Assembly: GCF_005405925.1 (NCBI RefSeq)
Contig: NZ_BJHV01000001.1
Span: 7,936,001 to 8,000,000 of the forward strand
Direction of reading: 5' to 3'
DNA: 64,000 bases
From: Streptomyces antimycoticus
GTDB lineage: Bacteria; Actinomycetota; Actinomycetes; Streptomycetales; Streptomycetaceae
How positions within the stretch are numbered: position 1 is the stretch's first letter; the number at the start of each line of letters is the position of its first letter. The position numbers and the translations under genes are program-made. Below the pieces are notes generated by a model. That model was not told the origin of the DNA. It ran no database searches and saw nothing but the letters and a program-made list of their open reading frames with translations. Positions 1-64,000 of this stretch are shown in pieces.

Positions 1-2
1 TC

Positions 3-548
3 ACCTCGGCCAATGGCTGCGAGGGAACCCTCCAGACGTCCGCCGACAGCGAGCACGACCCCAACGCCAACATCTTCGGGGTCTTCGACGCCGAGTACAC
101 CGACCAGGGCGCGGGCGGCCAGCCGCCGCTGACCACCCACGACCAGAACATCGTCCAGCCCAAGCACCGCCAGGCCGAGCACTACGGCGACTCCCAGGGC
201 GTCGATGTGATCAACCACACCCCGGCCAACGGCGGCAAGACGGTCGGCAACATCGAGAACGGGGACTGGATCGCCTTTACCCCCTACCTGCTCGCCAATG
301 CCAAGGACTTCACCGCACGCGTCTCCTCCGCGGGCGCCGGCGGCACGCTGGAGGTCCGCGCGGGATCCCCGACGGGCACGCTGCTCGGCAGCGCCACCGT
401 GCCGGTGACCGGCGACTGGGAGACCTTCCAGGACGTCACGACGCCACTGCAGAACCCGCCGGCCGAGACCACCAAGCTCTACCTGGTGTTCACCGGCGGC
501 GCGGGAGCGCTCTTCGACGTGGACGACTTCACCATCGGCACCGGCTGA
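3..548 (+). CDS. C-terminal end of a secreted CBM6-like carbohydrate-binding protein (5' end outside window)
   Basis: The frame is open from the first bases to the TGA, giving about 181 residues with no start, so this is only the tail of a larger protein. The last 110 residues read as a CBM6-type beta-sandwich (text such as NGDWIAFTPYLLANAKDF, then TLEVRAGSPTGTLLGSA and a closing VDDFTIGTG). By family knowledge such modules end large secreted sugar-acting proteins in streptomycetes. The next gene, a secreted ThuA-type protein on the same strand 70 nt away, fits that setting. The catalytic part cannot be seen, so the enzyme activity is unknown. Confidence 0.7.
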   Translation, partial: TSANGCEGTLQTSADSEHDPNANIFGVFDAEYTDQGAGGQPPLTTHDQNIVQPKHRQAEHYGDSQGVDVINHTPANGGKTVGNIENGDWIAFTPYLLANAKDFTARVSSAGAGGTLEVRAGSPTGTLLGSATVPVTGDWETFQDVTTPLQNPPAETTKLYLVFTGGAGALFDVDDFTIGTG

Positions 549-618
549 CGACCGGCGCCGGGGGCGGCCGTCGGGCCGCCCCCGGCCCCGGGGTCCGGGA
601 ACAAGGAGCCCCACGCTT

Positions 619-2087
619 ATGGACTCGCACCTTTCCCCCACACCGTCCGGACCGAGACGGCGTTTCCCTCTCCCGCGCGCTTCCCGCGCCTTTGGGACGA
701 CCCGTACGGCCCGTGCGACGCGTACAACGGGTACGACCCGTGCCACCGGGCGGATCGCGGTCGTGGCGGCCGCACTCCTGCTCGCCGCCGTGGCCCTCCC
801 CGCGGCGTCCGCCACGCCCTCGCCCGCGGCCGAAGACGACCGCGTCCTGGTCTTCTCCAAGACCGCGGGCTTCCGCCACGACTCCATTCCTGACGGCATC
901 GCCGCCATCCAGGACCTCGGCGCCCAGGGCGGATTCGCCGTCGACGCCACCGAGGACCCGGCCGCCTTCAGCCCCGACAACCTCGCCCGCTACGACGCGG
1001 TGGTCTTCCTCTCCACCACCGGCGATGTCCTCGACGCCACCCAGCAGTCCGCCTTCGAGGGCTACATCCAGGCCGGTGGCGGCTACGTCGGTGTGCACGC
1101 CGCCGCCGACACCGAGTACGACTGGGCGTTCTACGGCGGCCTGGCCGGCGCGTACTTCCAGTCCCACCCCGCCATCCAGCCCGCCACCGTGGACGTGGAG
1201 GACCGCGCCCACCCCGCCACCGCGCACCTGGGCGCCACCTGGGACCGTACCGACGAGTGGTACAACTACCGCACCAACCCCCGCGAGCGGGCCCACGTCC
1301 TCGCCACCCTCGACGAGTCCTCCTACCAGGGCGGCTCGATGGGCGAGGACCACCCGATCGCGTGGTGCCAGGAGTACCAGGGCGGCCGCGCCTTCTACAC
1401 CGGCTTCGGCCATACCAAGGAGTCCTACGCCGACCCCGCCTTCCGCCGGCACCTGCTCGGCGGCATCCGCTACGCCACCGGTGCCGCGCACGCCGACTGC
1501 CGCCCCGAACAGGGCTACCAGAGCCTGTTCGACGGCAGTTCCACGGCGGGCTGGAAGCAGGCGGGCCCCGGCGCGTTCACCCTCGACCCGGCCACCGGGA
1601 CCCTGACCTCCACCGGCGGCATGGGCATGCTCTGGTACGAGGCGCGCGAGCTGCACGCGTACTCGCTCAAGCTGGACTGGAAGATGGCGGGCGACGACAA
1701 CTCCGGCGTCTTCGTGGGCTTCCCGCCCTCCGACGACCCCTGGTCGGCGGTCGACAACGGCTACGAGGTGCAGATCGACGCCACCGACACCCCCGATCAC
1801 ACCACCGGCTCGGTCTACGGCTTCCAGTCCGCCGACCTCGCCAAGCGGGACGCGGCGCTGAACCCGCCGGGGAGTGGAACACCTATGAGATCCGGGTCGA
1901 GGGCGAACGGCTGCGGATCTGGCTGAACGGCGTGCAGATCAACGACTTCACCAACCCCGACCCGGCGCGCAGCCTGCTCCAGGGCTACGTCGGCATCCAG
2001 AACCACGGGGACGGGGACGAGGTCTCCTTCCGCAACATCCGCGTCAAGGACCTGCCGGTGAGGGGCGGCGGCCACCACCACCGCTAG
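619..2087 (+). CDS. Secreted ThuA-like plus DUF1080 (3-keto-disaccharide hydrolase-like) protein, frame broken
   Basis: The N-terminus is Arg-rich and followed by a hydrophobic core (AVVAAALLLAAVALPA), a signal peptide for export. Residues about 70-290 form a ThuA domain (glutamine-amidotransferase-like fold; VLVFSKTAGFRHDSIPDG, GGGYVGVHAA, GRAFYTGFGH). Residues from about 300 form a DUF1080 jelly-roll domain of the kind that hydrolyses 3-keto-glycosides (LFDGSSTAGWKQAG, SGVFVGFP, EWNTYEIRVEG, GYVGIQNHG). The frame shifts at the GGGG run 1869-1872; five Gs would restore one protein of about 489 residues ending in PVRGGGHHHR. I see the break and infer that the gene was intact. A role in periplasmic or extracellular sugar derivative breakdown is likely. 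Confidence 0.75.
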
Positions 2088-2370
2088 GCGCGGCCCCGGT
2101 TCGCCGTCCCGACGGCCCGAGGGGAGCCGTGGGGGCGGCGTGGCGGCGGGCAGGAGTACGCCGCCTCCTTCCCGCCGCCACCTCAACCACCCACCCGGGG
2201 GCAGGAGTCCGGGGCCCACCGGCCCCGGCTCCGGCCCTCGGGCTGGGGTCTGCCCGGGCCGCCCGTCCCGGTCCCGGCCACCCCGGGGCTCCGGGCCGGG
2301 GGCCCGGGCCCGGTGGACCGGTGGCCCCGGGACTTCGCGGGGAGCTCCCGACCGCACGAGGGCTCCGCGC

Positions 2371-2445
2371 CCCGACCCGCCCGCCCCCGACCCGCCCGCC
2401 CCCGACCCGCCCGCCCCCGACCCGCCCGCCCCCGACCCGTCCGCC
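2371..2445. repeat. Five tandem copies of a 15-bp CG-rich unit
   Basis: Unit CCCGACCCGCCCGCC is repeated four times exactly and a fifth time with one change (T for C at position 2440). Two copies of a related 14-bp unit, CCGACCACCTGACC, follow at 2446-2473. The array sits in the 534-bp gap between the ThuA gene and the ebo-type operon. The rest of that gap (2088-2370 and 2474-2610) is C-rich sequence in which I see no gene or clear terminator. Confidence 0.85.
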
Positions 2446-2621
2446 CCGACCACCTGACCCCGACCACCTGACCTCGACCACCCGACCTCGGCCTCGACCC
2501 ATCCGCCCCCGACTCCCGTACGACACGAGCGAACCGGCGCCGCCCACGTACCGCCGCCGCGAACGCCAACGCGCGGCACCCGAACCACATGCGCAACCCA
2601 CGCCCACCCGGGAGGCAGCCA

Positions 2622-3764
2622 GTGACCACCCGCCCCGACGACATCACCCCACCCCGCGACGCACCCCGTACGGGGGTCTGGCTCATCGGCGCGCGCGGCT
2701 CCGTCGCCACCACCGCCGTGGCGGGCTGTGCCGCCGTCGCCGGGGGGTTGCAGCCGGCGACCGGAATGGTCACCGAGACCGCGCCGTTCGTGGACAGCGG
2801 CCTTCCCGCGCTCGCCGACCTCGTCTTCGGCGGCCATGACACCGCCACGACCCCGCTGCCCAAGCGGGCCGAGGCGCTGGCCGCCGACGGGGTGCTGCCG
2901 TATGGGCTGCCCGCCGCCGTACGCGCGGAACTCGCCGCCGCCGCCGCGGCCGTCCGCCCCGGCGGGCCGCAGCCCGGCGACGGCCGCGGTGAGGAGGAAC
3001 TGATCGCGGCCTTCGCCGCCGACCTCACCGACTTCCTCCGCACGCACGGGCTGGCCCGCGCCGTCGTCGTCAACGTCGCCTCCACCGAAGCGGCCCCGGA
3101 GGACCCCGGGACCCTGCCGCCCAGCTCCCTCTACGCCGCCGCCGCGCTGCGCGCCGGATGCCCGTACGTCAACTTCACCCCCTCCACCGGGCTCCACCAC
3201 CCCCGGTTGCGCGAGCGCGCCGAGCGATCCGGGCTGCCGTACGCGGGGCGCGACGGCAAGACCGGGCAGACGCTGCTGCGGTCCGTCCTCGCGCCGATGT
3301 TCGCGCAGCGGGCGCTGGCCGTACGGAGCTGGTCCGGTACGAACCTCCTCGGTGGCGGCGACGGCGCCGCCCTCGCCGACCCGGGCGCCGCGGCGGCCAA
3401 GAACGCCGGGAAGGCGCGGGTCCTCTCCGACACCCTCGGCGAACTCCCCGACGGTGAGCTGCACATCGACAACGTGCCCGCGCTCGGCGACTGGAAGACC
3501 GCGTGGGACCACGTCGCCTTCGAGGGCTTCCTCGGCTCCCGGATGGTTCTGCAGACCATCTGGCAGGGCTGCGACTCGGCGCTCGCCGCACCGCTCGTCC
3601 TCGACCTGGCCCGGCTGACCGCCCGCGCCCACGAGATCGGCCTGGCCGGGCCGCTCCCCGAACTCGGCTTCTACTTCAAGGACCCGGACGGCGGCCCGGC
3701 CGCCCTCGCCGACCAGTACGCGGCGCTGGTCGGCCTCGCCGGACGGCTGCGGGGCCGCTCATGA
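2622..3764 (+). CDS. Inositol-3-phosphate synthase family protein of an ebo-type cluster
   Basis: The protein has 380 residues. The GTG start at 2622 was chosen because GGAGG (2611-2615) sits six bases upstream. The N-terminal NAD-binding motif VWLIGARGSVATT and later SSTEAAPEDP, NFTPSTGLHHP, GRDGKTGQTLLRS and SGTNLLGGGDG are the signature stretches of myo-inositol-1-phosphate synthase, which converts glucose-6-phosphate to inositol-3-phosphate using NAD. Canonical ebo clusters have a 3-dehydroquinate-synthase-like cyclase (EboD) in this role, so this gene is probably the replacement cyclase. It is the first gene of the operon and overlaps the next by ATGA. The true substrate is not shown by sequence. 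Confidence 0.85.
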   Translation: MTTRPDDITPPRDAPRTGVWLIGARGSVATTAVAGCAAVAGGLQPATGMVTETAPFVDSGLPALADLVFGGHDTATTPLPKRAEALAADGVLPYGLPAAVRAELAAAAAAVRPGGPQPGDGRGEEELIAAFAADLTDFLRTHGLARAVVVNVASTEAAPEDPGTLPPSSLYAAAALRAGCPYVNFTPSTGLHHPRLRERAERSGLPYAGRDGKTGQTLLRSVLAPMFAQRALAVRSWSGTNLLGGGDGAALADPGAAAAKNAGKARVLSDTLGELPDGELHIDNVPALGDWKTAWDHVAFEGFLGSRMVLQTIWQGCDSALAAPLVLDLARLTARAHEIGLAGPLPELGFYFKDPDGGPAALADQYAALVGLAGRLRGRS

Positions 3765-5217
3765 CGCGGGCGGCGGCGGAGCGTGGGGGCTGGGGGAACT
3801 GGGGCGACTGGGCCGAACTGCTCCGGGTATCGGCCCTGTTCACCGTGCCCGGTGACGCCCTGGCGGGCGCGGCCGCGGCCCGGTGCGGCCCCAACCGGGG
3901 CACCGCGCTCGCGGTCTGCTCGTCGCTGTGCCTCTACGAGGCGGGCATGGCGCTCAACGACTGGGCGGACCGGGACATCGACGCCGTGGAACGCCCCGGC
4001 CGCCCGCTGCCGTCGGGCCGTATCGCCCCGGGCGCCGCGCTGACCGCCGCGACCGGGCTGACCGTCGCCGGGCTGCTCTGCGCCGCCGCCGCGGGCCGCC
4101 CGGCCCTCACCACGGCGACGGCCCTGGCGGGCACGGTGTGGGCGTACGACCTGGGGCTGAAGAACACCCCCGCGGGCCCGCCCGCCATGGCCGCCGCCCG
4201 CGCGCTGGACCTCCTCCTCGGCGCCACCGCCTCCGCCCCCGCCGCCGTGCGCTCCGCCCTGCCCCGGCCGCCCTCCTGGGCGCCCACACCCTCGCGGTGA
4301 CCACGGTCTCCCGCCGGGAGGCCGTCGGCGGCTCCTCGGCGGCCCCTCTCGGTGCCCTCGCGGTGGGCACGGCGATCGCCTGGGCCGCGACCAGACGCCC
4401 GGCCCCCGCCGCAGGCCACCGTGCACCGCTCGCGGCTGCGCATGACACCACCATGCCAGGTGGCCTGGCGGCCGGAGGCGCCACGGCGGCCCTCGCCAGG
4501 GAGCTCTCCCGCACGGGGTTGCGCCGCGGTGGTCCGGCTCGGCGACTCGCCAGGGCCCTGCCCGCCCCGGCTTCTTCGGGCCAAGGCAACCGACTTGATC
4601 CGCGGTGGGTCCCGCGCCGCGCCCCTGCCGTACGTGCGGCGCTCGGTAGTGGGGCTGCCTCGGGGCGCGGTCCGGTTGCCGGCGGCGCCGTTGGCCGGGC
4701 CCCGGCCAACGGGTGGAGCCGGAGCGCGGCGGCCACGGTCCGGGCGGCCGCCTCGGCCAGGACCGCCGTGCCCAGTCCGGCGGCCGTCGTCCAGGGCACC
4801 ACGGCCGCCGTTGCCCACGAGCTCGCGCGGGGCAAGGGCGTACGGGCAGGGCGCGGCAGTCCGGCGAGGCGGCTCGTTACGGCGGCCACCGGTGGCGGTC
4901 CGCCGGGCGGGCCGCGTGCCGGGGCAGGGTTGCCCCTGACCATCGCCTCGCCCGGCGCGGCGGCCAGCCGCTTCGCGGCCGTCGCCGGGGCCGTGCTCGC
5001 GGGCGGGTATGTGGCCACGGTCGCCCGGCCGTTGGCGCATGCCGCGCTCAATCCCTCCCCGTACTTCCTCCAGCGCGCCGTCGGCAGCGGCATCCGCGCG
5101 ATGATCCCGCTTCAGGCCGTGCTCGCCTCCCGCGCCGGGGCGCACCGGACGGCGGCGGGGTTGCTCGCGCTGATGCCCGTCGCCCGACGGCTGTCGAGAA
5201 AGGTCAGCGCGACATGA
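3761..5217 (+). CDS. eboC: UbiA-like prenyltransferase (EboC / SCO3242-like), frame broken and carrying an odd insertion
   Basis: The N-terminal part in one frame has the UbiA polyprenyl-binding motif NDWADRDIDAVERPGRPLPSG and hydrophobic helices. The frame then shifts at the CCCC run 4262-4265; one more C gives SALPPAALLGAHTLAVTTVSRRE. The C-terminus (ALNPSPYFLQRAVGSGIRAM) is the usual end of EboC-type proteins. Between about 4410 and 4950 there are about 180 in-frame residues of low-complexity Ala/Arg/Pro text that match neither half and make the protein far longer than the usual 300 or so. The gene is ATGA-coupled to both neighbours. In the family this is a membrane transferase acting on the ebo product; here it may be non-functional. 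Confidence 0.65.
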
Positions 5218-6098
5218 GCCGTCCCCGCCCGGAACCCCTGCGCTTCGCCTACGGCACCAACGGCCTGACCGACCTCCGCCTGACCGACGCCCTCGCCCTC
5301 CTCGCCGACCTCGGCTACGACGGCGTCTCGCTGACCCTCGACCATATGCATCTCGACCCGCTCGCCCCGGACCTCGCCTCCCGCACCGGCCGCGTCGCCC
5401 GCGACCTCGAGCGGCTCGGCCTCGGCGTCGCGATCGAGACCGGCGCCCGGTACGTTCTCGACGCCCGGCGCAAGCACCACCCCACCTTGCTCGACCCGGA
5501 CCCCGAGGCCCGCGGCGCCCGTGTCGATCTGCTGCTGCGGGCCGTACGGGTGGCGGCCGACCTCGGGGCACCGGCCGTGCACGGCTTCAGCGGGGTGCTG
5601 CCGCCCGGCGAGTCCGAGGAGACGGCGTGGCGGCGGCTCGCGGACGCCCTCGAGCCGGTGGTCGTCGCCGCCGAGGCGGCGGGTGTGGCCCTCGCGATCG
5701 AGCCGGAGCCGGGGCATCTCCTCGCCGACCTCGCCGGATTCCACCGGCTGCGCACGGCGCTCGGCGATCCGGCAGCCCTCGGTCTCACCCTCGACATCGG
5801 CCACTGCCAGTGCCTGGAGCCCGACCCGCCCGCCGAGTGCGTGCGCGCGGCGGCGCCCTGGGTGCGGCATGTGCAGATCGAGGACATGCGGCGCGGGGTG
5901 CACGAGCATCTGCCGTTCGGCGAGGGGGAGATCGACTTCCCGCCGGTCCTGGAGGCGCTGTACGCCGCCGGGTACCGGGGGCTCGTCGGTGTCGAACTGC
6001 CCCGTCACTCCCACGCCGGCCCCGAACTGGCCCGCACCTCCCTGCGCTTCCTCCAGGACGCCGAACGGGCCGCGATCGAGGGAGGCGTCCGATGCTGA
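5214..6098 (+). CDS. Sugar phosphate isomerase/epimerase-like TIM-barrel protein of the ebo-type operon
   Basis: The 294-residue protein has the AP-endonuclease-2/xylose-isomerase-like barrel pattern: YGTNGLTDLRLTDALALLAD at the first strand, ALAIEPEPGHLLAD and LGLTLDIGHCQCLEPD with the metal-binding Glu, Asp and His, RHVQIEDM, and a closing GYRGLVGVELPRHSH. The start overlaps the previous stop (ATGA) and its stop overlaps the EboA start, so translation is coupled. By family it should isomerise or epimerise a small polyol or sugar; the substrate is probably the inositol- or cyclitol-type product of the first gene, which is inference. Confidence 0.8.
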   Translation: MSRPRPEPLRFAYGTNGLTDLRLTDALALLADLGYDGVSLTLDHMHLDPLAPDLASRTGRVARDLERLGLGVAIETGARYVLDARRKHHPTLLDPDPEARGARVDLLLRAVRVAADLGAPAVHGFSGVLPPGESEETAWRRLADALEPVVVAAEAAGVALAIEPEPGHLLADLAGFHRLRTALGDPAALGLTLDIGHCQCLEPDPPAECVRAAAPWVRHVQIEDMRRGVHEHLPFGEGEIDFPPVLEALYAAGYRGLVGVELPRHSHAGPELARTSLRFLQDAERAAIEGGVRC

Positions 6099-6831
6099 CC
6101 CCGACCGAGCTGCGCGCCGCCGTGGAGCGGCGACTGGACGAGGCAGGGCGCGCCTGGCTGGACAGGGCCCTGACGGAGGCGGCGAAAACCGGGCCCCAGG
6201 GGGACGATTCCGGCTCCGACTCCGCTCCCGTCTCCGGCCCCGCCCGCTGGGAGCTGGACTTCGCCTCCGCGGGCCGCCACGTCCGGAGCGCTCGACCCGC
6301 CTCCGACGACCCCACCCCCAGGACCTCCCCCACGACCTCCCCGACGCCGCCCGCATCCTGCTCCTCCACGCCGCCGCCGTGGACGCGCCGACCGCCGCGA
6401 GGCTGTACGCGCAGGGCACCGGCGCCGAGCGCCGCGCAGTCCTCCTCGCGCTGCCGCATCTCCGTCTCGACGCCTCGGACGCCGTCCCGCTCGTCGAGGA
6501 CGCCCTGCGGACCAATGACACCCGGCTCGTGGCCGCCGCCGTCGGCCCGTACGCCGCCCGCCACCTCTCGCCGCACAGCTGGCGGCAGGCCGTGCTCAAG
6601 TGCCTGTTCACCGGCGTCCCGCTCACCGCCGTCGCCGCATGGGAGCGCCGGGCGCGCGGGGACGCCGAGCTGGCCCGCATGCTCACCGACTACGCCAGGG
6701 AGCGCACCGCCGCCGGCCGTCCCGTGCCCGCCGATCTCGACCGCGTACTGGCCCTGACGTCCCGGACAGCCGCGACGTCCCCGACCGCCACGACGGCCCC
6801 CACCCGCGCCCTGACCCGCGAGGAGTCCTGA
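6092..6831 (+). CDS. eboA: EboA-domain protein, frame broken
   Basis: The N-terminus in one frame (MLTPTELRAAVERRLDEAGRAWL, then WELDFASAGRH) and the rest in the next frame (ARILLLHAA, TNDTRLVAAAVGPYA, WRQAVLKCLFTGVPL) together make one EboA protein of about 246 residues. The break is at the CCCC run 6310-6313; five Cs would give DDPHPQDLPHDLPDAARILL. EboA has no known enzyme activity and is an alpha-helical protein needed for export of ebo-dependent products in cyanobacteria. The gene overlaps both neighbours, which argues that the operon is intact and the break is a sequence error. Confidence 0.75.
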
Positions 6832-7715
6832 TGCGCATCTTCGACCCGCACATCCATATGACCTCCCGCACCACCGACGACTACGAGGCCATGTACGCCG
6901 CGGGGGTGCGCGCCGTCGTCGAGCCGTCCTTCTGGCTCGGACAGCCGCGCACCTCGCCCGCCAGCTTCTACGACTACTTCGACTCCCTGCTCGGCTGGGA
7001 GCCGTTCCGGGCCGCCCAGCACGGCATCGCCCACCACTGCACCCTGGCCCTCAACCCCAAGGAGGCCAACGACCCGCGCTGCGCCCCCGTCCTGGACGAG
7101 CTGCCGCGCTATCTCGTCAAGGACGGCGTCGTGGCCGTGGGCGAGATCGGCTACGACTCCATGACACCCGCCGAGGACGCCGCCCTCGCCGCCCAGTTGC
7201 AGCTCGCCGCCGACCACGGCCTGCCCGCCCTCGTGCACACCCCGCACCGCGACAAGCTGGCCGGACTGCGCCGCACCCTCGACGTCGTCAAGGAGTCCGC
7301 GCTGCCCATGGACCACGTCCTGGTCGACCACCTCAACGAGACCACCGTCAAGGAGGCCAAGGACAGCGGCTGCTGGCTGGGCTTCTCCGTCTATCCCGAC
7401 ACCAAGATGGACGAGCAGCGGATGGTCGCGATCCTGCGCGAGTACGGGCCCGCGCGGGTCCTGGTCAACTCCGCCGCCGACTGGGGCAGGAGCGACCCGC
7501 TCAAGACCCGCAAGGTCGGCGACCTGATGCGCGCCGAGGGCTTCACCGAGGACGACGTCGACCAGGTGCTGTGGCGCAACCCGGTCGCGTTCTACGGGCT
7601 CAGCGGCCGCCTGGACCTCGACCTCGACAGCGAGGAGACCGAGGCCACCGCCACCCACGAGGGCAACTCCATCCTGCGCGGCGGCGGCCCGGCCACCGCG
7701 CCGACGGAACGGTGA
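6831..7715 (+). CDS. eboB: TatD-family metal-dependent hydrolase (EboB-like)
   Basis: The 294-residue protein begins MRIFDPHIHMTSRTTDDYE, carrying the HxH metal motif of the amidohydrolase superfamily. Further metal ligands are seen in VGEIGYDSM (Glu), LVHTPHRDK (His), VDHLNET (His) and the closing VLVNSAADWG (Asp). Length and motifs match the TatD-like proteins of ebo clusters. The start overlaps the previous stop as TGATG. A phosphoester or amide hydrolysis step in the cytoplasm is likely; DNase activity, known for classical TatD, should not be assumed. Confidence 0.85.
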   Translation: MRIFDPHIHMTSRTTDDYEAMYAAGVRAVVEPSFWLGQPRTSPASFYDYFDSLLGWEPFRAAQHGIAHHCTLALNPKEANDPRCAPVLDELPRYLVKDGVVAVGEIGYDSMTPAEDAALAAQLQLAADHGLPALVHTPHRDKLAGLRRTLDVVKESALPMDHVLVDHLNETTVKEAKDSGCWLGFSVYPDTKMDEQRMVAILREYGPARVLVNSAADWGRSDPLKTRKVGDLMRAEGFTEDDVDQVLWRNPVAFYGLSGRLDLDLDSEETEATATHEGNSILRGGGPATAPTER

Positions 7716-7725
7716 GGAGGACACC

Positions 7726-8903
7726 ATGCGCTTCCGCCACCCCGACGGCTCCACCGTCCACCTCGCCTACTGCACCAACGTCCACCCCGCCGAAGACCTC
7801 GACGGCGTCGTGGAGCAGCTTCGGCTGTACTGCGAACCGGTGCGCCGCCGGCTGGGCCGCGACCGGCTCGGCATCGGCCTGTGGCTGGCCCGCGACGCCG
7901 CCCGCACCCTGAGCGCCGACCCCGCCGAACTGCGCAAGCTGCGCACCGCGCTGGACACCCGCGGCCTGGAAGTGGTCACCCTCAACGGCTTCCCGTACGA
8001 GGGGTTCGGCGCCCAGGAGGTCAAGTACCGCGTCTACAAGCCCGACTGGACCGATCCCGAGCGGCTGGAGCACACCACCCATCTGGCCCGGCTGCTGGCC
8101 GCGCTGCTCCCCGACGACATCGCCGACGGCTCCGTCTCCACCCTGCCGCTGGCCTGGCGCACCCCCTTCGACACCGAACGGGCCCGCGCCGCCCGCCGCC
8201 ACCTCACCACCCTCGCCCAGCGGCTCGACGCCATCCAGGAGCTCACCGGCCGCTCCATCCGCATCGGCCTGGAGCCCGAGCCCGGCTGCACCGTCGAGAC
8301 GACCGGGCAGGCCATCGAGGCGCTCACCGCGCCCGGCGGCCCGCCCCTGGACCGGATCGGCGTCTGCCTGGACACCTGCCATCTGGCGACGCAGTTCGAG
8401 GACCCGCACACGGCCACAGGCGCGCTCACCGCCGCCGGGGTCCCGGTCGTCAAGGCGCAGCTGTCCGCCGCGCTGCACGCCGAGGACCCGGCGCAGCCCG
8501 GGGTGCGGGAGGCCCTCGCGGCCTTCGCCGAGCCCCGCTTCCTCCACCAGACCCGCACCCGGGCCCCGAGGGCGGCGTCCACGGCACCGACGACCTCGAC
8601 GAGGCGCTCGCGGGCGGGCTCGGTGACACCGGGCCCTGGCGGTCCCACTTCCACGTGCCGCTGCACGCCCCGCCCGAGCCCCCGCTCACCTCCACCCTCC
8701 CGGTGCTGGCCGACGCCCTCGCCCGGCTCGTCGGCGGGCCCGCCCCGCTGACCCGCCACCTCGAAGTGGAGACCTACACCTGGCAGGCGCTCCCGCCCGA
8801 GCTGCGCCCCCGCACCCGCGACCGGCTCGCCGACGGCATCGCCGCCGAACTCGCCCTCGCCCGCGACCTGCTGACCGACCTCGGCCTCAAGGAGCTGCCA
8901 TGA
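7726..8903 (+). CDS. eboE: Metabolite traffic protein EboE (TIM barrel), frame broken
   Basis: GAGGA seven bases before the ATG supports the start. The text LAYCTNVHPAEDLDGVVEQL, LGIGLWLARDAARTL, VTLNGFPYEGFGAQEVKYRV, YKPDWTDPERLEHT and IGLEPEPGCTVETT is diagnostic for EboE, a xylose-isomerase-like barrel of about 390 residues. The frame breaks at the CCCC run 8564-8567; one more C gives RAPEGGVHGTDDLDEALAGG and continues to GLKELP. The stop overlaps the next ATG. In cyanobacteria EboE belongs to the set that moves a biosynthetic intermediate across the cytoplasmic membrane; the cargo here is unknown. Confidence 0.82.
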
Positions 8904-10324
8904 GCGACCTGAGCGGCAGGGGCGGCCCGACCCCCCTCCTCGTCCTCGATGTCGTCGGGCTGACCCCACGGCTGCTGGACCATATGCCGCGCCTCAAGGC
9001 CCTCGCCCGCTCCGGCTCCCGTGCCGCGCTGGGCACCGTGCTGCCCGCCGTCACCTGCGCCGCCCAGTCGACGTTCCTCACCGGCACCACCCCCGCCGAA
9101 CACGGCATCGTCGGCAACGGCTGGTACTTCCGCGAGATGGGCGAGGTGCTGCTGTGGCGGCAGCACAACGGGCTGGTCGGCGGCGACAAGCTGTGGGACG
9201 CCGCCCGCCGTGCCTACCCCGGCTACACGGTGGCCAACATCTGCTGGTGGTACGCGATGGGCTCGGACACCGACATCACCGTCACCCCGCGCCCCGTCTA
9301 CTACGCCGACGGCCGCAAGGAGCCGGACTGCTACACCAGGCCCCCCGCGCTGCACGACGAACTCACCGCGGAGCTCGGCACCTTCCCGCTCTTCCACTTC
9401 TGGGGGCCGGGCGCCGATCTGGTCTCCTCGCAGTGGATCATCGACGCCACCCGCCACATCCTGCGGACCAGCCCCACCGATCTGGTGCTGACCTACCTTC
9501 CGCATCTGGACTACGACCTCCAGCGGTACGGCCCCGACGACCCCCGCGCCCACGCCGCCGCCACCGAGCTCGACACCGCCCTCGGCCCGCTGCTCGACGA
9601 CGCCACCGCCCGCGGCCGCACCGTCGTGGCGCTGTCCGAGTACGGCATCACCCGGGTCTCCCGGCCCGTGGACATCAACCGGGCGCTGCGCCGCGCCGGG
9701 CTGCTGGAGGTGCACACCCAGGACGGCATGGAGTATCTGGACCCCGGCGCCTCCAGGGCCTTCGCGGTCGCCGACCACCAGCTCGCCCATGTGTATGTGC
9801 GCCGCGCGGAGGACCTGGACGCCACCCGCGCCGCCCTGGCCGGTCTGCCCGGGATCGCCGAACTCCTCGACGACGAGGGGAAGAAGGCCCACGGCCTGGA
9901 CCACCCCCGCTCCGGGGAGCTGGTCGCGGTGGCCGCGCCGGACGCCTGGTTCACGTACTACTACTGGCTCGACGACGCCCGCGCCCCCGACTTCGCGCAG
10001 CTCGTGGAGATCCACCGCAAGCCCGGCTATGACCCGGCCGAGCTGTTCATGGACCCCAAGGACCCCTATGTGCGGGTGCGGGCCGCCACCGCCCTGGCCC
10101 GCAAGAAGACCGGGATGCGCTACCGCATGGCCGTCGTCCCGCTCGATCCGTCCCCGGTGCGCGGCAGCCACGGCCGCCTCCCGGACCGCGAGGAGGACGG
10201 GCCCGTCCTCCTCTGCTCCCAGCCCGGCGCGGTGAGCGGTCAAGTGGCCGCCACCGACGTCAAAACCCTGCTCCTCCGCCTCGCCGGCCTGACGAACGCA
10301 ACCACCGAAGGAGACACCCCGTGA
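8900..10324 (+). CDS. eboF: Alkaline phosphatase / nucleotide pyrophosphatase-like phosphodiesterase (EboF-like)
   Basis: The 474-residue protein has the type I phosphodiesterase/alkaline-phosphatase core: LLVLDVVGLTPRLLDHMPRL with the first metal Asp, PAVTCAAQSTFLTGTTPAEHG with the catalytic Thr and the typical PxEHG, THLPHLDYDLQ-like text (TYLPHLDYDLQRYG), ALSEYGITRV and AVADHQLAHVY for the remaining metal ligands. No signal peptide is visible, so it probably acts in the cytoplasm. It is ATGA-coupled to eboE and overlaps the next GTG start. Its likely task is to hydrolyse a phosphodiester or diphosphate of the pathway intermediate. Confidence 0.85.
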   Translation: MSDLSGRGGPTPLLVLDVVGLTPRLLDHMPRLKALARSGSRAALGTVLPAVTCAAQSTFLTGTTPAEHGIVGNGWYFREMGEVLLWRQHNGLVGGDKLWDAARRAYPGYTVANICWWYAMGSDTDITVTPRPVYYADGRKEPDCYTRPPALHDELTAELGTFPLFHFWGPGADLVSSQWIIDATRHILRTSPTDLVLTYLPHLDYDLQRYGPDDPRAHAAATELDTALGPLLDDATARGRTVVALSEYGITRVSRPVDINRALRRAGLLEVHTQDGMEYLDPGASRAFAVADHQLAHVYVRRAEDLDATRAALAGLPGIAELLDDEGKKAHGLDHPRSGELVAVAAPDAWFTYYYWLDDARAPDFAQLVEIHRKPGYDPAELFMDPKDPYVRVRAATALARKKTGMRYRMAVVPLDPSPVRGSHGRLPDREEDGPVLLCSQPGAVSGQVAATDVKTLLLRLAGLTNATTEGDTP

Positions 10325-11370
10325 AGAGGGCTCAGGAACACCCCGAACTCGCCGAGACGCTCCGCCGCCGCAGATTCCTCGGCGTCGCCGCGGGTGCCAC
10401 GGCCGCCACCCTGGTCGGCACGGCCACCGCCAACGCCGCCCAGACCGGCACCTCGGCCCAGAGCGACACATCGGCCCAGAAGGGCCGGGGCGGCCCGCTG
10501 GTGCCCCGCGGCCACCTCGGCATCCAGCTCTACACCCTCCGCGACCAGGTGCAGTCCATCGGCTTCGCCGGGGTCTTCAAGGAGCTGGCCCGGTACGGCT
10601 ACGACCAGGTGGAGTTCGCCGGATACACCCAGGGCACCGGCGACATCACCCTCAAGCAGCTCACGCGGCTGATGCGGGACCACGGGCTGCGCGGTATCGG
10701 CAGCCACGTCGGCTACTACTCCGACGACCCGAAGGCGTACACCTTCGCCACCAACCTCACCCAGGTGCTGGACGACGCCGAGGCGCTGGGCCTGCCGCAT
10801 GTGGGCACCGCCTCCGGACCCTGGCGCTACGGCTCCACGGTGGACGGCTGGAAGCGCTGTGCGGAGGAGTTCAACACCTACGGCGCGGCGGCCAAGGCGC
10901 GCGGGATGAAGTTCTACCAGCACAACCACGCCGAGGAGTTCTCCTTCGCCACCGACCGGCCGGACGTCCGCCTCTACGACGTGCTGCTCGCCGAGACCGA
11001 CCCCGAGCTGGTCCATCTGGAGATGGACATCTACTGGGCGTATGTGGGCCAGTACCGCTTCGGCAAGAGGGTGGACGGCTCCCCGGCGCCCTTCGAACCG
11101 CTCGACTACGTCCTGCGCGCCCCGCACCGCTATCCGCTCTTCCACGTCAAGGACGGCGAACAGGACGAAACCGCCACCGACGGCTACCGGATGGTGGACG
11201 TCGGTGACGGTGACATCGACTATCGCCGCTTCCTGACCGCGGTCGGCAGGACCCATGGCGGCCGCCGCCACCACTGGATGGTGGAGCACGACGAGCCCGC
11301 CGATTCGCTCACCACCGCCCGCCGCTCCGCCCGCTATCTGCGGTCACTGCGGTGCGGCGGACGGGGCTGA
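10321..11370 (+). CDS. Tat-exported sugar phosphate isomerase/epimerase family protein
   Basis: The 349-residue protein starts with GTG inside the previous stop region. Its N-terminus has a twin-arginine signal (TLRRRRFLGVAAGATAA) followed by a hydrophobic stretch and AxA-type cleavage text, so it should be folded inside and exported. The mature part is a TIM barrel: LGIQLYTLRDQVQSIGFAGV, YDQVEFAGYTQGT, GLRGIGSHVGYY, KFYQHNHAEEF, LVHLEMDIYWAY, PLFHVKDGEQ. As last gene of the operon it probably acts on the exported product or its precursor outside the cytoplasm. This is inference from position and signal. Confidence 0.8.
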   Translation: MKRAQEHPELAETLRRRRFLGVAAGATAATLVGTATANAAQTGTSAQSDTSAQKGRGGPLVPRGHLGIQLYTLRDQVQSIGFAGVFKELARYGYDQVEFAGYTQGTGDITLKQLTRLMRDHGLRGIGSHVGYYSDDPKAYTFATNLTQVLDDAEALGLPHVGTASGPWRYGSTVDGWKRCAEEFNTYGAAAKARGMKFYQHNHAEEFSFATDRPDVRLYDVLLAETDPELVHLEMDIYWAYVGQYRFGKRVDGSPAPFEPLDYVLRAPHRYPLFHVKDGEQDETATDGYRMVDVGDGDIDYRRFLTAVGRTHGGRRHHWMVEHDEPADSLTTARRSARYLRSLRCGGRG

Positions 11371-11392
11371 GCGAGGGCCCTTCGGGGCGGAG

Positions 11393-12784
11393 CTAGACGG
11401 CCTCGCGGCTGATCGGCTGCGGGTTCGGGGCGATGCCCCGGACCCGTGGCCGACCCGGTTGCCGCAGCAGCAGGGCCACCGCGGCCGCCAGCATGGAGAT
11501 GCCTCCGGCGAGCGCGTACGCGCCGTCGTAGCCCCAGGAGTCGACCACCATCGAGCCCAACCCGCCGCCGAACAGCCCGCTGATCAGCTTTCCGCTGTAC
11601 ACCAGGCCGTAGTTGGTGGCGTTGTAGTTCTCCCCGAAGTAGTCCGGGGTCAGCGCCGCGAACATCGGGTAGAAGGCGCCGCCGCCGAATCCGGAGAGGA
11701 AGGCGAAGAAGAGGAACAGCACCTCGTTGTGGATATTGCCGGCCCAGATCACCCCGAACTGGGCGAGGCCCAGCACCACGATGACGAACACCAGGGTCGT
11801 CTTGCGCCCCCACAGGTCCGAGAGCCAGCCGACCACACCGCGTCCGACACCGTTGATGACGGACATGATGCCCATGGACGAGGCCGCCACCAGTGGGCCG
11901 AAGCCCACCTCCTTGGCGTAGTCGACCTGGAAGGAGATGCCGAAGATGGACACCCCGGCGGTGAGCACCAGGGACACCCACATCAGCGGCAGCATCCCGG
12001 TCTTGATCGCCTCCTTGGGCGTGTACTGCCGCGCCGCCGGCGGGTTCTTCGCCAGACTCGCCGCGCTCTTGGCGTTGCCGCTGTAGCTCAGCGGGTCGAT
12101 GTCGGCGGGCCACCAGTTCTTCGGCGGGTCCTTGAAGAACCAGGCGCAGATCGCCACGACGATCAGCACATAGACCCCGATGAGGTCCAGGACCTCGTCG
12201 AAGTTACCCGTGTCGAACCAGTAGTTGAAGATGAAGATGAACGGCAGCGCGCCGTAGGCGAACCCGCCGTTGACAAACCCCGTCTTCGCCCCGCGCCGCT
12301 CCGGGAACCACTTGCCCACCATATTGATGCAGGTGGCATAGATGAATCCGGAGCCGAGCCCGCCGATGACACCGAATCCGACGATGGCGGCGAAAACGTT
12401 GTCCAGGTGGGCGAGGGCCACGAACCCGATCAGACACAGCCCCGACCCCACGAACATCGCCGCCCGTGCGGTCAGGATCCCCTTCTCCCGCAGCCACCCG
12501 GCCGGGAAGGCGATCCCGGCCTGGAAGAACACCCAGACGCTCAGGATCCAGAAGGTGTTGCTCTGGGTCCAGCCGTGCGCCTCCGAGAGCGTGTCCTCGG
12601 CCGAGCCGTACGCGTACTCGGACACGCTGATGGCCATCATCGCGATCCACGGCAGATAGACCATCAGCTTCCGGCTGTGGCCCAGGATGTCGCGGTCCGT
12701 CTCACCGATGCGATACGTGCGTCCCTTGCTGTCCTGCACTTCACGGAAGGGGAGGGCCCCCTCCGGTCGTTCTGCTGTGCTCAT
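11393..12784 (-). CDS. OFA-family major facilitator, probable oxalate/formate antiporter
   Basis: The 463-residue protein has about twelve hydrophobic segments. Its N-terminal half reads MVYLPWIAMMAISVSEYAYG, then GIAFPAGWLREKGI, typical of the OFA family of the major facilitator superfamily; GRGVVGWLSDLWGRKT is the MFS loop motif. It is the last gene of a minus-strand group with frc- and oxc-like genes, so exchange of oxalate for formate (or a related acid pair) is the natural role. It ends 23 nt from the convergent ebo operon. The substrate follows from context rather than from diagnostic residues. Confidence 0.8.
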   Translation of the reverse strand: MSTAERPEGALPFREVQDSKGRTYRIGETDRDILGHSRKLMVYLPWIAMMAISVSEYAYGSAEDTLSEAHGWTQSNTFWILSVWVFFQAGIAFPAGWLREKGILTARAAMFVGSGLCLIGFVALAHLDNVFAAIVGFGVIGGLGSGFIYATCINMVGKWFPERRGAKTGFVNGGFAYGALPFIFIFNYWFDTGNFDEVLDLIGVYVLIVVAICAWFFKDPPKNWWPADIDPLSYSGNAKSAASLAKNPPAARQYTPKEAIKTGMLPLMWVSLVLTAGVSIFGISFQVDYAKEVGFGPLVAASSMGIMSVINGVGRGVVGWLSDLWGRKTTLVFVIVVLGLAQFGVIWAGNIHNEVLFLFFAFLSGFGGGAFYPMFAALTPDYFGENYNATNYGLVYSGKLISGLFGGGLGSMVVDSWGYDGAYALAGGISMLAAAVALLLRQPGRPRVRGIAPNPQPISREAV

Positions 12785-12860
12785 GTCGTCCCCTTGGCTT
12801 CGAAGGAACCCGGCCAGCGCCCCCTGTCCAAACTCTTCGTGCTCCGGGAAACGTGGTGGC

Positions 12861-14996
12861 TTACCTGAGCAGCCCCGCTGACCTGGCCCAGCGGTACTTG
12901 GCGCCCAGAACGGCCACCGGCTTCTCGGTGGTGTACGGATAAGCCACGACCCCGCGCTCGAAGAGGTAGGCGCACGCCTCCTCGACCTCGGTGTCGCCCG
13001 CGAGCGAGGCCACCACCGGTTTGGCGATGCCCCGGGCGCGGAACTCCTCGACGACCCGCGCGGTCAGCTCGGCGAACACCATCGGCGGGGTGACGATGGT
13101 GTGCCAGTAGCCCAGGACCAGCGAGTGGATCCGCGGATCCTCCAGCCCCAGCCGGATGGTCGCCTCGTAGGTGGACGGCGGTTCGCCGCCGGTGATGTCC
13201 ACCGGGTTCCCGGCCGCGCCGAACGGCGGGATGAAGCGGCGGAACGCGGCGTCCAGGTCGTCCGGGATCTCCATCAGCGACAGCCCGTTGTCGACGATCG
13301 CGTCCGACAGCAGCACGCCCGAGCCCCCGGCGCCGGTGATGATGACGACGTTGTCGCCCTGTGGCGTGGGCAGCACGGGCAGCGCCCGCGCGTACTCCAG
13401 CATCTCGTTCAGGCCCGGCGCCCGGATCACCCCGGCCTGCCGCAGGATGTCGTCGTAGACCGCGTCGTCCCCGGCCAGCGCGCCGGTGTGGGAGCCGGCC
13501 GCCTTGGCGCCCGCCGCCGTACGGCCCGCCTTGAGCACCACCACGGGCTTACGGGGCACCGTGGCCCGCGCCGCCTCCACGAAGGCCCGGCCGTCCTTGA
13601 GGTCCTCCAGATGCATCGCGATGCACTGGGTGCGGTCGTCCTCACCGAACCAGGTGAGCAGATCGTCCTCGTCCACATCGGACTTGTTGCCGAGCCCGAC
13701 GATCGCCGAGACACCGGTCTTGGTCGTCCGGGCGAAGCCGAGGATCGCCATCCCGATGCCACCGGACTGCGAGGTGAGCGCCACCGGCCCCTTGACGTCG
13801 TACGGGGTGCAGAAGGTGGCGCACAGGTCCTGCCAGGTGGAGTAGTAGCCGTAGATGTTGGGCCCCAGCACCCGCACCCCGTACTCCTCGGCGATCTCCA
13901 CGATCCGCCGCTGCAGCTCGTGTTCACCGGTCTCGGCGAAGCCGGACGGGATCAGCACGGCGTTCGGGATGCCCTTGCGGCCGACCTCCTCCAGCGCGGC
14001 GGGCACGAACTTCGCGGGGATCGCGAAGACCGCCACATCCACCTCGCCGGGGACGTCCGTGACGCTCTTGTACGCCTTGCGGCCCAGGATGTCGTCGGCC
14101 TTGGGGTTCACCGGGTGGATCTCCCCGGGGAAGCCGCCGTCGATGAGATTGCGCATCACCGAGTTGCCGATCTTGCCCTGCTCGTTGGAGGCGCCCACCA
14201 CCGCCACCGAGCGCGGCTGCATCAGCCGGCGCATCGCGCTCAGGATCTCCTCGCGCGAGTAGCGGCGGCGCTCCTGCGGGGCGGGATCCCCGATCAGCAG
14301 CCGCACATCGGCGGCGAGCACCCCGCTCGCGGTGGCGAACACCGGGTTGAGGTCGACCTCCGTGATTTCGGGGAAGTCCGCCACCAGCCGGGAGACCCGC
14401 ACGATCAGATCGGCGAGCGCCGCGCGGTCCACCGCCGGTCCGCCGCGCACCCCGCGCAGCACCTCGGCGGCGCGGATCCCGTCCAGCATCGACAGCGCCT
14501 CGTCCTCGGTCGCCGGGGCCAGCCGGAAGGTGATGTCTTTGAGCACCTCCACCAGCACCCCGCCGAGGCCGAACGCCACGACCTTGCCGAAGGTGGGATC
14601 GGTGACCGCGCCGACGATGACCTCCTGCCCGCCGTCCGGGATCATCTGCTGCACCTGGACGCCCTGGATCCGGGCCTTGGGGTCGTAGGAGCGGGCGTTG
14701 TCGACGATCGCGGTGAACGCGCCCCGCACCTCGGCGCAGGAGCTCAGCCCCACCCGGACCCCGCCCGCGTCGGTCTTGTGCAGGATGTCCGGGGACACGA
14801 TCTTGAGGACGACCGGGAAGCCGATCCGGTCGGCCAGCGACACCGCCTCGTCGACGGTCTCCGCCAGTCCCTCGGCCGGGGTCGGGATGCCATAGGCATC
14901 GGTGATCCGCTTCCCTTCGGGAGCGGTCAGCGCCGTGCGCCCCTCGGCGCGGGCGGCGTCCAGCACCGCACGCACGGCATCGTTGTCATACGTCAC
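12861..14996 (-). CDS. Acetate--CoA ligase (ADP-forming) family protein
   Basis: The protein has 711 residues. The N-terminal ATP-grasp part (LTAPEGKRITDAYGIPTP, GFPVVLKIVSPDILHKTDAGG, VDLNPVF) is followed by the CoA-binding and ligase domains (SVAVVGASNEQGKIGNSVMR, GEIHPVNPKAD, GPNIYGYYST, SQSGGIGMAIL with the flavodoxin-like loop, ITGAGGSGVLLSDA). Such fused enzymes link acyl-CoA thioester chemistry to ATP/ADP. The GTG start lies two bases after the frc stop. In this locus it may form or recover the CoA ester of formate, oxalate or acetate; the acid specificity cannot be read from sequence. Confidence 0.82.
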   Translation of the reverse strand: MTYDNDAVRAVLDAARAEGRTALTAPEGKRITDAYGIPTPAEGLAETVDEAVSLADRIGFPVVLKIVSPDILHKTDAGGVRVGLSSCAEVRGAFTAIVDNARSYDPKARIQGVQVQQMIPDGGQEVIVGAVTDPTFGKVVAFGLGGVLVEVLKDITFRLAPATEDEALSMLDGIRAAEVLRGVRGGPAVDRAALADLIVRVSRLVADFPEITEVDLNPVFATASGVLAADVRLLIGDPAPQERRRYSREEILSAMRRLMQPRSVAVVGASNEQGKIGNSVMRNLIDGGFPGEIHPVNPKADDILGRKAYKSVTDVPGEVDVAVFAIPAKFVPAALEEVGRKGIPNAVLIPSGFAETGEHELQRRIVEIAEEYGVRVLGPNIYGYYSTWQDLCATFCTPYDVKGPVALTSQSGGIGMAILGFARTTKTGVSAIVGLGNKSDVDEDDLLTWFGEDDRTQCIAMHLEDLKDGRAFVEAARATVPRKPVVVLKAGRTAAGAKAAGSHTGALAGDDAVYDDILRQAGVIRAPGLNEMLEYARALPVLPTPQGDNVVIITGAGGSGVLLSDAIVDNGLSLMEIPDDLDAAFRRFIPPFGAAGNPVDITGGEPPSTYEATIRLGLEDPRIHSLVLGYWHTIVTPPMVFAELTARVVEEFRARGIAKPVVASLAGDTEVEEACAYLFERGVVAYPYTTEKPVAVLGAKYRWARSAGLLR

Positions 14997-14998
14997 CG

Positions 14999-16246
14999 TC
15001 AGATCACTCCGTTCGTCTTGAGCAGCCGCACTTCCTCGTCGCCGAGTCCCAGCTCCCCGACGTACACCTCTTCGTTGTGCTCACCCAGCAGCGGGGAGCG
15101 CTCGACCTGGACCGGGGAGTCGGAGAGCTTCAGCGGGGAGCCGACGGTGGTGAAGGAGCCGCGCTCGGGGTGGTCGACCTCGACGATCATCTCGTTGGCC
15201 GCGAGCGACGCGTCCTCGACGATCTCCTTGGTGGACAGGATCGGCCCGCACGGGATGTTGTGGGCCGTGAGCTGCTCCAGCACCTCCCACTTGGGCAGGG
15301 TGCTCGACCACTCCTCGATCAGCTGGAACATCTTGGCCAGCTTCGGCAGCCGCGACTCCGGCGAGGCCCACTCCGGGTCCTCGGCCAGCTCGGGGCGGCC
15401 GATGAGCCGGGTGATGGGCTCCCAGCCGACCGGCTGCACGATGACGTAGACGTAGTCGTTGGGCCCGCCGGGCGCGCATTTGACCGCCCAGCCGGGCTGG
15501 CCGCCACCGCTGGCGTTGCCACTGCGCGGCACCTCGTCGCTGAAGTCCTCATTCGGGTATTCGGCGAGCGGACCGTGCGTCAGCCGCTGCTGGTCGCGCA
15601 GCTTGACCCGGCACAGGTTGAGCACCGCGTGCTGCATCGCCACATTGACCCGCTGGCCGCGCCCGGTGTGGGTGCGCTGGTAGAGCGCGGCGAGGATGCC
15701 CGCCACGCAGTGCACCCCGGTGCCGGAGTCGCCGATCTGGGCGCCGGTCGCCAGCGGCGGGCCGTCCTCGAAGCCGGTCGTCGACATCGACCCGCCCATG
15801 GCCTGCGCGACCACCTCGTACGCCTTGAACTTGGTGTACGGGCCCTCGCCGAACCCCTTGATCGAGGCATAGACCAGCCGCGGATTGATCTCCTGGATGC
15901 GCTCCCAGGAGAACCCCATGCGGTCCACGGCGCCCGGACCGAAGTTCTCCACCAGCACATCGCTGCGGCGGATCAGCTCGGTCAGGATCTCCTTGCCGCG
16001 CTCGGACTTGGTGTTGAGGGTGATGCTCCGCTTGTTGCAGTTGAGCATCGTGAAGTAGAGCGAGTCCACGTCGGGGAGGTCCCGCAACTGCTTGCGGGTG
16101 ATGTCCCCGGTGGTGTTCTCCAGCTTGATCACATCCGCGCCGAGCCAGGCGAGCAGCTGGGTGGCGGAGGGACCGGACTGCACATGCGTCATGTCGAGGA
16201 CGCGGATGCCCGTCAGAGCTTGATTGGCCTCAAGAGCCTGGGACAT
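14999..16246 (-). CDS. frc: Formyl-CoA transferase (class III CoA transferase)
   Basis: The protein has 415 residues, close to characterised formyl-CoA transferases. It moves CoA from formyl-CoA to oxalate, giving oxalyl-CoA. Signature text includes [66 protein letters not shown] with the catalytic Asp, and the Gly-rich loop [12 protein letters not shown]. It lies directly downstream of oxc in the same operon (12 nt gap), so together they form the two-enzyme oxalate decarboxylation cycle. Confidence 0.93.
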
Positions 16247-16258
16247 GGTGGCGGCTCC

Positions 16259-17941
16259 CTACTTGTACATGGTCTGGTTCATGGTTCCGGGGGCGTACGC
16301 GTCCGGGTCCACCCAGACGTTGATCAGCGATGGCTTGCCGGACTCCCGGGCGCGCCGCAGCGCCGGGCCGATGTCCGCCGGGTCGCGGACCTCCTCGCCG
16401 TGGCCGCCGAGCATCCGCGCGAACTGGTCGTAGGGCACATCGCCGAGGGTGTTGCCGATCCGCTCCCGCTCCTCGCCGTACTTGGCCTTCTGGCCGTAAC
16501 GGATCTGGTTCATCGAGGAGTTGTTGCCGACGATGCCGACGAACGGCAGGTCGAAGCGGACCAGCGTCTCGAAGTCCCAGCCGGTCAGGGAGAACGCGCC
16601 GTCGCCGAAGAGCGCCACCACCTCCTTGTCGGGGCGGGCCTGCTTGGCGGCCATCACGAACGGCACACCGACGCCGAGCGTCCCCAGTGGCCCCGGATCC
16701 ATCCAGTGGCCGGGCGACTTGGGCTGGATGACCTGACCGGAGAAGGTGACGATGTCGCCGCCGTCGCCGATGTAGATCGAGTCCTCGGTGAGGAAGTCGT
16801 TGATCTCGCTGACCAGGCGGTACGGATGGATCGGGGAGGCGTCGGACCGGAGGTTGGGCAGCCGCTTCTCGATCGCCTTCTGCTCGGCGGCGCGCAGCTC
16901 GTCCAGCCACTCCTTGCGCTTGCCCGCGCCGCCGTTGATACGGCCCGAGGCGGCCTGGGTGACGGCCGAGAGCACCAGCCCCGCGTCGCCCACGATGCCG
17001 AGGTCGATGTCCCGGTTCTTGCCGACCGTGCGGTAGTCGAGGTCGATCTGAACCACGGTGGCGTCGGGGGAGAGCCGCTTGCCGTAGCCCATCCGGAAGT
17101 CGAAGGGCGTGCCGACGATGACGATGAGGTCGGCGTTGGAGAACGCGTAGCGGCGGGAGAGCTGGAAGTGGTGCGGATCGCCGGGCGGCAGTGTGCCGCG
17201 CCCCGCGCCGTTCATGTACGCGGGCACATTGAGCGTGCGCACGAGCTCGATGGCCGAGTCGGTGGCGCGGGTGGTCCACACCTGACTGCCCAGCAGGATC
17301 GCGGGCTTCTCCGCCTGGACCAGCAGATCGGCCAGCTTCTGGACGGACTCGGGGTCGCCGGCGCTGCGGGTGGAGGCGCGGTAGTGCCCGGCCTGGGGGA
17401 CACGGGCCTTGTCCACCGGCACCTTCGCGTCCAGCACATCGCGCGGGATCTCCAGGAAGGAGGGGCCGGGGGCGCCGTGGAAGCACTCGCGGAAGGCCAT
17501 GGAGACCATGTCGGCGGCGCGGGCGGTGTCCGGGACGGTGGCGGCGAACTTGGTGATCGGCGCCATCATGTCGACGTGCGGAAGGTCCTGCAGGGATCCC
17601 ATCTTGTGCTGGTTGTGGGCGCCCTGGCCGCCGATGAGCAGCATGGGTGACTCGGCGCGGAAGGCGTTGGCGACGCCGGTGACCGCGTCGGTGGTGCCCG
17701 GACCGGCGGTGACGACGGCGCAGCCGGGCTTGCCGGTGATCCGGGCGTAGCCGTCGGCGGCGTGGGCGGCGACCTGTTCATGGCGTACGTCGATGACATC
17801 GATGCCCTCGTCGACGCAGCCGTCGTAGATGTCGATGATGTGGCCGCCGCAGAGGGTGTAGATGACCTCGACACCCTCTGCCTTGAGTGCTTTGGCGACC
17901 AAGTGCCCGCCGGAGATGACGTCCTGGCTGTCGTCGGGCAT
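16259..17941 (-). CDS. oxc: Oxalyl-CoA decarboxylase (thiamine diphosphate enzyme)
   Basis: The 560-residue protein has the three-domain ThDP layout. The N-terminal half has VEVIYTLCGGHIIDIYDG, the activating Glu in VIDVRHEQVAAHAADGYARI, and TGKPGCAVVTAGPGTTDAV. The C-terminal cofactor motif is GDGAFSLTGWDFETLVRF ending in NNSSMNQIRYG. Combined with the adjacent frc gene this indicates decarboxylation of oxalyl-CoA to formyl-CoA and CO2. It is the first gene of the minus-strand operon; GAAGGGACG lies before the ATG. The divergent region to sucC holds an inverted repeat at 18001-18025 that may control it. Confidence 0.93.
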   Translation of the reverse strand: MPDDSQDVISGGHLVAKALKAEGVEVIYTLCGGHIIDIYDGCVDEGIDVIDVRHEQVAAHAADGYARITGKPGCAVVTAGPGTTDAVTGVANAFRAESPMLLIGGQGAHNQHKMGSLQDLPHVDMMAPITKFAATVPDTARAADMVSMAFRECFHGAPGPSFLEIPRDVLDAKVPVDKARVPQAGHYRASTRSAGDPESVQKLADLLVQAEKPAILLGSQVWTTRATDSAIELVRTLNVPAYMNGAGRGTLPPGDPHHFQLSRRYAFSNADLIVIVGTPFDFRMGYGKRLSPDATVVQIDLDYRTVGKNRDIDLGIVGDAGLVLSAVTQAASGRINGGAGKRKEWLDELRAAEQKAIEKRLPNLRSDASPIHPYRLVSEINDFLTEDSIYIGDGGDIVTFSGQVIQPKSPGHWMDPGPLGTLGVGVPFVMAAKQARPDKEVVALFGDGAFSLTGWDFETLVRFDLPFVGIVGNNSSMNQIRYGQKAKYGEERERIGNTLGDVPYDQFARMLGGHGEEVRDPADIGPALRRARESGKPSLINVWVDPDAYAPGTMNQTMYK

Positions 17942-18000
17942 GGCGAATCGCGTCCCTTCGTAGGGGTCGGTGCGTGCCTCGCAGGTGGAGCGATGGATTG

Positions 18001-18025
18001 CATACAGTCGACGTTATCCTGTATG
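18001..18025. promoter_or_regulatory. Inverted repeat in the divergent oxc/sucC promoter region
   Basis: Perfect 7-bp arms CATACAG and CTGTATG are separated by 11 bases, 60 nt upstream of the oxc ATG and about 105 nt upstream of sucC. ATACAG/CTGTAT half-sites resemble operators of GntR or similar dimeric regulators. No regulator gene lies next to it in this window. Operator function is inference. Confidence 0.5.
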
Positions 18026-18082
18026 AACTTTGTTATCCCACCATCGGCCGAGCGATGTCCAGGGGGCGTGCGCCACTCGTTC

Positions 18083-18098
18083 GATCCAGCGCTGGATC
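18083..18098. promoter_or_regulatory. Perfect 16-bp palindrome upstream of sucC homologue
   Basis: GATCCAGCGCTGGATC is a perfect palindrome ending 33 nt before the sucC ATG, between the 18001-18025 repeat and the ribosome binding site. It could be a second operator or a 5' leader hairpin. I see no T-run, so it is not a terminator. Confidence 0.45.
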
Positions 18099-18131
18099 AA
18101 GCGCTGTTGACCGGTCATCAGGGAGCAGGCA

Positions 18132-19256
18132 ATGGACCTGTACGAACACCAGGCACGGGAACTCCTCCGAGAAAACGGCGTATTGGTGCCGCGAGCCGAG
18201 GTCGTGGACACGGCCGAAGCCGCCCGCGCCGCCGCCGAGCGGCTCGGCGGCCGCGTCGTCATCAAGGCCCAGGTGAAGACCGGCGGCCGGGGCAAGGCGG
18301 GCGGGGTGAAACTCGCCGACGACCCGGCGGCGGCCGAGCAGACCGCACGACGGATCCTCGGCATGGACATCAAGGGCCACACCGTCCACCGGGTGATGGT
18401 CGCCGAACCGGTCGAGGTGGAACGGGAGATGTACCTCGGCTTCACCCTGGACCGGGCCGCGGGCCGCTTTCTGGCCATCGCCTCCGCCGAGGGCGGTATG
18501 GAGATCGAGGAGGTCGCGGCGCGCCGCCCCGAGGCGGTGGCCCGGATCCCGATCGACCCCGCCGAGGGAGTGACCGAGGCGAAGGCCGACGAGATCGCCG
18601 CCGCCGGGGGACTGCCGCCGGAGACGGCCGGGACCATCAGCCGGCTGTGGACCGTCCTGACCGCGTACGACGCCCTCCTGGTCGAGATCAACCCGCTGGT
18701 GGTGACCCGGAGCGGCGCGATCGTGGCTCTGGACGGAAAGGTCACCCTGGACGACAACGCCCGCTTCCGGCAGCCGTCGTGGGACGACTCAGGCGACCGC
18801 GCCCGGGACCCGCTGGAGGCGCGCGCCGCGGCCGCCGGCCTCGGCTACGTCAAACTGGACGGCCAGGTGGGCGTCATCGGCAACGGCGCGGGCCTGGTGA
18901 TGTCCACCCTGGACGTCGTCGCGGGCTGCGGCGCCCGCCCCGCCGACTTCCTCGACATCGGCGGCGGCGCCTCGGCGCAGGTGATGGCCGACGGGCTGTC
19001 CCTCGTCCTCGACGACCCGGAGGTGCGCTCCGTCCTGGTCAACGTCTTCGGCGGCATCACCGCCTGCGACGCGGTGGCCGACGGCATCGTGCGCGCCCTG
19101 GACACCGTCGCCCTCACCAAGCCACTGGTCGTCCGGCTCGACGGCAACAACGCCGCTCGTGGCCGGGCCATCCTTGGCCAATTGGCTCATCCACTCGTCC
19201 ACCAGGCCGACACCATGGACGGCGCCGCCGCACGCGCCGCCGAACTCGCCGCGTAG
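18132..19256 (+). CDS. sucC: Succinyl-CoA synthetase beta-subunit homologue (ATP-grasp), probable acyl-CoA ligase of the oxalate locus
   Basis: The protein has 374 residues. [17 protein letters not shown] at the N-terminus, [20 protein letters not shown] (ATP-grasp), [12 protein letters not shown] and [36 protein letters not shown] and VVRLDGNNA are the standard SucC motifs. GGGAG precedes the ATG. It sits 12 nt upstream of the alpha-subunit gene and is divergent from oxc. It may be a second, specialised copy that charges or recovers CoA on a dicarboxylate, since housekeeping sucCD is normally not next to oxalate genes; this is inference. Confidence 0.88.
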
Positions 19257-19268
19257 GGGGCGCACATC

Positions 19269-20174
19269 ATGGCCATCTTCCTCACCAAGGACAGCAAGGT
19301 CATCGTCCAGGGCATGACGGGCGCGGAAGGCATGAAGCACACCCGGCGGATGCTCGCCGCCGGCACCGATGTCGTCGGTGGCGTCAATCCGCGCAAAGCA
19401 GGGGCCCGGGTCGAGATCGGCGGCCGTACGGTGCCCGTCTTCGGCTCCGTGCGCGAGGCCATGGACGCCACCGGCGCCGATGTGAGCGTCCTGTTCGTCC
19501 CGCCGCCCCACGCCAAGGCCGCCGTCACCGAGGCCGCCGACGCCCGGATCCCGCTCGCCGTCGTCATCACCGAGGGCATCCCGGTCCATGACGCGGTCGC
19601 CTTCCAGGCGTACGCCCGGGCCCGCGCCACCAGGATCATCGGCCCCAACTGCCCCGGGCTGATCTCCCCGGGCCAGTCCAACGCCGGCATCATCCCCGCC
19701 GACATCACCAAACCGGGCCGGATCGGGCTCGTCTCCAAGTCCGGCACGCTCACCTACCAACTGATGTACGAGCTGCGCGACATCGGCTTCTCCACCTGCG
19801 TGGGCATCGGCGGCGACCCGGTCATCGGCACCACGCATATCGACGCGCTGGCCGCCTTCGAGGCCGACCCCGACACCGACCTCATCGTGATGATCGGGGA
19901 GATCGGCGGCGACGCGGAGGAGCGCGCCGCGCGGTACATCGCCGACCACGTCACCAAGCCGGTCGTCGGCTACATCGCCGGCTTCACCGCCCCCGAGGGC
20001 CGCACCATGGGCCACGCGGGCGCCATCGTCTCCGGCTCCTCGGGCACCGCCGCGGCCAAGAAGGCGGCGCTGGAGGCGGCGGGCGTGAGCGTGGGAGCCA
20101 CCCCAACTGAGACCGCTGGGCTGGTGGTGGCCCTGCTGGACGATCTGGCCGAAACACCCGGCAACGTCGCGTGA
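19269..20174 (+). CDS. sucD: Succinyl-CoA synthetase alpha-subunit homologue
   Basis: The protein has 301 residues. It starts [21 protein letters not shown] and has the CoA-binding Rossmann text [60 protein letters not shown] and the phospho-histidine loop [21 protein letters not shown]. This is the nucleotide- and CoA-handling subunit partner of the gene before it. The pair keeps all key motifs, so an active ligase is expected; the acid used is not proven. Confidence 0.9.
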
Positions 20175-20364
20175 GGTGAGCCGTACCCGCTCCGCGAACC
20201 GGTCACCGTCACGCTCCGTGCCGCCACCTTCCTCCCCGTAGGGACACCCGCCACGCACAGCCACGCCGCGTACGTGGCGGGTGACGTACGGACCGCCATA
20301 GCCCGGCACACCCACACCCCGCCACATCCCGCCCGCGCCCGTGCAACGAGAGCGGAGATCACCG

Positions 20365-21908
20365 ATGGCACCCACCCTCACCCTCAAGCCCGGAACCGCC
20401 TGGGGCGACGCCTGGCAGCGCTGCTTGGCCGCCGCCCCCGAGGCGTTCCAGGACGACCGCGTCCTCAACCTCTGGGACGGCACCTGGCACCGCGACGGCC
20501 GGGCCCTCCCCGCCACCACCCCCGTCGACGGCACCCCGATCGCGGGCCCGCCACGGCTCGACGCCACCACCGCCCACCAGGCCGTACGCGCCTCCCTCGA
20601 CCAGCACCGCGGCTGGCGCCATATCCCCCTCCCCGAGCGCCGGGCGCGGGTGTCCGCCACCCTCGACGCGCTCTGCGAGCACCGGGGACTGCTCGCCCTG
20701 CTCCTGGTCTGGGAGATCGGCAAGCCCTGGCGGCTGGCCCAGGCCGATGTGGACCGGGCCATCGACGGTGTCCGCTGGTACGTCGACGAGATCGACCGCA
20801 TGGCCGAGGGCCGCACCCCGCTGCCCGGCCCGGTCTCCAACATCGCCAGCTGGAACTACCCGATGAGCGTCCTCGCCCACGCCCTGCTCGTCCAGGCGCT
20901 GGCCGGCAACGCCGTCATCGCCAAGACCCCCACCGACGGCGGGCTGGCCTGCCTCACCCTCGCCTGCGCGCTCGCCGCCCGCGAGGGCATCCCGGTCACC
21001 CTCGTCAGCGGCAGCGGCGGTGAACTCTCCGAGGCCCTGGTCCGCTCGCCCGAGATCGGCTGCGTCTCCTTCGTCGGCGGCCGCGACACCGGCGCCCGGG
21101 TCGCCACCGCCGTCGCCGACCTCGGCAAGCGCCACATCCTGGAGCAGGAGGGGCTCAACGCCTGGGGCATCTGGAACTTCACCGACTGGGACGCCCTCGC
21201 CCCGCTGATCCGCAAGACCTTCGACTACGGCAAACAGCGCTGCACCGCCTACCCGCGCTTCGTCGTCCAGCGCTCGTCCTTCGACGCCTTCCTCTCCGTC
21301 TACCTCCCGGCGGTGCGCGCCATCCGCGTGGGCCACCCCTTGGCCGTGGAGCACCCCACCGACCAGGTCCCCGACCTGGACTTCGGCCCCCTGATCAACG
21401 CGGCCAAGGCCAAGGAGCTCGCCGACCAGGTGGCCGAGGCCATCGACCGCGGCGCCGTCCCCCTCCACCGCGGCGACCTCGCCGACGGCCACTTCCTCCC
21501 CGGCCAGGACCTCTCCGCCTACGCGCCGCCCGTCACCCTCCTCAACCCGCCCTCCACCTCCCCGCTCCACCACGCCGAGCCCTTCGGCCCCGTCGACACC
21601 CTCGTCCTGGTCGACACCGAGGCCGAACTGCTCGCCGCCATGAACGCCAGCAACGGCGCCCTCGTCGCCACCCTCTCCTGCGACGACCCCGTCACCTACG
21701 CCCGCCTGGCCCCCAGATCCGCGCCTTCAAAACCGGCCACGGCACGCCCCGCTCCCGCGGCGACCGCGACGAACTCTTCGGCGGCTTCGGCGCCTCCTGG
21801 CGCGGCGCCTTCGTCGGCGGCGACCTCCTGATCCGCGCCGTCACCGAGGGCCCGGCCTCCGAGCGCCTCCCCGGCAACTTCCCCGACTACCACCTGATGC
21901 CCAACTAG
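20365..21908 (+). CDS. Aldehyde dehydrogenase family protein, frame broken near its 3' end
   Basis: A protein of about 514 residues. Seen are [65 protein letters not shown], the general-base-like [14 protein letters not shown], and the nucleophile region [14 protein letters not shown]. The frame breaks at the C run 21710-21714; one more C gives [19 protein letters not shown] and continues to [10 protein letters not shown]. It follows sucD after 190 nt without another promoter I can point to. It may oxidise an aldehyde or make an acyl-CoA in the oxalate/glyoxylate network; the substrate is unknown. Confidence 0.78.
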
Positions 21909-21934
21909 TCACTTACACGTCACTCTCCGTGCCG

Positions 21935-21965
21935 ACCCCCGCGTCCCCCAGGTCGGCGCGGGGGT
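21935..21965 (+). terminator. Strong GC hairpin after the aldehyde dehydrogenase gene
   Basis: Perfect 9-bp arms ACCCCCGCG and CGCGGGGGT enclose a 13-nt loop, starting 27 nt after the TAG. There is no T-run, as is common in streptomycetes. It separates the chromosomal operon from the tRNA gene. Confidence 0.5.
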
Positions 21966-22052
21966 GGGCGCCCGGCATACGCAGGTGAAACGCACTCCGA
22001 AACCTTGGTATCGTGGTGCATGTCGCCGCGGCGGGCCGCGGAGACACACCTG

Positions 22053-22137
22053 GTCCGGGTGGCGGAATGGCAGACGCGCTAGCTTGAGGTGCTAGTGCCC
22101 TTTATCGGGCGTGGGGGTTCAAGTCCCCCCTCGGACA
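22053..22137 (+). tRNA. tRNA-Leu (anticodon GAG), integration site of the element
   Basis: The 85-nt gene folds as a class II tRNA. The acceptor arms GTCCGGG and CTCGGAC pair with one G-T wobble, the discriminator is A at 22137, the anticodon stem CTAGC/GCTAG encloses TTGAGGT with GAG at 22086-22088, a variable arm follows, and the T-arm contains GGTTCAAGTCC. The 3' CCA is not encoded. The serine integrase gene on the other strand ends inside the 3' half of this gene, which marks it as the attachment site. Confidence 0.95.
22102..22137. other. Probable att site (left junction) at the tRNA-Leu 3' half
   Basis: The tRNA 3' half is where the chromosome meets the element: ordinary metabolism genes lie to the left and the integrase to the right, with the integrase reading frame running into the tRNA. 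I see no second copy of this 3' segment elsewhere in the window, so the right junction should lie beyond base 64000. The exact crossover core cannot be set from one end. Confidence 0.5.
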
Positions 22138-23784
22138 CGATCTTACGTACACGGATGAAGCGGGTTGTGACTCAACGGTCACGACCCGCTTCTTCATGTT
22201 GTAGGTGAGCGTGAGGCCGAAAGCCTGGTAGAGAGGGGCTTTGCGGTCGGCGGGGGCGGTGAGAAGCCGGTCGGTGAGGTCACCGAGGTCTTTGATCATG
22301 CCGTGGATCTGCTCGTCGGTGAGGACGGTGCACCGGGCGGCGCTGGCGGTGATGAGCTGTTGCTGTGCGGCGGCTTTGTCGGCCTCGGCTTTGCTGATCC
22401 ATGCGGCGACGGTTGCGGGGCTGGCACCGGCGTCGAGTGCCGCACGGTATTGGTTCAGTCTCCGGTCGCAGTCGGTGATGGTGCGGCGGGCGGCCTCGAG
22501 GCCGGGCAAGGGAGTGGTTGTTGCCCGTTGGGATTGCTGCATGGCCTGCAGCGTGGTCTTCAGCTGTCCGGGGGCGAAGACCTGTGCGATCCATCGGTCG
22601 AGTTTCGGGAGAATGACGGCTTCCCGGATGTAGACGGTGAGCGGGTGATCGAGGGTGCCGCTCTTGGCGTATTCGTAGGGGTAGCGGCAGCGGTAGTGGG
22701 GGTGGCCGTGGTTGAAGGTGCCCTGCATCTTGCGGTCGCACAGGGAGCAGCGGATGAGTCCGCGAAGGGCGTAGGTGCGTGGTGTGGTGCGGGGGCTGCG
22801 TTCTGCGGGGTGGTGCTGGCGGCGGTCGTGTCTTCTGGCTTGGGCGCGGGTGAAGGTGGTCTTGCTGATCAGGGGTTCGTGGACGGGTTGGGTAGACCAG
22901 ATCCACTGGTCGGGGGTGTTCCAGGTCTGTTGGGTGCGGTGCCCAGAGTGACATCGTCGATGTCGAGCAGGACTTCCTGCTTGCGTTGTTTGTTCCAGAC
23001 TTCATGGCCGGTGTAGCGGGGGTTGGTGAGGATGGCGCGGACGGCGCTCTTGGACCAGGCGTGGCCATCGCGGTGCGGATTGCGAGCGCGGTCGTGGGCC
23101 GAGGGGCAGGGGATGTTGTCACGGGTCAAGCCTTCGGCGAGGGCGTATAGGCCGGTTCCGCGAAGGTACTCGGTGAAGATGCGGACCACGATGGGCGCGG
23201 TTTGGGGTCGGGTTCGAGACGGTGGAGGCGTTTGCCGTCGGCGGCCTTGGCCGGGTTGGGGTGTGGGCCGGCGTCGGCGAGCCGGTAGCCGTACGGAGGT
23301 CTGCCGCCGAGGTAGCGGCCTTCGATCTTGGCTTGAGAGCCCATGGCGGTGCGTACGCGGATCTTGACGCGATTGCGTTCGCCTTTGCTCATGCCGCCGA
23401 AGACGGACATGACGAGGTCGTGGGCTTCGTTGTCGGGGTCGATCGGCCCGCCGATTTCGGGGACCCAAAGGGGGACGTTGAAGTGGGTGAACAGGGGGAA
23501 GGTGTTGCCGAACTGGTTGCCGTAGAAGGTGCGCTGGGGTTCGCCGATCACGACCGCGTCGAAGCCGCGGTGGGGGTCACGCAGGGCTGTGAGGAGGGCC
23601 GTGGCCTGGGGCGGCGTTTCCAGGGCAGTGCGCGGGAGTGTCCGGCGTCGAAGTATTCGGCGACGATTTCGCCTCCGGCGGGTTCGATGAGGGCGAGGGC
23701 GCGGGTGAGCTGCCAGTTGCGGGAGGTCTCCGGGTCCTGGAGGTCCTCGGTGGAGCAGCGTCCGGCGAAGGCGAAACGGGGCAT
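22102..23784 (-). CDS. Large serine recombinase (integrase of the element), three frame breaks
   Basis: Joined across three frames this is one protein of about 561 residues. Order: resolvase-type N-terminus FAFAGRCSTEDLQDPETSR with the catalytic Ser; VVIGEPQRTFYGNQFGNTFP; SKGERNRVKIRVRTAM; the recombinase domain GRYLGGRPPYGYRLADAG and NPRYTGHEVWNKQRKQEVLL; a Zn-ribbon IRCSLCDRKMQGTFNHGHPH; then a coiled C-terminal region. Frames change at 23608-23611, 23204-23207 and about 22941; each is healed by one added base. Start 23784 follows a GGAAG. The C-terminus ends antisense in the tRNA gene. It catalyses integration and, with a partner, excision. Confidence 0.85.
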
Positions 23785-23899
23785 GGGCCGTCTTCCTTGG
23801 GATCGCTTGGTGTGCACGGTGGACGGTGGTCGTCCGTCGTACCTCTGGCTCGGCCCGGAGGGCCAGCCGTCCACCGTGTCTTCGCCCGGTCGTGGGTAG

Positions 23900-24091
23900 T
23901 CAGCTCTTCTGATGAACGGTGGGGCGGTGTTGGTACTCGTCCTGGATGAAGGCCAGCAGCGCTTCAGCGGCATGCTGCGTGAGCGGCACAGGACCGTCCG
24001 GGAGGATCACGGTCACCTCGGGCGGCTCATCCGCTTGCTGGACCTGGCGCACTGTTGCTGGGGAGCTTGTGGTGGTAACGGCTGGTGTCAT
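23900..24091 (-). CDS. Small protein of 63 residues between methyltransferase and integrase
   Basis: The ATG overlaps the methyltransferase stop as ATGA, so it is co-translated with it. The sequence MTPAVTTTSSPATVRQVQQ, EVTVILPDGPVPLTQHAAEA and LLAFIQDEYQHRP is acidic to neutral, with a helical C-terminal half and no membrane segment. I do not recognise a family. Its place directly upstream of the integrase makes a directionality factor or integrase regulator possible, but no helix-turn-helix is evident. Confidence 0.65.
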   Translation of the reverse strand: MTPAVTTTSSPATVRQVQQADEPPEVTVILPDGPVPLTQHAAEALLAFIQDEYQHRPTVHQKS

Positions 24092-25059
24092 GGCATACCC
24101 GTTTCGTGTGCGCGCGTTCCTAGCCTTGTCTTCCGATGGGATCGGGGGTAGCGGCAGCGTTCGGTCCCGGCTTGCCGCTCCCGGCGGGCGCACAGCGGCC
24201 GGGAGGCGGCTGAGGACTTCTCGGGGCGGGTGAAGATGAGGACGTCCTCGTGTTGTACGAGGTGGAGGGGGACGCCCTGGCGGCGGGCGTCGCGGACGTT
24301 CTTCAGCTGAAAGAACGAGGGACGGGCAATCAGTCGGCCGTCGCGGATGCCGGCGAGGAGAGCGACACAGCGCTCCGCCGGGACGAGCCCGGCGGCTTGT
24401 CCGGTGGCCAGGACGGCGGAGGGTAGATCGATGAGTTCGCCTTGGGTACGCCAGGGCCGGGTGGTGACGACGACGGTGCCGCCCGGGCGCAGCACCGCCC
24501 GGCACTGGGTGAGAATTTTGGAGAAGCCGTCCAGGAGCTGGTCGGTGGAGACGTGGGCGAGGTTGTGCGGGTCGCGGCCGTATCGGTAGTCCGTTTTGGC
24601 CACGCCGCGCTCGCCGGTTTCGCGCGTGCAGTGGACCCGGCCATGGGCCGATCGTCCGTATGGCGGTGAGGTGACTACCAGCGCGACCTTGCCGTGAAGG
24701 TCGGCGTCGACCAACTGGGTGAGTTGTCGGGCGTCGCCGCACACCACCCGGCCGCTGCCTTGCTCAACATGCCGGACGCTGTGGGCGATGTTGGCCCGGG
24801 CGATCCGGGCCCAGCGGGTTTCGTACTCGACTCCGAGGGCGTGGCGGTGGTGGCGGATGGCCTCGACCAAGGTGGTGCCGATGCCGCACATCGGGTCCAG
24901 GACCAGTTCACCCGGTTTGGTGTAGGTGCGGATGGCGTGGGCGGCGATCGCGGGCAGCATCTTGGCGGGGTGCGCGTTCGAGCCGGACACGTAGCGGTCG
25001 GCGCGCTGGGCGGGGGCGGATGTGGGTGCGGTGTTCCACACCGATTCGCGGTCGGACAT
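24088..25059 (-). CDS. DNA methyltransferase (SAM-dependent, SPPY type)
   Basis: The 323-residue protein starts by placing the substrate region before the SAM site: RYVSGSNAHPAKMLPAIAAH, then motif I LDPMCGIGTTLVEAI, the acidic LGVEYETRWARIAR, VVCGDARQLT, and motif IV VALVVTSPPYGRSAHG. The SPPY form is usual in N4-cytosine and some N6-adenine DNA methyltransferases; a RNA guanine methyltransferase of related fold cannot be excluded. No restriction endonuclease gene lies beside it, so it looks like an orphan enzyme protecting the element. It lies 17 nt after the companion gene and overlaps the small gene that follows. Confidence 0.8.
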   Translation of the reverse strand: MSDRESVWNTAPTSAPAQRADRYVSGSNAHPAKMLPAIAAHAIRTYTKPGELVLDPMCGIGTTLVEAIRHHRHALGVEYETRWARIARANIAHSVRHVEQGSGRVVCGDARQLTQLVDADLHGKVALVVTSPPYGRSAHGRVHCTRETGERGVAKTDYRYGRDPHNLAHVSTDQLLDGFSKILTQCRAVLRPGGTVVVTTRPWRTQGELIDLPSAVLATGQAAGLVPAERCVALLAGIRDGRLIARPSFFQLKNVRDARRQGVPLHLVQHEDVLIFTRPEKSSAASRPLCARRERQAGTERCRYPRSHRKTRLGTRAHETGMP

Positions 25060-25076
25060 GGCGTCGTGCCCTTCGG

Positions 25077-25799
25077 TCAGGCGCTGTTGATCGCGGACAG
25101 CACGAGGAGATCGGAGTGGATGAGTCCGGGCGGTGCGCCCTCGGGCGGGGTGGGCGTGATGCGGCCGCCGACGGGGTGTCCGTGGACGATGACGATGTGC
25201 TGGAGGTAGCGGAAGCCGGCGGTGCGGGCGGAGGCGATGAGGGATCCGAGCGGGTCGGTCAGGCGTCCGGCGTCGCGGCGCTGTCTGGTGGCGAGCAGCA
25301 AGACGCCGTTACGGAAGAGGAGGCGATGGGCTCGGTGGAAGAATCCGGACCAGCCGTTCTCCATCGCGCCCGGCATCTGGTCACAGGAGGGGACCGGTTC
25401 GTCGTCGGGGACGGGGAGGGTGTCGGGGTGCAGTTCCGCGAGCAGTACCGGGGCCGTGCGGGCGCTTCTGCTGCCTTCGTGGCCAGCGAGGTAGGTGACG
25501 CGGGTCCGGGTGTCCATGCCCGGTTCGGTGTCGCGAATTTGGATCTTGATCAGGCGCGCGGGCGGGTGGCCGGGTCGGTGCGTGAACTCAGCGCGGATCT
25601 TGTCCAACGCCCAGCCGGGCAGCACCCCGCAGGGGGCGGAGTCCTCGCTCGGGTCATTCAAGGCGGGGGCCCACACGGTGGTCGGCAGAGGGCGGGATGC
25701 GCCGGGGCGGCTGGTGGTGGTGCGGTGGTGGTCGGACTTCGTCATCGGCTGGTGGCGCCCGGGTACGGGGATCCGGCCGTCTGGTGCTGACGTGATCAA
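25077..25799 (-). CDS. Probable degenerate methyltransferase-like partner protein
   Basis: The protein has 240 residues from a TTG at 25799; an ATG at 25745 is an alternative start and neither has a good ribosome binding site. The second half (SGFFHRAHRLLFRNGVLLLA, then LGSLIASARTAGFRYLQH) resembles the C-terminal half of a Rossmann methyltransferase and parallels text in the enzyme encoded just downstream (CRAVLRPGGTVVVTTRPWRT). No SAM-binding motif I or catalytic PPY is visible. It may form a heterodimer with that enzyme or be a regulatory relic. Upstream, 25800-26201 holds no gene I can support. Confidence 0.55.
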   Translation of the reverse strand: MITSAPDGRIPVPGRHQPMTKSDHHRTTTSRPGASRPLPTTVWAPALNDPSEDSAPCGVLPGWALDKIRAEFTHRPGHPPARLIKIQIRDTEPGMDTRTRVTYLAGHEGSRSARTAPVLLAELHPDTLPVPDDEPVPSCDQMPGAMENGWSGFFHRAHRLLFRNGVLLLATRQRRDAGRLTDPLGSLIASARTAGFRYLQHIVIVHGHPVGGRITPTPPEGAPPGLIHSDLLVLSAINSA

Positions 25800-26201
25800 T
25801 AGAGATTCAGGCTGCGGGCCTTTGCCACTGTCTGCGGTTCAGCTTCTGTCATGCGCCCCGGCCGTTCCGAAGGGATCGGACGCGCCGTGGCCGAATGGTC
25901 CGTCTGAATTCGCAGGTGGGCGCGGGTGCGAGCCGGTCGCGAGCCATGAGCGGGCCATCATGGGCGGGCCCGCGCATGGAGGGTCGCTGGTGAAGTTTGA
26001 GCGCATGCTGGCGACGGCAAACCACCCTTTGTGCCCATGTGCGGCCAGGACTCGGACCACTCCCGCGCATCATGCGTGACGTACAACACAGGTGCCCTGT
26101 TGTGAACCCGCGTAATGGCTCCGGCCCTGCGGCCTCTCTCTCATCACCAAGCGCCGTCGAAAGCGAAGGCGTGCCGGCACCTTCGGGAGGGGCCTCTACT
26201 C

Positions 26202-26354
26202 ATGCACGGTCAGATGGATCAGCGCATGGCGCTGTTGCTGCTGACGGGCAGCGTCACTGTGTACGTCGCCTTTGAGCATCCTTCGTTCGGTACGGCCCTC
26301 TTGGTCGGAGTGGGCGTGGTGACGCTGCTGCACCTTCTCCTCAAAGATCGCTGA
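26202..26354 (+). CDS. Small membrane protein (50 residues)
   Basis: GGGAGGGG lies nine bases before the ATG. The protein MHGQMDQRMALLLLTGSVTV, YVAFEHPSFGTALLVGVG, VVTLLHLLLKDR has two hydrophobic segments (residues about 9-22 and 28-47) joined by a short loop, and a basic C-terminus. Similar tiny proteins are common in streptomycete conjugative elements next to transfer genes. I cannot assign a role beyond membrane location. The 257-nt gap to the next gene holds nothing obvious. Confidence 0.6.
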   Translation: MHGQMDQRMALLLLTGSVTVYVAFEHPSFGTALLVGVGVVTLLHLLLKDR

Positions 26355-26611
26355 TCCACGCAAGCGGTCATGTGCCTGCAGATCCCGAGCACGGACGCCA
26401 ATTCAAGACTCTTCATGTTCGATTCCTGCTGGCTCTGTACGGGCCTTGGCCCTGTTCACTGCCGCCGAGCCGGAGGTGGGCCATCGCACGTGGCGGTCCA
26501 TGGGGCGGTGTGTTGTCCGGTGGTGGTGCGCGGGTGGGTCAGGGGTGGCGCGGTGGGGTGAAAGGGCTGGCGGCGGAAGTTGTCCGAACCCCTTCTCGCA
26601 GGAGTCGCGCT

Positions 26612-27387
26612 ATGCATCACCGTCCCGTACACCGCCCGCACACCGCCCGGCTCTCGCCGCTGGAGGAGCTGGAGCAGTCTTTCCTCGCGCTCGCCCGTAC
26701 CGCCACGCCACTGACCATGCCCGCACACCTGGTGTGTGACGGCCCGTCGGAGGAGGTGTGGCCGGTCGATCAGATCCGCGTCCGGCTGGCGCACCCCAGC
26801 ACTCGGCCCGAGCTGCGGGCACGCACATGGAGCGAGGTCGTGCGTCGCGCGCACGAGCTCGGTGAGCCGTGGCCGGTGGTGGCCGTGGCCATGACGGTTC
26901 CGGTGCTGCGCCGGATGCTGTCCCGCCTGGCCCGCCCAGCTCATCTGGAGCGTCAGGAAGTCGAGCAGGAAGCTCTCGCCGCGGTAGCTGTCGCCCTTGC
27001 GGGGGTGGATGCGGGTGATCCGGGGTGGACCGGGAGCTGTTCGCGGCTGCGGACCGCGCGGTTCACCGCCTGGTCTACGCGGCTCGTCGTCGCGGGGAGC
27101 GGGAGGCGGGTGAGCCGATGGTCCAGCTGGGGCGCCTGCGTGCCCGCGCAACCGTCGAGGACCTGGAGGGCTTGACGGTGTCGGATGAGTACCAGGTGTT
27201 GGCTCGTGCGGTGCGGGCCCGGGTGGTGGACGTGGCCGAGGCGCAGCTGATCGCCCGCACGCGGCTGCGGGGCGAGTCGATGGGGGCGCTTGCGGGTGAG
27301 CGTGGGGTGAGTATGCGTCAGCTGTACCGGCATCGCACCGCCGCCGAACAGCGCCTGGCTTCTCACCTGCGTCATCAGGGCCGGTAG
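26612..27387 (+). CDS. Helical DNA-binding-like protein with C-terminal HTH, frame broken
   Basis: AGGAG at 26600-26604 precedes the ATG. The frame breaks at the GGGG run 27022-27025; one more G gives AGDPGVDRELFAAADRAVHR and a single protein of about 258 residues. The C-terminus ARTRLRGESMGALAGERGVS then MRQLYRHRTAAEQRLASHL is a sigma-region-4 or LuxR-like helix-turn-helix. It is probably a transcriptional regulator of the transfer genes that start 330 nt downstream. The 27388-27714 gap shows no gene; the GGAGGTG at its end is the ribosome binding site of the pilin-like gene. Confidence 0.65.
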
Positions 27388-27714
27388 GGAGCCATGCGGG
27401 GGACGTCCGGGGCCGCGGCGTCAACGCTCCGGTCCCGGATTCTCTATCAATGGGCAGACGAGGGTTTCTTCTGATTCTCCTGGATCGGCGGGAGCCCTCG
27501 GGCCTGGCAGGAGCTGATTGTGTATCGCTTCTGCGCTGTCGGGCCGTGTGTTGGGTGGGGTGGGCGCTCCGTCTCGTGCTGACACCCCGAGAGCCATCCG
27601 GTAGCCGCCGAAGGAGGCCGGCCCCGGGCGAAGGATCCGGCTCACCCCGCCCGTTTCCTGCCGTCCATGCGTTTTCTGTCTGCCTGTTCTCGTGCCTGAT
27701 GGAGGTGCCCTGTC

Positions 27715-28092
27715 ATGCTCAGCCGCTTCCGTCCGCGACCGGCCGCCGCACGTCAGTTGATGCGCTGTGGGCTCCGGCTGGTGTTCACCATTCCAATGAC
27801 CGCCGTTTTGCTGTTGGCGGATCCGCCCGTGGTGTGGGCGGTGGCGACGATCCCGGAGGTCATCTCCAATCTGCGGGATGAGGTTGTCGGCCTGCTTGCC
27901 GGGCTTGCCACGCTCTTCCTCACCTTCGGCGGCCTGCGCTACCTCATGGCCGGGGGCGACCCGGGAGAGGTTGAAGCTTCGAAGCGAGCGCTGAAGGCCG
28001 CGGCGATCGGCTACGGGCTGGCGATCCTCGCCCCGGTCCTGGTGGCCGTGTTGAAGCAGATCGTGGGCGTCGACGAAGGCGGCGGGCAATGA
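27715..28092 (+). CDS. T4SS pilin-like membrane protein (VirB2/TrbC-like)
   Basis: The 125-residue protein has a cleavable or anchoring N-terminal hydrophobic segment (VFTIPMTAVLLLADPPVVWA) and two later ones (EVVGLLAGLATLFLTFGGLRYL and AIGYGLAILAPVLVAVLKQI), with GGDPGEVEASKRALKAA between them. This two-helix pattern with a GD/GNPxxVExAKR-like loop is typical of pilin-type subunits of Gram-positive type IV secretion systems. It is the first gene of the transfer operon and overlaps the next ATG. Confidence 0.75.
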   Translation: MLSRFRPRPAAARQLMRCGLRLVFTIPMTAVLLLADPPVVWAVATIPEVISNLRDEVVGLLAGLATLFLTFGGLRYLMAGGDPGEVEASKRALKAAAIGYGLAILAPVLVAVLKQIVGVDEGGGQ

Positions 28093-30029
28093 CCCGCGCG
28101 CACCGCGGCTTCCTCTCTGTCCTGCTCCTGGCGCCCGCTGCCCTCCTCATCGGCGCCGGGCCGTTCACCGGGCCACCCGCGCAGGCAGTCACGCTCCCCA
28201 CAGCAACATTCCCGACGCTCGCCGTACCGGCTGATCCAGAACCGCGTCCCCAGCCCGGGCCCGCGACAAGCGCACCCGAGCCCCGAGCGGGTCCCACCCA
28301 TCCTGAGGCCACGCCCGGGCCGAGTCCGGCTCCTGGCCGTCCCTCTCATAAGCCCTCACAGCGGCCGAGGCTGGAGCCGGCTCCCGGACTGACACCTCCT
28401 GCCTGCAAGGTCACCAGCGGTGACTGCTCCCCGGCGGGCTGGGGCCTGGACGGTTTCCTCGACATCCCCGGGATGATCGTGAACGCGATCACCTCGTTCC
28501 TGGGAATGATCGTCGAGCAGATCATGAAGCCATTGCGGGAGCTGCTCGCCGACACCCTCCTCGCAACGCCCGACGTCACCCGGCACGCCGACCTGAAACG
28601 GCTATGGGCCGGGTCGATGGGCATCACAGCCGGGATCTACGTGCTGTTCGTGACTGCCGGCGGGATCACGGTGATGGGGTATGAGACCGTCCAGACCCGG
28701 TATGCGCTCAAACAGATCGCCCCGCGCCTGCTGATCGGGTTGATCGCCTCGGCAACGTCGCTGACCGTGATGGGCAAGGTCATCGCCTTGGGCAACGCGC
28801 TCTCCCACGCGATCTTAGGCATCGAAGCGGCCGACGCCGGGCAGGGGCTGGTCGAGCGAGCCCTTCCCTTCTCCCTGTTCGGCGCTCCCGGGCTCAAGAT
28901 CTACCTGCTGATCGTATCGATCGTCATGATCGTGCTGATCCTGGCTGTGCTGATCGGCTTTGTCGTACGGGTCGCCGTCATGGCTCTGCTTGCCGTGTCC
29001 GGTCCCTTGGCGTTGGCCTGTCATGCCCACCCGCTCACCGACCCGGTGGCCCGGCTGTGGTGGCGCGGCCTCGCCGGGTGCCTGGTCATTCAGGTCGCGC
29101 AGTCGATGACGTTCATCGTCGCGCTCAAGCTGTTCTTCGCACCCGGCGCCACCGCGCTGGGGATTCCGTACTCGGATCAGCTGGGCACGATGCTGGCCGG
29201 GCTCGCCTTGTTCTGGGTGCTGTTCAAGATCCCCGGCTGGACGATGCAGGTCGTCTTCCGCGCCACCCCGATCCACAACCCCCACGCCCCCACCGCCGTA
29301 CGCCTCCTGCGGACCCTGGCCCTGTACCGGCTCATGGACCGCTACCTCCCCGGCACATCCCTGCTGCGCCGCGGCCCTGGCGGAGGTGGCCGGCCCGGTG
29401 GCGCGGGCGGACATCCCGGTCGTGGCGGCGGGGGTCCACCACGACCGGGACCACAGCCAGGCTCGCCACTGGTCCGCAGGTGGCTCGGCACTGGCTCGGC
29501 CGCCGCGGCGAGCAGAGCGCCCGGTTCTGGGCCCGGAACCGCCACTGGCTCTCCTACGCCCGGCAGCCCTTCGGGCCCGGTGGGCACGGGCACGTCCCAA
29601 GCCGGAGCCCCAGCGGCCGGCTCGACAACGGCGCCCACGCTCCCAAGGGGACCGGCGGGCCGCCTGAGCACCGGCTCGCGAATGGCCTCACCTGGTACTT
29701 CTCAGCAGAAGGGCCCACACACCGTGGTCCATCCCGCACAAGCACGCCGCAAGCGGCAACTGACGTTGCCCGTGGCCGCGCAGCGCGTCTCCACCCGTCC
29801 GCCGCGACCGGTCCAGACCTGGCTGCCGATCCGGGCCGAGCGCGTCCCGCGACCGCACCCCACCATCAGCGGCTCGGCCTCCCCGTCGTCCGCGCGACCT
29901 CCCGTCGGTCGGCCCGTTCCGCGGATGGCCTCGCGGCAGATGGTGCTGCGGATCCCGGCCGAGCGGGTGCGTGCCCGGCCCGTACGCCCGGCGCAGTTGC
30001 GCCTTCCTCTTGAACCGCCCCGGAGGTGA
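28089..30029 (+). CDS. VirB6/TrbL-like polytopic conjugation protein
   Basis: The 646-residue protein has a signal peptide and a Pro-rich extracytoplasmic stretch to about residue 100, then amphipathic and membrane helices (MIVNAITSFLGMIVEQIMKP, AGIYVLFVTAGGITVMG, APRLLIGLIASATSLTVM, IYLLIVSIVMIVLILAVLIG, VRVAVMALLAVSGPLALACH, LAGLALFWVLFKIPG). The last 200 residues are Gly/Pro/Ala-rich and then basic (ARRKRQLTLP), probably cytoplasmic. Such proteins form the inner-membrane channel of type IV secretion machines. ATGA-coupled to the pilin-like gene. Confidence 0.75.
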   Translation: MTRAHRGFLSVLLLAPAALLIGAGPFTGPPAQAVTLPTATFPTLAVPADPEPRPQPGPATSAPEPRAGPTHPEATPGPSPAPGRPSHKPSQRPRLEPAPGLTPPACKVTSGDCSPAGWGLDGFLDIPGMIVNAITSFLGMIVEQIMKPLRELLADTLLATPDVTRHADLKRLWAGSMGITAGIYVLFVTAGGITVMGYETVQTRYALKQIAPRLLIGLIASATSLTVMGKVIALGNALSHAILGIEAADAGQGLVERALPFSLFGAPGLKIYLLIVSIVMIVLILAVLIGFVVRVAVMALLAVSGPLALACHAHPLTDPVARLWWRGLAGCLVIQVAQSMTFIVALKLFFAPGATALGIPYSDQLGTMLAGLALFWVLFKIPGWTMQVVFRATPIHNPHAPTAVRLLRTLALYRLMDRYLPGTSLLRRGPGGGGRPGGAGGHPGRGGGGPPRPGPQPGSPLVRRWLGTGSAAAASRAPGSGPGTATGSPTPGSPSGPVGTGTSQAGAPAAGSTTAPTLPRGPAGRLSTGSRMASPGTSQQKGPHTVVHPAQARRKRQLTLPVAAQRVSTRPPRPVQTWLPIRAERVPRPHPTISGSASPSSARPPVGRPVPRMASRQMVLRIPAERVRARPVRPAQLRLPLEPPRR

Positions 30030-30035
30030 GGGTTC

Positions 30036-30983
30036 ATGACAGATGGATACGACGACGGTGTCGCTACGACCCGGATTCCGGCGGATATCGCGCGCCCGGA
30101 CCGCGTGCTGGGCCCGCTCACCGCGCGGCAGACCGCCATCCTGGCCGGGTGCGTACTGGTGCTGTACGGCGGGTATTGGCTCGCGCGGCCGTTCATGCCG
30201 CCGCTGACGTATCTGGCCATGGTGGTCCCCGTGGCCGGAGCCGTCACCGCGGTCGCGGTGGGCGCCCGGGAAGGCATCGGCCTGGACCGGTTTCTCCTCG
30301 CCGCCCTCGCTCACGCCCGCATCCCCAAACGACGAGTGCACGCTCCGGAAGGCGTGCCCGCGCTGCCGGAGATCGTGAACAAGGAAATGGGCAAGGCGGC
30401 CGGACCGATGCCGGTGCCGGTGCGGATGCCATATCGCGGTGTCGGCCCGGTGGGCACGGTGGATCTGGCCGAGCAGGGGCAGGCGGCGCTGGGGGTCTGC
30501 TCGCCGGTCAACTTCGACCTGCACAGTGGTGCCGAACAGCAGGGCCTGGTCGCCGCGTACGGACGCTGGCTCAACTCCCTGACCGGCCCGACCCAGCTCC
30601 TGCTCCGCTGTCACCGCACCGATCTCACGCCTCTGGCCGACCAGCTCCACCACAGTGCCCCGGCCCTGCCGCACCCGGCGCTGGAGAGAGCGGCCCGCGC
30701 ACACGCCGACTACCTTGCCCATCTCGCCGGGACAGGCGACCTGCTGACCCGCCAGATCGTCCTTGTCGCACGGGAAGAGACACCGCCGCGCCGAGCCCGG
30801 CCTTCTGCCTGCAGCGCACGGGCTGTCCAGCGCATCCAGGAGGCGACTCGCGGGCTCACTCCCGCAGGAATCAGCGTCACCCCACTCGACTATGAGCAGA
30901 CCACGGCGTTGATCACCGTCGCCTGCAACCCCGATCCCCCCACAACGCCGCTCGATTCGGAAGCGCAAGGAGTCGAGGCATGA
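30036..30983 (+). CDS. PrgI-like T4SS component with two membrane helices
   Basis: The 315-residue protein begins with a short cytoplasmic tail, then two adjacent membrane helices (RQTAILAGCVLVLYGGYWLA and YLAMVVPVAGAVTAVAVGA), followed by RFLLAALAHARIPKRRVHAP. The rest is a soluble domain (VGPVGTVDLAEQGQAALGVC, LNSLTGPTQLLLRCHRTDL). This is the layout of PrgI/SCO6880-type proteins that couple to VirB4 in actinobacterial conjugation loci. Its stop overlaps the VirB4 ATG, which supports a physical partnership. Confidence 0.72.
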   Translation: MTDGYDDGVATTRIPADIARPDRVLGPLTARQTAILAGCVLVLYGGYWLARPFMPPLTYLAMVVPVAGAVTAVAVGAREGIGLDRFLLAALAHARIPKRRVHAPEGVPALPEIVNKEMGKAAGPMPVPVRMPYRGVGPVGTVDLAEQGQAALGVCSPVNFDLHSGAEQQGLVAAYGRWLNSLTGPTQLLLRCHRTDLTPLADQLHHSAPALPHPALERAARAHADYLAHLAGTGDLLTRQIVLVAREETPPRRARPSACSARAVQRIQEATRGLTPAGISVTPLDYEQTTALITVACNPDPPTTPLDSEAQGVEA

Positions 30984-32839
30984 TCCGACGTCCCCGAAAC
31001 CGGCGCCGGGCGGACCATGAGGTCGTCCGGGCCGGAGAGCTGTTGCAGCCTGCGGGCCCGGAGGCGCTTGAGGTGCATGCCCGCACCCTCGCGATCGGGG
31101 GCCACCTGGCCTCCACCATGGTCGTGACCGGCTACCCGGCTGAGGTCAGCCCCGGCTGGCTGGCGCCCCTCCTCGCCTTCCCTGGTCACCTGGACATCGC
31201 GCTCCACATCGAACCGGTCCCCAACCTCGTGGCGGCGGCCGGTCTGAAGAAGCAGCGTGCCCGGCTGGAATCCGGACGCCGGGGCGCCTTCGACAAGGGG
31301 CACTTGGACAATCCGGAGGTCGAGGCCGCCGCTGCGGACGCGGCCGATCTCGCCTACCGGATCGCCCGTGGCGAGGGAAAGCTTTTCCACGTGGGCCTGT
31401 ACATGACCGTCCACGCCTCGGACGAGGAGACCTTGGCCGAGCAGGTCGCCGCCGTCAAAGCGGTCGCGGAGTCACTGCTGATGACGGTCGCACCGACGAC
31501 CTACCGGGCGTTGCCCGGCTGGCTGACCACCCTGCCCTTGGGCATCGACATGCTGAAGATCCGCCGCACCTTCGACACTGCGGCGCTCGCCGCCTGCTAC
31601 CCCTTCGCCAGCCCCGAACTGCCCGCTCCCGCCGATGCTGCTGGAGCCGGGGCCGGAGCGGGGTCGCAGGTGCTGTACGGGCTGAACGCCGTCTCCGGCG
31701 CGCCGGTGTTGTGGGACCGCTTCGGATGCGACAACTACAACTCGGTCACCCTCGCCCGTTCCGGGGCCGGCAAGTCGTACCTGGCCAAGCTGGAGCTGTT
31801 GCGGCTGCTGTTCACCGGAGTGACCGCCTCCGTGGTCGACCCGGAAAACGAGTACGTACGCCTGGCCGAGACGGTCGGCGGCACCGTGGTCGCGCTCGGC
31901 GCCGACGGCGTGCGCCTGAACCCCTTCGACCTCCCTTGTCACGGCGAGGCCGGCGGTGAGGATGTCCTGACGCGACGGGTGCTGTTCCTGCACCGCTTCT
32001 TGGCTGTGCTCTTCGGCGCCGAGGTGAAGGGCGCGGAGGAAGCTGTGCTCGACCGGGCGCTCCTGGCCACCTATGCCCGGGTGGGGATCACGGCGGATGC
32101 GCGGACCTGGACGCGGACCCCGCCAGTACTCGCGGACCTCGCGGAGGTTCTTGGCGAGGACGGGAGTGAGGTGGCTGCGGGGCTGGTGGAGCGGCTGACG
32201 CCGTATGTCACCGGTTCGCATGCCTGCGTCTTCAACGGCCACAGCACGGTGAGCACCGCGGGTCATCTGGTGGTCTTCGCGCTGCGGCAGCTGCCGGAGG
32301 AGGTCAAGGCTCCGGCGATGCTGCTGGCGCTGGATGCGATCTGGCGCCAGGTCACCGATGCGGGCAGGGGCGGCAAGCATCTGGTGATCGTGGACGAGGC
32401 GTGGCTGCTGATGCGTGACGAGGCGGGGGCGCGCTTTCTGTTCCGGATGGCCAAGGCCGCTCGCAAAAACTGGACGGGGCTGGTCGTCATCACCCAGGAC
32501 GCAGATGACGTCCTCGCCTCGCCGCTGGGGAGAGCGGTGGTCGCGAACGCGGCGACCCAGATTCTGCTCCGGCAGGCCCCACAAGCGATCGACACCATCA
32601 GTGCCTCGTTCCGGCTCTCCCACGGTGAGCGGGAGTTCCTGCTGTCCGCCGGGAGGGGCGAGGCGTTGCTGCTGGCCGGGGAACGCCGCAAAGTCGCGCT
32701 GATCTCCGTGGCCGCCCCGGGGGAGCACGAGATCATCACCACCGACCCCGGAGAACTCGCCGCCCAGCAGTGGACCGAGGACACCGATCCCGACCTCGCT
32801 GTCGACCACGATCTCGGCGAAGAGACGTGGAACCAATGA
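30980..32839 (+). CDS. virB4: VirB4-like conjugation ATPase
   Basis: The protein has 619 residues. The N-terminal half is the VirB4 accessory domain (VTGYPAEVSPGWLAPLLAFP, GEGKLFHVGLYMTVHA). The ATPase domain has Walker A LARSGAGKSYLAKLELLRL at about residues 255-273, DPENEYVRLAE, Walker B KHLVIVDEAWLLMRDE, and NWTGLVVITQDADDVLASPL ahead of the Gln sensor region. It should power pilus or channel assembly at the membrane. It is translationally coupled to genes on both sides. Confidence 0.9.
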   Translation: MIRRPRNRRRADHEVVRAGELLQPAGPEALEVHARTLAIGGHLASTMVVTGYPAEVSPGWLAPLLAFPGHLDIALHIEPVPNLVAAAGLKKQRARLESGRRGAFDKGHLDNPEVEAAAADAADLAYRIARGEGKLFHVGLYMTVHASDEETLAEQVAAVKAVAESLLMTVAPTTYRALPGWLTTLPLGIDMLKIRRTFDTAALAACYPFASPELPAPADAAGAGAGAGSQVLYGLNAVSGAPVLWDRFGCDNYNSVTLARSGAGKSYLAKLELLRLLFTGVTASVVDPENEYVRLAETVGGTVVALGADGVRLNPFDLPCHGEAGGEDVLTRRVLFLHRFLAVLFGAEVKGAEEAVLDRALLATYARVGITADARTWTRTPPVLADLAEVLGEDGSEVAAGLVERLTPYVTGSHACVFNGHSTVSTAGHLVVFALRQLPEEVKAPAMLLALDAIWRQVTDAGRGGKHLVIVDEAWLLMRDEAGARFLFRMAKAARKNWTGLVVITQDADDVLASPLGRAVVANAATQILLRQAPQAIDTISASFRLSHGEREFLLSAGRGEALLLAGERRKVALISVAAPGEHEIITTDPGELAAQQWTEDTDPDLAVDHDLGEETWNQ

Positions 32840-35234
32840 CCGTCACCGCGCTCGTCACCGGCCCGGTGCCCCGTGGCCCGGTGGTGGACTTCCTCACCGA
32901 CCCCACTGCCTTCTGGGCCTCCATCACCCGAACAGTTCTCGGCTGGGCCGCCCCTTACATGCCCGTGCTCGTACCGGTCGCGACGGCGGCCGCCGTGTGC
33001 GTCACCACCGCCCGCGGCCGGATGCGGCGCAGACGCCAGCGGCGCTTCGCCGACGACGCACGCTGCGTCGAAATCCTCGCCCCGCCCCAGATCCCCGCCA
33101 AAGGAGGTGACGTGCTGTGGGCACAGCTATCGGGTCTGCTGCGGCCGTGGTGGCGACGCCTTACCGATGGCCAGCCGCATCTGGGGTTCGAGTACGCATG
33201 GTCGCCGACGGGACTGGGGATCCGGCTGTGGGTGCCGGGGACCGTGCCGCTGGGGCTGGTGCGGCGGGCGGTGGAGGCGGCCTGGCCCGGGGCCCACACT
33301 CGCGTCCAACAGCCACCGGAGCTCATCCCGCCGGGCCATGTGGTGACGGCGGGGCGGCTGCGCCCGGCCCGGCCGGAGGTGCTGCCGCTGCGCACCGAGC
33401 ACGTGGCCGACCCACTCCGGGCGCTGCTGCAGGCGGCCACCGGTATGAGCGAGGGCGAGACCGCGCTCGTGCAGATCCTGGTCCGCCCGGCAACCGGCGC
33501 CGCTGTGCGGCGGGCCCGCCGCTCCGCGCGGCGGTTGAAGGCCGGAGGCTCGGCCCCGCGGCTGCCCGCGCTCGGCGCGTTCCTGCTGCACCGGCCGCAG
33601 CCAGCACTGGCCCGGCGGCAGGATGTCGAGCATGGTGTCGCGGTCCGCCAGTCCGCCGCCAAACTCACCGGCCCCAATGGCACACGTCCATCACCTACGC
33701 CGCCACCTGCACACGCCAGGAGGAGCGCGCGCGGGATGTGGTGCGGGGACGTGCGCACGCGCTGGCCTCCGCGTTCGGCCTGTACGCGGAACTCAACTGG
33801 CTCGTCCGCACCCGGCTCGCCCACCCCGAACGATGGCTGGAAGGGCGGGCTTTCCCGCAGCGTGCGGCGCTGCTGTCGGTCCCGGAACTGGCGGCCCTCG
33901 CCCATCTGCCCGTCGACGCGGACGCCCCCGGCCTGCGGCGTGCGGGAGCGCGCTCGGTCCTCCCACCACCCACGGTCCCGGAGCCCGCCCCCGGGTCCGG
34001 GGTCAAGCCGCTGGGCCGCTCCGACACGGGCGCCCGCCGCCCGGTGGGTCTCGCGGTCGCGGACGCCCGCCACCACATCCATCTGATGGGCGCCACCGGT
34101 TCCGGCAAATCCACCCTGGTCGCCCACCTCGTTCTCGACGATGTCCGCCATCACCGGGGCGCGATCGTCATCGATCCCAAGGGCGACCTCGTCACCGACC
34201 TCCTGCATCGCCTGCCCGACACCTGTGCCGACCGCCTGGTCCTCATCGACCCCGATGACTCCCACGCCCCACCGTGCCTGAACGTCCTGGACGGGGCCGA
34301 CATCGACGTGGTCGTCGACAACCTCACCGGCATCTTCCGCCGCATCTTCACCGCCTTCTGGGGCCCCAGGACCGACGACGTCATGCGCGCGGCCTGCCTG
34401 ACCCTGCTCAAACACCGCGCCCACACAGGTCAGCTCGTCACCCTCGCCGACGTCCCCCGGCTCCTGGGCGAACCCGCCTACCGCCTGCGCCTGATCCCCA
34501 CCATCAAAGACCCCGTACTCCGCGGCTTCTGGGCCTGGTACGAGTCCATGTCCGAACCATCCCGCGCGGCCGTGGTCGGCCCGGTGATGAACAAGCTGCG
34601 CGCCTTCCTGCTGCGCGACTTCGCCCGCCGCGCCATCTCCGCCGGCCCCTCCACCTTCGACCTGGCCCAGGTTCTCGACGGCGGCATCCTCCTCGCCCGT
34701 CTCCCCAAAGGTGCTCTCGGTGAGGAGACCGCACGGCTGCTGGGCTCCTTCATCGTCGCCGGGACCTGGCAAGCGGCCTCAGCCCGCGCCCGCACCCCCG
34801 AACACCAGCGCATCGACGCGTCCCTGTACGTGGACGAGGCGCACAACTTCCTCACCCTGCCCTACCCGCTGGAGGACATGCTCGCCGAGGCCCGCGGCTA
34901 CCGGCTGTCCATGGCACTGGCCCACCAGCACCTCGCCCAGCTCCCCCGCGACCTGCGCGAAGGCATCTCCGCCAACGCCCGCAACAAGATCTTTTTCAAC
35001 ACCTCCCCCGAAGATGCCACCGCCCTGGAACGCCACACCCTCCCCACCCTCACCGCCCACGACCTCGCCCACCTCGGCCCCTACCAAGCCGTCGCCCACC
35101 TGCTCACCGCCGGCGCCGAATCCCCGGCCTTCACCCTCACCACCCGGCCCCTCCCACCCCCCGTTCCCGGCCGCGCAGCCGATCTCCGCACCGCCGCAGC
35201 GGCCCGCGCCCACACCCGGGCCACTCGTCCCTGA
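32836..35234 (+). CDS. VirD4/TraG-like coupling ATPase with N-terminal membrane anchor, frame broken
   Basis: One membrane segment near the N-terminus (PYMPVLVPVATAAAVCVTTA) is followed by a linker domain and the motor domain: Walker A HLMGATGSGKSTLVAHLVL, IVIDPKGDLVTDLL, and Walker B RIDASLYVDEAHNFLTLPY, then MALAHQHLAQLPRDLREGIS. The frame breaks at the CCCC run 33672-33675; one more C gives AKLTGPQWHTSITYAATC and a protein of about 800 residues. It is the expected receptor that feeds DNA or protein substrate to the VirB4 channel. It follows virB4 by ATGA overlap. Confidence 0.85.
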
Positions 35235-35309
35235 CCACCGAATCCGCCACGCGCCCGCTCCTCCGCTCACCCGGCCTTCTCCCGACCGATGCCCTGGTGG
35301 TGATCCGCC

Positions 35310-36323
35310 ATGCCCGCTCTGCCCCGCCCCGCCTCCGGACCCGGCTCGCGTTACACCGCGCGCGCCGCACTCACCCGACCCAGGCCCACACCAGCACGGC
35401 ACCGCACGGACCCTGCTGCCCTCACCCGCAGCCTCACCGCCCGCGACCTGTGGATCACCGCCATGGTCCACGAACACCGCGTCCTGACCACCACACAGAT
35501 CGCCCGCATCGCCTTCACCAGCCAACGCTCCGCCCAACGGCGCCTGCGCGTCCTCCACCACCACGCCGTCCTGGACTCCTTCCGCCCACTGACCCAGCAC
35601 GGCTCCGCACCCGAGCACTACACCCTCGGCCCCACCGGCGTCAGCGTCATCGCCGCCCACGCCGGATGCGAACCAGCCGCCCTCGGCTGGCGCCCCACCA
35701 CCACCGGCCGCATCGCCTACTCCCCATCCCTCGGCCACGACATCGGCGTCAACGAACTCCTCACCCACCTCGCCGCCCCCACCCCACACGCCACCCACGG
35801 CCGCCTGACGCTGTGGCTGTCCGAACGGTCCTGCGCCAGACGCTGGGACGACATGATCCGCCCCGACGCCTACGCCCACTGGCACCACCCCACCACCCCC
35901 GACGCGGACAACCCGGGCCTGCTGCCGTTCTTCCTCGAATACGACACCGGCTCCCAGCCCCTGCCCCGCGTCGAAGCCAAACTCGCCGGCTACGCCGCCT
36001 TCACCACCTCCACCAACACCCGCCCCGCCCTCCTCATCCACACCCGCACCGCCTCCCGCGACCGCGCCCTCCGCCACCGCCTCACCCAACCCGCCCGCGA
36101 CCTCGGCCTGTACGTCGCGACCTCCTCCGCCGACTTCACCACCCACACCCCCTGGGGCCCCTGGTGGGCACCCCTCCACCCCACAGCCCCACGCACCACC
36201 CTCACCGGCCTCACCACCCACTGGCCCCACCTCACCCCCGCCACCATCGACCCCACCGACGCCGACACCACCCTCATCCTCCCCACCCCACCCCGGCCAC
36301 CCACAACGCCGGACGGCCGATGA
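35310..36323 (+). CDS. Replication-relaxation family protein
   Basis: The protein has 337 residues. After a basic N-terminus there is a winged-helix region (LWITAMVHEHRVLTTTQIAR, SQRSAQRRLRVLHHHAVLDS) and then an endonuclease-like fold: SLGHDIGVNELLTHLAA, WDDMIRPDAYAHW, LLPFFLEYDTGSQPLPRVEA, KLAGYAAF. The order H-D-E-x-D-K resembles nuclease-like DNA-end processing proteins grouped as replication-relaxation. No classical relaxase is seen in the window, so it may be part of the DNA-processing machinery. Its stop overlaps the next gene. Confidence 0.78.
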   Translation: MPALPRPASGPGSRYTARAALTRPRPTPARHRTDPAALTRSLTARDLWITAMVHEHRVLTTTQIARIAFTSQRSAQRRLRVLHHHAVLDSFRPLTQHGSAPEHYTLGPTGVSVIAAHAGCEPAALGWRPTTTGRIAYSPSLGHDIGVNELLTHLAAPTPHATHGRLTLWLSERSCARRWDDMIRPDAYAHWHHPTTPDADNPGLLPFFLEYDTGSQPLPRVEAKLAGYAAFTTSTNTRPALLIHTRTASRDRALRHRLTQPARDLGLYVATSSADFTTHTPWGPWWAPLHPTAPRTTLTGLTTHWPHLTPATIDPTDADTTLILPTPPRPPTTPDGR

Positions 36324-37252
36324 GCCTGTTCGCCAAGACCACCACCGGAGTCGGCTGCGCGCTCATCGCCCTTCCCCTGCTCGCCGCCCTCACGATCACC
36401 GCACTCCTCAGCTCCCTCATCCCCGGCACCAGCGCCAACACCGCCGCCCCGGGCAGGAACGCGCTGCAAGACATCCCTGCGAGCATGCTGACGCTGTACC
36501 AGCGCGCCGTCCCCGTGTGCCCGGGTCTGTCCTGGACGATCCTCGCCGCCATCGGCAAGGCCGAGACCAACCACGGACGCCACCCCACCATGCGATCCTC
36601 CGCAGGAGCCGTAGGCCCCATGCAATTCCTGCCGTCCACCTTCAAGCTCTACGCACATCCAGTACCGGCAGGCGGGCGCAGACCTCCGACGCCGTGGGAC
36701 CCGGTCGACGCGGTGTTCGCCGCGGCCCGCCTGCTGTGCACACACGGCGCCCGACACAACAAGAACATCGAGCGGGCGATCTACGCCTACAACCCCTCCC
36801 ACACCTACGTCGCAGACGTTCTACGGATCGCACGCCGCTACGCCGCCGCCCTCCCTACAACCTCCGCTGCCGGCCGGGAGGTGGTGGCCTTCGCCCGCCG
36901 CCAGCTCGGCACCCCCTACGTCTGGGGCGGCGACGGCCCCGCCGAAGGCGGCTTCGACTGCTCCGGCCTCACCAAAGCCGCCTACGCCACCATCCACATC
37001 GGCCTCCCGCGCGTGGCACAGGCCCAGTACGACGCCGGCCCCCGCCTCCCCGCCGGAACACCCCTCCTACCAGGCGACCTGCTGTTCTTCGGCACCAGCC
37101 CGCGGGCCGTCACGCACGTCGGTATCTACAGCGGCCACCACCACATGATCGACGCACCCCACCCCGGCGCCGTGGTCAGAGAAACCCGCGTCCAGCTGAC
37201 CGGCCCCACCTACCAGGGAGCAACCCGCCCGAGCCCGCGCGGTACGCAGTGA
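36320..37252 (+). CDS. Cell-wall hydrolase: lytic transglycosylase plus NlpC/P60 (VirB1-like)
   Basis: The 310-residue protein has an N-terminal hydrophobic anchor (GCALIALPLLAALTITALL). Residues about 60-180 form a soluble-lytic-transglycosylase domain (ILAAIGKAETNHGRHPTM with the catalytic Glu, then GAVGPMQFLPSTF and YNPSHTYVADVL). Residues about 190-305 form an NlpC/P60 peptidase: GTPYVWGGDGPAEGGFDCSG with the catalytic Cys, LLPGDLLFFG and THVGIYSGHHHMIDA with the His. It opens peptidoglycan for the conjugation channel. Confidence 0.9.
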   Translation: MSLFAKTTTGVGCALIALPLLAALTITALLSSLIPGTSANTAAPGRNALQDIPASMLTLYQRAVPVCPGLSWTILAAIGKAETNHGRHPTMRSSAGAVGPMQFLPSTFKLYAHPVPAGGRRPPTPWDPVDAVFAAARLLCTHGARHNKNIERAIYAYNPSHTYVADVLRIARRYAAALPTTSAAGREVVAFARRQLGTPYVWGGDGPAEGGFDCSGLTKAAYATIHIGLPRVAQAQYDAGPRLPAGTPLLPGDLLFFGTSPRAVTHVGIYSGHHHMIDAPHPGAVVRETRVQLTGPTYQGATRPSPRGTQ

Positions 37253-38136
37253 GCACGCACCCCACCCCCGCCGAGATCGACACCTTGATGCGCACGCTCG
37301 TCCGCATCCTGGCCGGCGTCGCCGCCGTCGCCCTCATCTTCACCGCCGTCAACGTCACCCTCTTCGCGGTCGATCACCACATCCCCTGGCCGATCGCCGT
37401 CCTCCTCGACCCGATGGTCGCCCTCACCCTCACCACCGTCCTCTACGCCGACGCACGACTCGCCGCCTGGAACATCCCCCCACCACGCTGGTCCACCACC
37501 CTGCGCTGGTCCACCGGCCTGGCCGCCACCGTCATGAACACCTGGACCTCCCTCTGGCCCGACGACCACATCGGCTGGCCCCGCCACGCCGACCCCGCCG
37601 GAGTGCTCCTCCACGCAGTGCCACCCCTGCTCCTCATCGGCCTAACAGAAACCGTCGCCGCCTACCGCCGCTGCACCTCCCAAACACGCCCGCACCCCAC
37701 CACCGCACCCCACGACAACCACCCTGAGGAGCACCCCAGGAACACACCGGGAGCACCCACAGCCCCCGCTCCACCACCGTCCGAGCGCACTGATGAGGAA
37801 GACGGGCGCCCGACAGCGGCCACCACACGCCACGACAGCCACGAACCCACCCCCGATGGACCCGTGGACCAGCCAGATGAACACAGCCGCGCAGACGCCG
37901 ATGTGTACGCGCGGGCTCTCGCACTGGATCTCGCGGCCCGCCAGCACACCGGTCAGCCGATCAGCATCCGCCAGCTCCGCCGCCACCTGCACCTGGGCCA
38001 ACACCGCGCCCGAGAGCTCCGCACCCGGCTCGACACCGAGCGCACCCCGGGAGCACCCGCACCTCACCCCGCACCCCAAACCGCACCCGGCGGGCCGCTC
38101 CAAGAAGCACCCGCCCGAGGGACGGGAGCGGCTTGA
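37249..38136 (+). CDS. DUF2637-like membrane protein with C-terminal DNA-binding-like region
   Basis: The 295-residue protein starts at a GTG overlapping the previous stop. Four hydrophobic segments occupy the first 145 residues (RILAGVAAVALIFTAVNVTL, WPIAVLLDPMVALTLTTVLY, GLAATVMNTWTSLW, LLHAVPPLLLIGLTETVAAY). A long polar Pro/Thr/His linker then leads to a helical C-terminus (PISIRQLRRHLHLGQHRARE) that looks like a helix-turn-helix. Proteins of this type are widespread on actinobacterial plasmids and are linked to spread functions. The 124-nt gap after it has no gene. Confidence 0.65.
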   Translation: MSTHPTPAEIDTLMRTLVRILAGVAAVALIFTAVNVTLFAVDHHIPWPIAVLLDPMVALTLTTVLYADARLAAWNIPPPRWSTTLRWSTGLAATVMNTWTSLWPDDHIGWPRHADPAGVLLHAVPPLLLIGLTETVAAYRRCTSQTRPHPTTAPHDNHPEEHPRNTPGAPTAPAPPPSERTDEEDGRPTAATTRHDSHEPTPDGPVDQPDEHSRADADVYARALALDLAARQHTGQPISIRQLRRHLHLGQHRARELRTRLDTERTPGAPAPHPAPQTAPGGPLQEAPARGTGAA

Positions 38137-38260
38137 CTAGTCGGCCGCCACAGAGCGTTCATAGTCGTCGCCGCGGACCACCGCGTAGGCCACGCGCCGC
38201 GAGCACCCCGGCCGGGGCTCTCTCCACAACCGCCCACCACCGCACGCGGGAGACCCCACC

Positions 38261-39085
38261 ATGCCAACCACCACCAACACCGACAACATCACAACCACCC
38301 CCAACCAACCCGACCCCGCTCAGCTATCCGGCGCCACCGCCGCCGTATGGGCCGCACTGAACAACCAGCCCGGCACCACCAGCACCACCCTCGCCCAGGC
38401 CGCCAGTGCCGGCCAGTCCACCACGACCAAGGCCCTCCGCCACTTCGAGCAGACCGGCCTCGCCCACCGAGAGAGCGCCGCTCCCGATGGCAGCGGCCGC
38501 CCCGTCAATCACTGGTACCCCACACCCACACCCACACCCGACCCTGACACCAGCACCTCACCGGACACGACGGACGAGCCGCCGACCGCTGAGGACGACA
38601 GCCACGAGTCGCCCAACGAGCATCACGACCGCCCCGCGCTCACTGCAGAGTCCCCCGCATCCGAGGACGGCGCATCGGAACACGGCGATGCTGATGAAGA
38701 CGGGGAGCGGGGTTCTGTGACCGAACCCTCGCAGGGAGTGGAAACCGACGATGCGCCGGCGCCGGCGCCCGCGTCGGAGCCTCCGACAAGCGAGGCGGCC
38801 TCGGAGGACGCAAAATCGGAGGAGACCCAGCCGACCGTCAGCCAGAGCGGCTACCGGACCCGCCTCGCCCCTGGCGCCCTGCGTCAGATGGTCATCGGCC
38901 ACCTCACCGCTTACCCCGACGAGGCGTTCACGGCTACACGCATCAGCCGGATCATTGAGAAAAGTTCCGGCGCCATCGCCAACGCCCTGGTCACCCTGAC
39001 CAAGCAGGGCATCGCCGAACAGGTCACCGAACGCCCACGCACCTACCGCATCACCACGGCAGCAACCAGGAGCAGCGAGGCATAG
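38261..39085 (+). CDS. Protein with two winged-helix domains joined by an acidic linker
   Basis: The protein has 274 residues. Residues about 20-85 form a MarR-like winged helix (GATAAVWAALNNQPGTTSTT, STTTKALRHFEQTGLAHRES). Residues 90-195 are an acidic Glu/Asp/Ser/Pro linker. Residues 200-265 form a second winged helix (LRQMVIGHLTAYPDEAFTAT, GAIANALVTLTKQGIAEQV, RPRTYRIT). The second domain closely parallels the N-terminal domain of the MoxR ATPase encoded at 46803-48011. It is probably a DNA-binding regulator or chromatin-type protein of the element. Confidence 0.7.
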   Translation: MPTTTNTDNITTTPNQPDPAQLSGATAAVWAALNNQPGTTSTTLAQAASAGQSTTTKALRHFEQTGLAHRESAAPDGSGRPVNHWYPTPTPTPDPDTSTSPDTTDEPPTAEDDSHESPNEHHDRPALTAESPASEDGASEHGDADEDGERGSVTEPSQGVETDDAPAPAPASEPPTSEAASEDAKSEETQPTVSQSGYRTRLAPGALRQMVIGHLTAYPDEAFTATRISRIIEKSSGAIANALVTLTKQGIAEQVTERPRTYRITTAATRSSEA

Positions 39086-39288
39086 ACCGGCACGAACGGA
39101 CCAGCAGCCGGGTACCGCCACTCAGTCAGGACGGTACCCGGCACCTACCGTCCATCCGTATCGTGTTCGATCGTTCGCTGTTGGCTTTCAGGTGATGGGA
39201 CGAGCAGCTTGGAGTCATCAGAAGCCAGTTCGGAACGCGTCGCGATAAACCCGGCGACGTCGACGGTCATCCCGGGACACTGGCCGCC

Positions 39289-40021
39289 ATGGATGAGGTC
39301 AAGGTCGTCGCCCATTCCGAGCGCGCGACCCTGCGCGTCGGCGACGTGTTCCTGAAGGTGGACGCCGATCAGGCACGCATCGACGTCGAGGCCGAGGCGA
39401 TGGCCCTGGCGCCGGTCCCGACCCCGGAGGTCCTGTGGCGCAAGCCGCCCGTACTCGCGATCGCCGCGGTCCCGGGGACGGCGCTCTGCCGCCTCGGCGA
39501 GCCGTCGATCGCGTCGCCGGCGGCGTGGGCCACGGCGGGTGCCGCCATCCGGAAGTTGCACGACGCGCCGTTGCCACCGTGGCCCGGCCGGGGCCTTGAC
39601 GAGTTGGCGGCGGATCTCGAGGGCGAGTGCGAGTGCGAGTGGCTCGTGACGAACGGCGTCCTGCCCGCCGACCTGGTCACCCGCAACCGCCAGGTCGCCG
39701 ATGCCGCGCTCCGGCCGTGGACTCCGGTGTTCACGCACGGCGACCTGAAGATCACTCACCTGTTCGTCGACGGCGACGAGATCACTGGCATCATCGACTG
39801 GTCCGAGGCGGGCCAGGGTGATGCCCCTTCAACCTCGCCACCTTGATGCTCGGACACAAGGAACACCTCGGCGACGTCGGCGTCGGCTATGGCACCGACG
39901 TCGACCTCGACGTGATCCGCGCGTGGTGGTCGTTGTGCTGGCGGTTCGCTGACTGGTCGAGCACGGCTTCGACCCGACCGCGCCGGGCTGTGAGGTTGGC
40001 GTGCTGAGATCCCGGCTGTGA
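39289..40021 (+). pseudogene. Aminoglycoside/hydroxyurea-type phosphotransferase gene, decayed
   Basis: The first 185 residues read as an APH-like kinase: LRVGDVFLKVDADQ, EAMALAPVPTPEVLW, catalytic loop PVFTHGDLKITHLFVDGDEI, and IIDWSEAGQGDA. The frame then breaks at CCCC 39824-39827 (next frame FNLATLMLGHKEHLGDVG) and again near 39937-39957, where about seven bases appear lost against the family pattern and a TGA (39950-39952) interrupts the resumed frame VEHGFDPTAPGCEVG. Catalytic text is intact but the C-terminal lobe is damaged, so this is probably a real pseudogene. The 203-nt gap before it shows nothing notable. Confidence 0.7.
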
Positions 40022-40200
40022 GGCTGCGCGGGCCCGACTGCTACCAGTGCGTTCTGACGCATCGAACAGGCCAGCTCCTTGGGGCGCATCGCCTACCCTT
40101 ACCCACTCTGCTGCGCATTTCGCTGGAGCGTGCGGGGTGACCGTGTCGGGGGCCGGCAGCTGCGAGGTGACGTTGGGGTGTCAGGTCTCCCGGTGCCCGC

Positions 40201-41544
40201 TCAGAACAGTGCCAGGCCCTCGCCGCTGGTGTCCGCGATGACTGGCCGGAACTGGGCAGGGAGTCCGTCCAAGCGGTCAGGACCGGCCGCGGCGGCCACA
40301 GCAGGAGCCGTCTCAGCCAACCAGAGACGAAACCGCTCGGCGGCTTCGCGGTAGGGGACTCGCGCCAGGACACGGTGCTCGCCGGAGGGGCAGAAATCGA
40401 CTGCGACAGTGAGCAGGCAGGAACGGGGCGCGTTCTGACTGCCCGTCCAGGACACGCGCAGGACACCGCAGGGCTCGCGCCCGCGGGGGGCGGGGTGGGT
40501 CGGGCGCAGCGATCGGCAGGCTATGTGGGCGGTCCATGCGGCGAGGTGCGGCAGGGGCAGGGTGGTGCGTGCGCGGCAGCCGGGGCAGCGGTGCCAGTGG
40601 CGAAGCCAGTGGTCGGTGTCGGTGTGGAAGAGGCGTGTGTAGCGGTTCGCCACGCGGATGTCGTTGCTGTACAGGTGGTCGGGGCGTTCCTGTGTGTTGC
40701 AGGACTGGCAGACGGGGGCGCGGACGTAGCCGTGTTCGTGGCAGTGGTCGAGCACGGTGGCGGCCGTGGTGCGGCAGACGGCGCACGCCCACCCGGCCAC
40801 CCTGCGGGAGGTACTGGGCTTCCTGCTGAGCACCGAGTACAGCTGGCCTTCCAGTTCTCCGTTGTACGGGCGCGGTGAGGCGGTGGGGCCCTCGGGGCTC
40901 GTCGTCTGCCGACCGTCGGCGACTGGGGCCTGCCGGGGGTGGGAGGGCGGCTCGGTGGCGGATGCGCTTGCCTGGCGGGTCCGCGCGGCTTGCACCCACC
41001 GTGTTTCGGTGTGCTCGGCCGCGTCGAGCAGCCTGACCACAGCGCGTGGCAGCCACCACGTGCGCTGCGTGGCGTCGCGGGTCCGCTCCACGAGTATCTG
41101 TCGCCAGTCGATCCCCGCCAGATGGTACGGCCGGCCGACCTCACGTCGTGCTGCCCGCTCGGGGCCGCCCAGCTCCCGTAGTTCCCCCGTGATGCGCTGG
41201 CGCCAACGCAGCTGCGTTTTCTCGTCGCACTCCTGTCTCGGCGCCCCACGAAACGGACCGATGCGGACCAGGTCCTGCCGATCCATCGCCACCGCGTTCA
41301 GTTCCGCGGCCGCCCGGCGCACATCAGCGTCCGGAACACTCCACTGACCGCCGCTCGCCCTCACCGTCGCCACCACATGGCCGCCGAGCAGGACGTACCC
41401 CACCCGGGCATGGGCAGGGGAGCAGGTGAAAGCCCCAGAAGCCGTCGGCACAGCACTGTCGGCGGTCAAATCGACCCACAGAGCGTCCGCGGCACCCAGG
41501 GTGATCAGGCCGTCCGTGCGACCGGGCATGACACGCTCCGACAT
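40201..41544 (-). CDS. Protein with C-terminal-half endonuclease VII (HNH-like, zinc) domain
   Basis: The 447-residue protein has an N-terminal domain of unknown family (FTCSPAHARVGYVLLGGHVV, DLVRIGPFRGAPRQECDEKT) and, at about residues 255-300, a recombination-endonuclease-VII-type motif: CAVCRTTAATVLDHCHEHGY, then VCQSCNTQERPDHL, with paired Cys and the DHCH-type catalytic/metal residues. Two more Cys pairs (HRCPGC; CRSLRP) follow. It is the last gene of the minus-strand operon headed by the DUF317 gene. A junction-cleaving or nicking nuclease is likely. A hairpin (41562-41585) lies 18 nt upstream of the ATG. Confidence 0.75.
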   Translation of the reverse strand: MSERVMPGRTDGLITLGAADALWVDLTADSAVPTASGAFTCSPAHARVGYVLLGGHVVATVRASGGQWSVPDADVRRAAAELNAVAMDRQDLVRIGPFRGAPRQECDEKTQLRWRQRITGELRELGGPERAARREVGRPYHLAGIDWRQILVERTRDATQRTWWLPRAVVRLLDAAEHTETRWVQAARTRQASASATEPPSHPRQAPVADGRQTTSPEGPTASPRPYNGELEGQLYSVLSRKPSTSRRVAGWACAVCRTTAATVLDHCHEHGYVRAPVCQSCNTQERPDHLYSNDIRVANRYTRLFHTDTDHWLRHWHRCPGCRARTTLPLPHLAAWTAHIACRSLRPTHPAPRGREPCGVLRVSWTGSQNAPRSCLLTVAVDFCPSGEHRVLARVPYREAAERFRLWLAETAPAVAAAAGPDRLDGLPAQFRPVIADTSGEGLALF

Positions 41545-41561
41545 ACCGACAGGCTAACGGC

Positions 41562-41585
41562 TTGCAACCCGGCAACGGGTTCCAA
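41562..41585. promoter_or_regulatory. 10-bp inverted repeat upstream of the endonuclease VII-type gene
   Basis: Arms TTGCAACCCG and CGGGTTCCAA (9 of 10 paired) flank GCAA. It ends the 248-nt gap 41545-41792 near the ATG at 41544 on the minus strand and could be an operator or an attenuating hairpin. The rest of this gap holds a plus-strand reading (VEDPETAGRAAEILEQLVEI, stop 41770) with no clear start. Confidence 0.4.
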
Positions 41586-41792
41586 ACGCCTCGGTCAGCC
41601 GGGCCGCCGCCCACGCCGCATCTGCCGTGGAAGACCCCGAGACCGCTGGGCGCGCCGCAGAAATCCTGGAACAGCTCGTCGAGATCATCCACGGCAAGAC
41701 CCGACCCGTTGACTCTCCCAATGGCATGCATGGAAGAGGCCCTGTCAGCGGCCGTCGTGCAAGCCGCTGACAGAGCTCCTCGTGTGATCGCG

Positions 41793-42287
41793 TTACCGGC
41801 CACCGCATCCTGCGTGTACGCAGCCGCCGCAGGAGCCGCCGCTGTTGCACGCGCACGGGCAGGGGTTTACCCGTCTGCGGCTTGCGGTGGGGGTGTCGGT
41901 GCGCTGCTGGGGCAGGGAGACGGTGGGCGGTGTGGTGGGGCGGTCGGGGTTGGCGCGGTGGGCTGCGGTGTCCAGCAGGCGCAGCCGTGCCGGGTGGGGG
42001 CGTTGGTCGAGGCGGGTCAGGTAGTGCGGGAGGGTGGGGTCGGTCAGTCCGGTGAGTTGCCATCCGGCGGCGTTGATCAGGTGGCAGGCGGCCTCTGCTT
42101 CGAGCCATTCGGCGTGGTGGGGAGAGACGCGGGTGGCGTGCTTGTTGCAGACGTGTTCGGTCGCGGTGTTCAGCAGGCTCGAGAGCGCGGATCGTGCGCT
42201 GACGGCGTCGCGCATGAGGAGGCGTTGGCTTTGGGTGAGGATCTTGTGGACCAGGGCGCGGTGGTGGTGGAGGTCGGGCGTCGCCAT
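41793..42287 (-). CDS. Protein of 164 residues with Cys-rich C-terminus
   Basis: The start at ATG 42287 (MATPDLHHHRALVHKILTQS) is chosen because codon use and helices become regular there. The N-terminal two-thirds are helical (RDAVSARSALSSLLNTATEH, HHAEWLEAEAACHLINAAGW). The C-terminus is CPCACNSGGSCGGCVHAGCG, with seven Cys in twenty residues, a possible metal- or cluster-binding tail. I do not recognise a family. It lies in the operon between the 133-residue gene and the endonuclease gene. The 212-nt gap upstream (42288-42499) holds nothing I can support. Confidence 0.55.
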   Translation of the reverse strand: MATPDLHHHRALVHKILTQSQRLLMRDAVSARSALSSLLNTATEHVCNKHATRVSPHHAEWLEAEAACHLINAAGWQLTGLTDPTLPHYLTRLDQRPHPARLRLLDTAAHRANPDRPTTPPTVSLPQQRTDTPTASRRRVNPCPCACNSGGSCGGCVHAGCGGR

Positions 42288-42499
42288 GGAGGCGGTTCCT
42301 TTCACCTGGTATCTGGTGCTGTCCGGCGCGTGCGCGCGGCAGCACATGGGGATGGTGCGGGGATGCGAGCTGCGGATTGGCACAGATGGTCCCGGCAGTC
42401 GCGTCTGGGCGCGAGTGCTCGGCGGACTGTTCGTGGGCCGTGGCGGCTCGGGGTACAGCGGTGCTCTGCCGGAGGCGGCGAGTGCTGGGTAGCTGCCTG

Positions 42500-42901
42500 T
42501 TACGCGGCGAGGAGGGCGAGTTTGTAGGCCTCGATGACGAGGTTGAGCTGGTTCATCTGTTGTGCGTAGCGGGTGGCGTTCACGTCGATGGCGCGGCTGG
42601 TGTGTTGCAGGAAGCCGAGCGGGACGGCCTCGGTCTGGTTCGCGTGGGCTGGGACGTGGCGTAGGTGGTCGCAGGTGTTCCTGGCGTAGTAGCGCAGCTC
42701 GCCGTGGAGGCGGTCGGCTTCTTGTGCGGTGGTCCAGAGCAGTTCGGCCAGAGGCCCCAGCGCAGTGTCGGTGAGGCGGCGGTGGCGGCGCAGCGTTGCG
42801 TAGCCGTCGTTGCCCAAGGCGGTGCGCAGGGCGGTCTCGCCAGGACCGGTGTAGGTGGATGGGCTGGTGTGGGACCGTGGGCTGCTGAGGGGACTGTCCA
42901 T
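42500..42901 (-). CDS. Helical protein of 133 residues, unknown family
   Basis: The sequence after residue 25 is almost wholly helical (LRTALGNDGYATLRRHRRLT, LAELLWTTAQEADRLHGELR, RYAQQMNQLNLVIEAYKLAL), soluble, with no Cys motif or membrane segment. It is 24 nt downstream of the next upstream gene of the same operon. A structural or adaptor role is possible; no function can be read from the sequence. Confidence 0.6.
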   Translation of the reverse strand: MDSPLSSPRSHTSPSTYTGPGETALRTALGNDGYATLRRHRRLTDTALGPLAELLWTTAQEADRLHGELRYYARNTCDHLRHVPAHANQTEAVPLGFLQHTSRAIDVNATRYAQQMNQLNLVIEAYKLALLAA

Positions 42902-42925
42902 GGGGACGCCCTTTCGCTTGGGGGC

Positions 42926-43396
42926 TTACGCCGCGCCGTAGCGGCATCTCGGGGCGTGTGCTTCGTCGGTGTCGAAGGTGTCGGGGTAGGTGGCGGGGGT
43001 TGGGCCGTTGCCGAGTGGGGCTGGTCCGGTGGTCAGGTGGGTGCCGAGGTCGGCGAGGTGGCGGACGGCGGCCAGCGGTACGGGCGCGGCGCACACGGGA
43101 CAGGGGCCGAGGAGTTCGAAGGCCTCGTCCTCGTAGAGGGGGTAGCGGGCGAGGAAGGTGTATTGGGTACGGGTGGTCGGGCAGGTGGCGATGGCCAGGA
43201 GGGGTTCGCCGGGTGTGGTGCGGCGCTTGCTGTCCGGAGTGATGGTGATGTGCTGGAGGCTGAGGCCGAGGGTGCTGGCGAGGCGCACGGCGGTGCAGGC
43301 GTGGTCGGCACCGCGGTGGGGTCCGTATTCACTGGCGGCGGCGGTCTGCTGGATGAAGGCCGAGGCTGCCTGGGCTTGTTCGGCGATGGAGGTCAT
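42926..43396 (-). CDS. Protein of 156 residues with a CPxC zinc-binding-like motif
   Basis: The N-terminus is helical (SIAEQAQAASAFIQQTAAAS) and is followed by a beta-rich region (LGLSLQHITITPDSKRRTTP, LLAIATCPTTRTQYTFLARY) and then a single CPVCAAPVPLAAVRHLADLG motif. One CPxC pair plus upstream and downstream Cys could bind zinc. It lies 100 nt after the DUF317 gene in the same operon. The family is unknown to me; similar proteins accompany DUF317 genes on streptomycete plasmids. Confidence 0.6.
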   Translation of the reverse strand: MTSIAEQAQAASAFIQQTAAASEYGPHRGADHACTAVRLASTLGLSLQHITITPDSKRRTTPGEPLLAIATCPTTRTQYTFLARYPLYEDEAFELLGPCPVCAAPVPLAAVRHLADLGTHLTTGPAPLGNGPTPATYPDTFDTDEAHAPRCRYGAA

Positions 43397-43496
43397 GGGC
43401 GGTGTTCTCCTTGTGGCCCGGGTGCTGGCGGTGGCGGCTTGGTGTGTTGCCGGGAGGCGGCTCGGGTGGGTGGTCAGGTTGGGCGGATGCAGGTAC

Positions 43497-44216
43497 TCAG
43501 GGGTACGGGGTGACCGTCAGTGCGCCAACCTCGGGGCCGGGGAGGGAGTGGCGCGGGACCGGTGCCGGGTCGGTGAGGGCGCGGCATAGGGCGGCCATCA
43601 GGTGGGTTGGGGTGGCCGGGGAGGCTACGGCGACCCACAGCACCATGGCGTCGGCGGCGCGGCGGGCGGCGCACAGCCAGTTCGCTCCGCTCTTCCCGGT
43701 GGTGGTGGGGACGGTGGCGGTGATGACGACGGCCTGCTCGTTGGGGGCGTACCAGGAGTCGTCTTGGCGGCCGATGTCGCGGATCCATCCGGCTGTGGCG
43801 AGTGCCTCGGTGGCCTTGTGGGGGGATTGGGACAACAGGAGGTAGCGCGGACCGTCTTCGGGGGTGGGCCCGGGGGTGTCGTCGGCCACGGCGGCGGCGA
43901 ATGCGGCGGTGATTTCGGGTGGGGTGTCGTGGGAGAACCACGCTGTCCAGGTCACACGTGCGGTGGGGCAGGGACTGGCCGTGAACTCCCAGGCCATCAA
44001 AGGCTTCCCGGGGTGCTCGGCCCGGCTGTGGAGATGGCGCGCGTGGCGCTGTCCGCTGGGGTCGCGGTAGTCGGTGTGGCACGGCTGGCGGGTGGCCTTC
44101 CATCCGGCTGCCAGGAGGACGTCGTCAGCTGTGGTCACGGCGGCGGGGTCGGGCCCTGCGAGGTAACGGGGCGAGATCAGATAGCGCGGTGTGCTGGGGC
44201 GATTCCGGTTCTGCAT
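43497..44216 (-). CDS. DUF317-domain protein, first firm gene of the operon under control element A
   Basis: The 239-residue protein starts at ATG 44216 after AGGAG. It has two DUF317-like repeats: YLAGPDPAAVTTADDVLLAA with ...PLMAWEFTASPCPTARVTWT and AWFSHDTPPEITAAFAAAVA, then YLLLSQSPHKATEALATAGW with LWVAVASPATPTHLMAALCR. DUF317 proteins are almost limited to streptomycetes and often lie on mobile DNA or near development genes; no activity is established. The operon continues through three small genes to the endonuclease. Confidence 0.75.
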   Translation of the reverse strand: MQNRNRPSTPRYLISPRYLAGPDPAAVTTADDVLLAAGWKATRQPCHTDYRDPSGQRHARHLHSRAEHPGKPLMAWEFTASPCPTARVTWTAWFSHDTPPEITAAFAAAVADDTPGPTPEDGPRYLLLSQSPHKATEALATAGWIRDIGRQDDSWYAPNEQAVVITATVPTTTGKSGANWLCAARRAADAMVLWVAVASPATPTHLMAALCRALTDPAPVPRHSLPGPEVGALTVTPYP

Positions 44217-44392
44217 GATGAACTCCTGGCGGGGTATCGGGTGGGGGATCTGTGCTGTCGGCGTCGTTTCGGGCTGGGAGGTATTCGGGGTCCCGCCGCT
44301 CCGGTCACCGGAATGGCACTGTTCTGTGCCGATCGCTGGTGGCGTCGACTTGTGAATGCGTCGCGGCATGTGGCGTGATGGTGATGTGACAT
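44177..44392 (-). CDS. Possible 71-residue leader ORF overlapping the DUF317 start
   Basis: AAGGAG nine bases before an ATG opens MSHHHHATCRDAFTSRRHQR and runs into the DUF317 gene in another frame, ending 40 nt past its ATG. The product is very basic and low in complexity, so it may be a translated leader rather than a protein with its own job, or simply chance. The remainder of the leader, 44393-44644, shows no gene. Confidence 0.25.
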   Translation of the reverse strand: MSHHHHATCRDAFTSRRHQRSAQNSAIPVTGAAGPRIPPSPKRRRQHRSPTRYPARSSSCRTGIAPAHRAI

Positions 44393-44644
44393 GAGCTGTC
44401 GCTCCTTGTGAATGGAATAGGGAAATCGGGGGCGGCGTGTTGTCATCCGGTCGTCGGGGCGAAGCAGCAGGCCTTCGGCTGGAACCTCTGCCAAGGCTGC
44501 TGGGCACGTCAGGTGGCACTTAGCTTGCGGCTTCCTTTGATACGGCCTCTGAATCCGCATTCGGCCGCACCTCCCACCGTCCAGCCTCATGGGCGCATGT
44601 CTCCCGTAGCGGCTTCTTCGAGTTAATTCTTTGCAGAATTCCGA

Positions 44645-44745
44645 TTCCGGCTATTGCCGGGAATGCGACCAATGTAGCTCGATATTGGGGATCGGTCGAC
44701 ATTGATGGCGGCTGCGAATTGCTGGAATTATCGCGAATTCACGAC
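44645..44745 (-). promoter_or_regulatory. Control element A: bipartite 101-bp element upstream of the DUF317 operon
   Basis: Read on the minus strand: a conserved 29-bp upstream box (44717-44745) holding inverted half-sites GAATTC and AATTMTCGCGAATTC-type symmetry; then a non-conserved 34-bp spacer containing a -35-like TCGACC (44694-44699); a 26-bp conserved box with a -10-like TACATT (44671-44676, 17-bp spacing); and a 19-bp imperfect dyad TTCCGGCTATTGCCGGGAA (plus strand, 44645-44663) at the expected start of transcription. Every part recurs with identical spacing at 48102-48202. No other copy is seen in the window. Confidence 0.75.
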
Positions 44746-44924
44746 CGTATCGGAGGGGTATTCCATGGCTGGGTGACGCATAGTGTCGTCGGGTGTGCGG
44801 CGTCCGGCGGGTGCCGGGTTCGACCGGTCCGGCAACGGGCGCGAGGGTCCGGGTGGGGGCGGCACCCCGGCCCGGGTGGGCCGGGGGCGTGTGGGGTCCG
44901 GTGCGGGTGGTGCGGTGGGGGTGG

Positions 44925-46733
44925 CTATCGGGTGGTGGTGAGGGCGGTGGTCGCGGCTTTGGCGATCGCGGTGATGGCCTGGGCGGGGTGGGTCAGTTCC
45001 AGCGGCGTGGCGCCCGGCAGCGGGCACGGATCGGGGGCGAAGGCGAGCCATAGCACCGCGCATCCGGCGTCCTTCAGGGTGGTGATGCGTTGGGCGGCGC
45101 GGGCGGCTTCGTCGGGGTGGTAGTAGCCGTCGGAGGCGATGACCAGCAGGCGGCCCGTTCCGGGCTGGGTGAGGGCGAGCCCGGCGCACAGGGCGTCGAT
45201 GGCCTCGGCGAGGCGGTGCCCGAGCCCCCTGGCCTCGAAGCGGGTGACCTTGGCGGGGGCGCGGCCGGGGGCGGTGATGGCGGTCAGGGCCCGGTCGTAG
45301 GCCACGGTCGCGGTGCGTGAGTCGGGGTCGGTCAGTGCGGTGGCTTTGGTCAGGATCCAGGCGGCCGAGGCGATCGGGTCTGCTGCGGCGTTCATGGATC
45401 CGGACACGTCGACCGCGATCCCCACGCGCAGTGGCGGTGTGGGGTTGGGGCGGCGCAGGGTCCGGGTCCAGGGTGTTGCCGTGGGGGTGGCTCCGGCCGC
45501 CCTCTGGGCCTCCCGGGCGAGAGCCTGGCGCATGTTGAGGCGACCGGGCGGGGCGGCCGAGGCGGTGTGCGTGGTGGTGCGTTCGCGGTAGGCGGCGGCC
45601 CGCAGAGCCTTGGCGAGCTGTCCGGCGGCGGCCTTCTCACTTGCGGTCGGCAGCCGGGTGCCGGTCACCGGTGACGGGGTGTTGCCCTTACGGGGTTTGC
45701 CGGGTGTGAACGGTCGCGCTCCGGGCGCGAAGACCCGTTCCGCCGTTTTGGCCGCTTGCCGTTCGTGGGCGGCCTGCGCGGCTTTCGCCTCGGCCCGCGC
45801 GGTTCGGGCTGCGGCGACCCGCGCCTGTGCGGCGGCCTGCGCGGCTTCGTTCGCCTGCACCCGTACCGTCACTTTCCCAATGGCCTCGGCGAGTTCACTC
45901 AGTGGTCCGCCGCCGGTGGGTTCGGGTCCGGTGGCTGGTGTGCCCAGGGCTTGGCACCAGGCATGCGCGTGATCCAGCATGCCGGGCGCGTCGTCGTCGG
46001 CGGTGGCGTGGGCCGCCGTCCAGATCTGAGTGAGGGTGTCCAGCAGGTCGGGACCAAGGATGCTGGTGACGGCCTGTTCAAGGGGTTCGGTTTCGTCCGG
46101 GTCGAGGATTCCGGCATCCCTGCGGCCGAGGATCAGACCGGCGGCCCGGGCAGCCTGCCAGCGGTTGCTGGGAGTCTGCGCGGTGACCTCGGCGAGGATG
46201 AGGGCGTGGGTGGCCGATCGCAGGAACGGGCGGTCGGCGGGGCGGCGGGTGAGATGAGCGTGTTCGGCGCGGGACTCCTCCAATAGCTGTGCCGCCCTGT
46301 CCAGCGCGGTCCCGCGCAGGTTGGGCGGGGTGGTCCAGATACTGTGCGCGGCGTGCGCGGCCTCGTGGACCAGGACTCCCCAAGCGGCCGGGTAGCGTTC
46401 CTCATCACCGCGTCGCTCGGGATTGATGGTGGCCGGTGGCAGCGGGGCGAAAAGTGCGGCGTCGATCTCCAGCTCGGCCGTGGTGGGGTAGAAGGCGCCC
46501 GGGGCGCCGGAGCGGGTGCCGTGCTGGCAGGTGACGATCACGTCCTTCCGGTCCGCGAGTTCGGGGAGCCGTCCGGTCAGGGCTGCGGCGATCCGGATCC
46601 ATTGCCCGGCCTGCGCGGCCAGGCTGGGTTCGAACGGCGGGCCGCCGTCGTCCTCCCACCTCGCCTGGGCCCATTCGGCCTCAGACAGTGCGGGCGGCTG
46701 GTGCTGTACGTGGGCTGTGGTCTGCGCGGGCAT
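44925..46733 (-). CDS. Metallopeptidase-VWA fusion protein (DUF2201-like), partner of the MoxR ATPase
   Basis: The protein has 602 residues. The N-terminal domain carries a zinc-peptidase motif in WGVLVHEAAHAAHSIW (HExxH, about residue 123) and a downstream LLEESRAEH that can supply the third ligand. A coiled coil of Ala/Arg/Glu repeats (about 290-340) follows. The C-terminal VWA domain has MIDAS residues in VGIAVDVSGSMNAAAD and LLVIASDGYYHPDEAAR. Such fusions work with MoxR-type AAA ATPases, here the gene 69 nt upstream. A chaperone- or protease-like switch on a protein target is the likely role; the target is unknown. Confidence 0.8.
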   Translation of the reverse strand: MPAQTTAHVQHQPPALSEAEWAQARWEDDGGPPFEPSLAAQAGQWIRIAAALTGRLPELADRKDVIVTCQHGTRSGAPGAFYPTTAELEIDAALFAPLPPATINPERRGDEERYPAAWGVLVHEAAHAAHSIWTTPPNLRGTALDRAAQLLEESRAEHAHLTRRPADRPFLRSATHALILAEVTAQTPSNRWQAARAAGLILGRRDAGILDPDETEPLEQAVTSILGPDLLDTLTQIWTAAHATADDDAPGMLDHAHAWCQALGTPATGPEPTGGGPLSELAEAIGKVTVRVQANEAAQAAAQARVAAARTARAEAKAAQAAHERQAAKTAERVFAPGARPFTPGKPRKGNTPSPVTGTRLPTASEKAAAGQLAKALRAAAYRERTTTHTASAAPPGRLNMRQALAREAQRAAGATPTATPWTRTLRRPNPTPPLRVGIAVDVSGSMNAAADPIASAAWILTKATALTDPDSRTATVAYDRALTAITAPGRAPAKVTRFEARGLGHRLAEAIDALCAGLALTQPGTGRLLVIASDGYYHPDEAARAAQRITTLKDAGCAVLWLAFAPDPCPLPGATPLELTHPAQAITAIAKAATTALTTTR

Positions 46734-46802
46734 GGCGGATCGGTCCCTTTCTGCGGGCGTCGGGGGTGCGTGGGGTGGTGGCCGGTGGGCCGGAGATGCG
46801 GG

Positions 46803-48011
46803 TCAGAGTTGGCGGCCCAGGGACAGAGCGGTCACCGGCTTACCCAGGGCTTTGGTGACGATTTCGGCGACCGTGTCGCGGTCTTCGAGCGGGGCGATGC
46901 CGACCAGATTGGCGAACGCCGCCTCGGCACCCAGGACATCGGCGATCTTCTGAAACGCAATCAACTCGCGTAGCTGCGGCGCCCAGCCGACCTCACCGGC
47001 CTGCTGGCAGGTGGCGAGGTTCCTCGCGATCCGTACCGCCGTCCTGTTGATCTTCAAGGCGGTCGCCAGGTCGTAGTCCGACCCCACCTGGATCTGTACC
47101 GAGAACCGGCTGGCGAGGGCCTCGGTCAGCACCGCGCCATGAACCCCGGGGTTGTGGCCCGCGATGACGTAGAAGCCCTCGGCGGCGGTGATCGTCTCGC
47201 CCTTGTGCGCCTTGACCTGAATCTGGCGCCGCCCGTCCATCGCCGGATACAGCGCTGCCAGCACCTTCGGGGAGATCAGGGTCGCATCGTCCAGCAGCAG
47301 GGCCCGCCCCTCCTGCATGGCCGTCACCAACGGCCCGTAGATGAACTCATAACCACCGTGCTGATCCTGGGTGTACTCCCCGATCAGGTCACCGACCGTC
47401 GTGTCACCGTCCCCGGCAACCGTGATCAGGTCCGGAAAGGCAGCCTCGATCAGCGAGGTCTTGCCCGTCCCCGGCGGACCGTAGAGCAACACCGGCACAC
47501 CCGCCTCGCGCAGCCGCCGCAGCGCCTCGACATCGGGGAGGTTGGCCAGCGCCCGGGGGTGATACTGCTGCCCGTTCGGGCGGGTCACCGGCCCGGGCCG
47601 CCCACCCGGCGGGCCAACGGCGGGCGTCGGCCGAGCCGTGGATGGCGGGGCCGGTGGCGTACAGGCCGGGCCGGGTGGCCCGGGTGCCGTGGCGTGTGCG
47701 GCGGCTGCGGCGGTGGTCGCTGTTGCCCGGTACATACGGGGGTTGAAACCGACTCGCACCGCCTCCCCTCGGCGTACGAGGGTTTCACACGCGTTACCGA
47801 TCGCACCGCCGGAATGCCCCAGCATGTTGACCAGCTCCGTGACACTGAACTGCGCCCCCGGCGCGCCTCCGACCAGGGCCTTCGCGATACGGGCCCGCAA
47901 CTCACCCGGACGGGCCTTCCCATTCACGGGGGTTGTGGAGGCCGACGGGCCTGCCGGAGGGTTCGGTGTGGCCGAGTTGGGCGTCGGAGACAACTGAGCG
48001 GCACTGGTCAT
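46803..48011 (-). CDS. MoxR-like AAA ATPase with N-terminal winged helix
   Basis: The 402-residue protein starts at ATG 48011 after AAGGAAAG. Residues about 30-95 are a winged helix (ELRARIAKALVGGAPGAQFS, GGAIGNACETLVRRGEAVRV). After a Pro-rich linker comes the ATPase: Walker A VLLYGPPGTGKTSLIEAAF, GEYTQDQHGGYEFIYGPLVT, Walker B-like GRALLLDDATLISPKVLAAL (DDAT where most MoxR proteins have DEIN), sensor FYVIAGHNPGVHG, and arginine finger region LASRFSVQIQVGSDYDLA. It is the first gene under control element B and pairs with the VWA-metallopeptidase gene. Confidence 0.85.
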   Translation of the reverse strand: MTSAAQLSPTPNSATPNPPAGPSASTTPVNGKARPGELRARIAKALVGGAPGAQFSVTELVNMLGHSGGAIGNACETLVRRGEAVRVGFNPRMYRATATTAAAAAHATAPGPPGPACTPPAPPSTARPTPAVGPPGGRPGPVTRPNGQQYHPRALANLPDVEALRRLREAGVPVLLYGPPGTGKTSLIEAAFPDLITVAGDGDTTVGDLIGEYTQDQHGGYEFIYGPLVTAMQEGRALLLDDATLISPKVLAALYPAMDGRRQIQVKAHKGETITAAEGFYVIAGHNPGVHGAVLTEALASRFSVQIQVGSDYDLATALKINRTAVRIARNLATCQQAGEVGWAPQLRELIAFQKIADVLGAEAAFANLVGIAPLEDRDTVAEIVTKALGKPVTALSLGRQL

Positions 48012-48101
48012 CGCAGTCTTTCCTTTTCGCAGCCCCGGAGCCTTTCGGGCATACTCCACCTGCAATCCGTATTCAGGCGGACCCTGTTGGCCTGGATTTC
48101 T

Positions 48102-48202
48102 TTCCCGGAATTCCCGGGAACACGACCAATATAGCTCGACTCGCGGCTCGTTTCGACGAGAATTCGGGCTTGAAATTGCCGGAATTCTCGCGAATTCACG
48201 AC
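48102..48202 (-). promoter_or_regulatory. Control element B: second copy of the 101-bp bipartite element, upstream of the MoxR operon
   Basis: On the minus strand the upstream box (48174-48202) has perfect inverted half-sites GAATTC separated by four bases. The -35-like TCGAAA is at 48151-48156, the -10-like TATATT at 48128-48133 (17-bp spacing), and the dyad TTCCCGGAATTCCCGGGAA (plus strand) at 48102-48120. The 26-bp inner box differs from element A at three positions, the 29-bp box at two, and the 34-bp spacer is unrelated except for the TCGA at -35. The -10 lies 117 nt before the MoxR ATG. Confidence 0.78.
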
Positions 48203-48277
48203 GGGAATTCATGGCAATTCGCGGGGGCACGACGCTTTGCGTCGTGCACGGCGGCGTGGACGACGCTTCCCCAAGCC

Positions 48278-48368
48278 ACCCGGCGCGGCCACCCGGCGCG
48301 GCCACCCGGCGCGGCCACCCGGCGCGGCCACCCGGCGCGGCCACCCGGCGCGGCCACCCGGCGCGGCC
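48278..48368. repeat. Seven perfect tandem copies of a 13-bp unit
   Basis: Unit ACCCGGCGCGGCC is repeated seven times without change (91 bp). As 13 is not a multiple of three the array is open in all frames and gives long spurious readings on both strands. It separates the MoxR promoter from degenerate transposon sequence. Perfect identity suggests recent slippage. From 48369 to 48700 I see only fragments without a start. Confidence 0.92.
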
Positions 48369-48699
48369 ACCCTCGGCTACGCCTGGGTGGCCGCGCCTCA
48401 CCTTGAGGCGTCGGCCGACCGCAACGTGCCGGCCGGCGAGGAGCTTATGGGGTTAAGGAATGGAAGGTGGCTGAGGACGGGGCACGCCTTGCGGACAGGT
48501 GAGCGGGCATCCGTTGCAGGGTGAGTTGCGGTGGCCAGGGCCGCCGGGTTCAGGTAGATCGGGATGCGTTTCTGCACCGATATACAGTCGCCCTCGCCGG
48601 CGCCCGGCTCGTATACGGCCTGTCCTGCGGTGATGCGGGGCGCGGGGCGTCGCATCCAAAGGCGGGCGCGGAAACGGCCCCCGAAACGACTACGGAAGC

Positions 48700-48882
48700 G
48701 ACGGGGGAAACGCCAGCGAGCCATGCGGCCCCTTTGCCGACTCATCGTTCGAGCGCTGGCAGGGGCGCGAGCTGCGGCCGTACGAGCAGTCGTGGGTGCC
48801 GGGCGACGATCCGTACAGCGAGGCGGCCGCCACGCTGTTCCTAGATGCGCTTGTCCGTGCCCGATTCGCGTCGCCAGCGTAG
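48700..48882 (+). pseudogene. Orphan C-terminal gene fragment
   Basis: One plus-strand frame has clearly protein-like text to a TAG: CGPFADSSFERWQGRELRPY, EQSWVPGDDPYSEAAATLFL, DALVRARFASPA. No start and no matching upstream portion are present, so it is the tail of a gene cut by the neighbouring rearrangement. It overlaps the end of the ISAs1-type remnant on the other strand. Family not recognised. Confidence 0.4.
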
Positions 48883-49491
48883 GGTTTGGAGGGCCTGGGA
48901 CGCGTCGAGGTGGGCGAACGCGGCGGTCTTTAATCGGCGGATGTCGTCGCGATTGTGGGCGCGGGTGCGGTCGTAGTGGTCCAGCGCGATGTCCCACCAG
49001 GGGAATTGGCGAACTCGATCGTGGCCAGGGGTTCTTGTTGGCGATGGCGAAGTAGTAGGCGCCTCGGGAGCAGAGGTAGATGCCGTGGTCGTGCAGGGTG
49101 TGTAGGGCATCGGCGTGATCACGGTGACCTGGCGCTGGGCGAGCAAGCTGCCGGTGTGCTCCACCGTGGCGAGTAGCGCGATGGCCGCCCGGCCCGGGCG
49201 GCGTGAGCCGCGCAGCGTCTTGCCGTCGACCGCGATCGCCCGCGGGACCGGGCGCCTGCTGGCGTCGGCGGCGGGCTCTTTCGCGCAGGCTGTCAGGAAG
49301 GCGCCGGCGGCCTGATCCGGTCGCCGCACACAGCAGCGCAGGCAGCGGCGGGCTCGACGGTCGCGGGGATCAGGCAGCGGCGCCAGAAAGCCGTGCAGGC
49401 GAACGGCATTGGCGGCCGGCACCGGTGTATCGGTGTGGGGGCCAGGTGCTCCTGGGGAAGCGGGCATGGGGGATGATGAAGGGGCAGGCAC
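48841..49491 (-). pseudogene. ISAs1-family transposase remnant
   Basis: Three stretches match ISAs1-type transposases in the right order but with large pieces missing between them: LHGFLAPLPDPRDRRARR near the N-terminus, RAIAVDGKTLRGSRRPGR with ALLATVEHTGSLLAQRQVT around the DDE core, and NRDDIRRLKTAAFAHLDASQ, ALQTLRWRRESG at the C-terminus. At 216 residues it is about half the usual length and cannot be active. It marks old insertion and deletion at this spot. Confidence 0.6.
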
Positions 49492-49617
49492 AGACTCGCT
49501 CGGTGATCAACGGACTCGATACCCACGTGATCATCTGAGCCAGTGCCTGCACCGCTTCCAGGGCCTGCCAGGGGTTCGTACTGCGTGGGAAGCGCCGACC
49601 CTCTGAACGCGGTAGTG

Positions 49618-52600
49618 TCACACGTCGCGGACTTCCCAGCCCCTCAACCCCTCGTAGGAGAAACCCACAACACAGGTGACGCGATGGTGCGCTGAACGGC
49701 GCTGGTGGCCGGGACGACCCGGTACGTAGAAGACCGGCAAACCATTGACATCAATCCAACCCTTTGTCGGCCCCACGTACTGGCCCACTCGGCCCTCGAC
49801 ACGGGACAGCAGAGTCGCATGCCTAAAGAAGTTACGGTTGCTATCCCATTCACCCAGGCGTGACTGATGGACAAGGCCGCCGATGCCCACGCCTGATCCG
49901 AGCCACTCGAAGCTCTTGGTTCGATCGGTACGGTACTGAGCGCGCCTCCTGCACTCCTCCATGTAGCGTTCGGCCTCACCGCGGGCAACGGGTGACGAGG
50001 AATCGAAGTACTTGAGGACGTGGAGCACGTATAGGTAGTAACTCGACTCAAGCGAGGGGTTATCCAGGTGCCACGTGGAGAACTGTCCGATGAGTTCGTC
50101 GACCGATGGAGGGTTGGATACATGGCGTGCGGCCCTGATCCAAAGCCGCATGGTCCGGTCGTCACCCGACTGCTCGCGGAGGTTCACCTGTAGCAACGTC
50201 TCAATAGTCTGCATGTCCTTGGGCTTAAGGCCATGCCACTGGCCCCCCGCCTTCTTTAGATAGACCCAGACCAGACTGCGGCGCACGGAGGGGCTGTCAA
50301 CATCGGCCCGTCCGAGCAGGCTCCGATAACGTTGCACAGCCTCCTCGTGATTGCCATACAGCTCATCCAGCTGTGCTCGGCACTTGACGGCGAATTTGCT
50401 CGGCTGTTCGGCCGTCCGCAATTGTGCCACCTGCGCCAGCAGGTCCTCGGATTTCTCCAGGGCTGTGTCGACGAGATACTCGCCGGTGTAGGTGAACACT
50501 GGTCGATTGTTGCCGTCGACCTGCTGGCGTGCGTAATCGGCGAGACGCAGCAGCATCTGCACCTCGCTGATGTAGCCGTGCTCGTTATCCCTGCGCAGCT
50601 CCCGCGAGGTGCTGAACGCTTCGCTCGCGACCTCGGCAGACCGAACCACTGGGCCAAGAGTGGATTTTCGGTCCATCAGGTCGTAGACCTCCTGGCGGTG
50701 GATCATGCCCTTCATGTGGTAGACGACGGAATCGCTGTTGGAGAGATCCAGTGCCCGGTCGATGCTGCTTTTCGCTCGTGCGAGATCATGCATGCGTACT
50801 GCCTGGTAGCGAGCCAGATGAGCGTGTAGGTGGGACTCCGACGGGAAGAGCAGCGTCAGTTGTTGCAACAGCCGAACCGCAGAATTAGGTAGGCTGATGT
50901 CCTCTATCAGCTGCGAGAACGACCGGGAGGCAGCCTGTTCCGTCCCCATGAGCTCCCTGCTGTCCCGGTAGATGAAGATACGCTCGATGAGGTCGAGTTC
51001 AGTGTCTCCCACCACGCCGACGCCACTGTGGCACAGTCGGGCAAAACTGATCGCCGCATCGGCGAGACCCGCCTTCCACTGGCTCGTGGTCTGCAACCCG
51101 GCGCTCAACAACTGGCTGAGCACCGCTTCCGCGAACAGCGCATGAGCCATGCGCCATACCCCGGGCTCCTCCTGCACTAGTAGATCCAGTACCTGATCTG
51201 GCAGCAGGGCGGCCAGTGAGACCGGTCGAGTGGCCGGGACTTGGAGCATTTCCGCGAAGAGCTGGGAGGGCATGCCCTTCTGCCCGTAGTGATGAGCCAG
51301 CGCGATGTGCTGCAACACCTCGCGATGAGCGGACTCCAGGCCATCGAGCCGAGTCATGACGTATCGATCCAGTCCGCGGAAATCCCGGCCGTACGCAGCG
51401 AGGCCGAAGTGGAAGGGGACCCTCTCTCGCTGGTTTCCACTGTGTCGTATCCTGCGCAGTTCGAGGGATCGGTCCGGGCGGGCCCGGGTGTATTCCTCCA
51501 GGAATCGATCGGCTTCCTGATCAAGCAAGAAGCTGGGCAGCTGCACAACACGTTGGTCATCGATCGCGGATATGGCGCGGCGCTGTACCTGGAGAACGAC
51601 CGCACTGACCTGACGATTCTGAAGCGAGTCATACAGGTCGCTCAGCAGACGCTCAGGAACCCGGCTGCTTTCGGCGAGTACGAGCACGCGTCGTTGGGTC
51701 ACATGTCCCAGTCGCATGATGCGCTCGGCATTGTCCTCCGCCCACTTGTTCCCTACGTGCTGCGCGGAGGGATTGCCGAGTAGGATGGCACAGGGATAGA
51801 GGTAGTGAAGGTCCCAAAGCACACGGCGAGCGACCGTCGTCCCTCCCGCGCCGGATGTGTGATACAGGTTCACCCGAACCGGTCGGCCCCCGCGGTCGAG
51901 TTCCCTGGCGACCTTGGCATGGAGGCTGGTGGTCTTACTTCTGTCGACGTCTGCTCGACGGCTGAGTGCATACCAGCTGATCTCACTGCCCTGGAGAAAG
52001 TCACGGCTGTCGTCGTCTGACTCCTCGCTCGGAGGGTCCAGGTAGAGGACCTCCAGTTCCTCTTCGATCCAGGGTGCATCGACAGCATCGAGCATCACGG
52101 GAGCCCCTGAAACGCTGGGCAGGGTGCGTTGCGGCCCGTCGGAGGCGCTCTTCTCGGGCTCCAGGCGAGCGAGGCCAGCGCAGAGCTGCTGCAGAGAAAT
52201 GGGAATGACATCGGCCTCGAACGGGCCAGCCACTTGCTCGTACGCGGAAGCCTCATCGGTGGCGATCACGACGTCCAGGGCTTCGCCGCTGCTCCCCGCC
52301 AAGTCGCCGAGCAGCGAGTGCAGGATCTGGATCTCCGAGGTGTCGTATCCGAGGATCAGACAGGTCACGGGTGCGGGGTGCAACGACGCGGCCAGCTGTG
52401 CGAGGTGGCGGCTCAGGTCTCGGCCGTATTGGGCCGACCATTTCCGAAAGGTGAGGGGTGTTGGAGGCTCACTTCCCGTGGTCAGACCCTTGGCAAAGAT
52501 CCATTGCGATGCATTGCGCCCGCCCAGAGCCATCGTCTCGTCCGAGGGCAGAACTCGATAGAGACTCCTGACGAGAGTCATCTCCCTTTCGAGTTCCCCT

Positions 52601-53319
52601 ATCAGGCCGCCCTGCTCACTCAGCGGGTCGAGGTCGACGACTGCGGACCACGGAGGTGCGGTCAGACCGCGCAACGTCGCAAGCCCGGATGCCTCAATGC
52701 GCGGGGCGACGAGAACGAAGCGACGGGCATCGCTGAAGCGCTGGACACGTTCGAGGAAGCGTTCCCAGGCATCTTCAAGGGGAGCGTTGTCACCGCGCAG
52801 AGGCTCAGGGCTGCCGCCATTCATCCACTGCACAATCCACCGAAGAGTGTCGCCGGTTGCCACGGCGTTGCTGCTGCCCCTGCGGTAGTACGTGACACCG
52901 TGCACGAGCGTTGCCGGGCCCAGGTGCTCATTGAGCTTGTTGCGCCACTCGCGGCGGACGTGGAAAGGGCCACGGCGGTCACGCGCGATGGTCAGAACCG
53001 CGTACAACGTCTCGTCGAGCTGAATGGGCTCCAGGCTGAAACGAGGCGTTGGCTCAATGGCGGAGGCCAGTAACTGCTGCCAGTCGGCGTCGTCAGGGAC
53101 GCTGCCCACACCGAGAAAGTCGAACTGACCGTTGCCCTGATCCTTGACGCCGAAGACGATGTGTGCGTCCTCTTCTCTTGGTGTGTTGGCCATGCTGATC
53201 ACATCAATGACGAGATCAGCTTTGCCCTTGGGAGTGGACGTGTCATGCAACTTGGTCTTGTAGTCGTGGCACTCGCCCTCGGCCCGTCGAAGGAGCACCT
53301 GCAGTTCTTCCGGAGTCAC
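49618..53319 (-). CDS. SAMD9-like STAND protein: AlbA/Schlafen, Rossmann-like, P-loop NTPase, helical repeats, OB-like C-terminus
   Basis: A single 1233-residue protein from GTG 53319. Residues 1-170: AlbA_2/Schlafen domain (EGECHDYKTKLHD, DVISMANTPREEDAHIVFGV, PGPFHVRREW-type text). About 190-400: Rossmann-like domain (FVLVAPRIEASGLATLRGL, CLILGYDTSEIQILHSLLGD). About 480-640: NTPase with the atypical Walker A YHTSGAGGTTVARRVLWDL, lacking the usual Lys, then RVLVLAESSRVPERL. About 700-1100: helical, TPR-like repeats. C-terminus: GRVGQYVGPTKGWIDVNG, VFYVPGR, VTCVVGFSYEGLRG, OB-fold-like. This order is that of animal SAMD9. In SAMD9 the AlbA part is a tRNA-cleaving effector; an abortive antiviral role here is inference. 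GC is visibly lower than in neighbours. Confidence 0.72.
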   Translation of the reverse strand: MTPEELQVLLRRAEGECHDYKTKLHDTSTPKGKADLVIDVISMANTPREEDAHIVFGVKDQGNGQFDFLGVGSVPDDADWQQLLASAIEPTPRFSLEPIQLDETLYAVLTIARDRRGPFHVRREWRNKLNEHLGPATLVHGVTYYRRGSSNAVATGDTLRWIVQWMNGGSPEPLRGDNAPLEDAWERFLERVQRFSDARRFVLVAPRIEASGLATLRGLTAPPWSAVVDLDPLSEQGGLIGELEREMTLVRSLYRVLPSDETMALGGRNASQWIFAKGLTTGSEPPTPLTFRKWSAQYGRDLSRHLAQLAASLHPAPVTCLILGYDTSEIQILHSLLGDLAGSSGEALDVVIATDEASAYEQVAGPFEADVIPISLQQLCAGLARLEPEKSASDGPQRTLPSVSGAPVMLDAVDAPWIEEELEVLYLDPPSEESDDDSRDFLQGSEISWYALSRRADVDRSKTTSLHAKVARELDRGGRPVRVNLYHTSGAGGTTVARRVLWDLHYLYPCAILLGNPSAQHVGNKWAEDNAERIMRLGHVTQRRVLVLAESSRVPERLLSDLYDSLQNRQVSAVVLQVQRRAISAIDDQRVVQLPSFLLDQEADRFLEEYTRARPDRSLELRRIRHSGNQRERVPFHFGLAAYGRDFRGLDRYVMTRLDGLESAHREVLQHIALAHHYGQKGMPSQLFAEMLQVPATRPVSLAALLPDQVLDLLVQEEPGVWRMAHALFAEAVLSQLLSAGLQTTSQWKAGLADAAISFARLCHSGVGVVGDTELDLIERIFIYRDSRELMGTEQAASRSFSQLIEDISLPNSAVRLLQQLTLLFPSESHLHAHLARYQAVRMHDLARAKSSIDRALDLSNSDSVVYHMKGMIHRQEVYDLMDRKSTLGPVVRSAEVASEAFSTSRELRRDNEHGYISEVQMLLRLADYARQQVDGNNRPVFTYTGEYLVDTALEKSEDLLAQVAQLRTAEQPSKFAVKCRAQLDELYGNHEEAVQRYRSLLGRADVDSPSVRRSLVWVYLKKAGGQWHGLKPKDMQTIETLLQVNLREQSGDDRTMRLWIRAARHVSNPPSVDELIGQFSTWHLDNPSLESSYYLYVLHVLKYFDSSSPVARGEAERYMEECRRRAQYRTDRTKSFEWLGSGVGIGGLVHQSRLGEWDSNRNFFRHATLLSRVEGRVGQYVGPTKGWIDVNGLPVFYVPGRPGHQRRSAHHRVTCVVGFSYEGLRGWEVRDV

Positions 53320-53351
53320 CTAACCCCCGCCTCTCGTGGCACCAGCTGGAG

Positions 53352-53363
53352 AATGTGCACATT
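53352..53363. promoter_or_regulatory. Perfect 12-bp palindrome before the SAMD9-like gene
   Basis: AATGTGCACATT is a perfect palindrome about 33 nt upstream of the GTG start on the minus strand. A smaller repeat ACTGT-N5-ACAGT lies at 53415-53429. Either may be an operator keeping a toxic gene low. Function is inference. Confidence 0.4.
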
Positions 53364-53559
53364 TCCCATAACCCCGCGCAAACACGGTTATTGGAGTCTA
53401 CTCGCAGTCTGCTGACTGTTTCTGACAGTGCGTTGACGAGGCTCGCGGATCGTATTATGAGTCGTTGCTGATCTTGACCCGGCCAGCTCAACTTGCTGCC
53501 TCGTCGAACCGACGGGACCGGTCGCTATCGCCGACCCACAGGCCAGGCGATTGCGAGAC

Positions 53560-53957
53560 GTGAAGGCCACCGCCTATGAGCCGCGGGCCTTCGACATCGC
53601 CGACCGGCTGCGCCGGATGGGCTGGCAGCAGACCGGACCCGAAGGCGAGGACGACTTCGCCGCGGGCCAGCCGCGCTACGTATTCCAGGTCTCCTTCGCC
53701 GGGCGGACGATCGAGGAGGTCCAGCGCGGCTTCAACCAGCAGTGGCGCCGCAACATCAAGAAAACGGAGAAGGGGGCGTCAAGGTCATCCAGGGCGGCCA
53801 CGAGGACCTGCCTGCCTTCTACCAGATCTAGGTTGAGACCGCCGAACGGGATCGGTTCATTCCACGCCCGCTGGCCTACTTCCAGCGGATGTGGACCACG
53901 CTCGAGACCGAGGACGACGACCGCATGCGCCTCTACCTCGCTCAGCACCAAGGCGAG
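53560..53957 (+). pseudogene. Left half of a femX-like gene (peptidoglycan bridge-forming acyltransferase), broken
   Basis: The reading YEPRAFDIADRLRRMGWQQT, YVFQVSFAGRTIEEVQRGFN, QQWRRNIKKTEK is the middle of a Fem-type (lipid II amino-acyl transferase) protein. The frame breaks in the G run 53772-53776, then continues VIQGGHEDLPAFYQI, a TAG where the family has Tyr, VETAERDRFIPRPLAYFQRM and MRLYLAQHQGE, where homology stops at 53957. About 150 N-terminal residues are missing. The matching right half lies at 59624-59948. This is a decayed gene, not functional. Confidence 0.7.
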
Positions 53958-54124
53958 TGTCCGCGTACTCCCGAACGCGCACCGGTTGGTACGGACGAAA
54001 GTGCACCGCCTGCCTACGTGAACCTCGCACGGGCCGCACCGTGTGGGACGGCCCTTCCCGAATCCCAACCCGCCGCCCCCTCGCAGGATGCACCTGTTCG
54101 TTCACCGCGAGCCCGCGGCAGAAG

Positions 54125-57100
54125 TCATGGGCCGATGTGCACGGGGGAGGCCCAGAGGGAGGGGCGGTCGGGGTGGCGTGCTCGGAGCTCAGACACCGCG
54201 TGGTGTAGTGCGTGGGCGACGCCCGTGCTCTGGTAGGCGGTCAGGTGCTCGTAGAAGGATTCCGCCAAGCGGACGCTGGCATGGTCGGCCACGGGCCAGA
54301 GACTTCCCACCAGGTCACTGAAAGCCAGCCAGTTGGAAGGCGGAAAGCAGGTTCAGCGACTCGTCGGGGACGTCGATGCGGCTGCGGGCGGTCCCGCAGG
54401 CGGACAGAAAGGCCAGACCCCGCTGTCCGGCGCGGGCGGTCGCGATATTCCCGAAGTGCAGCCTGCCGTCGTGCAGGACGAGGTGGCCTTCGTAGTGGCG
54501 ATCGGCGTCGGACCCGGCATGGCTGGCGATGTGGACGATGTCGTGGTGCTGGAGCTCCGCCATCAGACGCTCGCGCGTGGCCGCCTGTCCACGCAGGAGG
54601 CGGGCTCCTGGCAGCATGCCGATGAGTGCGGCGGCTTCCTCGTCGGCCCCAGGGAGATCGGGAACTCCGGGAGCGTGCGGTACGGCGACGACCAGCGGTC
54701 GGCTCCCGGCGCTCATCCGCCACGGCCGCGCTTGGCCGAGTGCGCGCACCGTGCCGGTGTAGGAGGAGGTCACCAGGTCGAAGGCGGAGCCTTCTGCGGG
54801 GCGCTCTGCCATGTGCAGGGGAAAGTAGGAGAGGAAGCCGGTGGGACACCACCACAGCCGTGGCCTGCCGCTCGGGTCGTCCGTGCCGCTGCGAGGAAGG
54901 TCCCGTACGACGTCGAGCACCGGGCCGACGACGGCGTCCCAGAGCAGTGCCAGGCCGGACCGCACATCGTCCTCGGCGAGCAGCCGCTCGCGTACGGAGC
55001 GGTCGGCGTCCAGCGCGAGTTCAGATCCAGCGATGATGGTGGTGTTGAGCGCCCGAGGGTGTCCTTGCTGAGCCGGGGCAGGGGGAGCGAGCGTACCCCG
55101 TCCTCCGTCACAATCAGTGCGTGGGATCCGTCGCCGTCCTTGCTGGCGATGGTCACCACCACCGGACCCGCATGGCACGCGGCGACGAGCTCCGCGAGCC
55201 GTGGCGGATGAAGGAACTCCTCGAGCCCTGGTACCCGCCGGATCTCGGCTGTCAGCCGCTGTCGCTGCTCGGTCAGTTGCTGCCGACGGTCGGCGTCCGG
55301 TGCCACCCGCCATTCGCCCGGGATGGTCTCCAGCGCGGCCGCTAGGTCGGGGGACCGGGCACGCAGCCGTTCTAGGTCCGCCGAGATGGCCGCTGACTCC
55401 CCGTGGATCAGCCCGCGTCCCTGTTCCAGGAGTTCCAGTGCCCCTTCCGGGTCGCCGATGGATATCAGGCACGCAGCGGCCACCGCCGGGAGTGGCGCGA
55501 ACTCTGCGAGAGTGCGGGCCCGGTCCGGGTCCTGCCACACCTGCCCGACGAGCTCCGGGAGGAGACGGACAGCGAGGGTCAGGTCCTTCGCAGCGGCAGC
55601 AGGGGCGCCGAGGGCGAGAGCGAGCTTGCCCGCCGCCCACGCGCCTTCCAGACGGTGGCGCACGGAGGCGGCGGAGGAGTCAGCCACCTCGCGCAGCAGC
55701 CGTGCTGCTTCGCCCGCGTCCGCAGGATTGCCGAGATCCAGGTAGCGGTTGTTGAGTGTGACTCCGAGTATGAAGCGCCGCACTGCCTGGCGGTACGGGG
55801 TGTCTGCCGCGTCATCGGCCGTCCGCAGGAGGGTCACGGCCTCATCGAGAGCCGCGGGGTCCCCGGTGCGGGCGTACCGGTCGGACAGGGCGGTGGCCAG
55901 TGCCTCCAAGACAACGCCGGTCGGATGGCCGAAGGAACTGCCGTAGGCCTGTCGGGCCAGGAGCAGCGCCTCGTCGGTGTCGTGGGCTGCCGCCTCCCCG
56001 GGCTGGGAGAGCTGGGCCCGTAGCCTCAGCCAGCGGCTGAGGTTGGCCGTCAGCGCGATACGCAGGTCCAGCGCGGGTCCTGGGCCGGTCGGCGGGGCGA
56101 GTGCGGTGCGGCCGAGGCTGATCATCTCGTTCAGGGTTGCGGTGTCGATCAGCCCGCTGTGGTCCTCGGCCAGTCTTTCGAGGTGGAAGGCGAGGTTGTT
56201 GAGTGCCCGAGGGAGAGCCGGATGCCCAGGCGGAAGTGCCACGACCAGTGATCTGCTCAGGGCCACCGCTTCGCGCAGGGACCCGGTGTCGCCGGTCTCC
56301 TGATACCTGCGGTGCAGCAGGCCGGCGAGATTGGTCGCGTGGTCCGGCTGGTTCGGATGGTTGCGCGGCAGCATCTTCAGCGCCTTGCGGTTCAATCCGA
56401 TGAGTTCGGCGAGCGCGTCGGGGGTGTGCCGGGTCTCGTAGGCCACGAGCAGCACCTCGCACAGGCGTGTCAGGTAGGCAGCCTGCTCGGGCGTTTCGGA
56501 AGAGGACTTCTCGAACAGCCGCCGGGCGAAGCCGAGTGCGGCTGTCATGGTGTCCGGGACGGCGTGGTGCTCGTGGAGCAGAGTCAGGACGTGCGCCAGG
56601 TTGCTGGTGGAACGGGCGCGGTCTGCTTCGGCCTCGGCCATGACCATGCCCAGTTGCAGCACGGCGGCAGCGGCGAGCAGGGCCGTCCGGTCGTGCGGTC
56701 CGGCTTCCTGAAGGAGGTGACCCACGAGGTCGCCCCAGCCTCGGACCTGGGGCGCACCTGGCCGTGGAGGTGCCGGAAGGACACGACGCACGGCTTCCGG
56801 TGCGGACTCCGGTTCGGCGTCCCGCAGCGGGCCGAGCAGCGTGAGCGAGAGCGTCAGGTCCCGTTCGTGCCGGGGGTTGCGCTGAGAGTCCGCTCCGCCG
56901 CGCAGCCAGAACACCCAGCCGGCTAGTTGGAGGAGACGTAGATGCGGCTCCACGTCGAGCCGCATGTCCTGGAGCACGGCGCGTACGGCGGATTCCAGGG
57001 ATTCGGCCGTGTCCTGCTCCGCCTCGGGCTCCAACAGGACACCGATGTCCTGGCGGGCGGAGTACGCCGCGAGCCGTCGCGGCAGCGGATGCGTCGCAGG

Positions 57101-57127
57101 GCCTTCCGGACTCAGGCCCTCCGGCAC
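54125..57127 (-). CDS. CHAT-domain caspase-like peptidase with N-terminal TPR-like repeats, frame broken twice
   Basis: The start is GTG 57127 after GAGAGGAG. About 1000 residues: the first 600 are TPR-like helical repeats (HATNLAGLLHRRYQETGDTG, LNNLAFHLERLAEDHSGLID). The C-terminal CHAT domain has the catalytic His in HHDIVHIASHAGSD and Cys in GLAFLSACGTARS, then LNLLSAFQLAGF and GSLWPVADHASVRLAESFYE. The frame shifts at CCC 55052-55054 (one G/C missing; restored DTLGALNTTIIAGSEL) and at AAA 54321-54323 (one base extra; restored GFSDLVGSLWPV). It overlaps the upstream partner by 16 nt. CHAT proteins cleave partner proteins in conflict systems. Confidence 0.8.
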
Positions 57128-57868
57128 GGGAGCCACTCCTCTCGGCTTTCGTCCCAAACGAGCGTGCGGCCCCGGAGTTCGGTGCAGTCCATCGCGGCCA
57201 GTTGGCGCAGGGCGCTCGCCGGGACGGGATCCGGCACCACAAGGTGCAGCTCGGTCTCAGGATCGAGCACGCTGAGGTATTCGGTAGGGGCGGCGGTCGG
57301 GGGAACGGCCACGGGGGCGGGCTCCGCGCTTCGGAACCGCCGTAACCGGGCGCGCAGAATGGCGTAGGCGTCGTCAGTGGACTTTCCCACGAAGGCCTGC
57401 ACGAAGGGAAGGACCACCGAAGTGGCGACACCGCCGAGGACCAGCGCCACCCATTCGGGCACGTCGCGTACGTCCGGGACCTCGATGGCCCCGCTATGGG
57501 CGGAAGCCTCCGGGCGCCGGGCCATTCCGTCGGCGATCAGAGCGGCGGCCGTAGCGGTGTCACTGCTTCCGGGTACCGGTCGGCCCTCTCTTCCCGGGGA
57601 CGAAACCTGCCAGTTGTCGTCGACCGCGCTATAGCGGACGACGCAGTCGTGCGGCTCCTGCGGACACAAAGGCGGATCGGCACGTAACCATAGCCACCCC
57701 AGGTCGCCCGTCCCGTCGCCACTCTCGTCCCAGTAGACTCTCCTGCGCACCAGGCTGAAACCCCCGTGCGAGGAGAGCCTCGGTCATGTCCGCAAGTCGC
57801 TCGTCTGCCCCTCGCAGCTCGTTTGTCGCGTCACCTGAATCCAGCACACTCCATTGTCTCCCCAACAT
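57112..57868 (-). CDS. Membrane-anchored partner protein of the CHAT peptidase, frame broken near its start
   Basis: The N-terminus MLGRQWSVLDSGDATNELRG, ERLADMTEALLARGF joins the rest (VRRRVYWDESGDGTGDLGWL, VRYSAVDDNWQVSS) if one base is dropped from AAA 57758-57760. A single hydrophobic segment (VPEWVALVLGGVATSVVLPF) lies in the middle, followed by a basic helix and a C-terminal domain (TEYLSVLDPETELHLVVPD, CTELRGRTLVWDESREEWLP). The end overlaps the CHAT start, so the pair is co-translated. It may be the sensor, anchor or substrate of the peptidase. Family not recognised. Confidence 0.6.
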
Positions 57869-57892
57869 CCTCGTTTTGCAGGGGACTTTGGG

Positions 57893-59413
57893 CCAAGGCC
57901 ATGAAGTTATGGGCTGATCAGCTGTGTCAACAGGATGTCGATGCTGATGGTGGCCTTATAGGTGCGTCGATCGACGCGCAGGCTCTTGTACGCGTAGCGG
58001 GACATGGGGCGTTTGACGGCGCGGGGGCTGAGGCGCAGGCGGCGTGCGGGAAGGAGGTGCTCCAGGACCGCCCGCCCGATGGTGCCTATGAGGTCGACGG
58101 TGGTGTCGGCGAACACGTTCGCGGCTTGGATGACCTGGTCACGGGCGGTCTGAAGGGCGACGCTGAAGCTGGCCCGGTCCGGGTCGGCTCCAGGAACGGT
58201 GCAGGTGGTGTCGGCGATGGCGATCCTGATCATCTGGTAGGCCGTCAGCAACGCATAGATCTCCTGCGCGATGCCCGGCAGGGTACGGGCCCGCAGTACA
58301 CGGCGGCCGAGCATGGACTGCTTGATGGCGAAATAGGCGGACTCCACTTCCCACCGCTCGTGGTACAGCCTGACCAGCTCGAACGCTGGGCAACGGCGGT
58401 GATCGAGCAGGGTCGTGGCCAGGCGGTAGACGCCTGTGTGCCGCCCGGCGGCGGTGGTGATGGCGATCTCGCACTCGATGATGCGGACCTCCACGGTGCC
58501 GATCCTGGAGAGGAAGGAGCCATCGTCGAGCCGTCGCAGGACGGGCGGCTTGCGCTCGGCGGAGAGCCGGGCCAGGAAGTCGGCACCGGTGTCGTCCACG
58601 GCCTGCAGGAAGGCGTTGGTGGCGAATCCCCGGTCCAGCAGTACGACCATGCCCTGGCGCATCGAGCGCATCAGGCGACGCCCGAGGACGGGTTCGCCGG
58701 GCTTGCGGGGCCGAAGACCGCGTCGATGACTGTCCGGGTGCCGCCGGCCACCAGGGCGATGAGCAGGACCTGCGGGTAGCCGGAGGCGGCGGTGTACTGG
58801 TTGGCGCCCTTGCCCAGCTTCGCCCGCACGTCCGGGTCGTCGGCGACGTCCAGATACGTGCCGTCGACGGCAACCACCAGCAGCCCGGCCCAGCGGGCGC
58901 CGGCGGTTCGGACCGCGCTGGCCGGACCGCGGAGCAGGTCGAACAGAGCCCGCAGCGGGCGCACTCCCAGACGGCACCGGGCGTGCCACAGTCCGGTCGC
59001 GGTGATCTTCGGCAGAGGCAGGCTGCCCAGCGCACCGGTGAGCTTGGACCACACAGTCGGGTAGCCGCACTCCTCGAACAGCGCAGCGGCCAGCAGCAGG
59101 TAGACCACCACCCGGGCGGGTAGTTTCCGCAGCCGCTGCTGGGTGGCGCCACACTCGATGAGGACCTCGTCGACCATCTCGAACGGCACGATCTGCGTCA
59201 GCTCGCCCAGATGCCCCGGAGCGAAGACACCGTCGGCTACCGCGATCTTGCGGGTGATGACACACTGACCTGACAGCGGAGCCTCCGGTGCTGTGAACGG
59301 CTTGTCTTGGCGGACCAGCCAGTTCTACCGGGGCTCCGCTTCCCGCGTCCGGCGTTCTTCCAGATCAGACCCCACTTGCAGCCACGCCCAGACCCGTAAC
59401 TTCATGGCCTTGG
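57893..59413. mobile_element. IS4-type insertion sequence with perfect 17-bp terminal inverted repeats
   Basis: CCAAGGCCATGAAGTTA at 57893-57909 is exactly inverted at 59397-59413, bounding 1521 bp. Flanks ACTTTGGG (57885-57892) and GCTTTGGG (59414-59421) match at 7 of 8 bases and look like the target duplication. The transposase stop lies inside the left repeat. The element sits upstream of the CHAT partner gene, between it and the right half of the broken femX-like gene. Confidence 0.85.
57907..59261 (-). CDS. IS4-family transposase, frame broken
   Basis: N-terminal IS4 domain (VADGVFAPGHLGELTQIVPF, CGATQQRLRKLPARVVVYLL), then the DDE core: LLVVAVDGTYLDVADDPDV with the first Asp, QGMVVLLDRGFATNAFLQAV with the second, and ELVRLYHERWEVESAYFAIK with the YREK-type Glu. 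The frame shifts at GGGG 58707-58710; one more C on the coding strand gives VFGPRKPGEPVLGRRLMRS. The exact start is unresolved: no ATG or GTG is in frame near 59261, where homology begins. Confidence 0.8.
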
Positions 59414-59623
59414 GCTTTGGGCAGTTGGGCCGACACCCGAGCTGTCTCTGCGATGCGCTCACACTGACCTCGAACAGGACCTTCAGCGGGGGCGTGCCCT
59501 CGACGACGCAGTTTTTGTCGCTGTCAGGCTCGACCGACACCAAACCACAAAGGACAACCCAGACGTAGTCCGACCGGTGCATATATTTCTGTACTCGATG
59601 GTGTGCTTACGGGTGTACGCGGA

Positions 59624-59948
59624 CAGCGAGGTCCTCGCAGCCGCCACGATGCTGACCGTCGGCGAGCACGTCTGGTACTCCTACGGAGCCTCCATCAGCC
59701 GTATGCGCGAAGTCCAGCCGAACAACGCCATCCAGTGGCGGATGTTGTCGGATGCCTACGAGTTCGGAGCTGCCGTCTACGACTTCCGCGGTATCACCGG
59801 CACCTTGGAAGAGGACAACCACCTGCTCAGGCTGCTCCGCTTCAAGGTCGGCACCGGCGGCCAGGCGGTTGAGTATCTCGGTGAGTGGGATTACCCGCTC
59901 AACAAGGTCCTGCACAAGGCCCTCGGCCCCTACATGTCTCGGCGCTGA
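59624..59948 (+). pseudogene. Right half of the broken femX-like gene
   Basis: The text EVLAAATMLTVGEHVWYSYG, ASISRMREVQPNNAIQWRML, YDFRGITGTLEEDNHLLRLL, RFKVGTGGQAVEYLGEWDYP is the C-terminal GNAT-like domain of Fem-type transferases, ending KVLHKALGPYMSRR. It continues where the left half stops at 53957, same strand. Both break points carry the five bases GCGAG (53953-53957 and 59624-59628). About 5.67 kb lies between them. No start codon of its own is expected; upstream readings are not homologous. Confidence 0.72.
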
Positions 59949-59989
59949 GGGGCCTCAGGAGGTGGCGGCCGTTCTGCCCAAGAGTCGGG

Positions 59990-62710
59990 TTATCGCGCGT
60001 GGGCGGAGTGGCTGCGTGCCGTGAGCAGAACTCGGGTGGCGGGGTCTGGTTCGAGGCCGAGCTCGTTGAGGTGGCGTGTGAGAAGGGTGAAGGTGTGGCG
60101 GGCGGTGTCGTGGCGTCCGGCGGCTTGGTGCAGACGGATGGCGTGCTGGTAGAGCAGTTCATGGGTGGGGCTGAGGCTGATGGCCTTCTCCAGCAGGGCG
60201 AGTGCGGAATCGGCGTCCTGCCGGGTGCCGGTGTGCTCGGCGTGGTGGGCGATGTGGGCGACGGCGTCGGCGGCCTTGCTCGCCAGTGATTCGCGAATGC
60301 TGTCGCACCAGGGGTAGTCGCCGCCGTGGGCAAAGGGGCCGTGATACAGGTCCGCCGCGCGCCGTAGGGCGGACAGGCGTCCGGCCTCGTCGGTGGCGGT
60401 CGCGGCGCGCTGGAGGGTTTGGGTGAAGGCAGCGAGGTCGGTTTCGATCAAGCCAGGATGGAGTTTATGCAATTCTCCATGAAGCTGGATGAATTCCGCC
60501 TTGCTGTGCCCGGTGGATGAGCGGAGCGCGCGCCTTACGGCCCGGCGAAGGTTCTTGAGTTCCTTCGCAGACTGGTCGGAATCCTCGCTGAGGCGGAGGT
60601 GACGCGCGATGTCGTCGGCGATCAGCCCGGCGGGATGGGCAGCGAGGAGGGCGAGGAATTCTCGTACTTCATCGCGCAGCCCCAGCCCGACGGGGTCGGG
60701 GTTCGGGTGAGCGTAGAGCGTCACCGGTCCCAGAACGTGCAGGCGGACTGGCTTGGCCGGTCCTGGCTCTCGTGGTTTTACGGGCCCTACGGGCTGCGAT
60801 CGGGCAGTCGGTGGATCGTCTTCCGGCTCCCGCTCGGCATCCTCGCTGTCCGCGTCTTGCGGCAGGTGTGCGGCGGCTCGGGCGCCGGGGACCATGCGCG
60901 GGCGCGGTCGCTCACCGTGCGCGGTGAGGAGGACGTCCAGGACGTCGCGGCCGGCCTGCGGGGTGAGGTGGAACAACCGCAGGCCACTGCTCCGATCACC
61001 GCTCTCCTTATCCCGGCTGACGGTGCCGTCTGCCGCGACATGCCAGGAGGCAGCGCCGGGCAGATCGCCCAGGGTGAGGACGACGAGGTTGCCATGCGTG
61101 GCCCGGGCGGCCAGTGCGGTGAGGCGGCCAGTGTGCGCGGCATCCGGCTCGGCGAGGAAGACCAAGGTGCCTGGGCTGGGCTTCTCGTCCTTGCCCTCGG
61201 GGGTCGCCAGGGGCGGTTCGCCTCCGGCTTCTTGTGCATCGTGCCGGTGGCGGGCGTGCGCGAGGAGGTGCTCTTCTCCGCGGCGGACAGCGTAGTCCAG
61301 GTCCTCGGCCGTGGTCAGGGCACTGAAGTCGGGCGGGAGCCCCGGCAGGAGCCGGTCGGCCAGGTCGTGGGCAAGGAGCCCTGTAACGCCTGGTGTGCCA
61401 GGACGTTGGCGTTCGGCCGCGGTGAGGATGCCGACCACCAGCGCGCGGGCGGCTGCCTCAGCACCGGGCCCATTCCACGCGCATCCTCCGGCTTCCGCGA
61501 GGGCGTCCAGTGGGACTTCAGCGTGACCGGCGGTGCCGATAGTCACCGTGGAGGGAAGCTGGGCCGGTTGAGGCGGGCTACGGCGCGTGATCAAGCTGTC
61601 TGGATCGGCAGTGGTGGTTCGGGGCAAGGCGGCCTCGCGGGCGGCCAGAACCGCTTGTTCGACCACGGGGCTCAACGGCGGGGGCTCCGCATCGAGACCG
61701 GGACGACGGGATCTGCTCTGGTAGAAGCGGAAGAAGCGCAGGGCGGCAAGGAGACCGGCCGCAGTGGTGATGCCGATGACGCCCGCCGTGCCGACGCTGA
61801 TCGCGGCCGGTCCTGGCCGCGTGTGGCTCGTGGTGTGCTTGCTGGTGGCTCGGCCGTCGGCGTCATGCTGCATGAGGCCCCGTGCCGGCTCCGTGGTGGG
61901 GGTGACAGGCTTACTCGGGGTGGAAGGCTTGACTTGCGGGGGCGCGGGCTGGGTGGGAGGACGTGGTGGTGAGGCGGAAGCGGTGATGGGGATGGCGAGT
62001 TGCCAGCCGGGCGTGATCACGTCGGGGTTGGTCAGTCGCGTGCCGTCGGCCTGGACGCGGGTCTTGTTCAGGGCGTAGATCCGCGGCCACTTCAGCGGAT
62101 CCCCGAGGTGGGTTTCAGCGATGTCCCACAGGGTGTCGCCTTCCACCACGGTGTACTCCACACAGCGGGGCTGGGCGCTGCCTACTACTCGCGTCCGCGG
62201 GCGTCCGTCCTCCACCGGTCCCGGATGGGCAGGAGTCGTCGAGGCGACATCGGCGCGCAAGCCCCCAGCCGGGGTGTGTTGGTGAGCATGCGCGGCCGAG
62301 GGCCGCCAGAGGCTGATCAGGGCGAGTACGAGTGTGCCCACGCACACTGCGGCGAACGCGCGTCGCAGGGGCAGGGTGTCCACATGCGTCGCATGGGCCG
62401 TTTGGTCGCGCAGCAGCCTCGGCAGATGAGCCGCGTACCAGGCGGTTTCCTTCAGGATGGAGTAAGCGAAGGCGGCCCAGCACACCCAGCCCACCATCGA
62501 CAGCAGGTCGACCATCACGAGATCGGTGACGGGCTCCGTCAGCCGGTCACCCAGGTTCCGCCACGAGCCGATACGGTCGGGCCACGGCACTTCGGCCGCC
62601 TGCCAGAGGACGTACGGCATGCCGCCCAGGAGGGCGAGGATGACGGCGCTGGTGCCGGTGGCCGTGACGGCGGCGCGTAGCCGCGCCCGCCACGAGGATC
62701 GGTGGGCCAT
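59990..62710 (-). CDS. Membrane protein with LysM and C-terminal BTAD (SARP-type) domains
   Basis: The protein has 906 residues. Three hydrophobic segments lie in the first 130 residues (GTSAVILALLGGMPYVLWQA, VDLLSMVGWVCWAAFAYSIL, RRAFAAVCVGTLVLALISLW). Then a LysM motif (RCVEYTVVEGDTLWDIAETH, VITPGWQLAIPI), another membrane segment (ISVGTAGVIGITTAAGLLAA), a large cytoplasmic region, and a C-terminal winged-helix plus BTAD domain (VRLHVLGPVTLYAHPNPDPV, ADDIARHLRLSEDSD, ATRHTFTLLTRHLNELGLE-type text). The mix suggests a wall-contacting membrane sensor or scaffold for the pilus genes upstream. Confidence 0.8.
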   Translation of the reverse strand: MAHRSSWRARLRAAVTATGTSAVILALLGGMPYVLWQAAEVPWPDRIGSWRNLGDRLTEPVTDLVMVDLLSMVGWVCWAAFAYSILKETAWYAAHLPRLLRDQTAHATHVDTLPLRRAFAAVCVGTLVLALISLWRPSAAHAHQHTPAGGLRADVASTTPAHPGPVEDGRPRTRVVGSAQPRCVEYTVVEGDTLWDIAETHLGDPLKWPRIYALNKTRVQADGTRLTNPDVITPGWQLAIPITASASPPRPPTQPAPPQVKPSTPSKPVTPTTEPARGLMQHDADGRATSKHTTSHTRPGPAAISVGTAGVIGITTAAGLLAALRFFRFYQSRSRRPGLDAEPPPLSPVVEQAVLAAREAALPRTTTADPDSLITRRSPPQPAQLPSTVTIGTAGHAEVPLDALAEAGGCAWNGPGAEAAARALVVGILTAAERQRPGTPGVTGLLAHDLADRLLPGLPPDFSALTTAEDLDYAVRRGEEHLLAHARHRHDAQEAGGEPPLATPEGKDEKPSPGTLVFLAEPDAAHTGRLTALAARATHGNLVVLTLGDLPGAASWHVAADGTVSRDKESGDRSSGLRLFHLTPQAGRDVLDVLLTAHGERPRPRMVPGARAAAHLPQDADSEDAEREPEDDPPTARSQPVGPVKPREPGPAKPVRLHVLGPVTLYAHPNPDPVGLGLRDEVREFLALLAAHPAGLIADDIARHLRLSEDSDQSAKELKNLRRAVRRALRSSTGHSKAEFIQLHGELHKLHPGLIETDLAAFTQTLQRAATATDEAGRLSALRRAADLYHGPFAHGGDYPWCDSIRESLASKAADAVAHIAHHAEHTGTRQDADSALALLEKAISLSPTHELLYQHAIRLHQAAGRHDTARHTFTLLTRHLNELGLEPDPATRVLLTARSHSAHAR

Positions 62711-62744
62711 ACGCGGATTCGCCCCTCTTCAGCTTCACGTAGCG

Positions 62745-63149
62745 CTACGGGTTGGCGCGTTCGGCGCGCACGGTGGCACGGGCCGTGACGGTCAACGTGC
62801 GTACGCCGATCACCCGCAGGATTTGAGCGCGCTGGTGGTGGGTGACCCACACAGTGACCTCATCGCCGCGCACCGTGGCCCTGCCAGCGTCACCGGTGGC
62901 AGCGACGTATGAAGTGGCGGCCCGGATGGCTTTGCCATTCGAAAGCCGGATGTCATCCGCGCTGCGGAGTCGGCCGATATCGAGTTGCTGGGCACCGGTC
63001 CGGGCCGCCTCCTGCGCTACGTCCAGCGCGCGGGCCTTTCCGGCCAGAGCCAGTCCGCCATCGACGACGATCCCGGCGAACAGCCACAGCGCCGCCACCA
63101 CGCCGATCATAAACGCGGTGACCTGACCCCGGTCTCTATTCGTCGCCAC
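62745..63149 (-). CDS. TadG-like pilus assembly / secretion protein
   Basis: The text DRGQVTAFMIGVVAALWLFA, GIVVDGGLALAGKARALDVA, QEAARTGAQQLDI is the N-terminal helix and following helix of Tad-type (TadG/RcpC-like) pseudopilin proteins. A short beta-rich part follows (DEVTVWVTHHQRAQILRVIG, TVTARATVRAERANP). The start is uncertain: GTG 63149 was chosen, TTG 63170 also fits, and neither has a clear ribosome binding site. It follows two TadE-like genes closely. Confidence 0.7.
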   Translation of the reverse strand: MATNRDRGQVTAFMIGVVAALWLFAGIVVDGGLALAGKARALDVAQEAARTGAQQLDIGRLRSADDIRLSNGKAIRAATSYVAATGDAGRATVRGDEVTVWVTHHQRAQILRVIGVRTLTVTARATVRAERANP

Positions 63150-63184
63150 CGTCTCGCGGACACATCTCAAGGGCGCTGAGGGTT

Positions 63185-63619
63185 TCACCGTGCGCTCCGG
63201 TGCACGTCCACCGGGGAGGAGGCGGTGCCGCTCACCCTCACCCGGCCCGGCATGCCGGTGTGGGTGAGGCGGTGAAGTGCGACAGTACAGGTGACCTTCG
63301 CGGTGACGGTGCCCCCCGGCTGGAGTCCGCTGGTGATGAGCGCGACCGTGGGGTGCGAGCATCCAGCCCCCGCGTGATGGAGCGCGGCCTGAGCGGCGCG
63401 CCGCGCGCCGGTGCGGGCGGCGGCTTCGGTGCGGGCGAGGGAGGCTGCCCGGGCGGCCTGGTGAGCGGTGTCCGCCACGACGAGTCGGGCGTCGGCCAGA
63501 CGCCCCAAAGCGACGACCGTCATAAGAACGAGCAGGAGCAGCGGGGTGACCAGGACGAGTTCCACGGCAGCCGAACCGCGATCCGCCGAGGACGGGGCAG
63601 CGCTCGTTCCCTCGTTCAC
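63185..63619 (-). CDS. TadE-like pilus protein
   Basis: The 144-residue protein carries the TadE motif DRGSAAVELVLVTPLLLLVL, with the Gly before the cleavage site and the Glu five residues into the hydrophobic helix, then MTVVALGRLADARLVVADTA and a Cys-containing C-terminal domain (GAGCSHPTVALI, KVTCTVALHRL) that may form one disulfide. It overlaps the upstream gene by ATGA. By family it is a minor pseudopilin of a Tad-type pilus assembled at the membrane. Confidence 0.8.
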   Translation of the reverse strand: MNEGTSAAPSSADRGSAAVELVLVTPLLLLVLMTVVALGRLADARLVVADTAHQAARAASLARTEAAARTGARRAAQAALHHAGAGCSHPTVALITSGLQPGGTVTAKVTCTVALHRLTHTGMPGRVRVSGTASSPVDVHRSAR

Positions 63620-64000
63620 GCGTGCTCTCCTGCGGGGGTGGTGATGCGCTCGACCGCACCCGAGGCCGTGCCGCTGGCCGTCAGATGCAAGCCCGGCAGA
63701 ACCGGCATCACCCTCCCCTGCACACGCACCACAGCTTGCGTGGCGGTACGGCGGACCGTTACCGACGGGGCGGTGAGGACACGGCTGCCGAGCTGGGTCA
63801 GGCTGCGAACGCCTCGCGCGTGGCCGTCTGCCGCGCTGCCGTGCTGTACCCGTGCGGCGGCCAGGGCGTGTTCGGCCGCGTACTGGGCGATGTGCCTGGC
63901 GTGCCAGGCCAGCGCGAACTGGACGATCAGCAACGCGAGCATCAGCAACGCCGGAACGACGACCACCAGCTGGGTGGTCACGGTGCCGCGGTCGCCCCGG
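63616..64000 (-). CDS. TadE-family protein, 5' end outside the window
   Basis: RGDRGTVTTQLVVVVPALLM, LALLIVQFALAWHARHIAQY is the hydrophobic N-terminal helix of a TadE-type protein. A 75-residue beta-rich domain follows (VTVRRTATQAVVRVQGRVMP, LTASGTASGAVERI). The frame is still open at base 64000, so the true start lies beyond the edge. The gene is coupled to the next TadE-like gene. Confidence 0.7.
   Translation of the reverse strand, partial: RGDRGTVTTQLVVVVPALLMLALLIVQFALAWHARHIAQYAAEHALAAARVQHGSAADGHARGVRSLTQLGSRVLTAPSVTVRRTATQAVVRVQGRVMPVLPGLHLTASGTASGAVERITTPAGEHA

Follow-up and report, generated by a model that had tools for sequence, protein, structure and literature searches.

Two stretches of a 64,000-nucleotide segment of the Streptomyces antimycoticus genome (the window) probably represent a large promoter and control region in duplicate, of which the copy preceding a MoxR-VWA gene pair (copy B, 48102-48202) would be ancestral and the copy preceding a DUF317 gene (copy A, 44645-44745) its duplicate. 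Alignment of the two stretches runs over their full length with no gap, as claimed in an earlier note on this DNA, and 71 of 101 positions are identical; they are direct repeats 3.46 kb apart and, in agreement with the same note, face the same way, each upstream of minus-strand genes. Their common organisation extends about 45 bp farther upstream with one gap. Common to both, and to the related copies described below, are a palindrome TCGYGAATTCGCGA with a tail NAANTCC and, beyond these, CGAGCTA(C/T)ATT, a -10. Read along the minus strand, copy B consists of the dyad D1 (ACGACGC-AAA-GCGTCGT, 48229-48245), box D2 (48174-48201; palindrome TCGTGAATTCGCGA at 48188-48201 and tail GAATTCCGGCAATT), a -10 region TCGAGCTATATT (48128-48139, hexamer at 48128-48133) and D3, a perfect dyad TTCCCGG-GAATT-CCGGGAA (48102-48120) positioned at about +2 to +20, just past the predicted start. 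The corresponding parts of copy A, also on the minus strand, are a degenerate D1 (CGACGACACTATGCGTCAC, 44773-44791) that does not fit the D1 pattern shared by MoxR copies, box D2 (TCGTGAATTCGCGATAATTCCAGCAATT, 44717-44744), the -10 region TCGAGCTACATT (44671-44682, hexamer at 44671-44676) and D3 as an imperfect dyad (TTCCCGGCAATAGCCGGAA, 44645-44663). D1 had been overlooked in the earlier note, whose part lengths of 19, 26, 34 and 29 bp sum to 108 rather than 101. Its 29-bp box with two differences agrees with our count; its second box does carry three differences but measures 19 bp instead of 26, its "nearly identical" 19-bp dyad differs at 4 of 19 columns, and its 34-bp spacer, called unrelated save for TCGA, matches in 13 of 34 columns with TCGAC as the longest run.

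BLAST of the bacterium's own genome (11.17 Mb) with copy A at E <= 0.001 returned just the two known places, copy B being found with an E value of 5.6e-10 and 75% identity, and no third copy emerged from this search or from that with box D2. Within the window, the upstream box was matched twice at <=3 mismatches versus 0 times in 100 shuffles, and the -10 box twice versus a shuffle mean of 0.11. The rarity lies in the combination of dyads, each of which is singly no rarer than chance (expectation in the window at 2 mismatches of 0.51 for the D2 palindrome, 0.46 for D3 and 1.09 for D1).

Copy B precedes the gene of a MoxR/NorQ-like AAA+ ATPase of 402 aa (46803-48011, minus strand) with an N-terminal winged helix (residues ~35-100), domain matches being AAA_5 (3.3e-18) and MarR_2 (0.0054, below its cut-off). 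The VWA (CoxE-like) protein of 602 aa encoded at 44925-46733 on the same strand carries HEAAH (from residue 123) and DVSGS. Copy A lies upstream of the DUF317 (SPDY) gene (43497-44216, minus strand; likely start ATG 44216, longest open frame from 44519) and, farther downstream, of the gene of an endonuclease VII-type protein (40201-41544, minus strand; PF02945, 5.1e-08). A possible 71-aa ORF (44177-44392, minus strand), which stops earlier in S. samsunensis, overlaps the DUF317 start and would be the first on the copy A transcript. The cluster to which the putative control regions belong is part of a conjugation-type mobile element and adjoins a type IV secretion module, with VirB4-, VirD4/TraG- and PrgI-like genes, a weak match to TrbL and an NlpC/SLT protein. 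A weak nSTAND match (49618-53319) falls inside an apparent insertion. The 3' end of a tRNA-Leu (22053-22138), an att candidate, is not repeated in the window or the next 20 kb, and the far end may be elsewhere.

A strict gapped pattern gave 12 matches in 8 of 392 Streptomyces-genus genomes and none in the reversed control. All 12 lie upstream of MoxR (9) or DUF317 (3), which bears out the claim of a shared control region over chance resemblance; random scatter of the boxes, named in the earlier note as the outcome that would speak against its reading, was looked for genome-wide, and the boxes were found at MoxR/DUF317 promoters. A looser pattern, run on 391 genomes of the order, gave 8 matches in 5 genomes (control, 0), all belonging to the same promoter family, and although spacings of 44-54 bp were permitted, just 48 or 49 bp were observed. 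Altogether, 18 copies were collected from 14 loci, 14 copies preceding MoxR and 4 preceding DUF317. In these copies the distance from the D2 palindrome to CGAGCTA(C/T)ATT is a constant 48-49 bp (49 in 13 copies, 48 in 5). Since most copies were found with patterns containing AATTCGCGA and CGAGCTA-ATT, part of the constancy seen in those letters reflects how the copies were selected, and divergent promoters of the family would escape such searches. Independent of the patterns is the conservation of the exact spacing, of the TCC tail of D2 (18/18 copies), of D1 as ACGACRC-n3-RCRTCG (14/14 MoxR copies) and of TTCCCGG, the 5' arm of D3, at the predicted start (16/18 copies, including 14/14 MoxR copies). 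This arm reads TTCCCAG in copy A of S. samsunensis and of G189, and the full D3 dyad is perfect in 6 of the 18 copies.

These distributions also bear on whether the stretches might be DNA transfer, recombination or partition sites, or an RNA element, instead of promoters. They do adjoin conjugation-type genes as direct repeats 3.46 kb apart; yet MoxR or DUF317 follows each of the 18 copies, a -10-like core is present, and ten loci outside the window's clade have a single copy, making such a role very unlikely. D3 as an RNA hairpin was rejected, since by eye its 3' arm varies with no compensating change in the 5' arm, which is fixed.

The -10 hexamer TAYATT (TANNNT type) is present in 18/18 copies, the search patterns having required it. 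Scanning 12 kb for sigma-70-type promoters flagged just TCGAAA-17-TATATT at 48156-48128, which belongs to copy B, where 0.5 sites would be expected by chance; copy A was not flagged. At the -35 position, 17 bp from the -10, the 18 copies read TCGA (8), TTCA (6), TTTA (2), CCGA (1) or TTGG (1), and no conserved -35 hexamer was found 16-18 bp upstream of the -10. The TCGA that had been put forward as a conserved -35 is thus a feature of the window's clade, to which all eight copies bearing it belong (0/10 elsewhere). Transcription is predicted to start 7 bp past TAYATT, at about 48121 and 44664, in which case the control region would span about -125 to +20. RNA polymerase would be recruited by a protein sitting on D2 (-80 to about -56), whose distance to the -10 is fixed; given a weak, non-conserved -35, the promoter would depend on this D2-bound protein. 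D3, just past the start, and D1, near -117, may be further binding sites, possibly ones that block initiation. Copy B would in this way drive MoxR-VWA, and copy A, duplicated within the window's clade, would supply DUF317 and the following genes with a separate promoter. Sigma-70-type promoters that have an upstream operator and depend on an activator are a known class, with which the twin promoters share a -10 hexamer, a weak -35 and an upstream box at fixed distance; unlike members of that class, they have a box private to one cluster and a favoured reader fused to an AAA+ ATPase.

SARP-type promoters carry direct repeats of TCGAG-type heptamers over the -35. None were found in the 18 copies, where TCGAG occurs singly at the -10 in 15, is absent in 3 and is never repeated, which argues against the regulator being the LysM-BTAD protein (59990-62710, minus strand) acting as a membrane-tethered SARP-like activator. 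This candidate has a homolog at most ~1.1 kb upstream of the box (copy B) in 10 of the 12 loci reaching far enough, and the region preceding its BTAD domain looks, by eye, similar to a SARP DNA-binding domain. We nonetheless consider it improbable, as a Pfam search up to E 1 shows no DNA-binding domain in the protein and L060 (19 kb) has an intact box and no LysM-BTAD homolog. In the window itself, the LysM-BTAD gene lies 11.8 kb from the box.

Copy A looks like a clade-specific duplicate of copy B. Each of the ten loci outside the window's clade has a single copy; a second is present in none of them. The proposal of one regulated system uniting both operons is borne out for the window's clade. 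A DUF317 homolog follows VWA in four of these ten loci, within ~95-180 bp in L058, L059 and L095 and at ~700 bp in L056. Alignment columns that agree in copies A and B are preferentially the ones conserved in 9 or more of the 10 orthologous copies outside the clade (54/16 vs 11/21; Fisher test, odds ratio 6.4, p 5e-5), also upon removal of the pattern-fixed letters (31/16 vs 10/21, odds ratio 4.1, p 0.005), both tests treating sequences of shared descent as independent. Because conservation is partly pattern-fixed and the test is weaker without those letters, we slightly lowered our confidence in the main explanation; that in a functionless duplication rose marginally. Confinement of a copy B look-alike to one clade would also be expected of such a duplication, a reading that we find scarcely credible given that conservation since the duplication tends to fall on columns that orthologs conserve too, and that parts outside the search patterns are kept as well. 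A duplicated promoter would make the locus a natural experiment, in which later drift seemingly fell mostly outside working positions.

Box D2 is private to the MoxR/DUF317 promoters in the 11 whole box-bearing genomes checked. At <=3 mismatches it yielded 16 matches, all exact and all at these promoters, with none at 1-3 mismatches and 2 in the reversed control. Because D2 occurs in those genomes at no other kind of site, the protein reading it should be element-encoded, and the element probably supplies its own regulator of the twin promoters. The box is AT-rich within a window of 70% GC and has AATT steps ~10 bp apart, features that could suit a host global regulator or nucleoid protein; we give this reading a slim chance, the 23-bp box having no other site at <=3 mismatches in the 11 genomes, a search that a looser host consensus would escape.

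Among element-encoded proteins, the likeliest reader of D2 is the N-terminal winged helix of MoxR, an assignment that we hold with somewhat less than even confidence and under which MoxR would autoregulate both units. In the structure model of MoxR, the winged-helix block is predicted with pLDDT 91-94 over residues 41-100; the AAA+ part is poor (mean pLDDT 60.8), and the winged helix alone was used. MoxR carries GHSGGA(I/V)GNAC in 13/13 readable box-bearing loci. Twenty genomes without a strict match yielded three MoxR homologs, in all of which the recognition helix is different (GHSHGAVRNAA) and the 1.2 kb upstream contain no box; with 64-66% identity, these homologs differ elsewhere too, and the apparent link between recognition helix and box would rest on few events. 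The SGGA helix is common among 40 aligned MoxR homologs, for a minority of which upstream DNA was covered. In L055 (genome G199), MoxR lacks the first part of its winged helix and the box is intact.

The next candidate after MoxR is the two-winged-helix protein encoded at 38261-39085 (plus strand; N-terminal MarR_2, C-terminal TrmB/IclR-type), which could read D2 (or D3) at an otherwise identical promoter and which the earlier note had placed first. Its C-terminal winged helix is akin to that of MoxR, as indicated by a two-sequence comparison (34% over 76 aa, 2e-8) and by the MoxR winged-helix profile, which matches this domain at 3.2e-15 among the window's frames. Of the 8 tested genomes that carry the box, own included, 7 have a homolog other than the MoxR domain itself; L093 and L095 have one too, as does G199, whose MoxR helix is damaged. 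Yet G079 lacks a homolog although it retains copies A and B along with a MoxR of 99% identity, the homolog in G093 is remote (35-36%) and lies on a different contig, and homologs outside the window's clade are mostly 35-50% identical whereas the box is invariant. Its case as first candidate is thus weakened by G079, and further by MoxR itself bearing a related winged helix; we regard this protein as a rather unlikely reader. With a private box and a MoxR that has its own winged helix, the locus provides a single short site amenable to testing, together with two candidates for its reader.

Pairs of MoxR and VWA proteins are known to act as chaperones of protein complexes. Among solved structures, midasin, NorQ and CbbQ come closest to the MoxR protein of the cluster in sequence, and the latter two in fold (low TM-scores). 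As in NorQ/NorD and other MoxR AAA+/VWA chaperone pairs (PMC9976466, PMC13036017), the genes of a MoxR-class AAA+ ATPase and a VWA protein are adjacent; unlike in NorQ/NorD pairs, the ATPase has an N-terminal winged helix, the VWA protein has HEAAH, and the pair lies beside conjugation genes behind a private promoter. MoxR and vWA genes also occur together in the vWA-MoxR ternary conflict systems, described from multicellular bacteria including actinobacteria (PMC7159879); among the scanned proteins no third component (VMAP, iSTAND, FtsH or beta-propeller) was recognised with model libraries that may be incomplete for these families. With the T4SS-type integrative conjugative elements of Streptomyces (PMC9513070) the DNA beside the cluster shares VirB4, VirD4 and further T4SS genes; "moxr" is absent from the paper's main text, and its available text describes no promoter of the twin-copy type. 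The literature searched gave nothing on the control of element-borne MoxR/VWA pairs. It is possible, if on the doubtful side, that a conjugative element here encodes a MoxR-class AAA+ ATPase which is itself a sequence-specific transcription factor, its fused winged helix reading a private operator at its own operon and at a second one acquired through promoter duplication. If so, a remodelling machine (MoxR and the HEAAH VWA protein) would couple its working state to its own supply.

Phage origin was considered and rejected: the phage collection had no copy B match, viral contigs had no box, and 0 of 8 viral stretches with the MoxR peptide pattern encode a relative. The short -10 pattern returned 31 stretches; among the four of these that were read (L008, L014, L015 and L038), just L014 was counted as a copy, no D2 box being visible by eye in L008 and L015 and L038 being a decayed remnant. 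One plasmid record, p1 of Streptomyces sp. BHT-5-2, matches copy B, and its copy was reached via the MoxR protein, not via a pattern. Five genomes besides the bacterium's own gave partial matches of 25-35 bp (E 8e-4 to 0.009).

Ungapped alignment of the two 101-bp stretches at 44645-44745 (copy A, upstream of the minus-strand DUF317 unit) and 48102-48202 (copy B, upstream of the minus-strand MoxR-VWA unit) returned 71 identical positions out of 101, such that the gapless likeness described in the earlier note was borne out while several of its counts did not hold and were corrected. No third copy was found in the 11.17 Mb of the host's own genome. In shuffled versions of the window, the upstream box was never encountered and the -10 box occurred on average 0.11 times per shuffle; single dyads with two mismatches were no rarer than expected by chance. 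Read from sequence, the two-copy region is real, conserved, element-specific and promoter-like. Neither a promoter of this type nor a regulatory role for a MoxR protein carrying a fused winged helix is described in the accessible portions of the openly available literature searched, including PMC7159879 and PMC9513070.

Among 392 genomes of the genus, 8 contained matches to a strict gapped pattern, 12 in all, and among 391 genomes of the order, 5 gave a total of 8 matches to a looser one (controls, 0 in both cases); 134 genomes were inferred to be common to the two scans, whose patterns differ, leaving ~649 distinct genomes, 11 of them with a match. Pattern scanning of genome contigs turned up S. 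samsunensis, in which both copies are present, 3458 bp apart, in surrounding DNA that was 93-95% identical. Including this species, 18 copies were collected from 14 loci, and they sit upstream of MoxR (14) or DUF317 (4). An 80% identical MoxR protein led to plasmid p1 of Streptomyces sp. BHT-5-2, which carries one copy upstream of MoxR in a region matching that of the window at 76% of DNA positions. Two genomes hold two such loci apiece, G335 (L057 on contig C1, L058 on C2) and G567 (L092, which stops within MoxR, and L093, which starts ~190 bp ahead of the box). The patterns demanded AATTCGCGA (in the strict version, GTGAATTCGCGANAA) plus CGAGCTA-ATT, and the constancy of the AATTCGCGA and CGAGCTA-ATT letters is therefore partly selected; the TCC tail, D1, TTCCCGG and exact spacing were left free. 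Columns kept between copies A and B coincided with the columns that 9 or more of 10 orthologous copies retain outside the window's clade (the window, S. samsunensis, G079 and G189), with p-values of 5e-5 over all columns and 0.005 without the pattern letters, both indicative only because the sequences are related.

Numbered on the minus strand with the predicted +1 set 7 bp after the -10, the footprint begins with dyad D1 (ACGACRC-n3-RCRTCG, ~-125 to -109), which all of the MoxR copies carry (14/14) and of which copy A has a degenerate form. Some 30 bp upstream of D1 in copy B lies a 13-bp tandem repeat (GCCACCCGGCGCG; 7.5 copies, 100% perfect, 48275-48372). The D2 palindrome (TCGYGAATTCGCGA, -80 to -67), with T in 17 of the 18 copies and C in S. 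samsunensis copy A, is directly followed by a NAANTCC tail in all 18. The interval separating the palindrome from CGAGCTA(C/T)ATT measures 49 bp in 13 copies and 48 bp in 5; the first 11-14 bp of this interval are the conserved tail and the remainder drifts, a short AG-n-C excepted. The 5' arm of D3 (TTCCCGG, ~+2) was found in 16/18 copies, and its second arm, CCGGGAA, at dyad spacing in 6/18. TCGA, previously proposed as the -35, occupies that position in every one of the 8 copies belonging to the window's clade but in 0 of the 10 others; the proposal is not supported.

Across the 14 loci compared, copy A was confined to the window, S. samsunensis, G079 and G189. The GGTCG following its -10 is shared only with the B copies of this clade, which points to copy A being a duplicate of copy B that would have arisen there. 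The linkage of the MoxR and DUF317 units into one regulated system, as put forward in the earlier note, is well supported within the window's clade; no second copy was seen in the 10 loci outside it. A DUF317 homolog follows VWA in 4 of these 10 loci, within ~95-180 bp in three and at ~700 bp in locus L056. A copy A that has decayed is present in Streptomyces sp. S465 (locus L038); it retains the -10 and D3 side, the upstream half having been replaced.

Allowing up to 3 mismatches, the D2 box gave 16 hits in the 11 box-bearing genomes, every one exact and located at these promoters (reversed control, 2). Given this restriction, a host-wide regulon is unlikely and the D2 reader is likely encoded by the element; host proteins, as candidate readers, rank after MoxR and the two-winged-helix protein at 38261-39085 (plus strand). 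MoxR (46803-48011, minus strand) is the favourite, and a testable one. It is a MoxR-class ATPase close to NorQ, CbbQ and midasin, and its residues 35-100 were modelled as a winged helix of order H-E-H-H-E-E (block pLDDT 91-94, residues 41-100) that matches MarR_2 weakly (0.0054) and to which the 38261 protein's C-terminal winged helix is homologous (34%, 2e-8; profile, 3.2e-15). GHSGGA(I/V)GNAC was found in MoxR from 13/13 readable box-bearing loci; the MoxR homologs detected at E <= 1e-30 in 3 of 20 genomes without a strict match all read GHSHGAVRNAA, with no promoter parts within 1.2 kb upstream. This association with the box suggests that MoxR may read D2, although at L055 an intact box accompanies a protein that lacks the start of the winged-helix domain, and many of the 40 aligned relatives, for a minority of which the upstream DNA was covered, have the SGGA helix. 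The second-ranked 38261 protein might read D2 instead, judging from its own homologs in 7 of 8 box-bearing genomes (own genome included), but G079 has none. Ranked after both, the LysM-BTAD protein (59990-62710, minus strand) is a candidate by virtue of lying close to the box in 10 of the 12 loci extending far enough, yet 11.8 kb separates it from the box in the window, and the 19-kb locus L060 encodes no homolog.

The VWA partner (44925-46733, minus strand) harbors HEAAH and DVSGS in 16/16 loci read, 3 box-less ones included. Next to the cluster are genes for VirB4-, VirD4- and PrgI-like proteins, an NlpC/SLT protein and a weak TrbL match; with such type IV secretion-type neighbors, the whole appears to belong to a conjugative element. 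A possible 14-residue leader ORF (48008-48052) overlaps the MoxR start codon (ATGA), its frame stopping earlier in G189. The 433-residue open frame at 41793-43094 is a doubtful gene call, since in G079, G189 and S. samsunensis it is broken up among several frames and chiefly its C-terminal part is matched in more distant loci. Finally, ~11 kb (49618-59413) containing a Schlafen/AlbA_2 protein that weakly matches nSTAND, a number of unknown ORFs and a DDE transposase gene bearing 21-bp inverted ends (57893-59413) separates the LysM-BTAD gene from copy B; this segment looks like an insertion, because the two are only ~0.6 kb apart in G079.
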